This document shows, piece after piece, positions 1 to 64,000 of a DNA stretch of 64,000 bases (its first letter is position 1; every line of letters starts with the position of its first letter). The notes below the pieces were generated by a model that was not told where the DNA came from, did no database searches, and saw nothing but the letters and a program-made list of their open reading frames with translations. Source of the DNA: Hymenolepis diminuta (Eukaryota; Platyhelminthes; Cestoda; Cyclophyllidea; Hymenolepididae). The stretch spans positions 950,926 to 1,014,925 of the forward strand of contig CAADRB010000037.1 in assembly GCA_900708905.1 (NCBI GenBank), read 5' to 3'. The position numbers were made by a program, and so were the translations under genes.

Positions 1-162
1 ATTGAGTGTGAGTTTCGTGAATACACGCGTGTTGACTATAACGTGCCTTCTTATCTACCGTGGGTTATTAGCTTCTGTGTTAAGTTGCTATATTACCGAG
101 TATTCTAGATTGTTGACTCTGCTAGATTACTATCCGAACTCCTAGTTGATTACGTTATAGCA
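1..162 (+). mobile_element. LTR family 1, copy A (3' part, cut by window edge)
   Basis: This stretch matches the second half of the complete copies at 7502-7796 and 26478-26769 almost base for base and ends in the same GTTATAGCA. The 5' end lies outside the window, so the target duplication cannot be checked. It is very close to the 26.5 kb copy, which suggests fairly recent activity. No internal retroelement coding sequence follows it. Confidence 0.85.
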
Positions 163-917
163 ATAAGAATAAACAATTTTATTTCTTCTAAAATCTGCAA
201 TTGAGGGACATTCTGATGGCCCACTAAACACAAAGGAAGTGATTGAAATTTCGGAGAGATTAACTCCGAAGTAAGATACCAATAGGTGTACATAGTGCAC
301 GCTATAGTAAGTGATACAACCAATGAACTTCTGTCAAGGGATTTAAAATTCAAATTTGATTGAATGAGCAAACAACAGCTTATTCCATATAAGATACCAT
401 TTTCAGATTATAAACATTCAGAATAAGTTGCAGTAACCTTAGAGCATGCTCGTTAACATGTATTAACCCAAATCGCCCATCCATTTGCTGCAGATATCAG
501 ACTTCCAATCTTTTGAACTTACCTTCGTTCTATCTTTGACTTATTCGTTTTATATCGATGCATTTTTCTTATTTACCAGTTCTAAAATAGATATCTCTGT
601 ATACTTAAGTATTCAAGCATATTCTCTACAACTCTTCTATCTTGTTAGCGATTAAGCTCGAAGAAGTCAGAAGTTCTTAAGCATGCAAATTCGTACTGGC
701 ATAATTTTATCTATCCTATTTTACTTTGAGTAAATTTTTAAAAAAATTTGGCCATTCCCTTTGAGAAAAGGTGATGATCTGAAATCAGGGTTAATCGAAA
801 TCCTTCTATGACATCTTCGTGTCCTTTAGTGATGTCGTATGTGCCGTCTATTTATATCTCTTATGCCATATTCTATAGCAAACACAGGTATTCAACTTGC
901 AAAACAAACACAGTTAC
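163..917. other. Sequence downstream of the last recognised MCM8 exon; no gene seen
   Basis: AT-rich DNA between LTR copy A and the last MCM8 exon I could place. The C-terminal MCM8 exon(s) should lie here or beyond the window on the minus strand. The best candidate is a short reading near 790-855 containing EDVIEGF, which resembles the segment following the KE of the preceding exon in the family. Its phase does not fit the donor at 917/918 and no convincing acceptor was found. Confidence 0.4.
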
Positions 918-3900
918 CTCTTTTGTGATCTCCTCCCTCAACTCAGCACGAGCTCGAGCTGATGACAATCGAATCAGGGATTCCAATTGCCGGATCGTTA
1001 CTTGAAACAGATCTCTCTGCTCTTTTCGACGTTTCCGCAAATTGAGATAAAATTCGTGAATAAACTGAGCAGCCTCGGGAGTCATTCTACAGCGAAGAGA
1101 GAAAATCCAACACAGTATCAAGCAGCCACTATCACTTACTGAAATAGTATAAGTAGCAAGAACAAACTTGGGATGAACATAGACCTTGGCATAGGCAATG
1201 TACTTGCGAAGTAGATGACGTGGCACCAACTTCTGAGAGCTATTCCCAATACGCAAACGAGATTCCAAAAGAAGACTACTGGGATTCCCTTCATCGTTTA
1301 GACGGGATGAAAAAGAGGTAGAGGCCTCAAAATTCTCACGCTTCATTCGATGACCCATATGAAGTGCCAGAACATGTTCGGAGAGCCTTCGATCAAGATT
1401 CTCAGAAGGTCGATCAGGCAGGATAAATATCAGGTCAAATCTACAGAGAAGTAGATAAGTAACTCATATAAATTACCGTGATATAAGCGAGCGATTAATG
1501 CGGACATTCTCGTAGACAGTCTTAGAGGGGTCATATTGTCCAACTACCGGATTCGCAGCAGCTAATACGGACGTCCGAGCAGCAAGATTGCACACATATC
1601 CGCCACGAGCTACAGACACAGTTTGTTGTTCCAGTACTTCCAACAACGTGGCCGGATCACATGAGATCTTATCAAACTCGTCGATACAGCAAATACCCTA
1701 CTACTTATACATAATGAGCAGCTGTGCGTACCTGATCAGCAAGAACGAGTGCTCCGGCCTCCAGACCGAAGGAGGAACTATCGCGGCAAGCACTAACAGT
1801 GAGACCGGCCGCTGAAGTGGTGTTTCCACAGACGTAAATTGCTCTTGGAGCTATTGAAGCAGCTGCTCGAAGTAGTTGACTCTTGCCGATCCCCGGGTCG
1901 CCTGAAATAGGTATGTTTCATTATTGGAGTAACTACTGACCCACCTGAGTATTTTCTTTACCTCGCCTGTTTGGCCTGCAATTTACATGCTGATTTTCTT
2001 TTCCCTNNCCCCCCCCTGCTTTGCATCCTCGACTTGAAAAGCCCTAGTATTCCTCGTTTCCCATTGATTAGTCAATAACCATATAATTTTCAAGGCCGTT
2101 GAGGAAGGGGCTACCAATTTCCATCTTGGAGAGCGGAATAGCATCTGGACCATCTCCAATTATACTTCGTTAATTATCAGTCCGTGATCTGACATTGTAG
2201 GTTTGCATGGTATCTCCCCTATTTTAAATTACGAAAACCGATATCTGGTCCGTTTTTTACCGAATGATATTCAAAACTAAGTTATACACAACCTCATCAC
2301 TCTTAAATATTTCAAATTATTAAGGTTATAAAGTCAAACAGATATATATTACAAATCGAGCTCCAGAATAAAACCTTTGCTACTCAAATTTCTCATATGT
2401 AGGACATGCTCTCAAATATGTACAAATACAGAACATACAAATTATGCAACGGCTTATTCGAATCATTACTGAGATCACCATCTGACTAACTTCCACTTAC
2501 CAACAAAGAGAACATGTGAAGAACACCTTCGAACGGAAATTTCTTCATGTGAAATTGTCATGACCTCCCCTTCTGGATCCTCCTCATCATCAGAAGAAAT
2601 CGATAAATCAGGGGATTTTTCTCCCACTTTCTGAGAATGTGAGTTAAACAGAGACCAAGAGTTAGCTGATGCCCCAAAGGTGGCAAGCAGGATGGCCATT
2701 TTGACAAGTTCACGTCCACAAATTGACGGACATAAGGAGGCGATAAGGAGATTAAAGAGGTTCGGTTCTTCTGCGATTCCTCGAATTGCGTAGAGATCAC
2801 TCAGTGAGAAATGCATGTCTAAAATAAGGAAGTTGGGCGAGTTCCAGTCATATTAGTGTTATATCTTAGAGAATTGCATTCACGACCCCTAAAAAAATCG
2901 GTCAAAGGTGTATATCGTATTTTGAATTATTCCTGAAGTTAAACCTCATTAATACGATGGGAATTAGCATAGTATCAAAAGAAAGTAATGGGAACACCAA
3001 AGAATTGGATGACACAAGAATATATTGAATTACAAGATAACACGGGAATGAACAACGGTGTCGTCTGTATGAATGACTCACATGCACTTCATGCTGGAGC
3101 TCAACCACTAATATGCTTTCTTATATAGAGAAGGGAATGTACTCATCGTCCGACCAATAAAAACGTGAATAAAAAGCCGCACGAGGCTGACGCATAGAGA
3201 ACATAGTCATATGAGAGATAAAGAATAAAATCTCCTCTGTCGAGAATATAAATCAGAACACGGGCAACAAGGAGAAAAACGAAGTTAAGAGATACGAATT
3301 AGACGGATAATGATAAGGCTAAGATGCAAAGTATCTGCGTCGAATTTAACATTTTACAGTGCACATAAGCTATCTACACCTTTTCACTATCTTTCCAAAA
3401 ACACTAGATTACCTACAGTAGGATATGTGCTTCGATTATACACCTAACTACGGGTTCCCATTCTCCAGAAGTCTAGTAAGACATGCTGGTACATTTTCAC
3501 ATTAACCTTGATATTTCTCAATTTCATTGAAGCATCTCTGAAGTACCATCGTCCAAAAAACTTCCATTCAATCACTCCTCAGTTTAAGCGATAGTGACAA
3601 CCGTGGATGGGCCTCCATGAAACTGGATGTGAACCAATGAGCGTCGACTCCGTGACCTCTGACTTGATAGGCGTGCAAATTAACCCGCCGATGAGGCACT
3701 CATAATATCCTAACACTCCACCTTCTTGATTGTTTTAAATCAATACGGTAGCTCATTAGATGCGGATCGATATGTATCGAACCTGAGACCTTTGTCTTAG
3801 CGATCTTGCGTGCTAATCACGACGTATTTGATTTAGACAACAGAGGAAGTTCGTCATACCATCACTTTGGACATCATTAACTTCATTTATATTGGCCTCA

Positions 3901-5867
3901 GTGATTTTTTCGTTGATGTGGAAATCTTGTCGACGAGTAGTGAGGCACTGGTTGGCCACCTTATTGCAGTCACCATCTTCTCCAGCACGGTTGAATATTC
4001 TCGTGAGATTATTCACCCTCAAACAGAGGTTGAAGACATTGTTGCTTTTGCCCCCAGCCGCCGCTTCATGTGTGGAGCCCAGCGGTCGATGATTGCTAGA
4101 AGAGAAAAAAGCGCTGCCACCACTGGCGTCCACAGAGGCAGAAAGTAGGCTCACCACACCACACACATGTACAAAATCACCTGGAACGCAACTGTCCACA
4201 AGGTCTCGATCCACAAAGCATGTAATGCTCCGAGGAACTCTACCAGTTGTCGATTGTTGGTCCTGATTACTGTCATCCTCATCTGACTCTTGCAGTAACA
4301 GTGTCTGAAAATATAACGACAGGATTCAAATAGTATGACAGTTTCATTTGGTTATCTCAAAAAACGGACATATTTATCAGTTATCACGCTTAGGCTTGTG
4401 TACAGTTAAAGATGACAGCATCTAATAGTTACTCCGTGATTATCTGAAGAGCTCAACCTGTAATTTTCCCAACAATCAATCGTGAATATTACAGACGTAT
4501 AGTAACAATTAGGAAATTGGGTGCCAAATCCCGAATTTTGATTTCTGGAACGTTAAGGCATGGATTGGTGAACTATGCCAATTATGTAATAAAACGATCT
4601 AAATAATTCTAAAATCAAATTGAGTACAATTAATCTGATATTCGGACTTTATTTTCTACTTTAGCCTGACTCTCCCTCATCCTCTTTACACATGCAGAGC
4701 TCGCTCAACGGATTTTTTTAGAAAATTCGATTGCCTTTGGGCATCTTCGAAATATCTGTCTAGTTCTCTAACATTAAAACCTTGTTCATAACATTGTGAA
4801 AAAAGAAGACGGAACCTTCAAGGTCGCTGTCAAGGCATCAAGAAAGACGAGAAGGAAATCTTCGACAGAAATACCAATTACCAAAAATCACTATTTAAGA
4901 CATACCCGTGTATCGATCACCAAGGTAGATGCAGATGAATAAAGAGGGTGGAAAATTCTCGACCGACAGCCTTTTCCGGGACACTTCGTCGGGGTGACAA
5001 AACATCCGTCATCTTCAATCACCAAGACCTGTTCAGTTTCACACAATCCACAACGAAAACAGAGCCTACAACACAGTGGACGAATCTAAATTGTTTTTTT
5101 TCTTAAATGTAATTCAGCCTAGAGCTTACGGGTCCGAGTCTCGCGACAGTTGCGCGAATTGAAATGAGATTTCCAAGATGATGAGCACGTAAACTCCGCA
5201 AAGGAGTTAGGGGGAAATGATCCACAAGTCGAACGGCAATGTACGGCAATTTTACCTCTATATTTTGATCAACTAACATAGGGTTTGAGATAAAGTGACT
5301 AACATACGTGGATTAGTGTTGATACCATAAAGCTTTTCAGTTGCTACTGTATGAACTGCAAGTCCCAGAGAAAATAAAATCAATTTTGAATCAAACTTTT
5401 TTTCAACGTTTGATTCAGGAGGCCAACCACTTAGCTTTTTGGCAAGTGTTGGTGAATTTCTTAATGAGCTGAAGTCCACATACATAACCGGATTCTCCTC
5501 CAGAGCGGCCCAATTAATCAAAGACGGAGGGGTGTGGGAGGGGTTTTCTGGAGTTTCAAAAAAGCATTCGACTTTTATGTAATCAATAAAAGCCTAAAAT
5601 GATGTTTAAATAATATTATAGGCGCACTTTAGTGCATTTTGTAGCATCACCGTCAGGTTCATACGGAGTGGTAGGGAAATAATGCAACCAGCCAGGAAAC
5701 TGAGAAAATTTAGGTTGTTTGACTAGGACTGCCGGTGTCTTCTGCGATACAGGCAGAGTGTCAACAACAAAAGACGAATCTCTAGTTGAATTTGATGCAT
5801 TTAAGGAACCCCTGAAGCGGCCGCGACCACGAAAACGCCAAAAATTATTTTTTTTATTGAGATTTGA
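918..5867 (-). CDS. MCM8: MCM8-like DNA helicase (C terminus not placed)
   Basis: Homologue of MCM8, an AAA+ MCM-family helicase that works with MCM9 in homologous recombination. Minus-strand exons, from the N terminus: about 5640-5867 (basic RGRGRF stretch, as in the vertebrate N terminus), about 5310-5590, about 5127-5260, about 4908-5070 (zinc ribbon, CGLC then CPGKGC), 3860-4304 (OB fold with [10 protein letters not shown]), 2501-2818 (FSLSDLYAI), 1732-1901 (Walker [10 protein letters not shown]), 1477-1697 (Walker B CIDEFDK), 1168-1440 (arginine finger in SRFDL, completed across the splice) and 918-1086 (RQLESLIRL and the ARAELREE helix). FSLSDLYAI and RQLESLIRL are much closer to MCM8 than to MCM2-7. 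Introns 1441-1476 (36 nt), 1698-1731 (34 nt) and 1087-1167 (81 nt) are tiny. The initiating ATG lies upstream of 5867 and was not found. All ATPase motifs look intact, so the protein should be active. Confidence 0.9.
2007..2008. other. Assembly ambiguity (2 N) beside a poly-C run
   Basis: Two undetermined bases sit directly before a run of C in an MCM8 intron. They mark a homopolymer of uncertain length. Confidence 0.95.
3610..3830 (-). repeat. tRNA-derived SINE-like repeat (tentative)
   Basis: Read on the minus strand, this part of the 1041-nt MCM8 intron (2819-3859) begins like a tRNA gene. It has GTGATTAGCACGC in the A-box position and CAGGTTCGATAC in the B-box position about 30 bases later, followed by an unrelated body. 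The two internal boxes are the promoter of tRNA genes and tRNA-derived SINEs. A piece of the body (GACCTCTGACTTG on the plus strand) recurs in slightly altered form at about 59.13 kb. No A-rich tail or target duplication was found. Confidence 0.35.
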
Positions 5868-5879
5868 CTAAAAGGGGAA

Positions 5880-7501
5880 AAATACGTGATCCGTGTATAG
5901 TTAAAGTAGCAAAATTATATCTAAAGTTGACAGAGGGTAATCATAAATCTTGAACGATGCAGTAGTGTCGCTGCCAATGAAAACCAATTTTAAACTCATA
6001 GTAATCCTACCAATTAATGAAAAAATCGCCTAGTAAATTAAACTGATATTAATTTAACAAATTTCTAATGCAAGCAAATGATAAAATTTTTTACTTACCA
6101 TGTGCAAATTTTGCACAAAACACGGAATACTAAATACCGAGTATTTCACCAATCAAGAAAAAGTTTTGGCAATTTCCGCCAAATGCCAAACCAATTATTT
6201 TGTAACTGGTTTTTAGATGAATTTGTATTCCATTTATTAATTTAATATTAAATACCGTACTGTAACAGACTCATTTTTGATACTTTTTGATTAAATAAAT
6301 CTAAGGATAAATTCATGTTTTCTTGTGATAAACAGAATTACGGGACATTTCTTGAAATCTGATATGAAAAACTGAGTCACTAATCTGTCCTCTTCTCAGA
6401 ACTTTGTTCAGTATTCTTAATTTTCAAAATTTGTTTTATTAGTAAGAAATGTAACGGATACTTTATAAATAAACTCTTGGCCATACCTTAGTAATACTCT
6501 TAGAAGTCTAACTAGCTGCGTATAAGTACAACTAGGCCCTATCAGAGTCCTCTGGTATATTCTGCACCCAAAATTAGCTAGCTTGTGTCCAAAGTAGCGA
6601 GAACACAAGAGGTATTGTGTGGAAAGAGTTTTATTGCAAAATGCTTAGTAACTGAGTGCAATTAACGCTACGCTACATGAGTACTGACCAGCTGGAAGGT
6701 CTCTTCATGCATAAGCATTCGGCAGAACGCCTCACTTTCCAGAATGTTCTGGCGCGCGCAGGATACCTTTGGCCGGCGTTGGTAGAGTCGTACACTCCAC
6801 AGACGACAATGCTTTATGCAAACTTATATGATTTAAGTGATTTAGGCATCTTATAATCAGATTAATTCACATTATCACCCTTCACTATCTGTAATAATGA
6901 GATTATTTTGCCATTGAAGTGAGATTTATTTACACATTATATGACATATTCTTCTGCATTTTGATTAGATCTTTCCATTTTTACTATTAGGTCTTTTTGG
7001 ATTTCACATTTTGCCAGGATGCGAGCCTGCAAATTTTGCATTTTTTTCTCGAAATTATCGGAATCCCTTAGAGAAGACTTATATCAATGATCGCGCAGTA
7101 ACAAAAAATGCGAACATTTAAATTGAAAAGTCCGACTAAGGATAAGAAGCTGCAATCCTACGATTTAATGTAAATATAACTTAGATTAACGTTAAGATAT
7201 ATACTGTAATCGAAATAAAATTTCTTCTTCACTGCAATTAAGAATAATGCAAATAATGTTGATATTCGCTATCACGGCCAAGTATCATATTGTTTTATAT
7301 TAACTTCAACATACCAGCAGTTAAACAACGAAAGGTACGATGAATTTGTTGAATGTTTCTCAATTATTGAAGTGTATTTTGAAATTTTGAAAAATATCAC
7401 TGATTTGTCAATCGTGGAATTTAAATTAGCTATACATCTGCACCGCAAAACTACTTTAGAATCCCAACCAAGTTAGGCTTAAAGTTACTCTTATATGAAA
7501 C
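5880..7501. other. Intergenic, no gene seen
   Basis: AT-rich DNA with only short open stretches. I see no splice-bounded exon, known domain or RNA gene. It separates the MCM8 start region from the LTR cluster. Confidence 0.5.
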
Positions 7502-7796
7502 TGTTGGAAGAAATAATAATTATTTTCTCCTGCTCCCAATACTTCTTCTATGAATAAAATTGTAATTTCTTTATTTATTTCCCCATCGACAAAAGACACT
7601 TAATAATTGTACTTATTTGTTTAAGCCGGTACCGAATGAGACGGAGTTCCGTTAATACACTCGTGTTGACTATAACGTGTCTTGTGATCTGCTGTGGGTT
7701 ATTAGCTTCTGTGTTAAGTAACTGTATTATCGAGCACTCTAGATTGTTGGCTCTGTGAGATTACTACCAGAACTCCTAGTTGTCTACTTTATAGCA
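7502..7796 (+). mobile_element. LTR family 1, copy B: complete solo LTR with target duplication
   Basis: A 295-bp element beginning TGTTGGAAGAAAT and ending TTTATAGCA, so it has the TG...CA ends of an LTR. It is flanked by the perfect direct repeat GAAAC at 7497-7501 and 7797-7801. It aligns over its whole length with 26478-26769 and 25543-25836. With no partner LTR and no retroelement coding sequence next to it, it is a solo LTR. It is more diverged than copies A and D. Confidence 0.9.
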
Positions 7797-8249
7797 GAAA
7801 CCAACGACCTTTCCAAGGTGGGTAAGGGAACAATAGTTTCAAGTGTTGAATCAGTTGATCAATTGGACCACCCTAAAAGCCAAGGAGAGTTGAACGTAGA
7901 ATTATCAATCAAAAGGGCAGAGAATAAGTGTCAGCAGGGAATGTGTGTAAGTAGGTTGTGATAGAGAGTCAAATTGCGATAAGCTAAGTTGAATTAACTG
8001 TTTTATAAGTTCCCAAAGTCTCATAAGCAACCAATAAAAATAATCATCTGATATGAGTCAGTGTGTAAATTCGGTAGAATTCTATGATTCTCTTGAATAG
8101 TCGAATTATCAACGATTCCGCCTTGTGATTTTGAAGAGTCAGTAAAAGACGTAGCCGGATATATCCTCTTATAAAAATTTAGAATAATATTCAATTCCCT
8201 GATGAAAATAATGCAAAATGAAGTGGTTCACAATGTTCACAGTCGACAT

Positions 8250-8381
8250 ACATAACTAAATCATGTTGTACTTGTTACCATCTGCTCTTCTCCGTAGGAT
8301 ACCATAACCAACTCTTAGGTTCCCTAAGACATTGCATTAGTTACAAACACGACCCGACAACATCACAATACAAAGCGATCC
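8250..8381 (+). repeat. Dispersed repeat F, left part (split by LTR family 2)
   Basis: Matches 26100-26290 and 52318-52490 through the blocks CTCTTCTCCGTAGGATACC and ACAACATCACAATACA. The match breaks at 8381, where the family-2 LTR begins, and resumes at 8713. Its class is not recognised: no coding capacity and no clear terminal repeats. Confidence 0.7.
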
Positions 8382-8712
8382 TGTAATAACATTGAGTCTA
8401 TCGGAGCTACATCGCTCGAATCGATAGAACAGATCAAGTCACTCATGTCGTCAGATCAGTTCGGAGGTGGCAGGCAAGCCACCTCAATTTATTAATTAGT
8501 AAATTAAGTTTATATACAAAACATTTCTCTGTTAGACGTCAGTCATGTCTCGTTGTCGGAATCTCGGCGTGATTACAGACACCCCCTTAGGTATCTATGT
8601 ACAAACACGCAAACACACAGCGGGACCGCCTGTGGACACTGTAGTGGAGATATTATCGCCAGTCAATCATTTCTAATCGTCAGGTGTTGATAGACATCTG
8701 CTGGCTATAGCA
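8382..8712 (+). mobile_element. LTR family 2, solo copy inserted into repeat F
   Basis: A 331-bp element beginning TGTAATAACATTGAG and ending GGCTATAGCA. It is nearly colinear with 51794-52114. The flanks GATCC (8377-8381) and GACCC (8713-8717) form a 5-bp target duplication with one mismatch. They lie exactly where repeat F is interrupted, so F was there first. Confidence 0.85.
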
Positions 8713-8795
8713 GACCCAACCAGTAAGACGCATATTTTCGTATCAATAGGTCAATTCATATTATGCGCCTTAATCCATCAATTATAAACGGAGAA
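8713..8795 (+). repeat. Dispersed repeat F, right part
   Basis: Continues the homology broken at 8381: AAGACGCATATTTTCGTATC and the following GGTCAATT block match 52400-52460 and 26215-26250. Similarity fades near 8795, a little upstream of the end of the drebrin-like gene. Confidence 0.6.
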
Positions 8796-8920
8796 ATACG
8801 AGCACTTAACATTATTTATTTTCATATAGTAAGTGTTTCATTATTCAAAATGGATTTCATATGAATAAATATCACAGGGGTGCTTAATAAATAATTCCAG
8901 AAATTGGTGTCAATCGCCTC

Positions 8921-11239
8921 TCAATCGAACAAATCTTTCGCCTCATCTTCGTACAGCTCCACATAGGACTTTGGAAAGCGACCGGACTTGCCTTTTTTCG
9001 TAGTTCCCCAAAGCCATTCATCGTCGAATTTACAAATATTCGTTATACGATCACCAGGCCGAATGGTGATTTCGTCGTCCAGTGCTGATACAAAAAATTA
9101 TTTTTCTAATAATTTCATCATGGTAAAAATATGACTTTTCCTTCCAACTACCTTTTTCGAATCGGAAAATACAAATTCCGATGAAATCGTAGCGACCATC
9201 CACTTCAATATCGAAATTTTCTGTTGAAGATGATGCGGTAGATGTAATAACATTTGTTCCATCTGCTTGCACACCATACTGTAAGAAAAGTCAACAAATT
9301 ACCTTTAAAATGTTTTTATAACTTTAATAATCAAATTAATAAATTCAATTCGATATTTATATTTAAGATTTAATAATAAATTACAGAGTTTGTAGAAATT
9401 TTGCATTCGGTGGACGAGGATGCTGCCTGAAAGTGACAAAAAATTCTCAGTATTTTAGATAAACATATCCATTCTAAACGGAGGAGCAAAAAAATCAAGG
9501 AACGAACCACACAGATTTTTAGTTCAACTTTAGCTTTATCACTTTGATGTGAAAAGAACGATATATAGTTTAAATCATTAAATGGGCAACAACAATGGAC
9601 AATTTTAAACGTAAATGTGTTTTGCAACAAGTAAGTTATGCCGTGTCAGGCTTGTCAATTGTAATCTGATATGACTCCCTTGGTAAGCACGCCGACGTGA
9701 GTGCGTCTTAGAAATCCTATGCAATGTAATTATACAGACACCTATTTATGCCAAAAGAAACAAACGAGGAGGTATGCACTTTTAGTGGAATTTCGTTAAA
9801 ATTAGCACAAAGAATAGTCAATTATGTATCAAAAACGGGATTATAAAATATCAAAGAGTGTGCAGTAACACATCTTAGAGTGAGTGGATGGAAAATCGAC
9901 TAAAATTGAAACATACCGATTTAGAAACACTTTTAGAAAGTTTTGAACTTTTTACAGACGCCTAAAATTAAAATAAATGAATTAACCAGGGAATTTTAAT
10001 GACAATGAATTAAGTTATTTGCTAACAATCTCCTTGGCATCTTTCTGTTCAAGATAATCTGGCATATTTCTATTTGCAATATCGGACCTGAAATCCGGTT
10101 GTTCATAGTTCGATCCCTAAAAAAAGGCCTTAAAAAGAGAAAAGCAAAATTGAATAAATAAGTGTAAAAAGAAATAAATCGAACTCGTATTGGATCAATC
10201 GGATCGCGGGGCACAGCACGAGCCGCTTCTAACTCTTCCCTAAAATTTAGCGGTACATAGGAGGAGTTCTAAAATGTTATACAAAATTTCTAAGAGTTTG
10301 AATCATGTTTCCACATTGTAATCATTTTAATATGGCGACCTACACTTTTTTGTTCATAAAGAGCTTTGATTCGTGCGGCTACGATACCCTTCATTATATC
10401 GGTGGAATTTGATGAAGACTTTGTATTCCCGGTAACGAATTCGTCACAATTTAATGAATTTTCATCACATGGCTAATAGAGAAAATGGAAACAAAATGAG
10501 TTAGAAATATATCGTTCTTACTTTATGACTGAAAACCGTTATTTAAAAATGGCTGACAATGATTAATTAAACTACTGTCATCGGACTACCTTGTTATAGC
10601 TCCCACCAAAAATTCGGTTACTTATATCCACCCAATTAACATCACTTTTTTCCCGTGCAGTCATTCTCAGATGAATAGTCTAAAATACAATATCAGACCA
10701 AACGATTATTAAACGAGAAATATATAGAGGAAAAGAAAAAATTTAAAAAAGTAAAGATTTAAAAAGGTGAGGTGAAAATAATTAAATACGAAAAATATTA
10801 TATATTAATAATTATTAAACCATCAGAATAAAATTGAAAATAGCAAACAAATTGATTTACCTTATATAATTTGGTTATTTGTTCGCTATTCTTAATATGC
10901 TGAATGATCTCCTTTCTTAGGGATGATGATCCTAACTAAATAATAGTTATAAGGAATTTCCATCACTACCCAAATAATATAAGCATATTTCGAAACTAAG
11001 GCTGACTCGTTAGAAAATTTTGCATATCCATATAAAATATCTGACGGCTTTACGTGATTCAGCATTTCTTCAATATCATCCCCAGAAGATTTGACTACGA
11101 TTGTATTTGTTGTACCGGAATATCCCAGCCAACACCTTTAAATATTCCACGTACATAAAGCTTACCATGACTTAGAGCCCTTTTCAATGGCTCGGATTGT
11201 GTTCTTTATTTCGTTCGCATTAGTAGACAAATCCAGCAT
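8921..11239 (-). CDS. DBNL: Drebrin-like protein (DBNL/Abp1): ADF-H domain plus C-terminal SH3
   Basis: Actin-binding adaptor of the drebrin-like/Abp1 family, which links F-actin to endocytic and membrane-trafficking partners. Exon 1 (11166-11239) starts MLDLSTNANEIKNTIRAI. Exon 2 (about 10970-11135) carries the ADF-H core WLGYSGTTNTIVVK and DILYGYAKF. Later exons near 10.86-10.94 and 10.62-10.68 kb (IHLRMTAREKSDVNWVD) complete the ADF-H domain, aligning with the VTINAR...EDVDP part of Abp1. The middle exons (about 10.47-9.15 kb) are charged linker. The last two exons make an SH3 domain: YDFIG, then DDEITIRPGDRI, EWLWGTT and FPKSYVELYEDE, ending in TGA at 8921-8923. The start has no in-frame stop just above it, so it rests on family alignment. 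Domain order is as in the family; the linker appears short. Middle exon borders are approximate. Confidence 0.82.
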
Positions 11240-11613
11240 AATAAGAACTATTACTTAAAATTGCGCCAAATAATATCGTCCTTGAAGTTGGACCGATAAA
11301 AATATCTTCCAACAAAATTAATTAGACATTTAGCATAATTTTCTAAGGTAATGAAAATTGTTTTTAATTCTTCATGGTTAATAAAACTACTTTTACAGAC
11401 AGCTTTAAACACATTTGTTTATCCTGAAGCACTAACATATAAAGAACGAAGCACTCAGAACCCGACCCACCCAGAGCAAACAAAAACGCACCCAAAGTCA
11501 CAGAAAAGGACCCTACTCTCGACCGCCACTGATTTATTTACAACCAACATTCAAATATAATAATAAACAGTATCTACATGAAGCATTCAACGCAAAAGCT
11601 AAAAAATATTTAT
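11240..11613. other. Short intergenic gap between two same-strand genes
   Basis: About 375 bp separate the ZC3H14 stop from the drebrin-like start on the minus strand. It should hold the ZC3H14 3' end and the promoter of the drebrin-like gene. No specific site was identified. Confidence 0.5.
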
Positions 11614-14600
11614 TTAAGTGGTGATAACTTCAGCAGATTGTGCAAGAGCAGGTTCATCGACACCAAGAGTAGAAGCCCCTGATACTCCAGGGGGATTAGT
11701 CAGATTACGATTTGTAGAAGACCTTCCCGGAGCAACCCACTTGAGCTTATTAACTGACGGCATAACTGTGGGTGTTGGGTGAACAAATAGGCAAGTTGTG
11801 CCACGATTTAAGCAGGCAGCGCCGAATCGACAAGGCGGCATTGAAGTAGGGTGAAAATAGGGACAGGCTCCCGGTGGCATTTTGCAGTGAGGATAATAAC
11901 GGCAGATGGTTTTCGGGGTCGGTGGCGTAGAAACCACATCAACTGAAAAGAGGAAAATAATTTTAACATTCATAACGAGGGAAAAAATGCATCCTTACAT
12001 TCCCTTGTCGGATGTTTCATAAATTGACGTAAGGATTCATATCAAAGGAAGGTATCACTAAGATACTTATTGAATTTTGAACGGTTTTTATGGATAAAAA
12101 GGTATAATGCAGATAACATAATCAGTGACATTGTACTTTATATTGCGGTTAATATGCAACAAAAATCCTGCACTATGGAAAAGAATATAATCGCATTCAA
12201 TCACTTTCGGCAAATACACTTCAGCACAATTGCTCTTTCTAAGAGCCAGATTAGAATTAATCTTGAGAGAACTCTACCTCTTTTCCATAACAAAAAAGAC
12301 CGCAAATTCCCTTTACCTTGCTGTGGGTAATGTAATGTGTAAGAAATGTAATATAAGGGGCGCTGACCAAATGACATTTAATTTATCCAAAGAAATAGCC
12401 AAACCCTGCCACCTTATGAAATCACTATAGACTATAGCAAAAACACTTAACGGGACTAAGCTAAGGGAAAAAATTAATAAACCAATTCACGAATAGCCTT
12501 AACACGGTGCTTTATGGTAGTGATTTAAAACTAATAACAAAAGAGAACACATCATCTACAAACAGCAATAATCCAGTAAAACTTACGTTTGTTTATTCGT
12601 TAGCATATTTAACGAGACAGAGTAAGAATATATCAACTATTACTTGAACAATTCGTGCAAATGTAACGCATAAGTTGATAAAGGTGAGCATTTTATGATG
12701 CTTCGTAAACCAACAGTCTAGAGTAAAATGAGACCAGTACAATCCAAGTTCACTTGACTGTGAAATTAATGATGACAATGTGAGCGGTTTACCAAAATAT
12801 TAATGTAACAACTACCTCCAGATTCAGAGTCTATTTTTTGGAAATCAAAAGTATCAATAAAATGTTTCCGAGGGAGAGGAAAGTTATCCTAGATCTCTGA
12901 TAAGGGACACCTCAAATAAATGCTTTTATGGACCTATATTAACCAATGAATCCGACAGGTCTTAAACGAACAATTCACCTAGCGATATGTACTAACTGGA
13001 TGAGAGAATCAATCTGCAGAATCGTGAATTCAGAACAAACACTGAGGACAAGTCTTTACAAGGAAAGTAGTTCAGGAGCACAAATTGTCTTGAAATCTAA
13101 AATATCGAAAAATAGAAGGATCTTAAAACTACTCCCAAAAATGTTGCCTAAGAGAGCAATCTGATCTTTGAACTGGCGTTTGGTGTAAGCATTGCTGAAA
13201 ATGAGCCCTAATTAAGAACTACGTGAAAAGGGAAATATTCGAATTGGTCCTTCAGTACCCTTGACTTTTAATTAAAAAATATTGGAAGACAAACTACAAT
13301 GAGTCCAAAAAAACGGTATACTCCTCTATCCTGTTACAATACATATGCGATAGATATCCCAAAATCACAAATAGGATAGTGATATGAATATGAAGGAAAC
13401 CAACTGAAATAATGTAAAAATAGGATTTCCTGACTTCAAGAGTAGACACAAATTCTTCTCAATCTTTCTTAACGAGACTACCGCTCAAAGATGAAAAAAA
13501 ATAGCAAATTTATCTCCTCTGTCATGAGGAATACTAATGTACTTGTTTATTGCGTTAAGTAGAATAGTGGTTTACCTTGTTTCAAAGGATGCGTGAAAGC
13601 ACAGTCGGGACGTGAACACTGAGAACCATAGCGACAAGGTGGATGAATATAAAGGCAGCGGGTGCCGTATCTGCAGTTAGGAAATGATTTGCATTCCTCT
13701 TTGGGGTGAAAGAACTCACAACTATCCAGATTGCGACAGTTTGGCCAATACTTGCAACGCTGAAGCGTGCTATAAAAACAACTGTTAGTAAAACGAAAGT
13801 CATAAAGACACACAAAATACAAATTTAATCAGTTCACCTTGGAACGCTATTCCGATCAGTCTTTCTAGCATCTGATACACTTTCGTCAGTAATTTTACTA
13901 GCAGCATCGCCGATATCCTCATTGACCGTTTTTCTAGCAAGTAAAATAGATCTCGCATCGGTTATCTCTGGAGGAGTGTCGAAGTTATCATGGATGACAA
14001 CTCGCGGTCCTAGACGGGATTTTACGCTCGGTTTTAATCCCACGAGGGCTTCGTCATTCATGGTAACTACAAATTTTGTCATTTTCTTAGGAATTTCAGA
14101 TTCGTCTGAGTCTAACGAACTGGTATTTTGGGTTAGCGGAACAACCACCTTCCTATAAAAGTAACGAAAATATAACGGTAGAAATAAAAAAAAAGAGTAA
14201 AAAACATCACAATAGCACTTACTTGTCCAACGACCGTCTGAGCTTTCTCTTAGACGCTAGTCTTTCCTGATTTTGGATTTCATTATTTTTGACATCCTTC
14301 ATAGCTTGTTTTAACAACTTTCCCCCAGCAATTGGGAGATTCGGTTTTACTGAACTGGTGGCAGACGGAACAGACGCCGACTTCTTACTTGAAACCTGAA
14401 ATCCACAATAAAATATTCAGTCACAACATAAAAGCGCAACGGTAAAGTTATTAGCGACTTACTTTAACAACTGAACGAATTGTAGGCTTTTCATCCGATG
14501 ATCTTCGTGTGCCATTATCCTTCAAGCTTGAGGTAGCTACAACACGCCGTTGCTCTTTCGGTTCCGACTCAGATTTATTTTCCGCCGATAATTCATCTCT

Positions 14601-15014
14601 AAATTCATCTAAAAATATGCATAACCACAAAATCATTGACCCACCTTCCTCAGTTTGAAAATTTAAAACATCTTCAACCATTTGTACATCGAAAGGCGAC
14701 TTTCGAGATGGGGCGGGGGAACGAGATACCTTTCTCGATGACGATCCAGTGCGCGATGATTTCCTGGATTTGCTTTTTTTACTCATTTCCTGGGACTTAG
14801 AACTAATCAGATCGTGAAGCCATTCCGTGAAGTGATCTGTATCATCTCCCAGGAAAAGCTGTAAATCTTTTTTCATACTGCTCCTCTTTTTCTTATTAGC
14901 GACCATAACGGTAATGTAGTCGGGGAGTTCCTCATCCCCGAATGCATCTAGTTCGATTAATTTATTTTTAATCTGATCTTTAATTTGGGACAAAAACTCT
15001 TGATTGTATGCCAT
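11614..15014 (-). CDS. ZC3H14: ZC3H14/Nab2-like poly(A)-binding CCCH zinc-finger protein
   Basis: Homologue of ZC3H14 (Nab2 in yeast), a nuclear protein that binds poly(A) and limits tail length. The N terminus from 15014 matches the PWI-like Nab2 domain (DEELPDYITVMVANKK, then DLQLFLGDDTDHFTEWLHDL). Next come Ser/Arg-rich linkers (SKKSKSRKSSRTGSSSRK) and charged exons at about 14451, 14220-14400 and 13834-14148. Five CCCH fingers end the protein: CKYWPNC, CKSFPNC and CRYGSQC in an exon ending at 13576, and CRYYPHC and CRFGAAC in the last exon (11614-11942). Five fingers and the LKWV motif after the last one are as in animals. A 1633-nt intron (11943-13575) divides the finger array. The intron at 14609-14644 is 36 nt and keeps the frame open if retained. 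An ATG four codons upstream (15026) is also possible, but MAYNQEF fits the family better. Confidence 0.9.
11943..13575 (-). other. Large ZC3H14 intron, no nested gene seen
   Basis: This 1.6-kb intron lies between CCCH fingers 3 and 4. It holds several short open stretches on both strands. None has a recognisable domain or convincing splice borders, so I treat it as intron. Confidence 0.55.
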
Positions 15015-15026
15015 GATAAAATACAA

Positions 15027-15660
15027 AGCGCAACGGCTACGAGACCAATTTTTTCCTATTATCTACTCAGCAAATTTTGAATTTTAATACATTAAAATAA
15101 CGGTATGGAATCAAGCATACTGGCATATTAACGTGTAAAAAATTGATTATATATAAAATATATTTATTTAAAATCATTATTGGAACTGATACATTAATTA
15201 TGCAACCAAAACTGCAAAAAATTATGCTCACAAAATTTAAACATCGGTTAGGCTGGCGAGTGCCTTATTCAGCCTATTAACAATTATAATTCATTAATCT
15301 TCAAAAATTGATATCCGGTAGTATGGTAAATTGCAGATATAACTCTGAGATACGCAATCATAATTTCACACTTGCTTTACTTCTTCCTTTTACAGTTTAG
15401 CTGCATTAATTGTTCGTATTTTTGTTTTTTTCACACATCTATTCACACATATTCATACAAACATTGGTTAATACATGTTCCAAACTTCTGTAATAACGGA
15501 AAAATTTTTTAGTACACCAGATATTCGTCGGGTAACTATATTTGCATTTCGCGATAGGTAAAATAATTTGCATATAAGAACTTTATTTGCATGCTTTATT
15601 CTTTGCAACTTTAGAACTTGTTACCACTTGTACGTTTTTTTGAGTTAAGTTACGCCTGGA
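15027..15660. other. ZC3H14 upstream region
   Basis: AT-rich DNA upstream of the ZC3H14 start. It is expected to include promoter and 5' UTR. I see no TATA box or other motif I would defend. Confidence 0.4.
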
Positions 15661-15670
15661 AGAGAGCTTA

Positions 15671-15868
15671 AAAATCTTTCTGGTTTCGTTGTTCAAGCAG
15701 CCATTTGTTGAGACTTTCTTTTTTTAAAATATCTTGCGCATTCTGAATTGGGAATATCAATTTGGTTTTGCAACATATGCCCGCATAAGAAGAAAATATT
15801 GTGGGACTTAGAGAACACATCCAGCATGAAGCTTCCCATTTTTTAATATGGAATGACCCGTCGTGCAT
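15671..15868 (-). CDS. Unassigned open stretch, possible terminal exon
   Basis: A minus-strand reading of about 66 codons that ends in the plausible hydrophilic tail LKKESLNKWLLEQRNQKDF. It contains several cysteines (SCWMCSLS, GICC). The frame stays open about 17 codons upstream of the first ATG, to a TGA. I do not recognise a family. It could be a small gene, the last exon of a gene whose other exons I missed, or chance. No function is proposed. Confidence 0.2.
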
Positions 15869-15949
15869 TAAAAGCGAAAAAAAGTTGCACAGTATAATCT
15901 AGTGTATATTCATGTAAATACGACGATTATCCACATTTCCCGCCTTGGA

Positions 15950-18900
15950 TGAAGATTTCGATTAGATTTCTCGAGTCTCTCGAAAGTGTACCAAATACCC
16001 GAATCTCCGAACCTAAATATTCAAGTATCAGTTCGAAGTTTGTATTTTTTCAGTTGCATGCGCATTTTCTGAATATACCCATTTCCGCTTCGCTCCATTC
16101 AATCCATGATGCATGTTTTCAAAACCGTCTTCGTCTCTGGTTTTGTCTGTCTATGAGACTATGTCGATTTGGCATAATGTAAAAACTAAGTATGTCATGC
16201 AATCTCGATTTTTGACAGGTTATTTTTAAAGAAAAACTCATTCGTCTTTACTGTTTACAGAAAATTAATGTTGGGGCGGCTACAGTGAAGAATTCTTAAT
16301 TTGGAATTAGAGGCCGAGTTCTTATCGCAGCTACTACACAAAGGTCAATATGTGACAATTAAGTCATGCCAAGACACAGTGAGAAAATTTGCTTTATTAG
16401 GTCAGATGCATTTACTGAATTCCAAAATATTGAAAATACTTTTTGGTCCATTACAGGTAATTAAGAATCGGAAAGAAATCTAAGACAGATCATACAAGTT
16501 TGGGGAAGAGATTTTCGATCAAATGAGATCATATTTGTTGGCAATTCTGACCAATCATGCAATGGTGGAAAAAGCACTTGCTTCATGGATTAATTATAAT
16601 AATTTTACGCTGGGTTATATCAGAAGAAAAAGATTGTAAAAAACTACCTCAATCTGGGTTCAAAATCATCGTAATAACAACTTCAAATGGCCCTGACATC
16701 TCGTTAAGTCACTAAGCTAGTTATCACTTCAGTTTTAACGACTCGTACGATTTGTCGCGTTTCTTCATTTCCCACAGCAATTTTATTATTTCTTTTACGA
16801 CTTTGGCGATTTTACTTTCTTCACATCCCTCCTCATGACTCAAACAACTACGCGGATGAAATGATGTGCTCTTCCTCAAAGTCTTCTCCACCACGCCACG
16901 ACCCATACAATGATGCATTTGAGTCATTCTCTTGCATTCTTATGCTTTCTCTCCTCCCTCCTATAATTATGCAGTGAGTTTTTCACTAGAGAGAGAGGGC
17001 ATTCTGTACACTTACTCTTCTTCTCTGGGCTTTTTGGGTTGTCTAAGTAAAAAATCAAAGTGCTTAAGGCAAAGGATAAAGTGGCTATACTCTTAGACTT
17101 GAGTTGTAGCTGGTGATGTCAATTCCTGTGTAGATCGAGATACGAGGAGAGAGAGGAGATCGGAATATTGACGATGGAGACGTCTAAGGATGAGGAGTTT
17201 GAGGACTGTGGAGACATCTTAAAATCGACTTAACTAGTAATTGACATTAAAAACCCGCTATGCCTATCACAATCTCATCAAATTCGCTGGACTTGTTGAA
17301 AATCAGGAGAGCTACATTCTCGAAGAGTAGTTGAACTAAGTCTTGCACTATTCCATCGAAAGTGTCCTAAATATAATAAATCGTAATTCTAGATACCTTT
17401 TGCATTCGCTTATCAATTAAGATCATTTCCATACCCAATTATTGCTGAAAGCTTCAAAGACAAAGATAAATAAAGACAAGAATATCAATATCCTCTAAAT
17501 ATGCATTAAAAATAGGCTAATCACCATTCAGATTTCTTCTTTTTGGGGGTTGATTAAGAAGATATTTCATTTTGCTTCTGATAAGGACACGAAGCAATAC
17601 TTTACTGTGCAAGTACGAATGCACACCACGATCGGTCAGTATCACATCATCGGTGTGAAATCGCTAGGTCGCCATTAAGGTAGGTCACAGATCACAACAT
17701 CTATCGATTGGCAAATTGTCTTATCAATCATATTTTGTCACAATAAGCAACCAACATCTGTGATTGGTTCAACTTTCTCCGACAAATTACAACTCAATAT
17801 AGAGATATAAATAGTTTGTAAATTATGTAAATGTGTGGTCTTGAAGTGAAAACGGTTCTATCTTCTCTCTGGGTTCTTAGTAATTTTGCACTATGAAAGT
17901 GGCGTCAGAGTCTTTATTTCATAAAACAATCTAATCTTAAGAATGCAAGTAGATGCAATTCCGTTATGTTAAGATGAAGCCCTTTACATACCGAAAGATT
18001 ATTCCTATTGATACTGGCAGACATCCGCCCATATTCAAAATCAGAAAACTTGGGGTTAAGTGAAAGCGAAAAGTGTATTGTACATCAGCAAAGAAAGCGG
18101 GAGAGTAGAGAAAAATAGAGTAATGATAAAAGAGCTAAGTAAAATGACAGTTTAAAAATGAAGTGTGAGTCAAAACGTGTTGTAAGCCACGAAGTACGCT
18201 GCTACTGAAGAATTAGAAATAGACTAAGCACAAAACTTCTCCAACGAGTAAGGAAGATGACAGACAAATGAAGTAGTATGGGCACTAAGTGGACTAATCA
18301 GATGTTTGAACTCCAGATGTACACATCAGATATAGGACAGACGTGAGTGGTCATTATGCCAATATGGTGGCTTCCACTCATCTTTGTATTCTTTCATGCT
18401 TCTTGATCCCCACTCCTAAGTGTTCTACTCCTGTTGATCCTTGTTGCCTTTCATCATATATTGGATTATCTATAAGTGGTCCTCAATAAATACTTATTTC
18501 GATCACTCTTTCTTCACCGTCCTTTCCCCACCTTCCCCAGTTCTTTTGAGAATTATGCAGAGAGCTCATCCTTCAAGCGTATTGGAAGTCTTAATAATTC
18601 ACTGGCAGTACTTGGATAATATAGTACATAGAGATTGGCCAGAATAGAACAGGAATGGAGTAATAGCGGAATGTGTGAAGGTACCATCCACAGGCATGCA
18701 TGTATGTTGGCGGGGTCCTCGCCAGTACAAACTTCAGAGGATTCTATATGAGTAACAGAATTCAAACCACAGGCGAGAATACAGACAGCACCTGACGAAC
18801 AAAAATACTCCAATCAATTATAAAGGTCCGTAAAAGGATTATTTAGTTTTATCGGTGGCTAAATTCATATACCACTTCTGAAAAATACTAAATTCTCTTG

Positions 18901-19690
18901 TCTCTTTTTTCTCCATTTTTGTTCTATGTGCAATATCCTTCATATTTGGTCTATTAAATAAATTTCAGTCATTCTTTTGAAATGAGGATATGCTGCGAAT
19001 CCTAGGATACATTAGTTATCATTAGAATCAATAAGTTTTCGAGAGTTCTTGTTATTCAATTTCCTACAATGCGTAGTAGTACGCCACGCAGTTCCACAAT
19101 TCTTGTGGTCAAATAGATAAAATTTCCCTCTGATTAAAATGTTCTCCACCTGTACTCACGCAAATTATCTCTAAAATTGCAATGAACTAATCCACGTCCA
19201 TTCAATTCAGAGAATCGATAAAGATCATGACTTCATCCAAGAACGCTAGAAGCGTCCCCGTTGCCAACGCCCTAATTTTTTCTTTGTGTTCTCGGACCAT
19301 CTCTGAAATTAAGAGGACATTCCTTCCCCTAATATGAATAACCTTTTACTTACGCACCTGACAAGACCCATTAAACTTCACAGTCGCCCTCAACTGAATC
19401 TGCTCTCGACTCCAGCAATCACTGCACCAGCCAATCTCTCAGACTACTCTACCTCTCCTCGGTCCGCCTGCTTCTCACGTCTAAGTTTTATTTGTTAATA
19501 AACCTGTCGGTTGCAATTATAGCCTCTCTCTCTATCCTTTTTCCATTTTCTAGATGTTCTATACTTAAAACATGCTGTTATGCCTCGCAAGTAGAGGCTC
19601 AAACCCTTGTCCACTTTTATTAGTACATTCTTTGTGATGCGCTGCAATTTAGTATAGATTTTGCTCAAATAAGCTCGTAGTTTTTAGGTT
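15950..19690. other. Long gene-poor stretch
   Basis: Almost 4 kb with only short open stretches. There is a purine-rich patch at about 17.1-17.2 kb (repeated GAGGAGAGAG) and pyrimidine-rich patches near 18.4-18.55 kb. No gene, RNA gene or transposon could be assigned. Confidence 0.45.
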
Positions 19691-19717
19691 AGTATTTATA
19701 ATTTAATTTAACTGCAG

Positions 19718-19870
19718 TATGCTTCTTTATCCAAGATGGCTTCAACGGTCTCCTGAATTTGTGCCGAATGGTATCGATGCCGCTCCACAAAGGTTGTCAC
19801 AGAAAACGAAAACTTCTTAGGAAGTATTGATACAAGATAAGTAGTAAACTGTTCAGCATGACACTTTATT
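19718..19870 (-). CDS. Orphan exon-like reading, family unknown
   Basis: A minus-strand reading of about 50-60 codons with strongly protein-like composition: an amphipathic piece (AIDNQIKCHAEQFTTYLV), then FVERHRYHSAQIQETVEAIL, ending in a stop soon after KEAYCS. The likely acceptor is the AG before AIDNQ. It may be the last exon of the gene at 20-24.7 kb on the same strand, or of another gene. I do not recognise the domain. Confidence 0.3.
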
Positions 19871-20184
19871 TGATTATCAATGGCTTCAGTTAATTTAAAA
19901 GGAATTGGAAATTGAGTTTACTACGCAAAACAACGAAATGTTATGTCAACTAAACGCGAAGAGGATAAGAAGCGATGAAAATGGCGCGAATAAACAGAAA
20001 TCAAATATTTAAGGCGAGAAGATGGAAGAAGCGGAGGAAATGCAATGCAGAAAAATATGACTTTAAGAGAATTATTTTAATAGTGAGCGAGAGGGTAGCC
20101 GGTGAGAAAGTGGAGAGAAATTGTCTAAGCATGCATGGCAGAGAATTTTGCAATCAGACCCCTAGCCTGGCCCTGACTCGGAAG

Positions 20185-23100
20185 ATGTTCGCTTGGCTCT
20201 ATCGAGGTTCTGAAATAAAACATTTAAAGGTAAACAGTTTATCTGAAGAAATAAGAGTATTTCATAAATATCAAGCAAACTTGCCTTGGCTTTGGAGGTT
20301 GTTGCTCCTCGGTAATGCCGGCCAAAAACTTTGCAGCTATTGATTTAGCTGTATTAGGAGGGTACATAGGTGAAGAATCCGATTGTGCCGACTGAAAACA
20401 ACAATGCTACTTAATTAATATCAGTAGATCCACTCAATTCAACTTTATGGGACAACATATTGGGCCGTCACATGTAACGATGACTCAAAAAATCATCCAT
20501 AAATCAGGGGGACAAAGACCGCGCATCTGAAGTCACATTGGACCTCACCAATATTCGCTTTGTGCTTACTTCAAACTCACAAAATTTTCGCATAAATTCA
20601 GGAAATAAAAAGCGGCAGCCTTCAAAAAAAGGGAATTTACTTATCACACTTTTGTGAATGTTTAACAGTAAAGAATTTTCAAATGAATTTAAGAAAACTT
20701 CATGTAAGTGGATTAGGAGGGATAGAACTAGCCTAGTGGCCACTAATGCGAGCATTACTCATCTGGACCACAATGCCCATTTGTTAAGCGAACAAAGGAC
20801 ATTCATCCATTTCTGTTTTCACAACTGTACTGTCATTTGCATACACACATTCTCTGTGTCCTACCCTCGCCAAGCGACGCTTAAGAGTACTAAAGATGAG
20901 ATTTAAGACTTTGGACATCCCAGATAACTTTAGAGTTCTACAGCTATTGAAGCAAAGGATGAAAAATACAGAGAATGCTTTGAGCTTGATATTTAGAGCT
21001 AATCATAAAAAGCGACTACTAATATATCTCCCTCTGAATAGAGCACAGAATTTTCAAACCCACTTGGAGAATATGGTTTATTCAAAGCTAAAGGAGCAAC
21101 GGTAATGCCCGCATTTTATCTAGCCGAAAATCCAGCGATTGGAAGATTCGATCAGTAATGGATTTACGGAATATGCCTTCCCTATTAGAGCAGCCTTACT
21201 TTGTCTGAGATGAGCTTCAATTGGCCTGAGGATAAACACGCTTTTAAATACCAATTCATCTGCTGAAAGATGTCACTGATTTAATCCTCAAATTAATTCT
21301 GCACTCCGATATGAAAGAAACTAAGTGCCAGGTATCGAAAGGGAACTTTTAAATAAACAATCCACTGTCACAGCGAAATCTGATTAAGAAAATTCTTATA
21401 TAATCATAACCCTAGCTCAGCCACGTTAAACTGAAAGAGAACGTAAGGTCTGTTGCCGAAATAACGCTGCTTAGATAAAGTCTGCAGAATCTCGACTGAT
21501 TTTTTGGTATTACTCAACAAACTCCCAGTTTGGCTGCAATTGCCATAAAAGGGCGAGACGAGAGAGTATGAGAGCGCGCACGACCAAGGTTGTCGCTTTC
21601 TGACCAATCAGGAGAGGAATCAATGACTATTCACGCGTGCATCCAAACTCTCGAGGGTGTAGGAAAACAATGCGTCATACATTTCACGTTGATGGCTTAC
21701 ATTTGTAGTAGACGCACTGATTTTAAGAGCTTCAATGTTGCTCCATTGCTCCACTAGACGCTTAGCAGATCCCGTCGGTGGAAGAATATCATCAACACGA
21801 AGTGTCTCTTCCTCATGCTGCAGCTCCTAGACAAAAATGAGAGAGTGAGAGTAGCCAAATTGGGGATATGATTTGCACATGCTTTTTGTATCAACCTTGC
21901 CATTCGATATGCACTCCTTTTTCTCCTTCTCCATGGATTTCGGGGATTCCGATTCTAACTTTTCGTCCTCATGCTTCACTGTGGGCACATGAATCGCCTC
22001 CTCTTTTGCTAAAATAAATTAGACACATGATTACGACCGTGTGTATGTAAACGAGATGAGTCATTAAGACTTGTAGAGGGTCAGCAGGTGTTCCAGTTTT
22101 CTGAAACCCTTCCCAGCTTATGAATAAAATCGTTTGTTGCGTTAAATTCATTCTCGCTTTGTTTACCACTGACAATTAGTTGTGTATGTGCGTATACGTA
22201 AAATTGATGACAAATGACAATTGTACTTACGAATGTCCGCAGATGAGCGATTGTCACAATGGGGATTGCAGGATGGCTGGTCTTCGTTCACTTTATAGTC
22301 TTCATTCCTGAAGGAGATGTAGGTGGTTAGTCACAGAAATGTCAGGATATCTGGGATTGGGGGAGAGAAGAGGAATGACTCATACTTAATTAAGTCTACC
22401 AGCTTTGTGACTAATGTTTAAAGTGTGCCTACCACTAAAGTAGGGGAAAAGAGGGGAAACAAACAGAGGATGAGGAAAGGAAATTCAGGCCATTATCTCG
22501 AGAGATTTCAAACTCCAAATCATCACTAATGTGAAAACAAATAATAAAACATTGAGATATCCTGGTTCATGACCTACGAGACAAGTTCTTTTCTACTTTG
22601 ATTAAACAGAATTAATTTAGAGTGAACTCTGTGTTTTTAAAAATATCCTGGCTATCACCAATTTGCCACTATTGGCTATTAGAAATGATAGATACACCGA
22701 TCAATTCAATCAGCTTGTCAATTTCACGAACATGAGCCCACTCTCAAGCAGGAGCATAGAGGTCAACTCTTGAAATTTGGCTTATGAAACACATTCAACC
22801 ATATCCATCAAGAAGTGAGCAAAATGACTGATAGTAAAATGCAAAACAAGGAAAAACTTTCTAATGCTTTAATGTTATTCTCTCTATCTACCTCTTTTAG
22901 ATTCTTATAAAACTATTTTACTGTTACTCGAGTAACGGTGATCTTATATGAGAAAAACCAGCAAGTTATCATGCTTTATCATAGACGCTAATAACAAATG
23001 GGATATTTTTAGATAAAACATGGCATATTCTTTGTATTTGTAAAGGAAACAAATGAATTAGGCGGGAAATTTCGAAGAAAGTTAAAGTCGGGAGCCCCAT

Positions 23101-24657
23101 TGTGAATCACAAAGACAAAGCGAGACTGAGAGTCAACTTACGAAATGGGACTGTCGCAGTGAGCGCAAAGGAAGCAATTTACATTAGAGTGTGACGGCGA
23201 CGAAGAGAAGCCGTTTATTTTCTTCTCACCCGAAATAATTAATTCACCACATTTGAGACACTTCATACATTCTTGTTCTTCTTCCTTTTCCGCATCATCC
23301 ACTTCCACCGACTTTGCATTGTAAACCTAGAGAAAGTGAGATTGAAAAAAAGAATAGAAACGAGACTACGCAAAGGGTTAAATGAGAAGTGAACAGCTAA
23401 TGAGCCCATGTTTCTAAAAACAACTCTACTCTAGAGTCGGCAATCACTAAAAACCATTAGTGAAAGGAAGCTTAGCTACCAAACACTAAAACAGAGCAGA
23501 CAACTCCGAAATTCTCACTTCAAACATAAGATCTCCGTCAGCTAAAAGAGTAATAAATACAAGTTACATCACTGCTACTTAACTAAAATGGGCAAATAGA
23601 TTATTGAATATTCTCCCATTCGCTATTTACGTGTACTTTTTCCCAGAAGAGAAAAACTTACATTATCAGAAGGGACTTCAGAAGCTTCAACAGAAGGCTG
23701 GGATTTATCAGCACCAGTAGGCATAGTTTCATCAACCTGGAATAAAAAAATCAAGATTTAGCACTGTTAATAATATATAGAACAAGGAAATTTGTGATAG
23801 ACTTACTACAGGGGAGGAAGTATCGTTAATTTTCTTAGGTTCTTCATAGTCACTCTCTTCAGATACACTTAAATTCTCAGCCCTTTTCACTGTTAGCTAG
23901 GAGGGAAGTAAACAAAGCAAGATGGGTGAAAAGTGACTTGAATAAAAGACGTTCGAACTCAAGTGAAAGTCAGGAATGCTAAGAGGAACCATAATCCTGA
24001 GAGTTGCATTCATTTTTGGAATCTTGAGAAAATTATAAGAATTGCATGAATAATTAAACAGAAATAATTAAAATTGAATTGCACAAGAGAGGAATAGACC
24101 ACTATAGGGGTATATTATATAGACAAGGGTTATTTGATCAATCAAACAAGACGAAACAAGGTCAAGTCTAAAACTGCGAGAAATGCAATGTCATATTTGG
24201 TGACAGTTAAAAAAGGTCAAGTAGAAATACACATTTTGATCAGAATATTTTAGGCAAATTAATACAAAACACAACGTACTTTATTCGTGGAGTAGTTCTC
24301 GTTTTTCTGTTCAGAGGTATCCACCTCGGAATCAACATGTGTATCGAGTTCTTCGCCAAGTTCTCCATTTTTTTGCTCTTCTTCACTTTCGATATTCTCC
24401 GCTATGAGTAAAAAATACAACAATTTTCGCATCGAATACTGATAAGTAATCAATTAGGGCGAACTTACATTCATCAGAACTATGTCTCTTTTGAGTCAAA
24501 TTTACCGGGAGGCTGACATGTTGCTGCAATTAGGATAAATGTGTGTAAAACAACAAGAGAAAAGGATGTAAATCGATGCAGACAGAAAAAAATAAAACAT
24601 TGTTAACTCTAATAAACTTACCTGAACTGCAGATATGTCTTCACCAGATTGTTCCAT
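20185..24657 (-). CDS. Acidic LIM-domain protein (LIMA1/EPLIN-like, tentative)
   Basis: A many-exon minus-strand gene starting at MEQSGEDISAVQ (24657, donor at about 24621). The N-terminal exons are highly acidic (ESEEEQKNGELGEELD; SVSEESDYEEPKK). A LIM-like zinc module is split between exons ending at 23142 (CLKCGELI...CFLCAHC) and starting near 22308 (DYKVNEDQPSCNPHC). The second half has the LIM spacing C-x2-C-x17-C-x2-H. Later exons carry EKEKECISNGK, then PPTGSAKRLVEQWSNIE (about 21.75 kb) and PPNTAKSIAAKFLAGI (about 20.35 kb), two related copies of a short PP-x-AK motif. A possible last exon near 20.18-20.21 kb ends SSESGPG. A single LIM domain in an acidic protein suggests an actin-associated EPLIN-like adaptor; this is inference. 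The number and order of the small exons are approximate. Confidence 0.55.
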
Positions 24658-24659
24658 GG

Positions 24660-25222
24660 TTATATAATCTAGAGGTACAAAAATTAAGAATACCTACATT
24701 ACTAAAATATATAAAAATACAATACATAATCAGTTTCAAATAAAACACAAATTAAATGGAGAAACATGAAGGCAGAGGCGGGAGCAGAATAGGACAAATA
24801 AAAATGCAACTCACACACACCTCGACACTACGCGACAAAGAAGAATAAATTCAAACAGCCACCGCCTGTAGGGTTTAAATTAACAAACCAAAGAGCGGAT
24901 ATAAGTACATGAACATCATATTTGTAAAAATAAGGTTTCTTATCATATTTTGACTCAAATAATAATTGATTTAATTTAAAAATTTTCTATTTTCAAATTT
25001 CTTTGTTTTGAAAAAACCACTAGTTAAATATTTAATTGGTGTGTATTTCATTTGAATTGTTGCTGCAAAATAACTTTAACTGATTATTGACAAATATAAT
25101 TAATATAGTTATCGAATATATACATTAGATGCTTTTCGCCAAGACCACACCTCATGGATCCGTGTGTTTGCATACAGATACGCAAATGCAAATCAATTTG
25201 CGAAGACCTAGATGACGAGACA
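24660..25222. other. Upstream flank of the LIM gene, no gene seen
   Basis: AT-rich DNA between the LIM gene start and the repeat nest. Expected to contain its promoter; no motif identified. Confidence 0.4.
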
Positions 25223-25429
25223 TCAGTGACAAAGAAACTTTTTATGTGAACGTAATTTATTCGTCAATAAGTGTGGATAGCTTCCCGACGCTCTCCGAAT
25301 TGACCAACTAATATATGTGAATTGACTTATTTCTTCTATGCGGCCTCTGTCAACAGCATCATCGTTACAGGACCAAAGTAGTAGATAATGTACCGCTATT
25401 TGATAATCACTGAAAATCTTGATCGTCAA
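25223..25429 (-). pseudogene. Possible Ty3/gypsy RNase H remnant
   Basis: A short minus-strand reading contains IFSDYQIAVHYLL followed by VDRGRIEEISQFT. This resembles the end of the RNase H domain of gypsy-type retrotransposons, where a TDH-type motif is followed by arginine-rich sequence and ISQFTTDI. The match is short and frames outside it are not open, so it would be a decayed fragment. It directly abuts a family-2 LTR copy on the opposite strand. Confidence 0.3.
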
Positions 25430-25965
25430 CGGTAATAACTAAGCTCACCATTTATCTCAATTTTTATCAATATTTCACTAATTTTATTAGTTAGTCCGCG
25501 ACCGGGAAGCCTCTCCAATTTATTGATAAGTAAATCAGGTTTTGGTATAATGTAACCAAATAGAAGTCCTGGTAGCAATCTCGCAGAGCCAACAATCTAG
25601 CATACTCCGTAATATAGCAACTTAACACAGAAGCTAATAACCCACGGTAGATCACAAGACATGCCACAGTCAACACTCATGTATTAATGAAACTCACTCT
25701 CAATCAACGTCGGCTTAAACAAAGAAGTATAATTATCAAGTGTCTTTTATCGGTGTGGAAATAAAGAAAGAAATTCCATTTTTATTCACGGAAGAAATAT
25801 TGGGAGAGGGGAAAATAACTATCATTTCTTCTAACAGGTTTACATACAATAGATTTGTTCGTTAGACGTCAGTCACATCTCGGCGTGATGACTGTCACCT
25901 GTTGAGGTATCTATGTACAAACACGCACACGTACAACTGGACTCCTCATGGATACCGTAGTATGT
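25430..25965 (+). mobile_element. LTR family 2, old copy split by LTR copy C
   Basis: Left part (about 25430-25542) aligns with the first half of 8382-8712, through CAATTTATTGATAAGTAAAT. The right part (from 25837) resumes with TTAGACGTCAGTCACATCTC and GTATCTATGTACAAACACGC and fades near 25965. The break coincides exactly with family-1 copy C and its target duplication. The copy is more diverged than those at 8.4 and 51.8 kb and its 3' end is lost. Confidence 0.7.
25543..25836 (-). mobile_element. LTR family 1, copy C: complete solo LTR, nested
   Basis: A 294-bp inverted copy of family 1. On the plus strand it begins TGGTATAATG and ends ATTTCTTCTAACA. It is bounded by the perfect 5-bp repeat GGTTT at 25538-25542 and 25837-25841. 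Removing it and one GGTTT restores a continuous family-2 sequence, so it inserted into that older element. Confidence 0.9.
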
Positions 25966-26094
25966 TCTTGTATGTAGTGTTAGCATTTAATTTGGTTCAC
26001 AGAATCTTTTATATCTGAACATCTGCTGTGAAAAAAGTGAAAGGTTTTGTTCTGAATAATGTAGATCAGATTACATCGTGCGGAAAGTGTCTTA

Positions 26095-26295
26095 ATCTAC
26101 TCTTCTCCATAGGATACTGTAACCGACTCTTAGATTACCTAAGACGTAGCACTACTTACAAACACGGCCTGTCAACACCATAATACAAAACCACCCAAAC
26201 CGCTACATCAACACAAGACAAGTTTTCGTATCGATAGATCTATTATATTACACGCCATTTACAACCGTAATGTAAACAAATTCGTTTGAATAAAA
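26095..26295 (+). repeat. Dispersed repeat F, second copy
   Basis: Shares CTCTTCTCCATAGGATACTG, GACGTAGCACTACTTACAAA and CCGTAATGTAAACAAATTCG with the other F copies (8250-8795 and 52318-52490). Unlike the 8 kb copy it is not interrupted. Confidence 0.7.
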
Positions 26296-26477
26296 GGGAA
26301 TTAAAAGGTGGCAAACAAAGAATCTTACATATAAAAATATTATTTATCCAATTTTGTTTATAAATATTAACTGTTGCAAATCTGCTACCAATACTTGTTG
26401 TATTGATAATTTTTACACAGGTACATATTATAGCTTGTAATTAAAATAGCTATATTCATGGTATGTGAGATTATTTG

Positions 26478-26769
26478 TGTTAGAAGAAATGATAATTATT
26501 TTACCCCGCTCCCAATATTTCTTCTATGAACAAAAATGTATTTTCTTTATTTCCCCACCGATGAAAGGCACTTGATAATTATTCGTATTTGTTTGAGCCG
26601 AAACCGATTGAGTGTGGAGTTTCGTTAATACACGCGTGTTGACTATAACGTGCCTTCTTATCTGCCATGGGTTATTAGCTTCTGTGTTAAATTGCTATAT
26701 TACCGAGTATTATAGATTGTTGGCTCTGCTAGATTACTATCCGAACTCCTAGTTGGTTACGTTATAGCA
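26478..26769 (+). mobile_element. LTR family 1, copy D: complete solo LTR with target duplication
   Basis: A 292-bp element from TGTTAGAAGAAATGATAATT to GTTATAGCA. It is flanked by the perfect 5-bp direct repeat ATTTG at 26473-26477 and 26770-26774. It lies about 640 bp from copy C in opposite orientation. Different target duplications show that C and D are separate insertions and not the two ends of one element. Confidence 0.93.
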
Positions 26770-26897
26770 ATTTGTCGTCAAAATGAAGTGACAGAGAGAA
26801 CGTTGTGACCTAGAAGGACGTGCTTTTGCATTCTTTTAAGACTAAGTTCCGGAAATGATTACTCAACAATCACGAATAATCGTTGACATAAAGTATG

Positions 26898-27025
26898 TGC
26901 TATAGCCAGCAGATGTCCATCAACACCAGGCGATTAGAAATGATTGACTCACTATAAGATCTCCACTACAGTGTCCACAGGCCGTCTCGCTGTGTGGTTG
27001 CGTGTTTGCAGATAGATACCTAAAC
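26898..27025 (-). mobile_element. LTR family 2, truncated inverted fragment
   Basis: Begins TGCTATAGCCAGCAGATGTC, the reverse complement of the family-2 3' end, and continues through ACAGTGTCCACAGG to about GATAGATACCTAA, where homology stops. Roughly the last third of the LTR is present. Confidence 0.75.
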
Positions 27026-27029
27026 AGAT

Positions 27030-29968
27030 TTCAATCAGTGCTGCCCGAGCACTGTGATTTTCACCTTACTTGACTCATTATCTTATGTTGTCTCACTGTA
27101 ATAGAATAAATCATTATTCCTCTCATAATAATTTTTTTATGATACTTTTTATATACCCCATATTCACGCTTATTTTGTACCAATTTCTTTTACGTTTTAT
27201 ACAAAAAAGCGTTTAATTCAAAATATTCGATTTAAGAGTGTGACACTTTCTTACTCTGGATTGGGTCTGAGCGTATTTATGATTAGTAAATTATTTTCAC
27301 AAAAAGTCGTTGATTAAATCTTTTAAATGGTCATTTCTCTTAAAAGTATGCTTAAGTTCTAAAGGCATTGAAGCCTATCTAATTCAGCACGTGGGCTGTC
27401 CTATTAATTCCTCATTAAGTTTTTCCTCATTTATTTGATTTCTAATTTATTTCAACTTCAGATCAGTTCTCCACTAAATCTTCCAACATTCTTGTTTACA
27501 TATTATCCTACCGTGAGTCATTCCAATCTGTTTATTTTCTGTCTTACATCTACCGTTAGCTTCTTAACTTATGTTAAGTAAATTAACATTAACTGGACAA
27601 TTGAAGCTGTCAACTCACTGAGTCAGTTTAACTTGACAAGGTCTATTAAAGAATCATTTTAACCTAAATATGTTGTCTACAATACATAAGTATATACATC
27701 ACTCTTTGGATTCTTTCAAAGCTACGCCTGTCTTACGCCGTTCTAACACCACGCAATTGCCTCAATAACTTCAGGATCATCATACCCAGGTTCCCTCTCT
27801 ATGTTATTATTAATTGCCACAGTTTTCAATATAATCTTCCGCATATTTGTATTTGATCTCTCTCATTTTGTTCTTGGCCTAGTCACAGACAACTACTATC
27901 AGATGACTTTACTGTTAAAACAGAAGGAATTGGAGTATTACAGTTCTCATCGATGTATATATACAACTGAAGGCTGACTTTCTATGTATTTCTAGAATTG
28001 CCACTCGTAGGCCCTACGACAATACATCGATTTTTCGTCTTTATGCCGATGTGGCTCAAAACCCCTATCTGTCATGTATAAACGCTCTCATCGGTTCCCT
28101 CTTTCTATAAATGTGTCATTCCACTTAAAAGTACATCTACGCTCATGTTCCCACGCGCGCCCTTACCCAAGTAAGTCATATGAACTGTCTTTGTATTTCC
28201 ACTCACACATGCACAGATACGCGTTTGTCATTCACCGGCTCCTACGCTTCCCTTTCATCTCCTCTGTTTCTCAATTCTCTCTTACTCGCTTGATTCCTCA
28301 TTGTGATTTGCTCAATGCACTTTGACCTTGTCAGGTCTTGGTGTCCTGCTCTTAAATTGTGGTCAGCACTTACAATTTAAACTCAGCAACACTATTCTTA
28401 CACGTCAAACATTTGTACATTTCAAATTTCTCACTTTTAGATTTACCATCAAAATTACGTGACCCTATTCGCACTTTGACCTACTAAAATATTAGCCACA
28501 CATGATGATCAATTAATATCAATCAGTCCAACTTATCTAGCTAGAGTAATACTTTTTAAATCCTCGTACACAGAGGAGCATCATCTCTATATTTGCATCG
28601 ATATTTGATTGAAATCGGAAATTGATGTGAAAAAATGACATTTTCCCCAAAATTAATTTTTTAAGTAAGATTCTTTATTTTCCGCCTTTTAATTTTCGCC
28701 TCTTTTAATTTGCGTTTACTGGAACGAATTTGCTTGGATGATTTCTTAACGCTCGTAACACAAATCGAACTATTAGTGCGAAATGCGCATCCTCTTTTGA
28801 CATTGGGAGTTTGGGCGGTTTGTAAACAAGTTTTATCGAATTGTATATGTAATTAGCGCAATTACTTGGGGCATATTAGCGTTGGCTGCGTTAACTACAG
28901 AGTCGAGGCTATCGTAGCATTAAGTAACCGGTTTTTCGGTTCGTGGTGGATAAATAATGTAATGTTTTGAATGTAAGCATGATGATTAACGAAATACATT
29001 ATTAAAGTCTCCCTTATTAAATTAAATATGTTAGTATAAATCCGTTTATGAAAATTTGGTTGAAATTTATCTACCTACACTTAACAACAACGTTAAAATT
29101 TTTTATTCGGTCTCCAACGTAATGGCTTAGGAATTTAAAATAAATCTTTATTAAAAAAACAGTTGCACTTTTGTTGATTAGGTTTAATAATTATTTTCAC
29201 CTCAAACACAACGACTGAGGGGTTTTTTCTTGAATAATGAAACTATCCTGACCCGAAAATGTCAGTTCAATAAATATTTAAGTGATAATAGCTTCCGAAA
29301 AAATTGTCTTGGTTTTTTACGCACTAATGGACTCAGTGGTTATTCTCATTTCGACCCTTGCTTAGTCTTCGCATTGACTAAATGTTCGATGCATGATACA
29401 ATAATGTTCAATTAGACTTACTAAAAGATATGGGTACTACTATAATGATAATAATAGAAACACCATTATCACTCTTCTCTGCAATAGTGTATATATTTTA
29501 CTAGAAGGACGAAATTTTATGTTAAAGAAAATCAGTTCTGACTAAACGAAGACAACAATGACTTATACATTTCCTGTCAATAAAAAACGGTCTAAATTTA
29601 AGCTAAATGGATCCCGCAGTTCTAGAGTACCGATCTCTCACGCAAATAAGCGATTTCTGTTAGACATATACCATTATTACACTATTTATTTGCAATTTCT
29701 ATATTTTGAGGTATTATTGTCTCTGAATCGTGATCTTTACTCATCAGCTCAGTTACTATTCGAATTTTAAAATAAAATTTAAATTTAAAATAAATATTAA
29801 TGAACGTATTGCAACATAATATATTATTAAAGTTTTTTTCTAATAAACGATGCCGAAACTTCAATTTTATTTTAGCGCGTCACAGAATTCAAATTTGTCA
29901 GCTGATCCCACTACATTTTTTGTATCCCTCTGGGGACTTTTAGTCTAATCACGACATTTTAGTACATA
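27030..29968. other. Gene-poor stretch before RNF10
   Basis: Nearly 3 kb with no recognised gene. The 27.4-28.5 kb part is pyrimidine-rich on the plus strand and gives one open stretch (28074-28325) of biased composition. The last few hundred bases should hold the RNF10 promoter. Confidence 0.45.
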
Positions 29969-32307
29969 ATGCCCCAGTCTTCTCAAAATACAATTGTTCA
30001 GATGAATAGCTCAATCAAACTGAGGCAGAGAGGTGTGCATACGTATTATCTGTTTACTTGAATTTTAGTTCAAACTGAAACAAGTGCTCGCGATGAACCG
30101 AATGTTTCTCTACATCCACAGTGGTCTACGAAACGTGTACCAGTTCGGCGTAATTATTCTCAGAACATTTATGAGGTGAACAAAAATGAAAATGTGGGAA
30201 AAGTGGAGTCGGAAGTATTTGTCGATTTTGTCACGGCAAATTGCCAGATATTGACGATTCCAACAAAAGAAGAAGTCGAATTCTTCAAGTGTCCTGACAT
30301 TCCATTCCCCTGGGATCGTGTTCTCGGTGTCAGATGCTATCAAACAGAGGTTTCAAAGTGTCCCATTTGTCTCGAAGGTCTTACAGCCCCTAGAATGGGC
30401 AAATGTGGTCACATATACTGTCTTCCTTGTATAAAATATTGTATTCGTGACGGAGGTGATTTTCACAAATGTGCTGTCTGTTTCAAACCAATAGAAATGG
30501 ATGATCTGCGAAGGTAATCATTCTTCAGTAACCCATCTTAAATTGTCCTAGGGTTTACATTATTCCCTCAGCTGTACCCACTGTCGGAGATGAAGTTACC
30601 TTTACACTTGTACGTCGTGCAAAACAGTCGATCTTTCCCAAAGCGGTCCACGATACAGCAAAGCAGCACAGGTTTTTATCGCGCTTCGATTTGTTGGATC
30701 TGGCGGAACAGCTCACTCAGATTGAGGGAGAAATTCGCGCCTTGGAGAGTTATGCAAAAGATTACGAGTCCTATGGATCTTCTATGCAAGCAATTTCTGC
30801 GAAATCTAGCATTCGTAAGTTGAAAAGTGAGGAAAAAAAAGTGCGATGTGAGATTGAAACTCTTCCTCCTTCGGATTTTACACTGGACGTGGAATCAAAT
30901 AACTGCTATGTTTACTATCAGGGTAAGGTGGTAGTTTGAGAAAGTATTTTGCTTAAGTGATTGATGGAAAGGACGTATATCTGCATAGTATTAATTGGAA
31001 ATGTTTGCTGGAGGATTATGGCATTGGTGATTTACCTTTACAAATCTCTGGCAAGGTTGTTGAGGTCGATTCTTACACAATGAACTTGGATTTGCGTCGG
31101 AGATATGGATATTTGAAACACCTTCCCATTGGTCGTACATTCTCTATTGTGGAAATTGAAATAGAGAATCCAGTGCTCACTGAAGAGACTCTTAAAAAAT
31201 TCTCGGAAGATATTGCCCGCCGTCTGCAAAATCGCTTAAATCGCCAGGAGTTGGAATTAGAGTTAGATATTGAAAAGGAACTTGCTGAAAACTCCTATAA
31301 TAGTCTTGGTAAGTTCACATTTTTAATCACCTTTAGAAGGCAAATAAGATTTTTTATTCAATTTTATTTCCTTTCTTCAGTTCCAGGATCGCGATTTGTC
31401 GGATGTGCTAAACTGGAAGGAGCCACTTTCTCTTCCACTGACTTTGTTCCCTTGGAGATTGGAGCTTCATCATCTTTCTCAGTTTCATCTCCTCAAATGT
31501 GTTCTTTTGCCAGTGTAAGTTTCTTTTTTCCTCTTTTTTTAAACATACCATGCCTGTCCACGATTAATCTTTCCATTTGTCGAAAGGTCTATTATTTCGT
31601 GCGAATTTTCAAAGACTAGTTTCCTTACACATCAGCTCATCACATTCACATTTTTATCATGAGGCAATTTTTCAATAGAGGAATCAGTGTCGGAGAAGGA
31701 ATCACGAAAAATTATCATCACGATTAGCTCATCGAGCAGTAGATTTTTCGATAACTGAAGTAAAGTCTACTGCCTAACCAGGTAGTTACCTAATCTTATA
31801 AACCTGTTTATATCTAAACAGGGATATCTTATCCTTTCATAGGTGTCGCCAATGCGGTCACCGATGATATCGGTAATTGATGGTAAGGGTTAGTTCTCAC
31901 TAAAATATTGTTTAGTTGTAATCAAAATTTCAATTTGGTCTTCTGAAGTTAAACGTAATTGCTTTAGTTTTAATAAGTGATCATGAGCATTTCAATCTCT
32001 GTGAAGCGTTGATATTTGAATGAAAAAATGTCATTCTGACTGTTATTTTTATTTGCAGACATCGACGGTTAGTTTCGAGAGGCTGGAGTCATCGGATAGA
32101 AGAATATCCAGCAAAGGAGCCTGGTTCAAAGTTGCCTCAAGTCCTTTAGATATTGAATCGGAATTTCCACCTCTAGAGGCCCTAACGAATACGACACATC
32201 CTACTCCCAACAACCAAGGTAAATCACGCCGTCGAAATAAACGGAGGAATAAATGTGCGGAAAATTCTGCCGAGGGATGTAATCTTCCAGAGCAAGAGCA
32301 ACAGTGA
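29969..32307 (+). CDS. RNF10: RNF10-like RING finger protein
   Basis: E3 ubiquitin ligase of the RNF10 family; vertebrate RNF10 acts on 40S ribosomal proteins. Six exons, 29969-30032, 30069-30513, 30552-30922, 30958-31308, 31381-31514 and 32059-32307, join in phase to exactly 538 codons (537 residues plus TGA). An in-frame TAG lies just above MPQSSQ, supporting the start. The RING (about residues 119-160) is C3HC4: CPIC, then CGHIYC, CIKYC and CAVC. Before it lies the family segment VDFVTANCQI. After it come a predicted coiled coil (LAEQLTQIEGEIRALESYAK), the conserved YYQ...DGKDVYLHSIN block and YLKHLPIGRTFSIVEIE. The C terminus is basic (KSRRRNKRRNK). It is shorter than human RNF10 (about 811 residues), mainly in the terminal regions. 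Introns are 36, 38, 35, 72 and 544 nt. Confidence 0.93.
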
Positions 32308-32517
32308 CAGCATTTCATCCCTGTCCTCTTCCACTTCCTCCCTATATGACCCGCCTATTCTGTACTTCCTTGATAACATCTCTTCTGTAGATATTGCATT
32401 TCGAAAGTCGCCTCGTCCTCCATTCTTCTTAACTTCAATTTATGCTTATTTATCTCCCCACTTATTTAATACAGATTTGTTCTATCGAATATGAGATCAT
32501 TTTGAAGTCCCAAATTC

Positions 32518-32523
32518 AATAAA
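32518..32523 (+). terminator. Polyadenylation signal for RNF10
   Basis: An AATAAA hexamer about 210 nt past the RNF10 stop, in the right orientation and at a reasonable distance. No cleavage-site evidence. Confidence 0.5.
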
Positions 32524-32529
32524 CTTATT

Positions 32530-33373
32530 GGTGCTAAGATCAATCAAAATTTCCTTGTGGGAGGGGAATTTGACACGAGATTCGTCTGCAAGATCTACGT
32601 TATAAAGTAGTAGTGTATCGGAGGCAGTAAATAGATGGGAGTTGTCGAATAGAGACATCAACGCCCTCATAGTGTGATACAAATAAGAAGGTGTAATTGG
32701 CACATGATCTGTTAAGGGTATGCCACGGTGTGTGGCAAGCACTGAGTTGTATAGTTTATACACAATTTCAACGGATTTGGTAAGAAAGTAAAACAATGTT
32801 TTGCCGTGAAAAGGAAGAGCAATATAAATTGCACGCCTCTGTCAAATCAGCGTTGCACTATCGGTCTTAAAACACAAAGTCACCATCATGATAGGTTTAG
32901 CAATGTCAACTGCCATTCATCGATTCGGTTGCTGCCCAGTTAAATAGTTGTCTTATTCGTTTATTTTAATTTGATGGCATACAATATATTATTCGAGCAA
33001 GCAGAAGCATAGCAACAAGAGAGGAAAAAAAATTTGAAAAAAAATAATTGAAAGATTCGGTCTACGAGAATTTAAAATTATAAATTTTTTCTTCTCGGCC
33101 GGAGTAACATAGGATGTTGTTTTTCGAATTTTTTAAAAGAAGCCTGGACTGATTTCGACATACCATCTTTACTCAGAAGAATATCCAACTGTCAATTGTT
33201 TGCTCTCGTAGTTTTAAAAGTACTCGTTTTTATTCATGAATTATAATAAAAATATATGATAAATAGTCTTATAAAATGTAGATAAGTGTTTAAGTGGCTA
33301 TTAATTATTTCAAGGCTAACCGGCATATTTTAAAATATTTAGCCCGATGTCCTAACCTTGCTTGATAGTTCAG
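32530..33373. other. Intergenic region between RNF10 and APPBP2
   Basis: AT-rich, with a 99-codon minus-strand open stretch (32497-32796) that shows no family resemblance. Probably RNF10 3' flank and the APPBP2-like promoter. Confidence 0.45.
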
Positions 33374-36300
33374 ATGTCGTCATTGTTATTTAGTCTTCAT
33401 TCTCTATTAACCACAGAACTAGAAGAAGAAAATGTTCTAAAGCTAAAAATTGAAAGCTCTTATTTGCGCATGAATGAATTGTTGCCCTTTAAGTCTATGG
33501 GGGATTTGCATACTTTCTTTCAGCATGCAGACTTCCAAACGTCAAAGAGTATCGATACATTCTATGGTTCCTTAAAACTCTGTCCAGTTTCTGGCAGACT
33601 TTTACAATTGTTTTTAAAAGATAACTGTACGCTTCAACGAATAAGTGCACTATATTTGCCTCAATCACCGAGGATATTTGAGGACATGGAGGATCTTTTT
33701 AAGTTCAAAGAACTTTTCGTTACTCTAGTTTTAACAGTTAGTTTTACTTCTAACTTAATAATGTCTTTAGAATTTTTATGTGTTTTGGGCTCCTATGATA
33801 CATACCGAATATATCATTCACGAAGGCGCTACCGAAAGTTTAAAATATGTCCGAATATTTCTTTCTAATTTGCGTGTTTTCGAATGCTTGTTTGATTCAG
33901 CTAGGTATGATTTAATATTTATTTTTATAAATACGTTTTAGAGAACAGCAACAGTTTATCTACTCCTGGATGCAGAACTTATGGATATGTAAACCATTAC
34001 TTTCGATTTATTTTTAATTATTTAATTAGCCAATAATAATGAAAAGCCGTCCTGGGAGTTACACGAAATTTCTGATCGTTTGGTTAATAATATCCAAGAA
34101 GTTTTGCGTTTGTCCATAGATGATCCATCCGCATATTTCTCCAGAATTAAACTTTCGTTAAAGGTGTCAAAATTTCTCTACGATGCATCCGAATTTGTTC
34201 ATTCTTTTCAAGTTTCACAGGCGACATTCAATTCTATTCAATCTTTTTCCTTAAAAAATCCCAATTTGGAATGCACCAGTATTCGTTATCAGTACGAGGC
34301 CCTTTGTGTGTAAGTTTTCATTTTATAGCCGTACCTGTATTTTTTTTCGATCTCCAATCCCGTTTCTTTCTCTCATGTAGGATGCTCCAATCAATGAATG
34401 TGTATTCGATGTACTTGGAGCCAGAGCACAGACAGATTTTGTACGTGACAGCGCCTCAGCTCCTTCTTCGAATTAATCGATTGGGGTTGAGTCTAGCTGT
34501 GGACACGCAAGCGGAACACACGTTACTTACTTCTCTTCCGCGTGGTGATTTTACCGCTGGATTTCGTCGCGGTCTTTCCTCCCTTTCCTTCTCCTCCGGT
34601 ACTATGGAAGAAATCAATTTCAATCCTTCACCCAGAGACACTTCTGTGAGTCTTCCTGTTATAATGCAAGAGCTGTGTTGGACCTATATTTCTCAAATGT
34701 AAAGGCGAAGGGGAAGACAAGTCATTCTATGTGGTTTTATGTCTGTAGGAAATGATTAGTCGTTAGACAATTATAAATGTAAATGTAACTTTAAGATGCC
34801 TGCGATTTGGACACGGACACATTGGATTACTTTGACTGCCAAACGTCTTCATTTTTTTACGTTGCTATACATGGTACATGCACTTCTTCCTGATATGTTC
34901 GCCTTATCTGAATACTGGAATGGATGAGATCAATAATATCTCCTAGTTCACGAAAGTAGAACGCGTGATAGTGAATACTAATACTAATGTGGTTGAATCC
35001 ACTAAATTACCCAGTCGATACACCAGTTCATTTTACGGATGTTATTAAGACTAGGTATCAATCAACCTCTGTTACCTTATCTTAGTCACGGTTGCATTTT
35101 ATATGATTTGATACGTCAGGTGGAAGAATTTTAACTATGTGAATTTACTTCATTCGCAGTGCAGTGGTTTCTTCTATGATACCTGAGTATTTTCGGGAGA
35201 CTGCGGGTAAGGCTAAGCAGATTCTAGGGCTAAATCGATCTAGACTTCATCACTGAACCAGTCATTCAAGTTAGCTCCTGCGCTTGAAGATAAAAACCTC
35301 TGCGAGGACTCTGTTTTGTTTTTTTTACTAGTTTTGAACTGAAATGTTAATCCACTATAGAAAGTATTCACGACACTTGATTTGGATAGAGGGAAGATAT
35401 CCGGAAGCCAATCTTGTGAGAAATCTTCATTCTTCTCCTCCTCTTGCTAGTCAGAATTAACCCACGCGGCTGCCCATCACCTCATTAAATGTGCACCGAT
35501 ATCTGACGCACATTGAACACTGTCGCCCTGTTTTGAATAAATATTCCTCAGGCTGGGCTTCATCGCTTAAATTTAGTCCACTGACTGGTCTTTCCATAGA
35601 ATGATTTCGCGTCTCTTTGGAATTTTTTTAATTAGAACTTTGAATATGCATTTTTTTGCAGCCGTTGCTGTCACACAGTGGTTTACCCACTTAGATAGTT
35701 GATTGTTTGGTTAAAATCAAACAGCAGTTGCACAATTTTAAGATTTAGAGTGAAGAGAAAGGGTTCAGGATCTGAAATGTTCTCAATTTGAGAATATGTG
35801 TTTCTTAAGGTCAACTTTCGGCTTTCATTAAAAGTATATTAATGATTTTTATTTTGTCAGAACTGCAGTTGACATTCTGATAGGTGGTGTTTAAACCGAC
35901 TGCAAGTACCCTGGGTAGAATATGAGTATATTCCATTACCCGTTGTAATTGAATAGAAGTATCTTTATGTGAACAGTGGAAGAGAGAAGGGAGTGCATGT
36001 ATATCAGAAATCTTATGCCGCTGGTTTGCCGTTCTCAATTTATTTGGGTTGCTTGGTAGTGTCCGCAGAACACGGAGCACTTGTTGGCTCATCTTTTTTG
36101 TCTGGAACAAGTGCTCATTGAAAAATTGAATTTAATTAGACTGTTAGTGTAGCCATTCTAATTGGCTGGTGAGATCGTAAACGTAGTCTGCTTTTGTTCA
36201 TCATGAGAGCTCTCATGTATACCACTATGCCAATTTGTGTCCACGCGAATTTAGGTCTTAATAGTGTTATTAGAGTTATTAATCAATGTACCGGTGGTGT

Positions 36301-39300
36301 AGTGATTAATGTATAGAGGTATCAGATTCGATCAGTGGAGTGGCCAACCGCACTGATTAAGTTGGGGGGTAGTAAAATTAGTCTTTGACCAGATGGACTC
36401 TATTCCCCTATCCGAAATGAATGTTGGAAAACGCTTTCCTGACTGACCTTGGGAGTTGTAGGAATATTATTATTATTAGGGTAATAGTAAGACGAAGTAG
36501 ATAGTTATATTTACTCTATTTTAGAAACGTCAATCAACCATTGAGACAAGTTTTGAAGAGAGTGAGTATTTGAGTAGTCTTTCCTCAGATACAATTTATT
36601 CTGGGAGCGTCTCTCATCATTCGGACATCAGCAGTGAGACAACTGGTGGAATATGCACGGCTTTTGGATTAGCTGAATTGGGCTCCTTTTACTACGCCAT
36701 TTGCAATTACCGCCTTGCCTATCAATTCGCTAATCTGGCTCTGGAAAAAATGTGCACGAAATCTCCTTCTCCTCGAGTGGTGGTTCAGGTCTTGCGACTC
36801 GTCTGCCGAATCTGCATAATCCAAAGGAAGTATGCCCTTGGAATGAAGATCACTCAGTGGCTCGCTCAGTTCACCAGGTTAGTTTTGTAAGAGGCATAGT
36901 CAAAATTAGCATTCATTAAGTCACATTTCATAGGTAAGGCGATATAGAATGAAAGGTCATAAGGGCATGAGAGATAAAAAGATAGACCTAGAAGCATTAA
37001 AAGGGACACAAGTGAGGGGAAGTGATTATTTTGATACTACCTTTTAAAGCAGCATGGAACTTGAAGATGAGCATTTCCCGGCATGTTAGCTACCCCCTTG
37101 ATCCACACGCTGTTTGCTGCACTGAGCTGACGAAATTGCTTGTCTAACCTCCTTTGATGGCTTACAACAGTTTTGTTCATTCCAGTCAATAGCAAAATGC
37201 GTCCACGTGGTTCTTTACAACTAATGAGGATAGCAGCCGAGACTGAGTCACCTGCGGGATGTTCATTGTTCGTCAAGTAGTGGATTTCCTAGCCCATAAC
37301 CTGTGAGCAAGTTTTGTTTTTAATTTAATTTCATTAATTCTCTTTTCCCCTTTCTAGAAATACGCTGGGTTCCCACAACATCGTCTACGCAAATCTTCTG
37401 CTCGATTATGGATGTCTCTTTCTCAACACGGATAATACCACAAGAGCTGTGGAACTCTATCGAGTGAGTCTCCTTTTTATCTCGACATAACCTTCCCTTT
37501 CTTATTATCCACATACATATGTTCCTGCATGGTTAAGCCAATGGAGGTGGAAAAAGACCGGTAAAGAGAGAAGTAGGTCTGTATTATCGAGTCTGAGGAT
37601 TAACTATTATACTCATGCCTTAGGACGATCTTCACTACAAAACAATATGAGAGGGGCAGAATTACAATGAGTGTCGATAGGTAAACATTCTAGGGGTAAG
37701 TTGGAGTTAGCCTGTATGAGTTAACGGGAGGACGTAGCAACGTAAAGTCTGTTTAAGCACTCCAGATGGGAAAACCACAGAGAATCCGACGTTTTTGAGC
37801 ATGAAACAGAGGATGGGCTGAACTCCTGACGTGCTATTTACTTCATAGATAGGACTCTCAATGCTATTGGACTGCCTACCAGGATTGAGCATGGGAACTG
37901 CTTTGGCTCTTGAGGATCTCGCTTATGCTTTCTACGTTCATGAGTACTCTTCAGGAAAATTTGATTTGGCTCTAGGATGCGCTGAGAAGGCAATCGAAAC
38001 GCTCCAACAATTGGGCAATCTATTCTGCATGCAATGCGCTTCGGCTAGCAGGGTCAAAGGTCAGTTACTGCTACTCCCCTCTTTATATTATTATTCTCCT
38101 CAGCCTACAGACTCATTTGGAGGATGCAGTCTAGTAAAATTACAGTTGCAAAATCATCTATCATGTACGATTTCTTCCCAATCTCGCTTACGGAGGGTGT
38201 TTTCCAACGTTTCCCTTAATTTTAAACCCTTTCTGTGGAAAAACTCACATCCTGATGCTCCGTTCTTGATCTACTTTAAACAGTACGGTTGGACATGCTT
38301 TTCACTTAATGTGCATAGATGAGAATACGATATTTCATGAAATGAAAGTTAAAATTGTGAAGGTTGAAGGATTTCTATGGTAAAACTGTAAGCTGTTGAA
38401 CCTCATGCAAGATCATTTTGTATTCTCAGTCATTGGGAGAAAAAATGAATGGGATTGACAGAACCAACTTTTCTTGATAAAAAACGGATTAGCAAGCATT
38501 AACAAAACAATTTAAATTTTCGCGTTTATGGATGTCATGTTTAATGGGTTATTGGCAAAGCTCTCAGCAAGACCTATATGTCCATTACGGATCCTTGACC
38601 AACTATAGTCAAGGGNNNNNNNNNGGGGGGGGGAGGATAGAACAACAAAATTCGGGTTTTTTCATCATTCTCCTGGATGCTACGTCTCTGGTTTCTTTTT
38701 AACGGACTTGAGAAGCGAAATCTGATCAGATTAGTCAGTACCTGTAAATATATTGTATTATATATATATATATATATATTTGCTTCCATCATCCTCTATG
38801 TGTTAGAACAAGAACAAAGGCTTGTTAATGTTAAATTTTCTTTGAGAAGAGGAGGTTTCTTAAAATTGAGGGATTTCTTCGTGCATATTGATGAAATTAT
38901 GCAGTTTTGTTGTTGGTATGCATTCCATTCCGTCAATGTTTGTTCATTCCTTTAATTAAGTAAAGCATTCTTAAAAATAACAGTAATAATTCTCAAGTCC
39001 CCGCTTGTGGGAAGCTCGAATTCTGCCAGCCCTTGTATTGGCCAATTTTAATCAGTTTGGCCGGGCATTCCGTTCACTGAATGCGCATCGATGGACATTT
39101 AACCTGTGGCCTTTTACTGCGCAGACGACCGAAACTCAGCGGATCCGTCTGGAATGAACGCAGGCTTATAACGTTTCTTTTAGAAGTTTTGTTTTCACCT
39201 CCTGAGGAAAATTTTCCTTGCCTTAATTAGCTCTAGTTTTGGAGGAGATCGCAATATCTGAACCGGATCCAGATACGATGCATTCCAAACTCATGACTGC

Positions 39301-42300
39301 AAGAGATCTACACTTATTCTCCCTCGATCTCTGTGAACGGGTATGTTCATGATGCAGCTTCTGCTGATCATTCACCATTGCCATTTTAGACATTCGGTGT
39401 GTGGAATATTCAAACTGCAAAACATTTCGGCAACCTTGGACGACTCTTCCAGTCCCTCGAGCACAACGCCGTAAGTTGAACTTGAGCGAGTTATTTTTGA
39501 GCGCATTATTTTGACTAGTGCCACTAGTATATCGTGAATCTATCCAGTTCACTCTTCGCAGTTATTGACGGAAAATGTCTTGATGAAAGAGCTCTAGTGG
39601 CCATTTCCTTCCTACACGAAGTGCTATCTTGTTTCGTTTATCGAATTTTACCAGTTTTCTGCGTCCTTTATTTCTTCCTACATCCCTCAGCCATTTAACT
39701 GTTTGCCAATTCCCTCCCCTTCATCACGTAATGCCTACGTTTTGAGCTAGTCACTTTTTCGGCTTACCACTTATAAGATTGCCATCTTTCTTCTCTTCTC
39801 TCATTATATTTTTCTGCTATTGATTCTTTCTTTATCCTTCCTTGTGGTAGCGGAGTTACTAGTTTGCTCCATTTTGCATTGATCTTTTTCTTCTAAGTTG
39901 AAGTTTATCCTGCCGTATAACCATGACTTTCTTTCAACCTCATTTTTTAATTGATGTCAATCCTTGTCATTTAAGAGACATCGTGGTCTTTCAGAATTCA
40001 AGAAACTTAACTATGTTTTGAATCGTCAGGTTGCCTGCGTATTATTTTTTCTCCAACGTTTCTCATGAAACCTTTTCTTTACACCCTTAATTGAGCGTCC
40101 CGGTAACAGTCGCTCCCTTCTCATGCAATCTTAAAATTAAGAACAAAGAAATCTGTTAGTTGATTTATTGTCTGCGTATTTGTATTGGCTTCGCTTCATA
40201 CCCATTTGCAAGGAGTCGATGACATCAGACAGTTTCTCGTTTGTTTACACATCTTGTAGTCATGGATGATATTCTAGTAAGAACGGGATAGATTTTTTAG
40301 CTTTGAGCATCCAAACCCTCCTCACTAAACACGTGCGTCCACGAGTTTTGAGCATCTGCGACTGCGTTAAAAGCTTTAAATTTTCCCATTTCCTGTAATT
40401 TGAAACCCCATAATACTTATGAATACTTGTGACAACTTTTCTCAGGGAGACTTTTCTTCCAGCACTTTAACATTCATTTCCCTCGTACTGCAAAGGCCTA
40501 TGATTGTCAGTCGAATTGTGCTCTTAACAACTGTAGTCAATTCGTTGGACTGAGATTTCTAAAGTGGCTTTTGATCGAGTCCCAATTGGAGGTATAATCT
40601 CTTCAGTTTTTGTTGTTTCACTGAGTATTTTTCTTTTTCTTTCACGCAGACGGCGGAAGAAATGCACCTGAAGGCGATTATGATCAAAGAGCGTCTTTTG
40701 GGGCCGAATGATTTTGAAGTGGGTCTCAGCATTGGCCATCTGGCCAGTCTCTATAATTACCACATGAATATGTACGAGAAAGCCGAACAACTCTATCTAC
40801 GATCAATACAAATAAGTAAGTACCCCCAATTCATTCACTTATTCCAAGGGAGGAAAGAAAAACATAATAATATATTTCTTGAAATTGAGATTGGCAACTT
40901 TTTGTCATATACACTATCGGGGCACTTGAAAATCTGATTTCGGCTAGAGAGATGTCATTAGGGTGATTGGGAGACATTTGCTTTAGCTGTCGGTTATCGG
41001 AGTTCTGTGCTTAATTATATTTTTCTTGTCAAATTTCACAAACGAGTTCAAAGTTGTTTTATATCCGAAGAAAGCACACAAATAGAGATCAAGAGAAGAC
41101 GAATGGTGAGAGATGGCGGCCATTTGCCTCATGTCCTACCTCCGATTTCAACCGATGACTATAATACCTGATCTAGCTAATGGCCACACTGAGCTCCCAG
41201 TTCGGCTTCTCCATCAACTCTTTCTGCGTGCAGGTGTGTGCTTCAGTTTGGTCCAGCAAGGTTGCGAGCCCACTTCTGGCCCGCTTGTGGCTTAAAAATT
41301 TAATTAAATTTGTGTCTTGGCGTAACTGTACCTCTGTCTTACCTCTCTACGGGTGTGAGTCAACTAAAGTAGCTTTAATTCTTGTAAAGCTAATTCTATA
41401 ATCTGGCTGAGCTGGACTCAGATGATGCAGTAACCCTTCTCATATCAGAAGAACAATAGTTGAGGTGGAGAAGTGGTGTATTAGATGGCTACTACCTCCA
41501 TCCTGATGCATATTTACAAAGTTGTTTATGAAGGGATAGTGTATAAGAACAAAGGGATCAGTGTAGATGGACTGAGAAACGGCAATAGTAGGATTCTCAA
41601 CGTGTTGTGGAAAGTCAGACAGAATCGACTGGTTGAGTTGACCTGGTGTGAGGAGGTTCTTTGCTATCTCTAAAAATTATTATTACAGAGGGAGAAATTT
41701 GTATTAAAGAAAAAAATAATTGACTTGGAGGTTAGGAAACCACTACGCCACTTCAGCATGAATCCAAAACGAGTCGCTTGGATTCAAGTTATCTTTGTGT
41801 GCAGATTTACAAGTACCCAGTTTTAGTAGTTGAAATGTAGCATTCTCTGTTAAGAATTGCGGATAGGTTTAGGGAAGTTGAAGCCAAAAGAGAACAGACA
41901 ACAATTGTTTTAAATCGATAAAGACGGGTAGTCTAGTCTCTCTCCCTCTCGAGTACATATATATATATATATCTACCTCTGTTTGATCGACAGAGGTAGA
42001 GATGGATGGAGATGTACTCTGTTAAATACAACCCATTTCACATGATACTTCAACTTGTCTTTTTTAGATCTGAATTTATTCGGCCCGGGATACAGTGGAT
42101 TGGAGTACGACTATCGTGGTCTTCAACGTGTCTATCGGAAAATGCATAATATTGAGAAGATGATCGAGTACATTCATATCTTTAACGAATGGCAGCAGTA
42201 TCGGCTGCATCACAATGCGCTGATATTTTCAACCGTTGCTGATGGCGATGCAATGCAGGGTTACTTTGAGCCTTCTCCTCCCGCGGGTACACTCTTGAAC

Positions 42301-42414
42301 ACCTTGTGGAAGGAGTTCCATTGCGAATTTGAGGTGCAGTTGGGTGAAAATGCCATCGAAAGAACGCCTTCTCCAAAAGTGGAAAATGAAGCTAGTCGCT
42401 CCACAGGATTGTAG
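33374..42414 (+). CDS. APPBP2: APPBP2-like TPR protein
   Basis: Homologue of APPBP2/PAT1, a tetratricopeptide protein that binds the basolateral signal of amyloid precursor protein and serves as a CUL2 substrate receptor. Twelve exons (33374-33736, 33771-33904, 33942-33988, 34030-34309, 34381-34645, 36525-36877, 37358-37463, 37849-38059, 39231-39340, 39390-39470, 40650-40815, 42068-42414) join in phase to 821 codons. The C-terminal half is very close to the family: LEDLAYAFYVHEYSSGKFD, AKHFGNLGRLFQSL, SIGHLASLYNYHMNMYEKAE and GPGYSGLEYDYRG. The N-terminal half is weakly conserved (NLRVFECLFDSAREQQQ aligns with the vertebrate LEVFAKVL region). It includes a Ser/Thr-rich insert across exons 5-6 (about residues 310-410). 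At about 820 residues it exceeds human APPBP2 (585). The first ATG used is at 33374; a further 5' exon cannot be excluded. Introns are 34, 37, 41, 49 and 71 nt, then 385 to 1879 nt. Confidence 0.92.
36282..36482 (+). repeat. tRNA-derived SINE-like repeat in APPBP2 intron 5
   Basis: Starts CCGGTGGTGTAGTGATTAAT, like the 5' part and A box of a tRNA gene. About 35 bases on is AGATTCGATC in the B-box position, then an unrelated body and a tail of ATTATTATTATTA. A tRNA head, body and simple tail is the usual SINE plan. It lies in the largest intron of the gene (34646-36524). No flanking duplication was confirmed. Confidence 0.4.
38616..38624. other. Assembly gap (9 N) next to poly-G and a small inverted repeat
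   Basis: Nine undetermined bases in APPBP2 intron 8 precede a run of G. Just upstream CCTTGAC (38593-38599) can pair with GTCAAGG (38608-38614). The structure and homopolymer probably caused the drop-out. Confidence 0.9.
38758..38780. repeat. (TA)n microsatellite
   Basis: About 11 TA units in APPBP2 intron 8. Likely polymorphic in length. Confidence 0.85.
41105..41300 (+). repeat. Dispersed repeat R3, copy in APPBP2 intron 11
   Basis: Shares the blocks CCTGATCTAGCTAATGGC, TGAGCTCC and CCAGCAAGGTTGCGAGCCC with minus-strand copies at 55.67-55.87 kb and, more weakly, 54.03-54.24 kb, and a partial plus copy at 54.69-54.79 kb. Class unknown; no intact coding sequence. Confidence 0.6.
41951..42018. 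repeat. AT microsatellite inside an inverted repeat
   Basis: GAGTACAT at 41951 is mirrored by ATGTACTC at about 42011-42018. An inner pair, CTACCTCTG and CAGAGGTAG, flanks a 9-base loop, and an (AT)n run sits in the left arm. It lies about 50 bp upstream of the last APPBP2 exon and could form a cruciform or a hairpin in the pre-mRNA. Confidence 0.6.
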
Positions 42415-42419
42415 ATGCC

Positions 42420-43379
42420 TCTATTGGTGATCAAAGAGGAATATTTTCATCTACACCAACTTGTTGACTTCAACCACTGTGCGTGTTTTATCCAAATACT
42501 TTGCTTCAAAAACTATTCTCTATTTCGTGTTTATTTCTTTTCAAGAAGGAAGGCGATGGAAATTAAGTGAAATTGAAGAGGGGTGGGGAGGTGGACTTCC
42601 AAATTCATTTTAAACGTCCCCATCATGGGGAAAAATGCTACAATAGCGTTTTCAGAATTACACAGAGGAAAGGGTTTTACCCAAATTGCACAATTTCATA
42701 TGTGGACTGTGAAACCACTCCCTTCTTCATAGCTGTAGAGTGTTTAATTAGCACAACGAGATTTTCAACCGCGAAAGAAGTGGGTGCACACGTCATGGCT
42801 CTCTCAGCTTACTTCTCTGGGTTCCGAAGGTATCTTAGAGTAAACGTTGGGGTTTATTAATATTCGAATCGAATTTGCCCAAACCTCCAGTTGGATCTGT
42901 TTCAAAGCTATTTTTTACCCATGCCAAACAGATAAATTACACTAACATGAACAAAGCATTATAGCATTTTCTCCGGATAACGTGTTGGTCAAATGGTAGG
43001 AAATCTCTTCTTACCCAATTATGTGCCGTGAAGTTGGTGTTCTACTACAAAATGCGAACAACATGTCAGCACACTTAGTTAGGAACACTTGTATTGTTTT
43101 CTTCCATTCCTGAAGTTCAATTTTCAGACAGTCTTTGATTTCTAATCTTTTACAATATTTCTGAAATATCTGATCAGTAGTATTTACTACGACATTTGTC
43201 ATATTCCAGTATTTCTTCAAGAGGATTTTGTTATTTAGGTCTTGAAATTACGTTGGTTCCTCTTTGTTGCTGTCCGACTCTCGACTGCCTTTATGCATGG
43301 GTCTCGCTATTGCTTCAAGTTTGAGGATGGTTGTAATAAGATAGTAGTGTGAGTTGTGGTCAGCCTTCCAGGATGCTCG
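42420..43379. other. APPBP2 3' flank, no gene seen
   Basis: Follows the APPBP2 stop. Open stretches on both strands (42567-42860 plus, 43011-43220 minus) have no recognised domain. No AATAAA was clearly placed close to the stop. Confidence 0.4.
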
Positions 43380-43670
43380 TAAATAACAAAACATGACTCT
43401 GATGTTTGATTTTTTGATTTTTCATAAGACAGAAATTTAGGACAACACCTCGACTAGTCCCTGGATGAAACGAACTATATCATCTTTTATTAAGTCTTAA
43501 AAATAAGGAATTGGCGGCAGAAAATTGATTTTTCTACAAAAGCTTGATAGATGTAGTCCATTTTCTACTTTCCACGTGGTCTGTTATGAATCCTACGGCA
43601 TTTGTATAATGCTATGATCTTCAGAACTATGGCGATAGTTGAAGTCACCAATTATGAAAACACTTCCGTT
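43380..43670 (-). pseudogene. Decayed LINE-type endonuclease remnant (tentative)
   Basis: The minus strand reads VFIIGDFNYRHSSEDHS, matching the GDFN motif of the AP-type endonuclease of non-LTR retrotransposons. Stops and a likely frameshift follow, then a short stretch resembling the region after the motif. No reverse transcriptase was recognised nearby. Confidence 0.35.
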
Positions 43671-43699
43671 TTACGCCTTCTGTCGTACAAAGCCATGTC

Positions 43700-46600
43700 T
43701 AGTTTTCTGTGGCAAGATTCTGTTTCAGGGCTTAATTTAATATTATCGTCGCACTCTTAAGCCTCATCCGCCGTGCACTGAACTCTCGGTTATTAAATTT
43801 ATACGCTCGCATCTGGATGTATAAGATTGTCACCGTAGCAACTATTACTGTAATTATTAGTAAACCAGTCGGTCAAAACCATTTATCCCACATCCAACCT
43901 TAAATGAGAACCTTTATTTTCTCAATGGGGAAGCTGTCTTTTGAGTTAGAGATCTTGTTTCCCTTTTTATATATGTAGTTGTGGCTTTGGGAAGGGAAAC
44001 TGAGGATTATAAAAAATCTTGTTTCTTAAGTGTCAAAAAAACTGAGTTGTCAAATGATTAAGCGCAGACAGACTCGCTGATACACCTCAACTCTGGTCAC
44101 CTCTTTGATTGGTTGGAATGATTGAGGCATCGTCTTATTAGCCATTGTGGTAGCGCAGTTAGCACTAGTTGGCTAGCATGACAAAAACCGCTTGTTTTGG
44201 TTTCGCTTTCATTTTAGTGGTTGTCGTTCACGCTGTCTGTCATTGATCGGACGCCTTTTACCAGATAGGGTGTCAGCACATATTTCAGGCACATTTTTTA
44301 AAAATATTTCCAAATCAATTTGAGGAAATTTGCTATTATCTGAGGATTAAAATTTTCGGGACAAATAATCTTCCGGTTGATATTGACGCCCTCTTTTAGC
44401 ATTCTCTGTCATTTTAATTATCGGTACTTTGAATAGTTTACCTTTGTGATCGTTTTTAAAACTGCTTTTTTGTCATCTTGAGCCATTCTTTCAATGTGTT
44501 TTGTTTACTCTAACGGAGAATACTTAGAGATTGATTTTACGTTCTCAAAAGTGCTTGTTATTCGAAAAGAAGCGAAAAATGAAGCTGACGAATTCCGATC
44601 ACACGATGCTTCAAAATGCGCTCGTGCCAATCTCTTGTCCAATCAGAAGTCAGTACCATAAATTGTACATCCAATATTTGTTTTCCCTCTGAATTGGCTC
44701 GAATGCAGGCTTGTAACTGGTTATTCCATAAATGGATGCTCTTTTGGTAACATTTTGAAATGACTAGTGATGTTAAGATTTTTAATTTCTATAGGTTGAA
44801 GTATATGTTTGAAATTCTTATGAATTTCTTACAATTTATCATATACAGATGCATCACTCCACTATGAACAGCTCTGAGACTCTGAGGTATGAGGTCGGAA
44901 TGTCTTTCGGACTTCCGTGGTATACGTCAGCGTCAAGAGCGAATAGGTACCTTTCATTAAGGTGAGTTTTCAAATTCCTGATTGTTGAATTTCATATCTT
45001 TAGACGCTGGAAGGGGAAGAAGTGAGTGCGCATGTCATGCTCCTCTCAATATACTTCTCCACGTTTGGTGTTGCCCATCTAAGATCAAGTCCAGTAAGTT
45101 GTCAGCTACTTGCACAAATTGTTATGCTATATTAGTCTTGTCGAGTCAGGAATTGAGTGCACCTATGGGGAAGGTGTGAATCCGATAGAAGTGCCGTCAG
45201 TATGTATTTATGCGTTTGATCCCTACTATATTTAAAGGCCGAGGTTGTGAAGGAGGAAGGTTAATTTGCGGAAAGTTGCTGGTGGAGAAGTTGAATGAGC
45301 AACTGATTGCTTCGTTTTTTTATTTGAGGGAACAATCTGTCAGATCGTCGGCATATAGTTTTGTTCCTTTAAGCTGTAATTATTTTTGCGTTCCATGTTT
45401 TATTTGTAGAATTTTGCTTATATTCCCTGTGAAGATGTTGAGAGAGACCTGCCACAACGAATTACAGAAATTTTGACATGGTTGTAATGATTTTTAACTT
45501 AGAATTTTCGGAAGTGGAAATTCAACTCAAACTGCCGGGCAGAGAATGTCGAAGGGTTATTTCAGTCCAAAATGAGGTGTAATTGTATTTCCTGATGTTG
45601 GTCAAACTGCTATTTCTCGGTGGGGAAAGAGGAAATTTCAACGTTTCAAAAGAGGTGGATTTGATGGAACTCTTGATGGTTCAAGTGTCATGTCTTCCAT
45701 ATCTGAGAAGAGTTAGGGAGACGTCTGCTTTCGTTGCTACTGAAAGTGAAATTTTGTTTTCAGCAGTTGGACGTTTGAGCCCTTTAATTTTTATTTAAGT
45801 GAAATTTACGAAAGAGCATCAAAAAGGTAAGTTTCTCCGATTTTTTACATTGTTCTTCATTCCATCAGATGGTCTTTGAGGTAGAGATATTACAACCCTC
45901 CAGGTGTTCTCCTCCACCACCTACGCCATAAAAATGCTTTTGGTTATGACACTTTCCTCAGACAAGTTCCCAAACATTTTGTAAAGAATTAAGCAATCCG
46001 CTGTTTTTTGAGAAATTGAGGACTTTTTGCTTTTTGGCTCTGTAAAAATCGTCATCGAAAGGGGTTTCTAGTTGCTGGTGCACCGGCTTTCCGTTGACTC
46101 GACTTGTAACTTGTCACTCACTTTACACTATGTGATTTAGCTTTGACCTGTTGTTTTTGAACTGGTAGTGTCTTCGAGGAGTCCTGGTTTACGATTTGGA
46201 AGCTCCTTTGCGTCTCGCTTAGTGGCATAATTTTAAAACATGTTGATTGTGAAGGTGCCATCTGCGGCAGTAATGGTGTGACGATAGAGGCATGTGGTGA
46301 ACAGACTGGTGGGGATTTGCTTGTGTGCGACTTCATCTGTGAGGTGTCCTATTGGAAAAGCATTAGACTGGATGAGTGTTAGTAAGGGCATGAGATGAAC
46401 CATTTCGCACCTGATCTAACCGATTAATGCGGCGACTGGAGATAGGTCAGTGGATATGTAGGTAGCATTAGAAAACCGAGAGACCTCTATTTTTGCAGAA
46501 GGAAATTTCACTGCTGCGGATAGATTCTTTAATATCTCCAAAAAATATATAAAGTTTAACTGTTCTGAGATTTGACAGTTTTTGGCATCGTGTAAAACTG

Positions 46601-47330
46601 TCAGAGAATGTCTAAATAATTAACTCGTCAATATTAAATATAAATCAGTGTCTTTTAAATATCCCCAGAGCTTTTGGGATAAACCTTATTTGATAATTAC
46701 ATTAGTACCGGATACAATTGGCCAATTGTTCATCTTACGAGATAATGATGGAAACAAATATAAATCCCTTTTTTGAACAAACAAATGGGCCGCTGTTTGC
46801 TGCATTCACTCTCATACATGCAGTCTCCTGATCCCTCCCTCTCCGAATCCCCGGTCCTTCTCTCAATACGGTCTGTTCACCACTGTCCTGCCTTCATTTT
46901 CAATTCTGTTGCCGTAGCGATGATTGGTGGAAGGTAGAGCCTGAAGATTAGCTATGAGAAAAATATGTACTTTCGCTGCTACAACAAAGGTTATGGTTAA
47001 TAAATTATCGCTTTATCACACTTAATTAATGTTTGCACTCTTAATATCGATGTGTCATGAAGTGCTACCATTGATTCATGAGATCAAAAATACGATGTGA
47101 AAATCAGAATTCAAGTTTGTGCTATTTTAAGAACGCATGAATATCTTCTTGCCGGTTGACTTTGTCAACTAAGAGGTATCCTAGTGTGTCGAACTAGAAC
47201 ACTTTTGATTTGACACAACCATGAAAAGAATATTGCAATAATGTCATCCCCTCTGTATTATCCAAATTTGAAGCACAAATTGAAGGTTGTGCTTTTTTGC
47301 TAAGAGTTCATCTTAAAAGTACAACTCTAA
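43700..47330. other. Gene-poor repeat-like region
   Basis: More than 3.5 kb with scattered short open stretches and no assignable domain. A tRNA-like GTGGTAGCGCAGTTAGCAC occurs near 44.15 kb without a good B box. A Ser/Pro-rich minus-strand reading at 46118-46336 is not bounded by convincing splice sites. Confidence 0.4.
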
Positions 47331-47549
47331 TTGTTTGTGATGAGTCCCAACGGCTTTGTCCGTGAATACAGCAGAGGAAAGTTGAAGAAACTTGAAATTG
47401 CTGTTGTAATGTGTTATTTTGTGGGAAAACTGGTGCCTAAGAAGGAATCAGACCAGCCAACAGAGGATTTTAAATACCACTCCAAAATATATTTTAAATT
47501 TGACGATGGATCATATTTTGCCCTTCTCAGATGCGATGGGGTTTCCTGA
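47331..47549 (+). CDS. Small unassigned ORF
   Basis: A 72-codon plus-strand ORF with protein-like composition (SRGKLKKLEIAVVMCYFVGK, then FKYHSKIYFKFDDGSYFALL). It overlaps a second ORF in another frame (47419-47742). No family is recognised. It could be an upstream ORF of the transcript carrying the small membrane protein below, an exon, or chance. Confidence 0.2.
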   Translation: MFVMSPNGFVREYSRGKLKKLEIAVVMCYFVGKLVPKKESDQPTEDFKYHSKIYFKFDDGSYFALLRCDGVS

Positions 47550-47662
47550 AGAATCTCCACTTTCTTGGTTTGACGTTAATTGTAAAAGTCTTGAAGATAC
47601 TCTACTAATGTATAAAATTAATAATGCTGACCTCAAGTTCTTACCGGTTGACCGATTTTACT

Positions 47663-47896
47663 ATGAACTTAACAAATTTCCTACTATCTCTGACTTTAAT
47701 TGGCCCACTAAGCTCACTACTTTCATTTGGTTGTTTATTTGAACTCTTAATTCACTATTTTCTTCAAGTTCAACCTTCTCCTGACTCATTTCTTGCATTA
47801 AATGATTTTATTTATTTATTTCATTTAGCACCACTTTTATTTGTATATTTTATGTTGCAATTTTATGCAATTGTGGGTAGAGTTTTAAACGCTTAG
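47663..47896 (+). CDS. Small two-helix membrane protein, PIG-Y-like (tentative)
   Basis: A 77-residue reading beginning MNLTNFLLSLTLIGPLSSLL; an upstream in-frame ATG at 47624 would add 13 residues. It has two hydrophobic segments at about residues 4-32 and 46-70, joined by a short polar loop (QVQPSPDSF), and a short polar tail. Length, topology and a few positions recall PIG-Y, the 71-residue ER subunit of the GPI-GlcNAc transferase that starts GPI-anchor synthesis. Such short hydrophobic proteins give weak alignments, so any small membrane protein remains possible. It ends 151 bp before the TREX-like start on the same strand, so the two could share a transcript. Confidence 0.35.
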   Translation: MNLTNFLLSLTLIGPLSSLLSFGCLFELLIHYFLQVQPSPDSFLALNDFIYLFHLAPLLFVYFMLQFYAIVGRVLNA

Positions 47897-48047
47897 CTTC
47901 TAATTTAACATTCTTTGTAATTTTACTTCATTCGCCCCGCTTATACCATGGTGCGTGGTTGACAAAGAGGCAGAAGAGAGCTATGATTGGTTATTCAAAC
48001 AGGATTTGCTTCTCTTACCGGTTGCACACTAGGATGCGTAACTTACA

Positions 48048-48695
48048 ATGCCATTTTCACTCGAGATACAAATGGAACCAATACACTTTTCTACTTTTGT
48101 TTTCTTTGATCTTGGATCGGATGGTCTTCTAAAACATGGTTTTCGTCCTCATGTTACCGAAATATCATTGATAGCTGTCGATAGATTTATGCTGGGAGAT
48201 GAATATGAGGCTTTGCCATCTAGAAATAAAATAACTCTGCGTCTTGACCAAGTACCGCCAAATGAAGCTGCTCTTTCCGGATTAAATGCGGAAATAGTGG
48301 AAATAATTAAATGCTTTCTTCGGCGTCTGGCACCTCCTATATGCATGGTCGCTCACAATGGCATTGAATTTGATTTTCCTCTTTTTCAGTTGGAATTACA
48401 TAGAGTGAATAGGAACTGGCGTGATTTTTGTGATAGAAACCACGGTCCTGTTTACTGCAGTGATTCTTTACATTTATGTCGTCAATTTGCTAATCTTCTC
48501 TCCACAACACCGGAAGATGCTTCCTTTGCTCTTGCAGAGGTTTATAGGCGTGTATTTGGTAGAATATATGATTTTGCTCATTCAACCGAACCAGATTGCT
48601 TAGCTATGATAAAAATTGTGCAACATCTCGGAGAACTCGCTATTGAATGGTTTGATACACATTATTCCACTCTTGCGAGCACTCCATTACCGTAG
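48048..48695 (+). CDS. TREX: TREX-like DnaQ-family 3'-5' exonuclease with altered Exo I motif
   Basis: A 215-residue intronless protein of the TREX1/TREX2 type. In animals these enzymes degrade single-stranded and nicked DNA 3'-5'; mammalian TREX1 clears cytosolic DNA. Exo II is intact (VAHNGIEFDFPLFQLEL, with the metal-binding Asp), as is Exo III (AHSTEPDCLAM, the H-x4-D type). Exo I, normally D-x-E as in FDLEATG, reads FFDLGSDGL: the first Asp is present but the catalytic Glu is Gly (codon GGA). There is no C-terminal hydrophobic extension, so it resembles TREX2 in size. Met1 (48048) or Met9 could start translation. Mammalian TREX1 coding sequence is also in a single exon. With no stops or frameshifts it does not look like a pseudogene. 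Confidence 0.88.
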   Translation: MPFSLEIQMEPIHFSTFVFFDLGSDGLLKHGFRPHVTEISLIAVDRFMLGDEYEALPSRNKITLRLDQVPPNEAALSGLNAEIVEIIKCFLRRLAPPICMVAHNGIEFDFPLFQLELHRVNRNWRDFCDRNHGPVYCSDSLHLCRQFANLLSTTPEDASFALAEVYRRVFGRIYDFAHSTEPDCLAMIKIVQHLGELAIEWFDTHYSTLASTPLP

Positions 48696-48884
48696 AGAAT
48701 CAACAGTGAAGACGACAGTCAGATGGAAGATGACTGAGTTTATTATGAACTCGAGTAACTTAGAATTTACTTTCCATTTTCCATTAGTTCTTTTTTCAAT
48801 TTCTTATCAATTCTAATTAATCTTTTTCTGCTTTCTTTTGATATTCTTCGCTACAAACTTTAAATAGTTTATTTTTTAACTTAA

Positions 48885-48893
48885 TGAAATAAA
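48885..48893 (+). terminator. Polyadenylation signal for the TREX-like gene
   Basis: An AAATAAAAA stretch containing AATAAA lies about 190 nt past the stop at the end of an AT-rich 3' flank. Confidence 0.45.
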
Positions 48894-49479
48894 AATTATT
48901 AATTTTTGTTATGCCAATTTTTCTTCCTTTTACACCCAAAAGTTGCGCCGTTTTAAATTCCGCTCATCTGTGTTCTTCATCGGATATCTTGGCAGAGGTT
49001 AGAAGATTTGACGGTACTTTGGTAGTTACACATTACAAGAGGCATATGTCATAACGAGAGTGTGTTTCCAGCCTTGGCAGCATCTTGAGCAAGAAATATG
49101 AACATACAAGATCAAAAACTTTGTGGTGGTCAAAACGACCTACGGAATGTATGTGATCATGTTAAATAAATGTCCTCCGCTTGGAACAGGTACAAGAAAC
49201 GAAGATATACATAGGGACTTTTCAATCACTTTGGAATAAGGACTCATTACACAAAGTTATGCTAATAATTCAGAGTAGTCTTGCTGCAAATATACCACGT
49301 GAACTAAGAAATGGCGGAGGTGACAGGAACGTAAACAGTAGAAGGACCTGAAGAACAAAGAGATGCAGGCATTACAAAGATACAAATCCATCATCAGTCT
49401 TATTTAATGTATCTCCATTGGGCTGTACGTTCCCAACCATCCACTGACATTCGCCTCACTGACATCCGATTCATATACA

Positions 49480-50100
49480 CAGTGTGCAGGGTATATGAGG
49501 ACGCTTATATTTTTGTAATTTAAACTAACACGATAGTAATTAGTGTATTTTTATATCAGAAGATCTCGTGACAACAGATGCTCCTACAACTAATGAAATG
49601 AAAAGACACGCTGTCATAGCATCTATAAGAGCGAAACACAGGGGTTTAGGAATTGCAAGATTTCTAGAAGTCTCCAGATCTCTCGCCTAAAAAGTTAGAA
49701 AGCAGCCGTTGAATGAAAACAATGGAGGTGAATGAGCGGCCATGAGGAGGAGAAAAGAGCATTGTCGGCGCTCTGCTAGCTCATTCAGGACACCTGAGTT
49801 CGTGAGAAGAGTGCATGACATAATGGACGAAAATCCTGGGAAGTCAATGCACGATTGGATAGCGGAGAATTTGCAGCATCATGTCACATCAAATTTATGG
49901 CCTCCTCCTAACTACTCACCAGACCTTAATCCTTTGGATTATTACGTGTGGGACGGGGTGTGGTTGTAAAAGAGGTTAATACCATGTTGATTTGTTTTTT
50001 TAAATGCGAAATAGCAAATTTCAATCATGAACAGTTGCATTTTCTGTTTTTCCAAAAGTGCGTAATGTGTCCCCAGGTGTCATACGCTCCCTGTATAACC
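49480..50100 (+). pseudogene. Internally deleted mariner/Tc1-type transposon
   Basis: The plus strand carries pieces of an IS630/Tc1/mariner transposase. An N-terminal helix-turn-helix-like part (KRHAVIASIRAKHRGLGI) is followed by stops, then RTPEFVRRVHDIMDENPGKSM. This runs directly into the C-terminal catalytic region PPPNYSPDLNPLDYYVWDGV, whose Asp is the last of the DDD/E triad. The first two catalytic acidic regions are missing, so most of the core was deleted. Weak inverted terminal similarity exists between CAGGGTATATGAGGACGC near 49.49 kb and the complement of GTCATACGCTCCCTGTATAA near 50.08 kb. Confidence 0.65.
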
Positions 50101-50154
50101 GCGTTCTTTGTAATTAAAGGGCGATGTGATGAGATTCCAAATCCAAAGTGACTC

Positions 50155-51793
50155 TCGACATCCATTTTGTATTTTTGTGTTTTGTAAGAGTCGTTAATGG
50201 CCAGATCGCTAAGATATGATACTGTAATGGCCCCAATATTCCAACGCATCCCGAAAGATGGTATAAACATCGATTAAAAAATGGGCTCGGATCAGCAACT
50301 TTGTGAAAAGTTCGCATTAAATTTGATAATAAAACATAGTGAACAAATGACCAACTCATATTTGATAACTATTTCGAAATCCGACACTTCCATTTGCGAT
50401 TGGGTCAGTTGTTCGATTCCTCGTCTTCGTTTGCATTTTTCTCATACTTGTGTGATAATTGCCGGTTTCGCTTTGGAGCATTGTCAATGACCACCGATTC
50501 AAAAATGAAAGTGACAAAGAATTGTGAGACAAGAACCATGAAATGTTAAAAGAATCCATGCAATGAGCTGACGCGCATTCTCAAATGCTCGAGAGCACCG
50601 AGCAAGCGAGGTAATGAATAGGTTTGAAAATGCGATGGTTGTCAAACGGGATTAAGAAGGTCTTGGATTCTGAGTTGTCATAAGAGCACATTATTTTTCT
50701 CTAAAAGCGAGAAGCAAATATTAAATGCAATTTTCATGCTGCAAAAAGAGGTTGAGACAAACGAGCAAGAAGGCTGAAATTAAATCGAGACACACAGCTT
50801 ATGCAACCCCATGAAGTTATAGAAAATAACTCCAAATGAAGTGGTTCTCCAAAACAAAACAGCGACTGTATTTGTGCGAGATAGGTTCTAGTCATGGAAA
50901 CAAGCGTATGCCATGAAAGTCGTCTCGGTTTGCGATAAAAAGTTCCCTCGGTTAGAACAATTTTCCTTCCACTTTAGTTTCATTGCACAATTTAGTGAGT
51001 ACACTACCGTCGAACTGCTATCAGCGTTGTCATTTCAATGAGTTCGCAAAATGCTCTTCCTTTCCTTTTCAGTAATATCGGCCGGCCTTGGTTAATTAAC
51101 ACACAAATTTGGTAATTTTACAGTGGATAATTCATATCATCAGTAAAATAATATGTAGTCTCCCATTCATGTGGCTAATCGACGAATTACTTGTATTTGT
51201 AGAATTTTGAAACAAACTATTTAAACTGTTGGCTTTGGAAAGGTATAACATATTCGAAATTCATATGTTGAGAGAGCAGCCGTAACTATTATCAGTTTTA
51301 CTACGTCTATGTGTTAATATTTGCATGGAAGACCAGCCGAACTGGGATAGGAGGATTAAGGTCAAATAAACGTTTCGTTTGTTACAATTAGAGTTAGTAC
51401 AAGGAGGGAGGGGATAGGGTAAAGAGTTCTAGTTGAACGATTAACGTTTGAGACCAAGTCAGAAGGGAGCACTTGTCACCACGCCGGCACACCTGTTTAG
51501 TCATCCAGACCTATCTGCTCTTCTTCGCAGATTGGCGTCTCGCTGGTTGGCTCTTCCTCGGTCGCCTTCATTATTTTGATACAAATAGTAATAGACAACA
51601 AAATTTGATGATTGTGAAATGTCAATGTGAATGTCAATTAGTTTCATACCTTTTGCAGAGGGGGTACCAATTCTATTCTCGACATCGAATTGAACCATCA
51701 CCGTCGAAGTAGGTAGTTTGAAGGTGCAATATCTATACTATCTTTGTTTTATTTATTGCTAGTCAAAGAAATATAAAAAAGCAATATTGCTTT
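50155..51793. other. Intergenic, no gene seen
   Basis: Short open stretches on both strands with no recognised domain. It lies between the transposon relic and the next LTR. Confidence 0.4.
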
Positions 51794-52114
51794 TGTAATA
51801 ACGTTAAGTCTACCGGAGGCCTCATCGATGGAATAGATGGAATGAATCAAGTCACTCATGTCGTCAGATCAGTTCGGAGGTGGCAGGGAAGCCGCCACCT
51901 CAATTTATGAATTGGTAAATTAGGTTTATACACAAAACATTTCTTCGTTGGAGGTCAGTCATGTCTCGGCGTGATGATCGACACCCGTTTTGGTGTCTAT
52001 GTGCAAACACGCAAGCACACAGCGGGACCGCCTGTGGACACTGTGTTGGAAATCTTATCGCCAGTCAATCATTTCTAATCGCCGGGTGTTGATAGACATC
52101 TGCTGGCTATAGCA
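51794..52114 (+). mobile_element. LTR family 2: complete solo LTR with target duplication
   Basis: A 321-bp element from TGTAATAACGTTAAG to GGCTATAGCA, flanked by the perfect 5-bp repeat GCTTT (51789-51793 and 52115-52119). It matches 8382-8712 along its length. Shared blocks include TCATGTCGTCAGATCAGTTC and CGCCTGTGGACACTGT. No coding sequence and no partner LTR. Confidence 0.92.
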
Positions 52115-52317
52115 GCTTTAAGTGTCAACATGAAATAATAAAAACCACACGAAATGATCAATAACCACCGAGTGGTAAGTTTTAGCTATGGCCAAGCACA
52201 TTAATCTTCTCTATTAAACTATCTGATAAATAGAATGTGTACATTTTGTACGAATAGAAAATTACTCGGGGCACATATTGAGAGCGTATATATATACATA
52301 TATACTGGGAAAGTGTT

Positions 52318-52495
52318 ATGATCCGCCTTTTTCCGTATGATACCGTGTCTGATCCTTAGATCCGACCCGACAACACCACAATACAGAAACGATCCAAATC
52401 ACCATATCAACACAAGACGCACGTTTTCGTATCGACAGGTCGATTGGTCTTTTGCACCACTTGTAACCGTAATGTAAACAAATTCGTTTGAGTAG
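52318..52495 (+). repeat. Dispersed repeat F, third copy
   Basis: Shares GATCCGACCCGACAACACCA, ACGTTTTCGTATCGACAGGT and CCGTAATGTAAACAAATTCG with the copies near 8.3-8.8 and 26.1-26.3 kb. It shows the uninterrupted site that the 8.4 kb family-2 LTR occupies. Confidence 0.7.
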
Positions 52496-52499
52496 TTAC

Positions 52500-54025
52500 T
52501 TGCTGAAAGTTTATGGATACCATGTGCACGGACAGATGGAGCAAGATTTCACTTCATCTCATCGGTCTTTGTTGTGAGAAAGCACTTAGACCTTAATCGC
52601 ATAAGAATTTGAGTCAAATCTCTGATAATGCAGAAAGTAAAGGAATAAGAAGTGTGTTTAGAAAAGTAGATAAGCGTTGGTGCATGTGAAGTGGAAATAG
52701 AGCGTATGGAAAGGGGAGATATGTAAACTGAGCACGCGAAATGGTGGGTACTGGATGTGACTGTCTATCAATACACCGCAATGGAGCTTGTATAGGGGGC
52801 ATTCATCGAGCCCAGTTACTTATCTCCAATCGGCCATCTCTCCACAGGTTTGCTGGCTGTGGGAATGTAGCAATGTTGGTTGGTCTCACTTTTTGATTCC
52901 CTACCAACTCAGCTTGATGATTACTGAATGACATCTTTTGAAAGCCTCTTCGTTTATCAAGACCTTTTACAATCTAATAAGATATTTATAAAATGTAAAG
53001 TCGCCAACTGCACAAATCTCTTTGACTCAATATAAATTGTAGGTAAAAGGCTAAATTTTTACCTCCTGGACACCTTACTAATTTGAGAAGAATCATTAAT
53101 GGGCATAAAGTGTGCGCTACATTTCTGAGAGGTAAAGGTCACTCCATCGCCGGATTGATGACAATTTTGTTTAAATTAGCTGTCATCTAACTGTCACGAG
53201 CAATGTGCTCCTGCATAGGGCAAGGATTGACAGGTGGCTTAATTTGAAAAACACAGACAATGTGGTCTTGTACTATGACTCTCGACGTCCAATTAGATAT
53301 GTAAACACGCTGCATTTTTGTCACCAGTTGAAGATCACAGTAGTTATGGCGATTTGTGTATATGCAATTGTACATAACAATGATATGTGGCCTAAGAATC
53401 GAAGGCCATATCGTTAAATTTAAGACTGAGGCTGAGGAAGATTTGAGAAGGACAAAAACGGGAAATCGAATGAGATACTTTGAAGTGGTGAGCAAATATA
53501 ACCCATTTCGATATTTCATTTTATAGAGTGAAAACTCCTATTTTGTTATTATCTAATTAGTTACCAAGTTCAGTTTAGTCAGTGAAAGTATCCGATCAAT
53601 TGTAACCCAAACGAAAATAGTGTCTGGAGGGGATAAAGTATGATCTAATTAATTTATGCAATGTCATTCGCCTTATCTGGAATTTGAGGAAGAATAAAAT
53701 GGTCAGGAAGCACTCAAACCTTTGTAGGGGGCCTGTGTAGAATATAATTTTAATAGAGAAATGGTGTACAGTGTAGTGGGATACAGGTGCCTGAAGCTAA
53801 ATAACGGGAGAGTAAAGGAGGGACTAGTGTAGCAGAAGTCCTACGAAGCTCGTATGTAATTGACACCTGATTTGGACTTCTCGATAGTATCAGCAAATCC
53901 TCGGACACTGATTGGCTCTTCTTCCGAGCAGGGTGGAGGTACTCACTAAATGGTAGAACATGATCGGATGGTGAGAACATAGGCATGTACCGTTTTTGTT
54001 CAGCATAGAAGTCCACATACATGCC
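52500..54025. other. Intergenic, no gene seen
   Basis: No supported gene. Several overlapping open stretches on both strands lack domains or codon bias that would set them apart from chance. Confidence 0.4.
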
Positions 54026-54029
54026 ACTT

Positions 54030-54240
54030 GTACCACAAAGCATGTTGGAAGTATGCTCGCAACGTAGATAGCCAAACGAAAGCACAAAAGCCAGCAAGCA
54101 AGTAAAATGGGCACAGAGTGTGGACCAATGGGGAGGCCAAATCTGGGATGTCAGTGTGGTCGTTGGTTAGAGCAGGACATGTATACAGTCTCATCTCGCT
54201 CACTCGAGGTGGAGGATTGCGATCATGCCTTCGTATATGT
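54030..54240 (-). repeat. Dispersed repeat R3 (diverged copy)
   Basis: On the minus strand this carries the R3 core (GTTGCGAGCATACTTCCAAC) and a recognisable but diverged GCTCTAACCAACGACCAC block. It is oriented like the 55.7 kb copy. Confidence 0.4.
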
Positions 54241-54689
54241 ATTCACTCAAATCAGTACTTTTAATATTACTGGATTACGCACTCATGCACCGCTTTGTCT
54301 TAATGACCTTCACGGATTAAAACATTTGAGGGCGTTCTGTTCGGTCGAAGATGATTGCACTAAAAGTATCTGTTTCATTTGCCAGGTTCTAATTTCCTTT
54401 GTGTTTTGGTAGTCACAGATTTCAGGAAACAGTTCAGATTAGCCTAAGAGTGCACTCGGATTTGGCTATTTTAGGTATAAGCTAAGATAATTAAATGAGG
54501 AAATTAATTTAATTCAGCTTAATTTTTTGAAAATATACCGCTGTGTAGGAACTGGTGTATATAACTGTGTAGGAAGGGTGATCAAAATTAGATTTCTATT
54601 AAGTCACAGTATATAGTTAGGGCAGGTAATTGTGAAAGGACTTAAAGTCAGTGAGATTTATGAAGGAGTACATGTCCAAGTTGATCACA

Positions 54690-54790
54690 AATTTGGCTGA
54701 TTGGGATGTGGGCTTCGTCAGATCCAGCAAGGTTGAGAGCCTACTTCTGACGTACTTGTGGCTTGCAATGCCTTCCTTTGAGCGTGCGTC
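54690..54790 (+). repeat. Dispersed repeat R3 (partial copy)
   Basis: Contains GATCCAGCAAGGTTGAGAGC followed by CTACTTCTGACGTACTTGTG, matching the core at 41254-41294. It is followed closely by a poly-C tract. Confidence 0.6.
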
Positions 54791-54802
54791 ATTAACTTGA
54801 TG

Positions 54803-54830
54803 TCTCCCTCCCCCCCCCCTCCCCCTCCGG
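54803..54830 (+). repeat. Pyrimidine (C-rich) tract
   Basis: A nearly unbroken run of C with a few T. It is strongly strand-asymmetric in an AT-rich genome. Confidence 0.85.
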
Positions 54831-54896
54831 CCTAATGGAAACTCTCGTATCAAAAGACAGATGTATCTTGTTTGGGGTGACCCTTATCACTATGGC

Positions 54897-54926
54897 TGAT
54901 TCCTAAGTGCTTTCACTTAGGAATCA
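54897..54926. repeat. Perfect 13-bp hairpin with 4-base loop
   Basis: TGATTCCTAAGTG and CACTTAGGAATCA are exact reverse complements separated by CTTT. No run of T or known regulatory context follows. It may be the end of a foldback element or a transcribed stem-loop. Confidence 0.8.
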
Positions 54927-55669
54927 TTGGGTTCCGGTGAAAGGAAACGAGATTATTTTCTTATTATTATGAACTTAACTGGTTTCCGATTGCTTCCCTA
55001 TCTATTTAAAATAACGAGGCTCTATGTATTGTGGAATTTGGGAGATGTAAGCATTCTCCACTTCGATACTTTCAATCTGATTAGTGATACCAACCAGTAT
55101 CTTGAGTACTATCTGGGCCTGTTAAATTTCCTTATTTTCTGAATGCCCTCGACTGACTTCAATCGATGTCCTTGTTTATGCAATCCCATCTATCAAAATC
55201 GGATTTCACACTGTTTCCTTTTTCTATCTCCGTTTTGAGCCTACTATTCCTATTCTACCCAATACAGACTTGACATTCTAGTGATGATTTGAGATAACTT
55301 AGTTTGGCATGTATTATTATTTCTTAGGTTAAATAGCAACCACTAGACTTATCAAAATTGGTGGTTATTACATATGGGTTATGGACTATGGGTTTCCAAT
55401 GATATTTTTATCTGAGTATGTTCTTCTCGAATGACTCTTCAACCTCAACTTTTACACCATATCGATAACTTAATCAAGCTCCCTTTTTTATATTTTCAAG
55501 GACGTAATGAGAGTTGTGGATTCTTTTGGATGAGAGGTAATTGGGGAGTGGGGAAATGTTACCATCTGGATGTGTATGCAGAATATATGTTGATACATGA
55601 TTAATAAGCACCTGAGAGGGTTTATTGAAAAAAACAGAATACAAACAGTAGCGTAATGGATAGTGTAAA

Positions 55670-55870
55670 CCACAAACATGTTGGAAGTTGAGTCGCAACC
55701 CTGCTAGACCGAAGGGAAGTGCATACGCCTGTGCTCGAGCAGACCAAACAGCTATTCATGATTGGAGCTCAGCCATTGGCTAGAGCAGATAATATAATCG
55801 TCTTCGGGCTCTAGCTTGGTGGACGCTTGTGATCTTGCCATCATGGTGGCCACATTCTTTTGTTTCGTGG
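55670..55870 (-). repeat. Dispersed repeat R3 (long copy)
   Basis: The reverse complement aligns with 41105-41300 through TATTATCTGCTCTAGCCAAT, TGAGCTCC and GGTCTAGCAGGGTTGCGA. The match extends about 200 bp, so R3 is a defined repeat and not chance similarity. Confidence 0.6.
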
Positions 55871-56152
55871 TGCACACTTCCATCTTTCATACATCTTATA
55901 AACTTTCTTGCTCTTCCATATCATTAACCTTTTCAATGTATGATGTTTCTTAATACTGATCCATTAAACTCCGCCATCTACAATGTATTTAATTCAATCA
56001 AGTATGAAAACCACCACAAATTTAAAATCATAAAATTACTTTAGTATAAAGTAATACGAAGAAAAATGGAGGAGGGTTAGTCTCTCCCAATAATAAGTGG
56101 AGGAACTTCAGCTAAATCTATGTATTTATTAATAAATAACATTTCACAGTAT

Positions 56153-59100
56153 CTATTCATCATCACTGCCATCATCGTCTTCAAAAGATTCATCGCTGTA
56201 ATCATGCTCAGAACTACTGATTTCCTCATCGACTTCGTTACTTTCATCATTATCAGTAGTATCTTCGAAGTCATCTTCATAATCTTCTTCCTGCTTGGCA
56301 TTCTCACCAGCTTTTCCGATTTTGAGGGAACTGAGAAGCTTGCCCGTCTGTTCCATGCTGCAATGCGATTGCTCTGATGTGCTATTTGTGGATGAAGATT
56401 TCTTTTTCGTAAAAGCGAATGATGAACCCAATAGTTCAGACAGCCCCTCAATTTCTGACTCCGTTTCCGACTCGCTACTTAAGTAAATTAAGTAACAACA
56501 TGATATTGCACAATTACTCGGACTGATGATGGGACTTGGATTTCTCTGTACTCCACTTTCTTCCAGTTGATACTGCGTTCGATTCGGCGATTTGACCTCC
56601 ATCTATTCTTTCCACGCTTCTTGACTTATTAAAGGCAGAATCGGCCTAAAAAGAGTCGAAACAAGTAAAGATGACGATGCAATTCTTGAAGTATTTTTCA
56701 AAATCAAAATTTTCTAGCCATTTTAAGGAAAGTGCATTTGCGTTTTTAAAATTTCTACCTATTTTTTAATTTTCTAATTACTTTATATCCAGTCCTTATA
56801 TTTTTGCAAAAACGTGGAAATAACTTACATTTTGAGGTTGGCAAATAGATGAGGAGAGTTCTTTAATCAATTTTGAAGGGATATTTAGCTGCTTGGCGAT
56901 TTGTTGAATTGACTTCAATCGGTCCTTCTAAAGTATTTCAAAATAAATAAAGATAACGGAAGTAATGTCGAGGTATTGAAGAATCTTGCTACATTCGATA
57001 TTTAGATTCAGGAAGTAAAATATTTATTCAATGAATTCTTAACATTTCAGAATTCAATTTCTATTATTCACCTCCTGAATTACTGATAAAATCCGTACCC
57101 AATGTCTTAAAAATTTAGTTGCCTAATGCCCACAGACTAAACCTTTGACTCCAAGACGTTTAGTAACTTAGTTCGGTTATTATTTATACCCTTTTACCTT
57201 ATAGTGATTAGTCGAAGAAGGATGAGCCAATGAACGTGAAGGATTCTCCTAAATGTTTCTCAAGGTCACTTTTCGAACATATTAAGCTAACTCGGTATTA
57301 AATAAAATCCTTATTTTAGTATTTTCATGTTTGCTTAAATTGAGTGCGGTCACCACATTTTACCAACCAAGTGGCGAAATCGTAGTTGCAGGGTGTTGAC
57401 TAACGATTCTTCTTGTATCTCTCAAGATGACAGATTTTTTGCTTCTGTAATTGTAAGGCTTGTGATGCAAATACTCGATTCTCGCATTCTCTCTCTCGAA
57501 TTGTTATCACTGCTGTTCAATAGATTCTGGTTCACCCTCGACTATATGTACTTGATCTCTGAAAACTAGTTGTCTGTTGTCAATGGTAGCCTTAACTGGA
57601 GACTTGCTTAACAAGTACTTCAAAAAATGAGAGCCACTGACTTTCGTATCCAATGCAGCGAAGTATGCAGACCTTGTTGGTCATTCCCAGTTTCTCTCGA
57701 TTATCAAACCTGCTTATCTTTAGTTCATTTTTCGCTGTACTTCCGACCTACTTATATCAGTTCAGCATCTGTGGAACGGACGTTCTCGCAAATAATCAAA
57801 CAAATTCTCCATCCCGTTTTTTTAATCTAAAAAACGAAGCCTTTCCCATCCTACACTAAAAATCCTATTTCCACCATTAGAAAACCGTGTCGAATATTAT
57901 CGGTGTACTGAAGCAAAACTCGTAAGCATCATTCCTTGAGCACTGCATTCTCAATTATTGGTCCTCTACATTCGCAACTGGATAAGAACTGTAGACCAAC
58001 CAGACGCTCAGCCATCTAACACATATCTTATTCTCTGTAAGCAATTTTATTTTCCTAATAAAAAACATCTTTCTTTGGTCTTCAAGTCTTCTCTCATCCT
58101 CATCTTGGAGTCAGGGTAGTTGTGGCTTTATTGAGTGGTAACTAAGCGGTATAAAATTCACCTAATGAAATAATATTCTATATATGCATAACTTTTGATG
58201 GAGACCAAAAACTATTCAGAATAATGTAACAGAAATATGACTCACCCTCGTAATTTTTAGATCCGAGCGATCCAAATGAGACCGAAAAACGACCATTAAT
58301 TGACTGAAAATTAGTAAGTAGTATGACATAAAATTTTTTAAAAGAAATTTTTAAATGAAATGTAGTTATAAGATTGTTTCTACCTGTTACTAAATTGTTT
58401 TTTGCGAATGATTTCATTTGTTATTTCGGAGGCAAATCGAAGCAATTCTAAATCATCTCGCCTAGAAAAAAATTAAGGTGAAGTTTAAGAATACGAGAGA
58501 TTTAATGATATCGAAAAGATTAATTTGAAAAAAAAAACCTACGAAGTGTGGGGAAAGTGTCCAACATTACTCCTAGTTGAATTCGTCTAAAGTGGAAATT
58601 GAAATGAAGAAATTTTTAATGCCCTGAAAGCACCAGTTATTCTTAACATTATTGAATGTAGATCGTTAGATCTTCCCATCTACCTGTAAGTTGCTCATCG
58701 GTTTTCAACCTGATTCTTAGTTTTACTCTGCTAACTCGACATAATAAGCTCACAGGTATTTTCTCTTGATACACATTTTCTACAACCCTACCCAGCTCCT
58801 TCCTATCCTGTGCTAGTAAAGTTTGTAGAGCGGAAAAGTTTTACTGTTCTACACAGGTATCCCCCAAGGTGGAGTCTCTTTTGCAATGCATCGATGACAA
58901 ATGGAGCTTTCTTAAATCCGGTCACATTAGTTAGCGGTTAATAATCGTTTCCGACGCTAGATAGTAGCCTTTTTTACTATTAATTTCATAATTAATTATA
59001 CCAAAAACAAAGATTTTTTCTGTTCATTAAAAAAATTAACATAACCGCCTTTTAATACTCCTAAGCCTGATAGGAAACTCGCATTCAGCCAATTAGTGCG

Positions 59101-62100
59101 GTTGATCACCCACACCAATGATCATCAATCTCATGACCTCTGACTAAGAGATTACGTTATAGAACCTGTTTTGCAAAGCAATTCTTGATGGTCTTCAGAG
59201 TGATCTGAAGATGAATTTCTTGTCGTGTCTTGGACCAACGCCTAGTGCTAAGACGCTCTACGGCGTCCGAGGCACAGAATATTTCTGGTTTTTGCACTTC
59301 ATGAATCGCCGATAAATTGGCAAGTTATGAATATTTTTAAACAGAGTAACCTTTAAACTACCTTTTTATGTAAAGTAACGCCTATGCTTTGAAAACTACG
59401 TGAGCACCAAGTAAAAAGGCAGTGTAAAAGAGAGTAGTCAAGTGAACAAGTAGACAAAAGTAGTCATGGTAACAAGTGGCAACAGCCTTCAACACCCGCC
59501 GTTTGATCAATTGAAGTTATCGACCAAAAGGGTAAATAGTTACTTATTCTCTAAGGTAAACCAATATTCACCTTTTTAGGTGATTTCTTCACTGATTGCG
59601 GTGAATTCAGCCGCGTTGGACCATCGAATATTTTTCTTCCATTTGATTCGTGGGCATTACCATCCTTATTCACTCTTGACTTTCCTGAAATATTAAACAT
59701 CCAAGTCTATCATGTAATTGTTTGTTTCTTTGAGAAAAATAGGCCATAACGGTTTATGGTGTTATCGTAAAGACAGCCTGAAAAGTTTGAGTGAGTAGAA
59801 ATATTTGGTGAATCCTTAAATATCTCTCCTAGGATATATTTCATCAATATGCTTTGCAGTAGAAAGTATAGAGCAATTTTTTCTAGGATTTGTCATTTTA
59901 ATATCAAATTTTAATCGAATCTCCACTATCTATTATTTCATTTATTTCTATTAATGATTTATTTAAGTTTTAAACAATTTCTTGACAAACATTTATTTAC
60001 TTTCCATCATGGTTTAGCCAGCACTTAATATTCCAGACTCATCATAAAAGACGCTCTGATGATTTAAGTAATGCTCTATCCGATGCTGTCAATTTGTTGA
60101 GCCTGCTGGACCTGAATTCTCAACCCTTGTTTGTTCGACTTGGTTCAAATAGATTTCCTCCATCATATGCACCTAATGCTGTTGATGCAACTGGACTCTA
60201 TTTGGCCGGTTTATACAATGACATCATGTCCCAATCATATGCAATCAAAATTTGAATAGTCACTGAACGACTTCCCAAAGTATATTGAAAGACGCTCACT
60301 GAACAACCGGAACACAACTGGTTGCAACACAGCTGAACAAGGCAGGTCGCTACAACCCAGCTCACTACTGCTTTGACGATTACCTGCTCACGACTTCTTA
60401 GCCACCTTTTTGCCTGTCTGTCAATTATCACTTCTTTAAATAAATAAGCCCTACTCTAAATGTGTCCGGCTTTCTTACAACTCTAATAGTCTACTATAGC
60501 TAGTCCCCCACATTCCTCTAAATTTAGCTTTCATCAATTTCTTCTGTTTCTGCTGAAATAAAAAGACACAAATGAATAGGTGATATGGGGATCAAAATCA
60601 AAAATCTTCAAATATATGAAAGTTATTGTCGTGTTTCCTATGTAATGTTCTTCTGTGCCAAGCTTATCAGCATCTCGTGGAGTGTGGTACATTGATAGCC
60701 AGCTACATTCAAAATCTGTGAAATTGTGCCTTTGCTCCTGTGTTTCCTCTCAAGTAATCTCTCTCGTCCTCCTTTCTCATTCACAGTTAACCCCTCACTT
60801 CCGTCCGTCTCCATCAAACATGACTTACACCATTTGTGAACGATTAAACACGGTTATTTTATATTCACTCTCTCCCTCCCCATTAGTTGTTATAAAATTT
60901 AGCTAGAATGTCAATGGTTTACTTCTACTAACTCGGGATTGCCAGGTCTTAAAATAACCGAAGGAAAGCTGTTCGTCCATTTAATAAATACTCTAATGGG
61001 GCTGTTTAAAATTGTAATAAACAGTAAATGGGATATCTCTGAACAGAAGTGTAGTTCACAAAGATGTTTGAACATCAGAAAAAAATTTTTGTTGATCGGT
61101 TCAATGACACATCCCAGGTACAACACAAACACACTACTTTTATATATTCCTATTTTTGCATGGTCCGTATTCGCGAAGCGAAGTTAGTGGTCACTGGAGG
61201 GGAAACACCTTCTTATCAACTGCCGATTTCACACTGATCTTGGGCTGACATCAATCTAGGTGAACTATGTGTTAAGACTTCGTTGTAAACAAACTTCTAA
61301 ACTACAGTTTCATTCTTATTTCAACACCAAAGTCATACCCACACTCTCTATCAACTTCGAAGAATATATTAGAACCGATAGTTAAGCAGTAAGGGAATCT
61401 TGGAAGGGATTTGAGCTACTCCGTGCTTTAAGGTTAGTAGTTTAACACAATGAGCATTCCGGTTAGCCGTAAGAAGCAACAAGATGAGCACCTAACATTC
61501 CTTACTTTGATAAATATTAGCTAGCGTAATTGCTATGTGGAAACAAATTTGCAAAATTTTACTCTAATTTTATTGAATAGAGGTAATACAGGTTCATTAA
61601 AATTACACTGCTTTAAAACAATCATTTACCTTTGGTGGATTGCGGGAATGTACTACTGAAATTTTTGCCTTTTTATAAAATCAAAAGAGTATTTTTTATT
61701 TTCCTTGATTGATAAAATGAAACGAAACGAACCGAAATCACATTCACCAGACAATTTTGGTTTTGGAGGATTGTAGCAGGCAAGATCGCGAACTCGTGAA
61801 GAAGCTGCTGATTTTAATGTTCTAGGACAGAAATTTCTCTCTTCTGTAAAAAGACTCGAATGAAGACTTAAAATATCAGAAGAAGGACCTTGCATGGACT
61901 GCTAAAAAGAAATCACTTTCTAAGGAGAACTTACGCGGAGCTTGCACATTGATTTAGATGTCGGAGAACAATACAGGGGTTTTCGAATTGTGACTGTTTT
62001 TCGACGAATTATTTTGTTTTTATCACAGCCATTATAAATGTTTAATAAAGTTTGAACAACATTATTTACAACCGGATCTTCAACACAAATAAAGGCCTGC

Positions 62101-62400
62101 AAATAGAATAAAAGATGAATATGATACCTTATTATCGGAATCACTTCTGAGCTTAGGCTTCCGTGCTGGTATTCTGTTTAAATTTTTAATGTCGCGCCGT
62201 TTTGTATAAATTTTCGCTTAAAAATAAGAATACCAAAACTTAAATACCTTTGGGATTGGTAAATAAAGAACGCGGAGCTCTATCATCAACACAAGCTACG
62301 GACAATAAATTTTCAAAAGTTCGTAGTACCTTTTGCGGAGTTAATTTTTCTTCTATGTGCCTCTAGTTGTTGATCAACTAATATTTTCTTCGAAACGGTA
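56153..62400 (-). CDS. SPATA7: SPATA7-like ciliary protein (5' exon not placed)
   Basis: Homologue of SPATA7, a connecting-cilium/transition-zone protein linked to retinal degeneration in humans. Key matches: ILSLHSSLFTEERNFCPRTLK (61.8 kb) with the family's DLLDKHSELF...FTPRTLK motif; RDDLELLRFASEITNEII and QFSN (58.39-58.47 kb), continued by SQLMVVFRSHLDRSDLK (58.25-58.31 kb), with the ELLYLSFIEDVTDEIL...FSNRFLERLFERH block; then IAKQLNIPSKLIKEL (56.84-56.93 kb). Other exons lie near 62.35, 62.27, 62.13, 61.97, 59.6 and 58.57 kb. The last two are 56518-56645 and 56153-56477, separated by a 40-nt intron; they end in a Ser/Asp/Glu-rich tail (EEDYEDDFEDTT). An open reading starting at 56602 runs through that 40-nt intron in a different frame and should not be taken as the start. 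The N-terminal exon upstream of 62.4 kb was not identified. Confidence 0.75.
59095..59280 (-). repeat. Weak SINE-like similarity in a SPATA7 intron
   Basis: Contains CATGACCTCTGACTA and ACCAATGA, similar in order to the repeat body at 3.63-3.67 kb. Together with GCCTAGTGCTAAGACGCTC near 59.25 kb it may be an older member of the same family. The evidence is weak. Confidence 0.2.
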
Positions 62401-62409
62401 GTGTTTGAA

Positions 62410-63002
62410 GTCATGCACAAGCGAATATTAGCATAAAATTTGTAAAAATAATACTAACCTTGATCCAAAATTTTCACAATTTATTATACAACAAAAACAA
62501 AACATACAAACAAGTAAATCTTCATCAATATAATAATATTTTAGTTATATAATTTTTGAATTAAAGCCATTTGTTATAATTTTATTTACATTATTAAAGT
62601 TATTTGATACAAATTTAACAATGAAGACAATCAAAATTATATTTTACATTTTTTTAAAATTGATTCGATGGTTTGAAAACGCAAATTATTAATTGACTTT
62701 TATCACTTTGGTCTTTTGGCGAATGTTTCAAGCGGTGCTCTTTTCTGATACGACAATTCTCATTATCTAGAACGGATTGTTTTTTTTTATTTTTAGTTGT
62801 CGGTTTATGTAAAAAATCTTTTTTGTCCAGATTTTCTTTGCATAACTTTTATCGTATCGCCCTTGACTGATATATTTTTATCTTATAAATTTAGTTCTCG
62901 TAATTTTTTATCTGTTTATTGCCTTTCGAATATTTTTACTACTGAATTATTTATTCATCTGCCATATTAATGTTAATTTTTTAATTACAAACACCTGAAG
63001 AT
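62410..63002. other. Gap between the divergent SPATA7-like and TTC7-like genes
   Basis: About 600 bp of very AT-rich DNA between two genes transcribed away from each other. It should contain the SPATA7 5' end and both promoters; no motif is clear. Confidence 0.45.
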
Positions 63003-64000
63003 ATGTATGTTGCTCGGTCGAATCGATCTCGAAAAACTCGATTGGAACTTGAAATTGAAAAACATCGTGCCGAGGGCAACTTCAACAAAGCTCTCGAATT
63101 TGCCTGCCCTTTCAGAAGTGAACGTAGTGGTCTAAATGCCTGCCTCTACAATCTAGTATATTGTGAGAGCCGTCTTGTTCTCTCCGAAAAGGAGTACACA
63201 TATGCAATCGATTTTAAAGATATTGAAGCTGCGGTTGAGACTGCGCTTCGAAACGCTGATGACCAGTATCGATATGAGGCTTCGATTTTAAAAGCCAAGA
63301 TATTCTTCATCCAAGAGCAATATGAGAAGGTTGTTGACCTTCTAACTACCGGTGGAATTGATCTGAAGAAGGTCCGAATTGAGTCTTACTCATCCCGTTT
63401 CGCCTGTCTTCTTTCAGAAGGCTTCGCTATGCTCGGTTTGTTTGTTTATAGCTAGTTTTCTTCGCTTATTTTTCTTATTGTCTTTCCCTTAAGTTTTTTA
63501 TGGTCCCATGTTTAAAGTGTCATATGATAATTTTACTTATTTTTTCAATTTTTATCCCTTTCTTAGTACTTTAACCTTAAAAATTTTTATTTGTGAATTT
63601 TTATTTCTTTACTCGAGAATGTTGTATAAATTGTTCTCAATTTTCAGCTGAAAATTTATCTTCGGTGGTTATATGATTGCATTTGTCCTGTTCTGTTTGT
63701 CATGCTTACTATTAAAATTTTTTCTAATTTTCTACCATTTCGTCTAGCTAAACTCGACTTTTCATGTGCAATAATTTGAAATAAGGTAGTTTACTTCTTT
63801 ATTTTCAGTAGGATGCAATAGGATCGTACTGCTGAAACTTAGTTTTCTAATCGAATATGATGAACGCCTGTCGTACGCAGATAGTAGCAGTACCAGTTGT
63901 ATTCGGCTCTCCGATTACTGCCTTATCTTCTGTGATTGTCCTGTTATTTTTATTTCCAAACTTCGTCTTTGGTATCCTCATTATGACCGATTGTGGTATC
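63003..64000 (+). CDS. TTC7: TTC7-like protein, 5' end (continues past the window)
   Basis: Start of a tetratricopeptide protein of the TTC7A/B family, which scaffolds PI4-kinase alpha with EFR3 at the plasma membrane. Exon 1 (63003-63435) encodes about 144 residues. It opens SRKTRLELEIEKHRAEGNFN, matching the vertebrate SRLETEIERCRSE start. Helical segments follow: ALRNADDQYRYEASILKAKI aligns with the LKSEFLQESNLIMAKL part, and FACLLSEGFAMLG with RVIAEAYATKG. The donor follows CTCG at 63435. A candidate second exon from 63809 stays open in the matching phase to the window end. However, its sequence (LLKLSFLIEYDERLSY) does not resemble the expected part of TTC7, so it may be wrong. The rest of the gene lies outside. 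Confidence 0.75.

Follow-up and report, generated by a model that had tools for sequence, protein, structure and literature searches.

Solo long terminal repeats (LTRs) in the window, the whole stretch of 64,000 nucleotides of Hymenolepis diminuta DNA that was analysed, most probably come from a Ty3/gypsy-type retrotransposon whose LTRs recombined, and its relatives include a group without reverse transcriptase (RT) that would have spread by RT supplied in trans; we put the probability of this reading at roughly 90%. According to this explanation, tRNA-Ser would have primed RNA made from the LTR, the RT of the element itself would have copied it, and the integrase would have inserted the copy with a 5-bp stagger, favouring G as the first and C as the last base. 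Recombination between the two LTRs, with loss of the interior, would then have left the solo LTRs of the window, and RT-bearing relatives would have supplied the RT on which the RT-less group spread.

Single LTRs in the window and their target sites

The window contains the following LTRs and copies of a dispersed repeat.

1..162, + strand: fourth LTR, 3' part, cut by the window start; 95% identity to the copy at 26478
7502..7796, + strand: solo LTR, 295 bp, TG...CA; target site duplication (TSD) GAAAC at 7497-7501 and 7797-7801
25543..25836, - strand: solo LTR, 294 bp, inverted; TSD GGTTT at 25538-25542 and 25837-25841; within a dispersed repeat
26478..26769, + strand: solo LTR, 292 bp, TG...CA; TSD ATTTG at 26473-26477 and 26770-26774
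25480..25958, no strand assigned: dispersed repeat split by the LTR at 25543-25836, from alignment
8410..8713, + strand: unsplit copy of the dispersed repeat, used for empty-site comparison; AGTTT in place of the GGTTT of the filled site
51823..52115, + strand: unsplit copy of the dispersed repeat, used for empty-site comparison; a single GGTTT at the site

The three complete repeats are single LTRs, each within its own exact 5-bp duplication. All of them start with TGTTRG and end with CA, and the copies at 7502 and 25543 each have 83% identity to the copy at 26478. The initial annotation had given the same coordinates and strands for these three LTRs, had called their duplications perfect and had seen a fourth copy cut at 162, and all of this agrees with our data, positions 1-162 matching the family. 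It had also noted that no copy has a partner LTR or coding sequence. Consistent with this, the inspected flanks of the window copies contain no primer-binding site (PBS) or polypurine tract (PPT), and a comparison of the window with 14 pieces of the family's interior gave matches to LTR sequence only.

Exact 5-bp TSDs were found at 23 of 27 single LTRs of the genome, the three window copies among them, while two of the others have one mismatch and two have two mismatches. As a control, the 5-mer to the left of one locus was paired with that to the right of another; 0 of 702 such pairs matched, and therefore the window TSDs are not due to chance. The tally of duplications comprises 33 LTRs and omits one copy at locus L014 (TSD with one mismatch) and a partial copy at L006 (no TSD); no LTR match is present at loci L113, L117, L119 and L136. 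Locus L135 and, apart from a count of its N positions, locus L111 do not enter the results.

The GGTTT of the inverted copy, which reads AAACC along the LTR strand, could be compared with empty sites. With the LTR and one GGTTT removed, 25480-25958 can be aligned across the junction with 8439-8645 (69.1%) and with 51852-52044 (70.5%), and both of these copies of the dispersed repeat span the insertion site without an LTR.

The genome-wide family and its coding interior

The LTR core has at least 798 matches in the genome at ≤3 mismatches, and its reversed-pattern control has 0. The PPT adjoining the LTRs is TAAGAAGGGAGA, and its junction with the LTR start occurs 73 times (control, 0); the LTR end followed by the PBS occurs 52 times at ≤3 mismatches versus 13 in the control, and 29 of the 52 have ≤2. 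On the same strand, PBS and PPT form 22 pairs with interiors of 1169-4056 bp, the shortest being that of C154 (1169 bp), and the other 21 spanning 1896-4056 bp. We sampled 30 of the 73 PPT-LTR junctions together with 1.5 kb of upstream sequence, and in 29 of them this sequence does not match the LTR; at the one exception, L056, the upstream fragment matches the first 97 bases of the LTR only.

The LTRs were compared in 18 of the 22 pairs (17 of 19 that were fetched, two having run past contig ends, and C58). Near-full LTRs are present on both sides at C58, C88, C9, C8:1848k, C27, C3, C107:456k and C8:1333k, and the TSDs of these eight are exact in two (C58 and C3), with one mismatch in three and two or three mismatches in three. 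In the C58 element, the exact TSD is GTACT and the LTRs differ at 3 of 295 positions. Many of the 18 pairs have a truncated or partial 5' LTR, and several copies with truncated 5' LTRs bear a PBS. The scarcity of exact TSDs among the eight pairs counts against our explanation, and so does such truncation, which is not expected from simple LTR retrotransposition.

The tRNA-Ser(gct) ends in CTGCGTCG and therefore, with CCA added, pairs with the PBS, TGGCGACGCAG. Eleven bases of the PBS pair with tRNA-Ser(GCT), which is likely the primer of the family; in a second tRNA candidate (L068, 101 bases), no tRNA gene was predicted.

The interiors encode, in pieces and in Ty3/gypsy order, protease, RT, RNase H, a zinc-binding domain and the integrase core, the pieces matching Asp_protease_2/gag-asp_proteas, RVT_1, RT_RNaseH_2, Integrase_H2C2 and rve. 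The order protease-RT-RNase H-integrase is seen at one C3 locus, where a protease-like sequence (by likeness to L051/L039) is followed by RT (L108; RVT_1) and then by the end of RNase H and integrase, both by alignment (L058), with Integrase_H2C2 (L058). Among solved structures, the best chain for the RT piece is 4ol8, named RT/RNase H (E 4.9e-17), and the Ty3-G polyprotein 7q5b is also matched (E 3.1e-16). For the youngest copies, coding content was read at the RT piece of C88 alone (LTR K2P 0.011).

Within Ty3/gypsy, we presume that the family is perhaps Mag-like, judging by its Ser-tRNA primer and by integrase motifs, for example HVDFAGP...YSKWPE. CsRn1 elements use tRNA-Trp as primer. That the family belongs to the CsRn1 clade is in our view unlikely; it would fit the placement of cyclophyllidean elements mainly in Saci2 and CsRn1, the main Ty3/gypsy clades of these tapeworms according to the available part of PMC12471100.

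Copies lacking reverse transcriptase

A subfamily has two common deletions that keep the reading frame, one of RT and RNase H (~1.28 kb) and one of the integrase zinc-binding domain (~0.25-0.28 kb), and retains the protease and the integrase core. One junction is present at 13 loci and the other at 12, nine of these loci having both (controls, 0), and a PBS or PPT is in place at 11 of the 16 loci with a deletion junction. At C139, C105, C1 and C8:1333k, the PBS, both junctions and the PPT follow in order. In C139, both junctions lie within one reading frame, and the same 5 bp, ATTTC, adjoin the copy at either end as a duplication. No two of C139, C86 and C1 resemble each other in their 5' flank, and that of C105 is readable in part. 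Judging from the sequences, the RT-less group probably transposed by using RT provided in trans.

A different reading is that the RT-less copies are decayed relics carried on segmental duplications, or the results of independent losses of RT, and that they never moved without RT. The copies that we read do contain stops or frameshifts. In a 12-row tree of the integrase region, they do not form a single clade, and two RT-less copies fall together with all seven undeleted copies at a node supported at 85%. Moreover, 4 of the 22 PBS-PPT pairs have the same 3387-bp interior at contig ends, as in segmental duplication or redundant assembly, though these four bear RT. However, the identity of the two junctions across their 13 and 12 loci, the ordered marks at the four loci named above, the ATTTC on both sides of C139 and the unlike 5' flanks all count against relics, and we consider this reading improbable.

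For movement with RT in trans, we can also propose a fuller course of events, in which selection would have maintained a Gag-protease-integrase polyprotein in the RT-less lineage, and the lineage, as a family in its own right, would have propagated by means of the RT of full-length relatives. Its cDNA would often not have completed the 5' LTR, giving insertions from LTR base 215/216 that integrase would nevertheless have joined to the target, duplicating 5 bp. This proposal is tentative, and we think it rather more apt to be wrong than right. If the RT-less group did move in trans, it is an animal case in which RT was lost and the protease and integrase core were kept, and one could test which functions may be obtained from other elements and which an LTR element has to provide itself. 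Tapeworms are said, in the accessible portions of PMC4558846 and PMC6880638, to be without a canonical piRNA pathway.

Comparison with known elements

With Ty3/gypsy LTR retrotransposons (Metaviridae), the family has in common TG...CA ends, a short TSD of fixed length, a PBS after the 5' LTR, a PPT before the 3' LTR, the order protease-RT-RNase H-integrase and solo LTRs. The available text of PMC12471100 describes lennie as the only LTR retrotransposon characterised in cyclophyllidean tapeworms; our family, whose coding order was read from sequence, differs from it in primer tRNA and target duplication. A lennie/Saci2-like element would agree in superfamily and host order, both being Ty3/gypsy elements that are mostly broken in cyclophyllideans, but the TSDs of lennie and cestode Saci2 are mostly or only 4 bp, and the lennie PBS matches Leu-tRNA (PMC4558846 and PMC12471100, in the parts available). 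Here, all 23 exact TSDs are 5 bp long and the PBS matches Ser-tRNA, which makes this identity very improbable. In the open-access literature that we searched, we found no published description of this Ser-tRNA LTR family.

A TRIM element is usually under ~1 kb. The initial annotation had interpreted the window copies as solo LTRs with target duplications, which stands, and as TRIM-like or very compact and without a visible autonomous parent, which does not: there are 22 PBS-PPT pairs with long interiors, and these contain protease, RT, RNase H and integrase pieces. That these solo LTRs derive from a short LTR element without coding sequence, mobilised by an unrelated retrotransposon, has a negligible chance, since, set against the short LTRs without adjoining coding sequence in the window and the single short pair of C154, there are the 21 longer pairs, the coding pieces between PBS and PPT and the 29 of 30 PPT-flanked loci without an upstream LTR match. 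On the grounds of the interiors and the PBS, we reject the TRIM and ta-TRIM readings. The annotation had rightly refrained from equating the family with the TRIMs of taeniids. As described in the accessible part of PMC4558846, ta-TRIM resembles our family in its many solo LTRs and, in Taenia, in its 5-bp TSDs (T. solium, 8 of 8), but its LTRs are ~198 bp, its PBS matches Leu-tRNA, its non-coding interior is ~590 bp, and it was not found in Hymenolepis microstoma; the LTR here is ~294 bp, with a Ser-tRNA PBS and interiors of over a kilobase, so that by description these are different elements. The Helenus/Ajax TRIMs, in the available part of PMC10886601, are likewise bounded by LTRs and 4-5 bp TSDs, but have tRNA- or 5S-like sequence within their LTRs; an Rfam scan of the window gave no match at gathering thresholds.

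The RT-less copies resemble the mouse IAP I-delta-1, an internal deletion derivative that retains LTRs together with a fusion ORF and depends on proteins provided in trans, in having common frame-keeping deletions in LTR-bounded copies at separate sites. In I-delta-1, one 1.9-kb deletion removes part of gag and pol, whereas the tapeworm copies have two deletions, of RT with RNase H and of the zinc-binding part of integrase, and keep the protease and the integrase core.

Window LTRs and their target duplications

The initial annotation, which had described three solo LTRs with perfect 5-bp target duplications and a fourth copy cut by the window start, held: the three complete LTRs (7502-7796, 25543-25836 on the reverse strand, and 26478-26769) start with TGTTRG, end with CA and carry the exact duplications GAAAC, GGTTT and ATTTG, respectively, and positions 1-162 are the 3' part of another family LTR. 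The LTR at 25543-25836 is an insertion within a dispersed repeat, whose three copies and shorter inverted piece in the window have no Rfam match at gathering thresholds.

Dispersed repeat in the window
8410-8713, copy of about 300 bp
25480-25958, copy holding the LTR
26898-27037, inverted, shorter piece
51823-52115, copy

When the LTR and one GGTTT are removed, the flanks align continuously across the junction with two uninterrupted window copies of the repeat (69.1% and 70.5% identity), which amounts to an independent, though paralogous, empty site. The window also holds pieces of host genes with a PWI domain (14451-15062), a TTC7 N-terminus (62985-63455) and Nab2-type zinc fingers (11614-11994, score under the curated cut-off), and a window protein has three database matches, of which the single named one, a hypothetical protein from Hymenolepis weldensis, is 75% identical over 81 residues. 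The host is thus probably a hymenolepidid and not a taeniid tapeworm.

The LTR search covered the genome from which the window comes (203 contigs, 170.6 Mb), with 40 of 1162 candidates scored, and we inspected 33 LTRs: the best 30, which lean to the younger subfamily of one window copy because they were selected by likeness to it, two further window copies and the second copy in locus L007. The primer-binding site (PBS) or polypurine tract (PPT) adjoins six of the 33; TAAGAAGGGAGA precedes four of these and, with one change, a fifth, and the PBS follows one. Among 27 single LTRs (without PBS or PPT, and leaving out the L014 copy, with one mismatch in the duplication, and the partial L006 copy, with none), window copies included, the 5-bp duplication is exact in 23 and has one mismatch in two and two mismatches in two. 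The 23 include L013 and L019, whose LTR start was set two bases further out, and are 21 without these; left and right 5-mers from different loci matched in 0 of 702 comparisons. The first base is G in 11 of the 23 (binomial p = 0.001) and the last is C in 14 (p = 1e-5), a preference that is a weak palindrome. A 22-base LTR core has 798 genome matches at ≤3 mismatches (reversed control, 0), a density that predicts 0.30 copies per 64 kb vs the four in the window, which is no fair test since the window was selected for these LTRs.

Parent elements

The earlier impression that the family lacks a visible autonomous parent did not survive: same-strand pairing of PBS and PPT gave 22 pairs in the same genome, and protease, RT, RNase H and integrase pieces were found. 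The interiors range from 1169 to 4056 bp, with ten pairs at 2293-2592 bp, nine at 3368-4056 bp and single pairs at 1169, 1896 and 2951 bp. There are 73 junctions of the PPT with an LTR start, against none in the control, and an LTR end joined to the PBS occurs 52 times at ≤3 mismatches vs 13 in the control, 29 of the 52 at ≤2. Set beside the 798 cores, these junction counts suggest that most family LTRs are single, but they give no solo/full ratio, as the two patterns are unequal in sensitivity and part of the sequence is unreadable. Four of the nine long pairs have interiors of equal length (3387 bp), lie at or near contig ends (C107:1495k, the start of C123 and both ends of C167) and are likely duplicates, by segmental duplication or redundant assembly.

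The C58 element has an exact duplication, GTACT, and LTRs differing at 3 of 295 positions (K2P 0.010), and C3 has an exact AATTA with an LTR K2P of 0.152. One duplication mismatch each accompanies K2P values of 0.011 (C88), 0.041 (C9) and 0.068 (C27). The flank mismatches at C8:1848k (3/5; K2P 0.053), C107:456k (3/5; 0.185) and C8:1333k (2/5; 0.268) count against simple insertion. The PBS, TGGCGACGCAG, shows 11 bases of complementarity to tRNA-Ser(gct) with its CCA, which is added to the tRNA 3' end; some older copies carry the variant GACACAG, one base off.

Coding content was described from readable interiors, many young interiors being read as N. The RVT_1 profile matches at least 150 genome places (150 of 304 candidates scored) and falls inside all but one of the nine long pairs, the four likely duplicates being among those eight; none of the scored matches fell in the other 13 pairs, at least seven of which are unreadable. 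Eight of ten pieces between stops match Asp_protease_2/gag-asp_proteas, RVT_1, RT_RNaseH_2, Integrase_H2C2 or rve/rve_3, and two have no domain match. By eye, locus L039 has a CCHC-like stretch upstream of the protease, and the order in C3, partly by alignment and by eye, is protease, RT, RNase H end, zinc-binding part and integrase.

A subfamily lacking RT

In loci L051 and L057 the protease is joined directly to the RNase H end in a single frame and the integrase zinc-binding part is missing. Alignment with undeleted copies resolved two deletions: A, of ~1.28 kb (computed on the C3 copy), from just after the protease to the RNase H end, and B, of ~0.25-0.28 kb, flanked by a pair of CAGCAAGCG-like direct repeats. 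We located junction A at 13 sites and junction B at 12, with both at nine and 16 loci in total (controls, 0); the undeleted forms occur 24 (A) and 27 (B) times, likely duplicates included (controls, 0). Five of the 16 loci have neither PBS nor PPT within the mismatches allowed.

RT-less loci with element ends
PBS and PPT, four loci: C105, C1, C139, C8:1333k
PBS only, four loci: C58:403k, C169, C61:2633k, C86
PPT only, three loci: C84, C185, C5

In C139 both junctions share one frame, with stops elsewhere in the copy. Sequence confirms the lack of RT in three of the ten 2.3-2.6-kb elements; seven, unreadable across the junctions, fit by length alone.

Among 35 PBS-marked 5' ends inspected (22 + 13), the 5' LTR begins at base 215/216 in four (C139, C86, C105 and C1), all with junction A, and at base 177 in three (L102, L106 and L114); a seventh match from base 215 (L094), with 22 bases left before the contig end, is uninformative. 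At two ends the strand of the element gives no match to the LTR, and at one of these, C87, LTR bases 215-292 lie inverted next to the PBS. C139 combines a 77-bp 5' remnant with a full-length 3' LTR that terminates in TA, not CA, and has ATTTC on both outer sides; the C169 flanks differ by one base, and duplications at the other odd-ended elements are poor or unreadable. One reading is that the truncated ends would be integrated cDNA without the outer 5' LTR.

The common junctions, own PBS and PPT and dissimilar flanks support a group that would have spread as a family. However, the RT-less copies are as far from undeleted copies as from each other (dS 0.25 to two undeleted copies, 0.28 among themselves), which is against a separate family. 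In the integrase region, dN/dS of four RT-less copies is 0.37 vs 0.74 and 0.88 in shifted frames, which speaks for a family, but the contrast is not clean because undeleted copies give 0.49 vs 0.57 and 1.08 in the controls. Also against a separate family, a node with 85% support in a 12-row tree of the region groups all seven undeleted copies with two of the five that lack RT. The dN/dS signal could instead be carried by recombination with coding copies. We therefore limit our claim to common deletions and likely movement in trans: the RT-less copies share deletions and were likely mobilized in trans, and selection is not claimed.

Relation to known retroelements

By its motifs the family may be Mag-like, and a CsRn1-clade placement is also conceivable. 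Among solved structures, the RT piece is nearest to 4ol8 (named RT/RNase H, which we take to be Ty3; E = 4.9e-17) and the Ty3-G polyprotein 7q5b (E = 3.1e-16), and the integrases nearest to the integrase piece include that of foamy virus, 3l2q (E = 4.7e-12), with Ty3-G at E = 3.6e-9.
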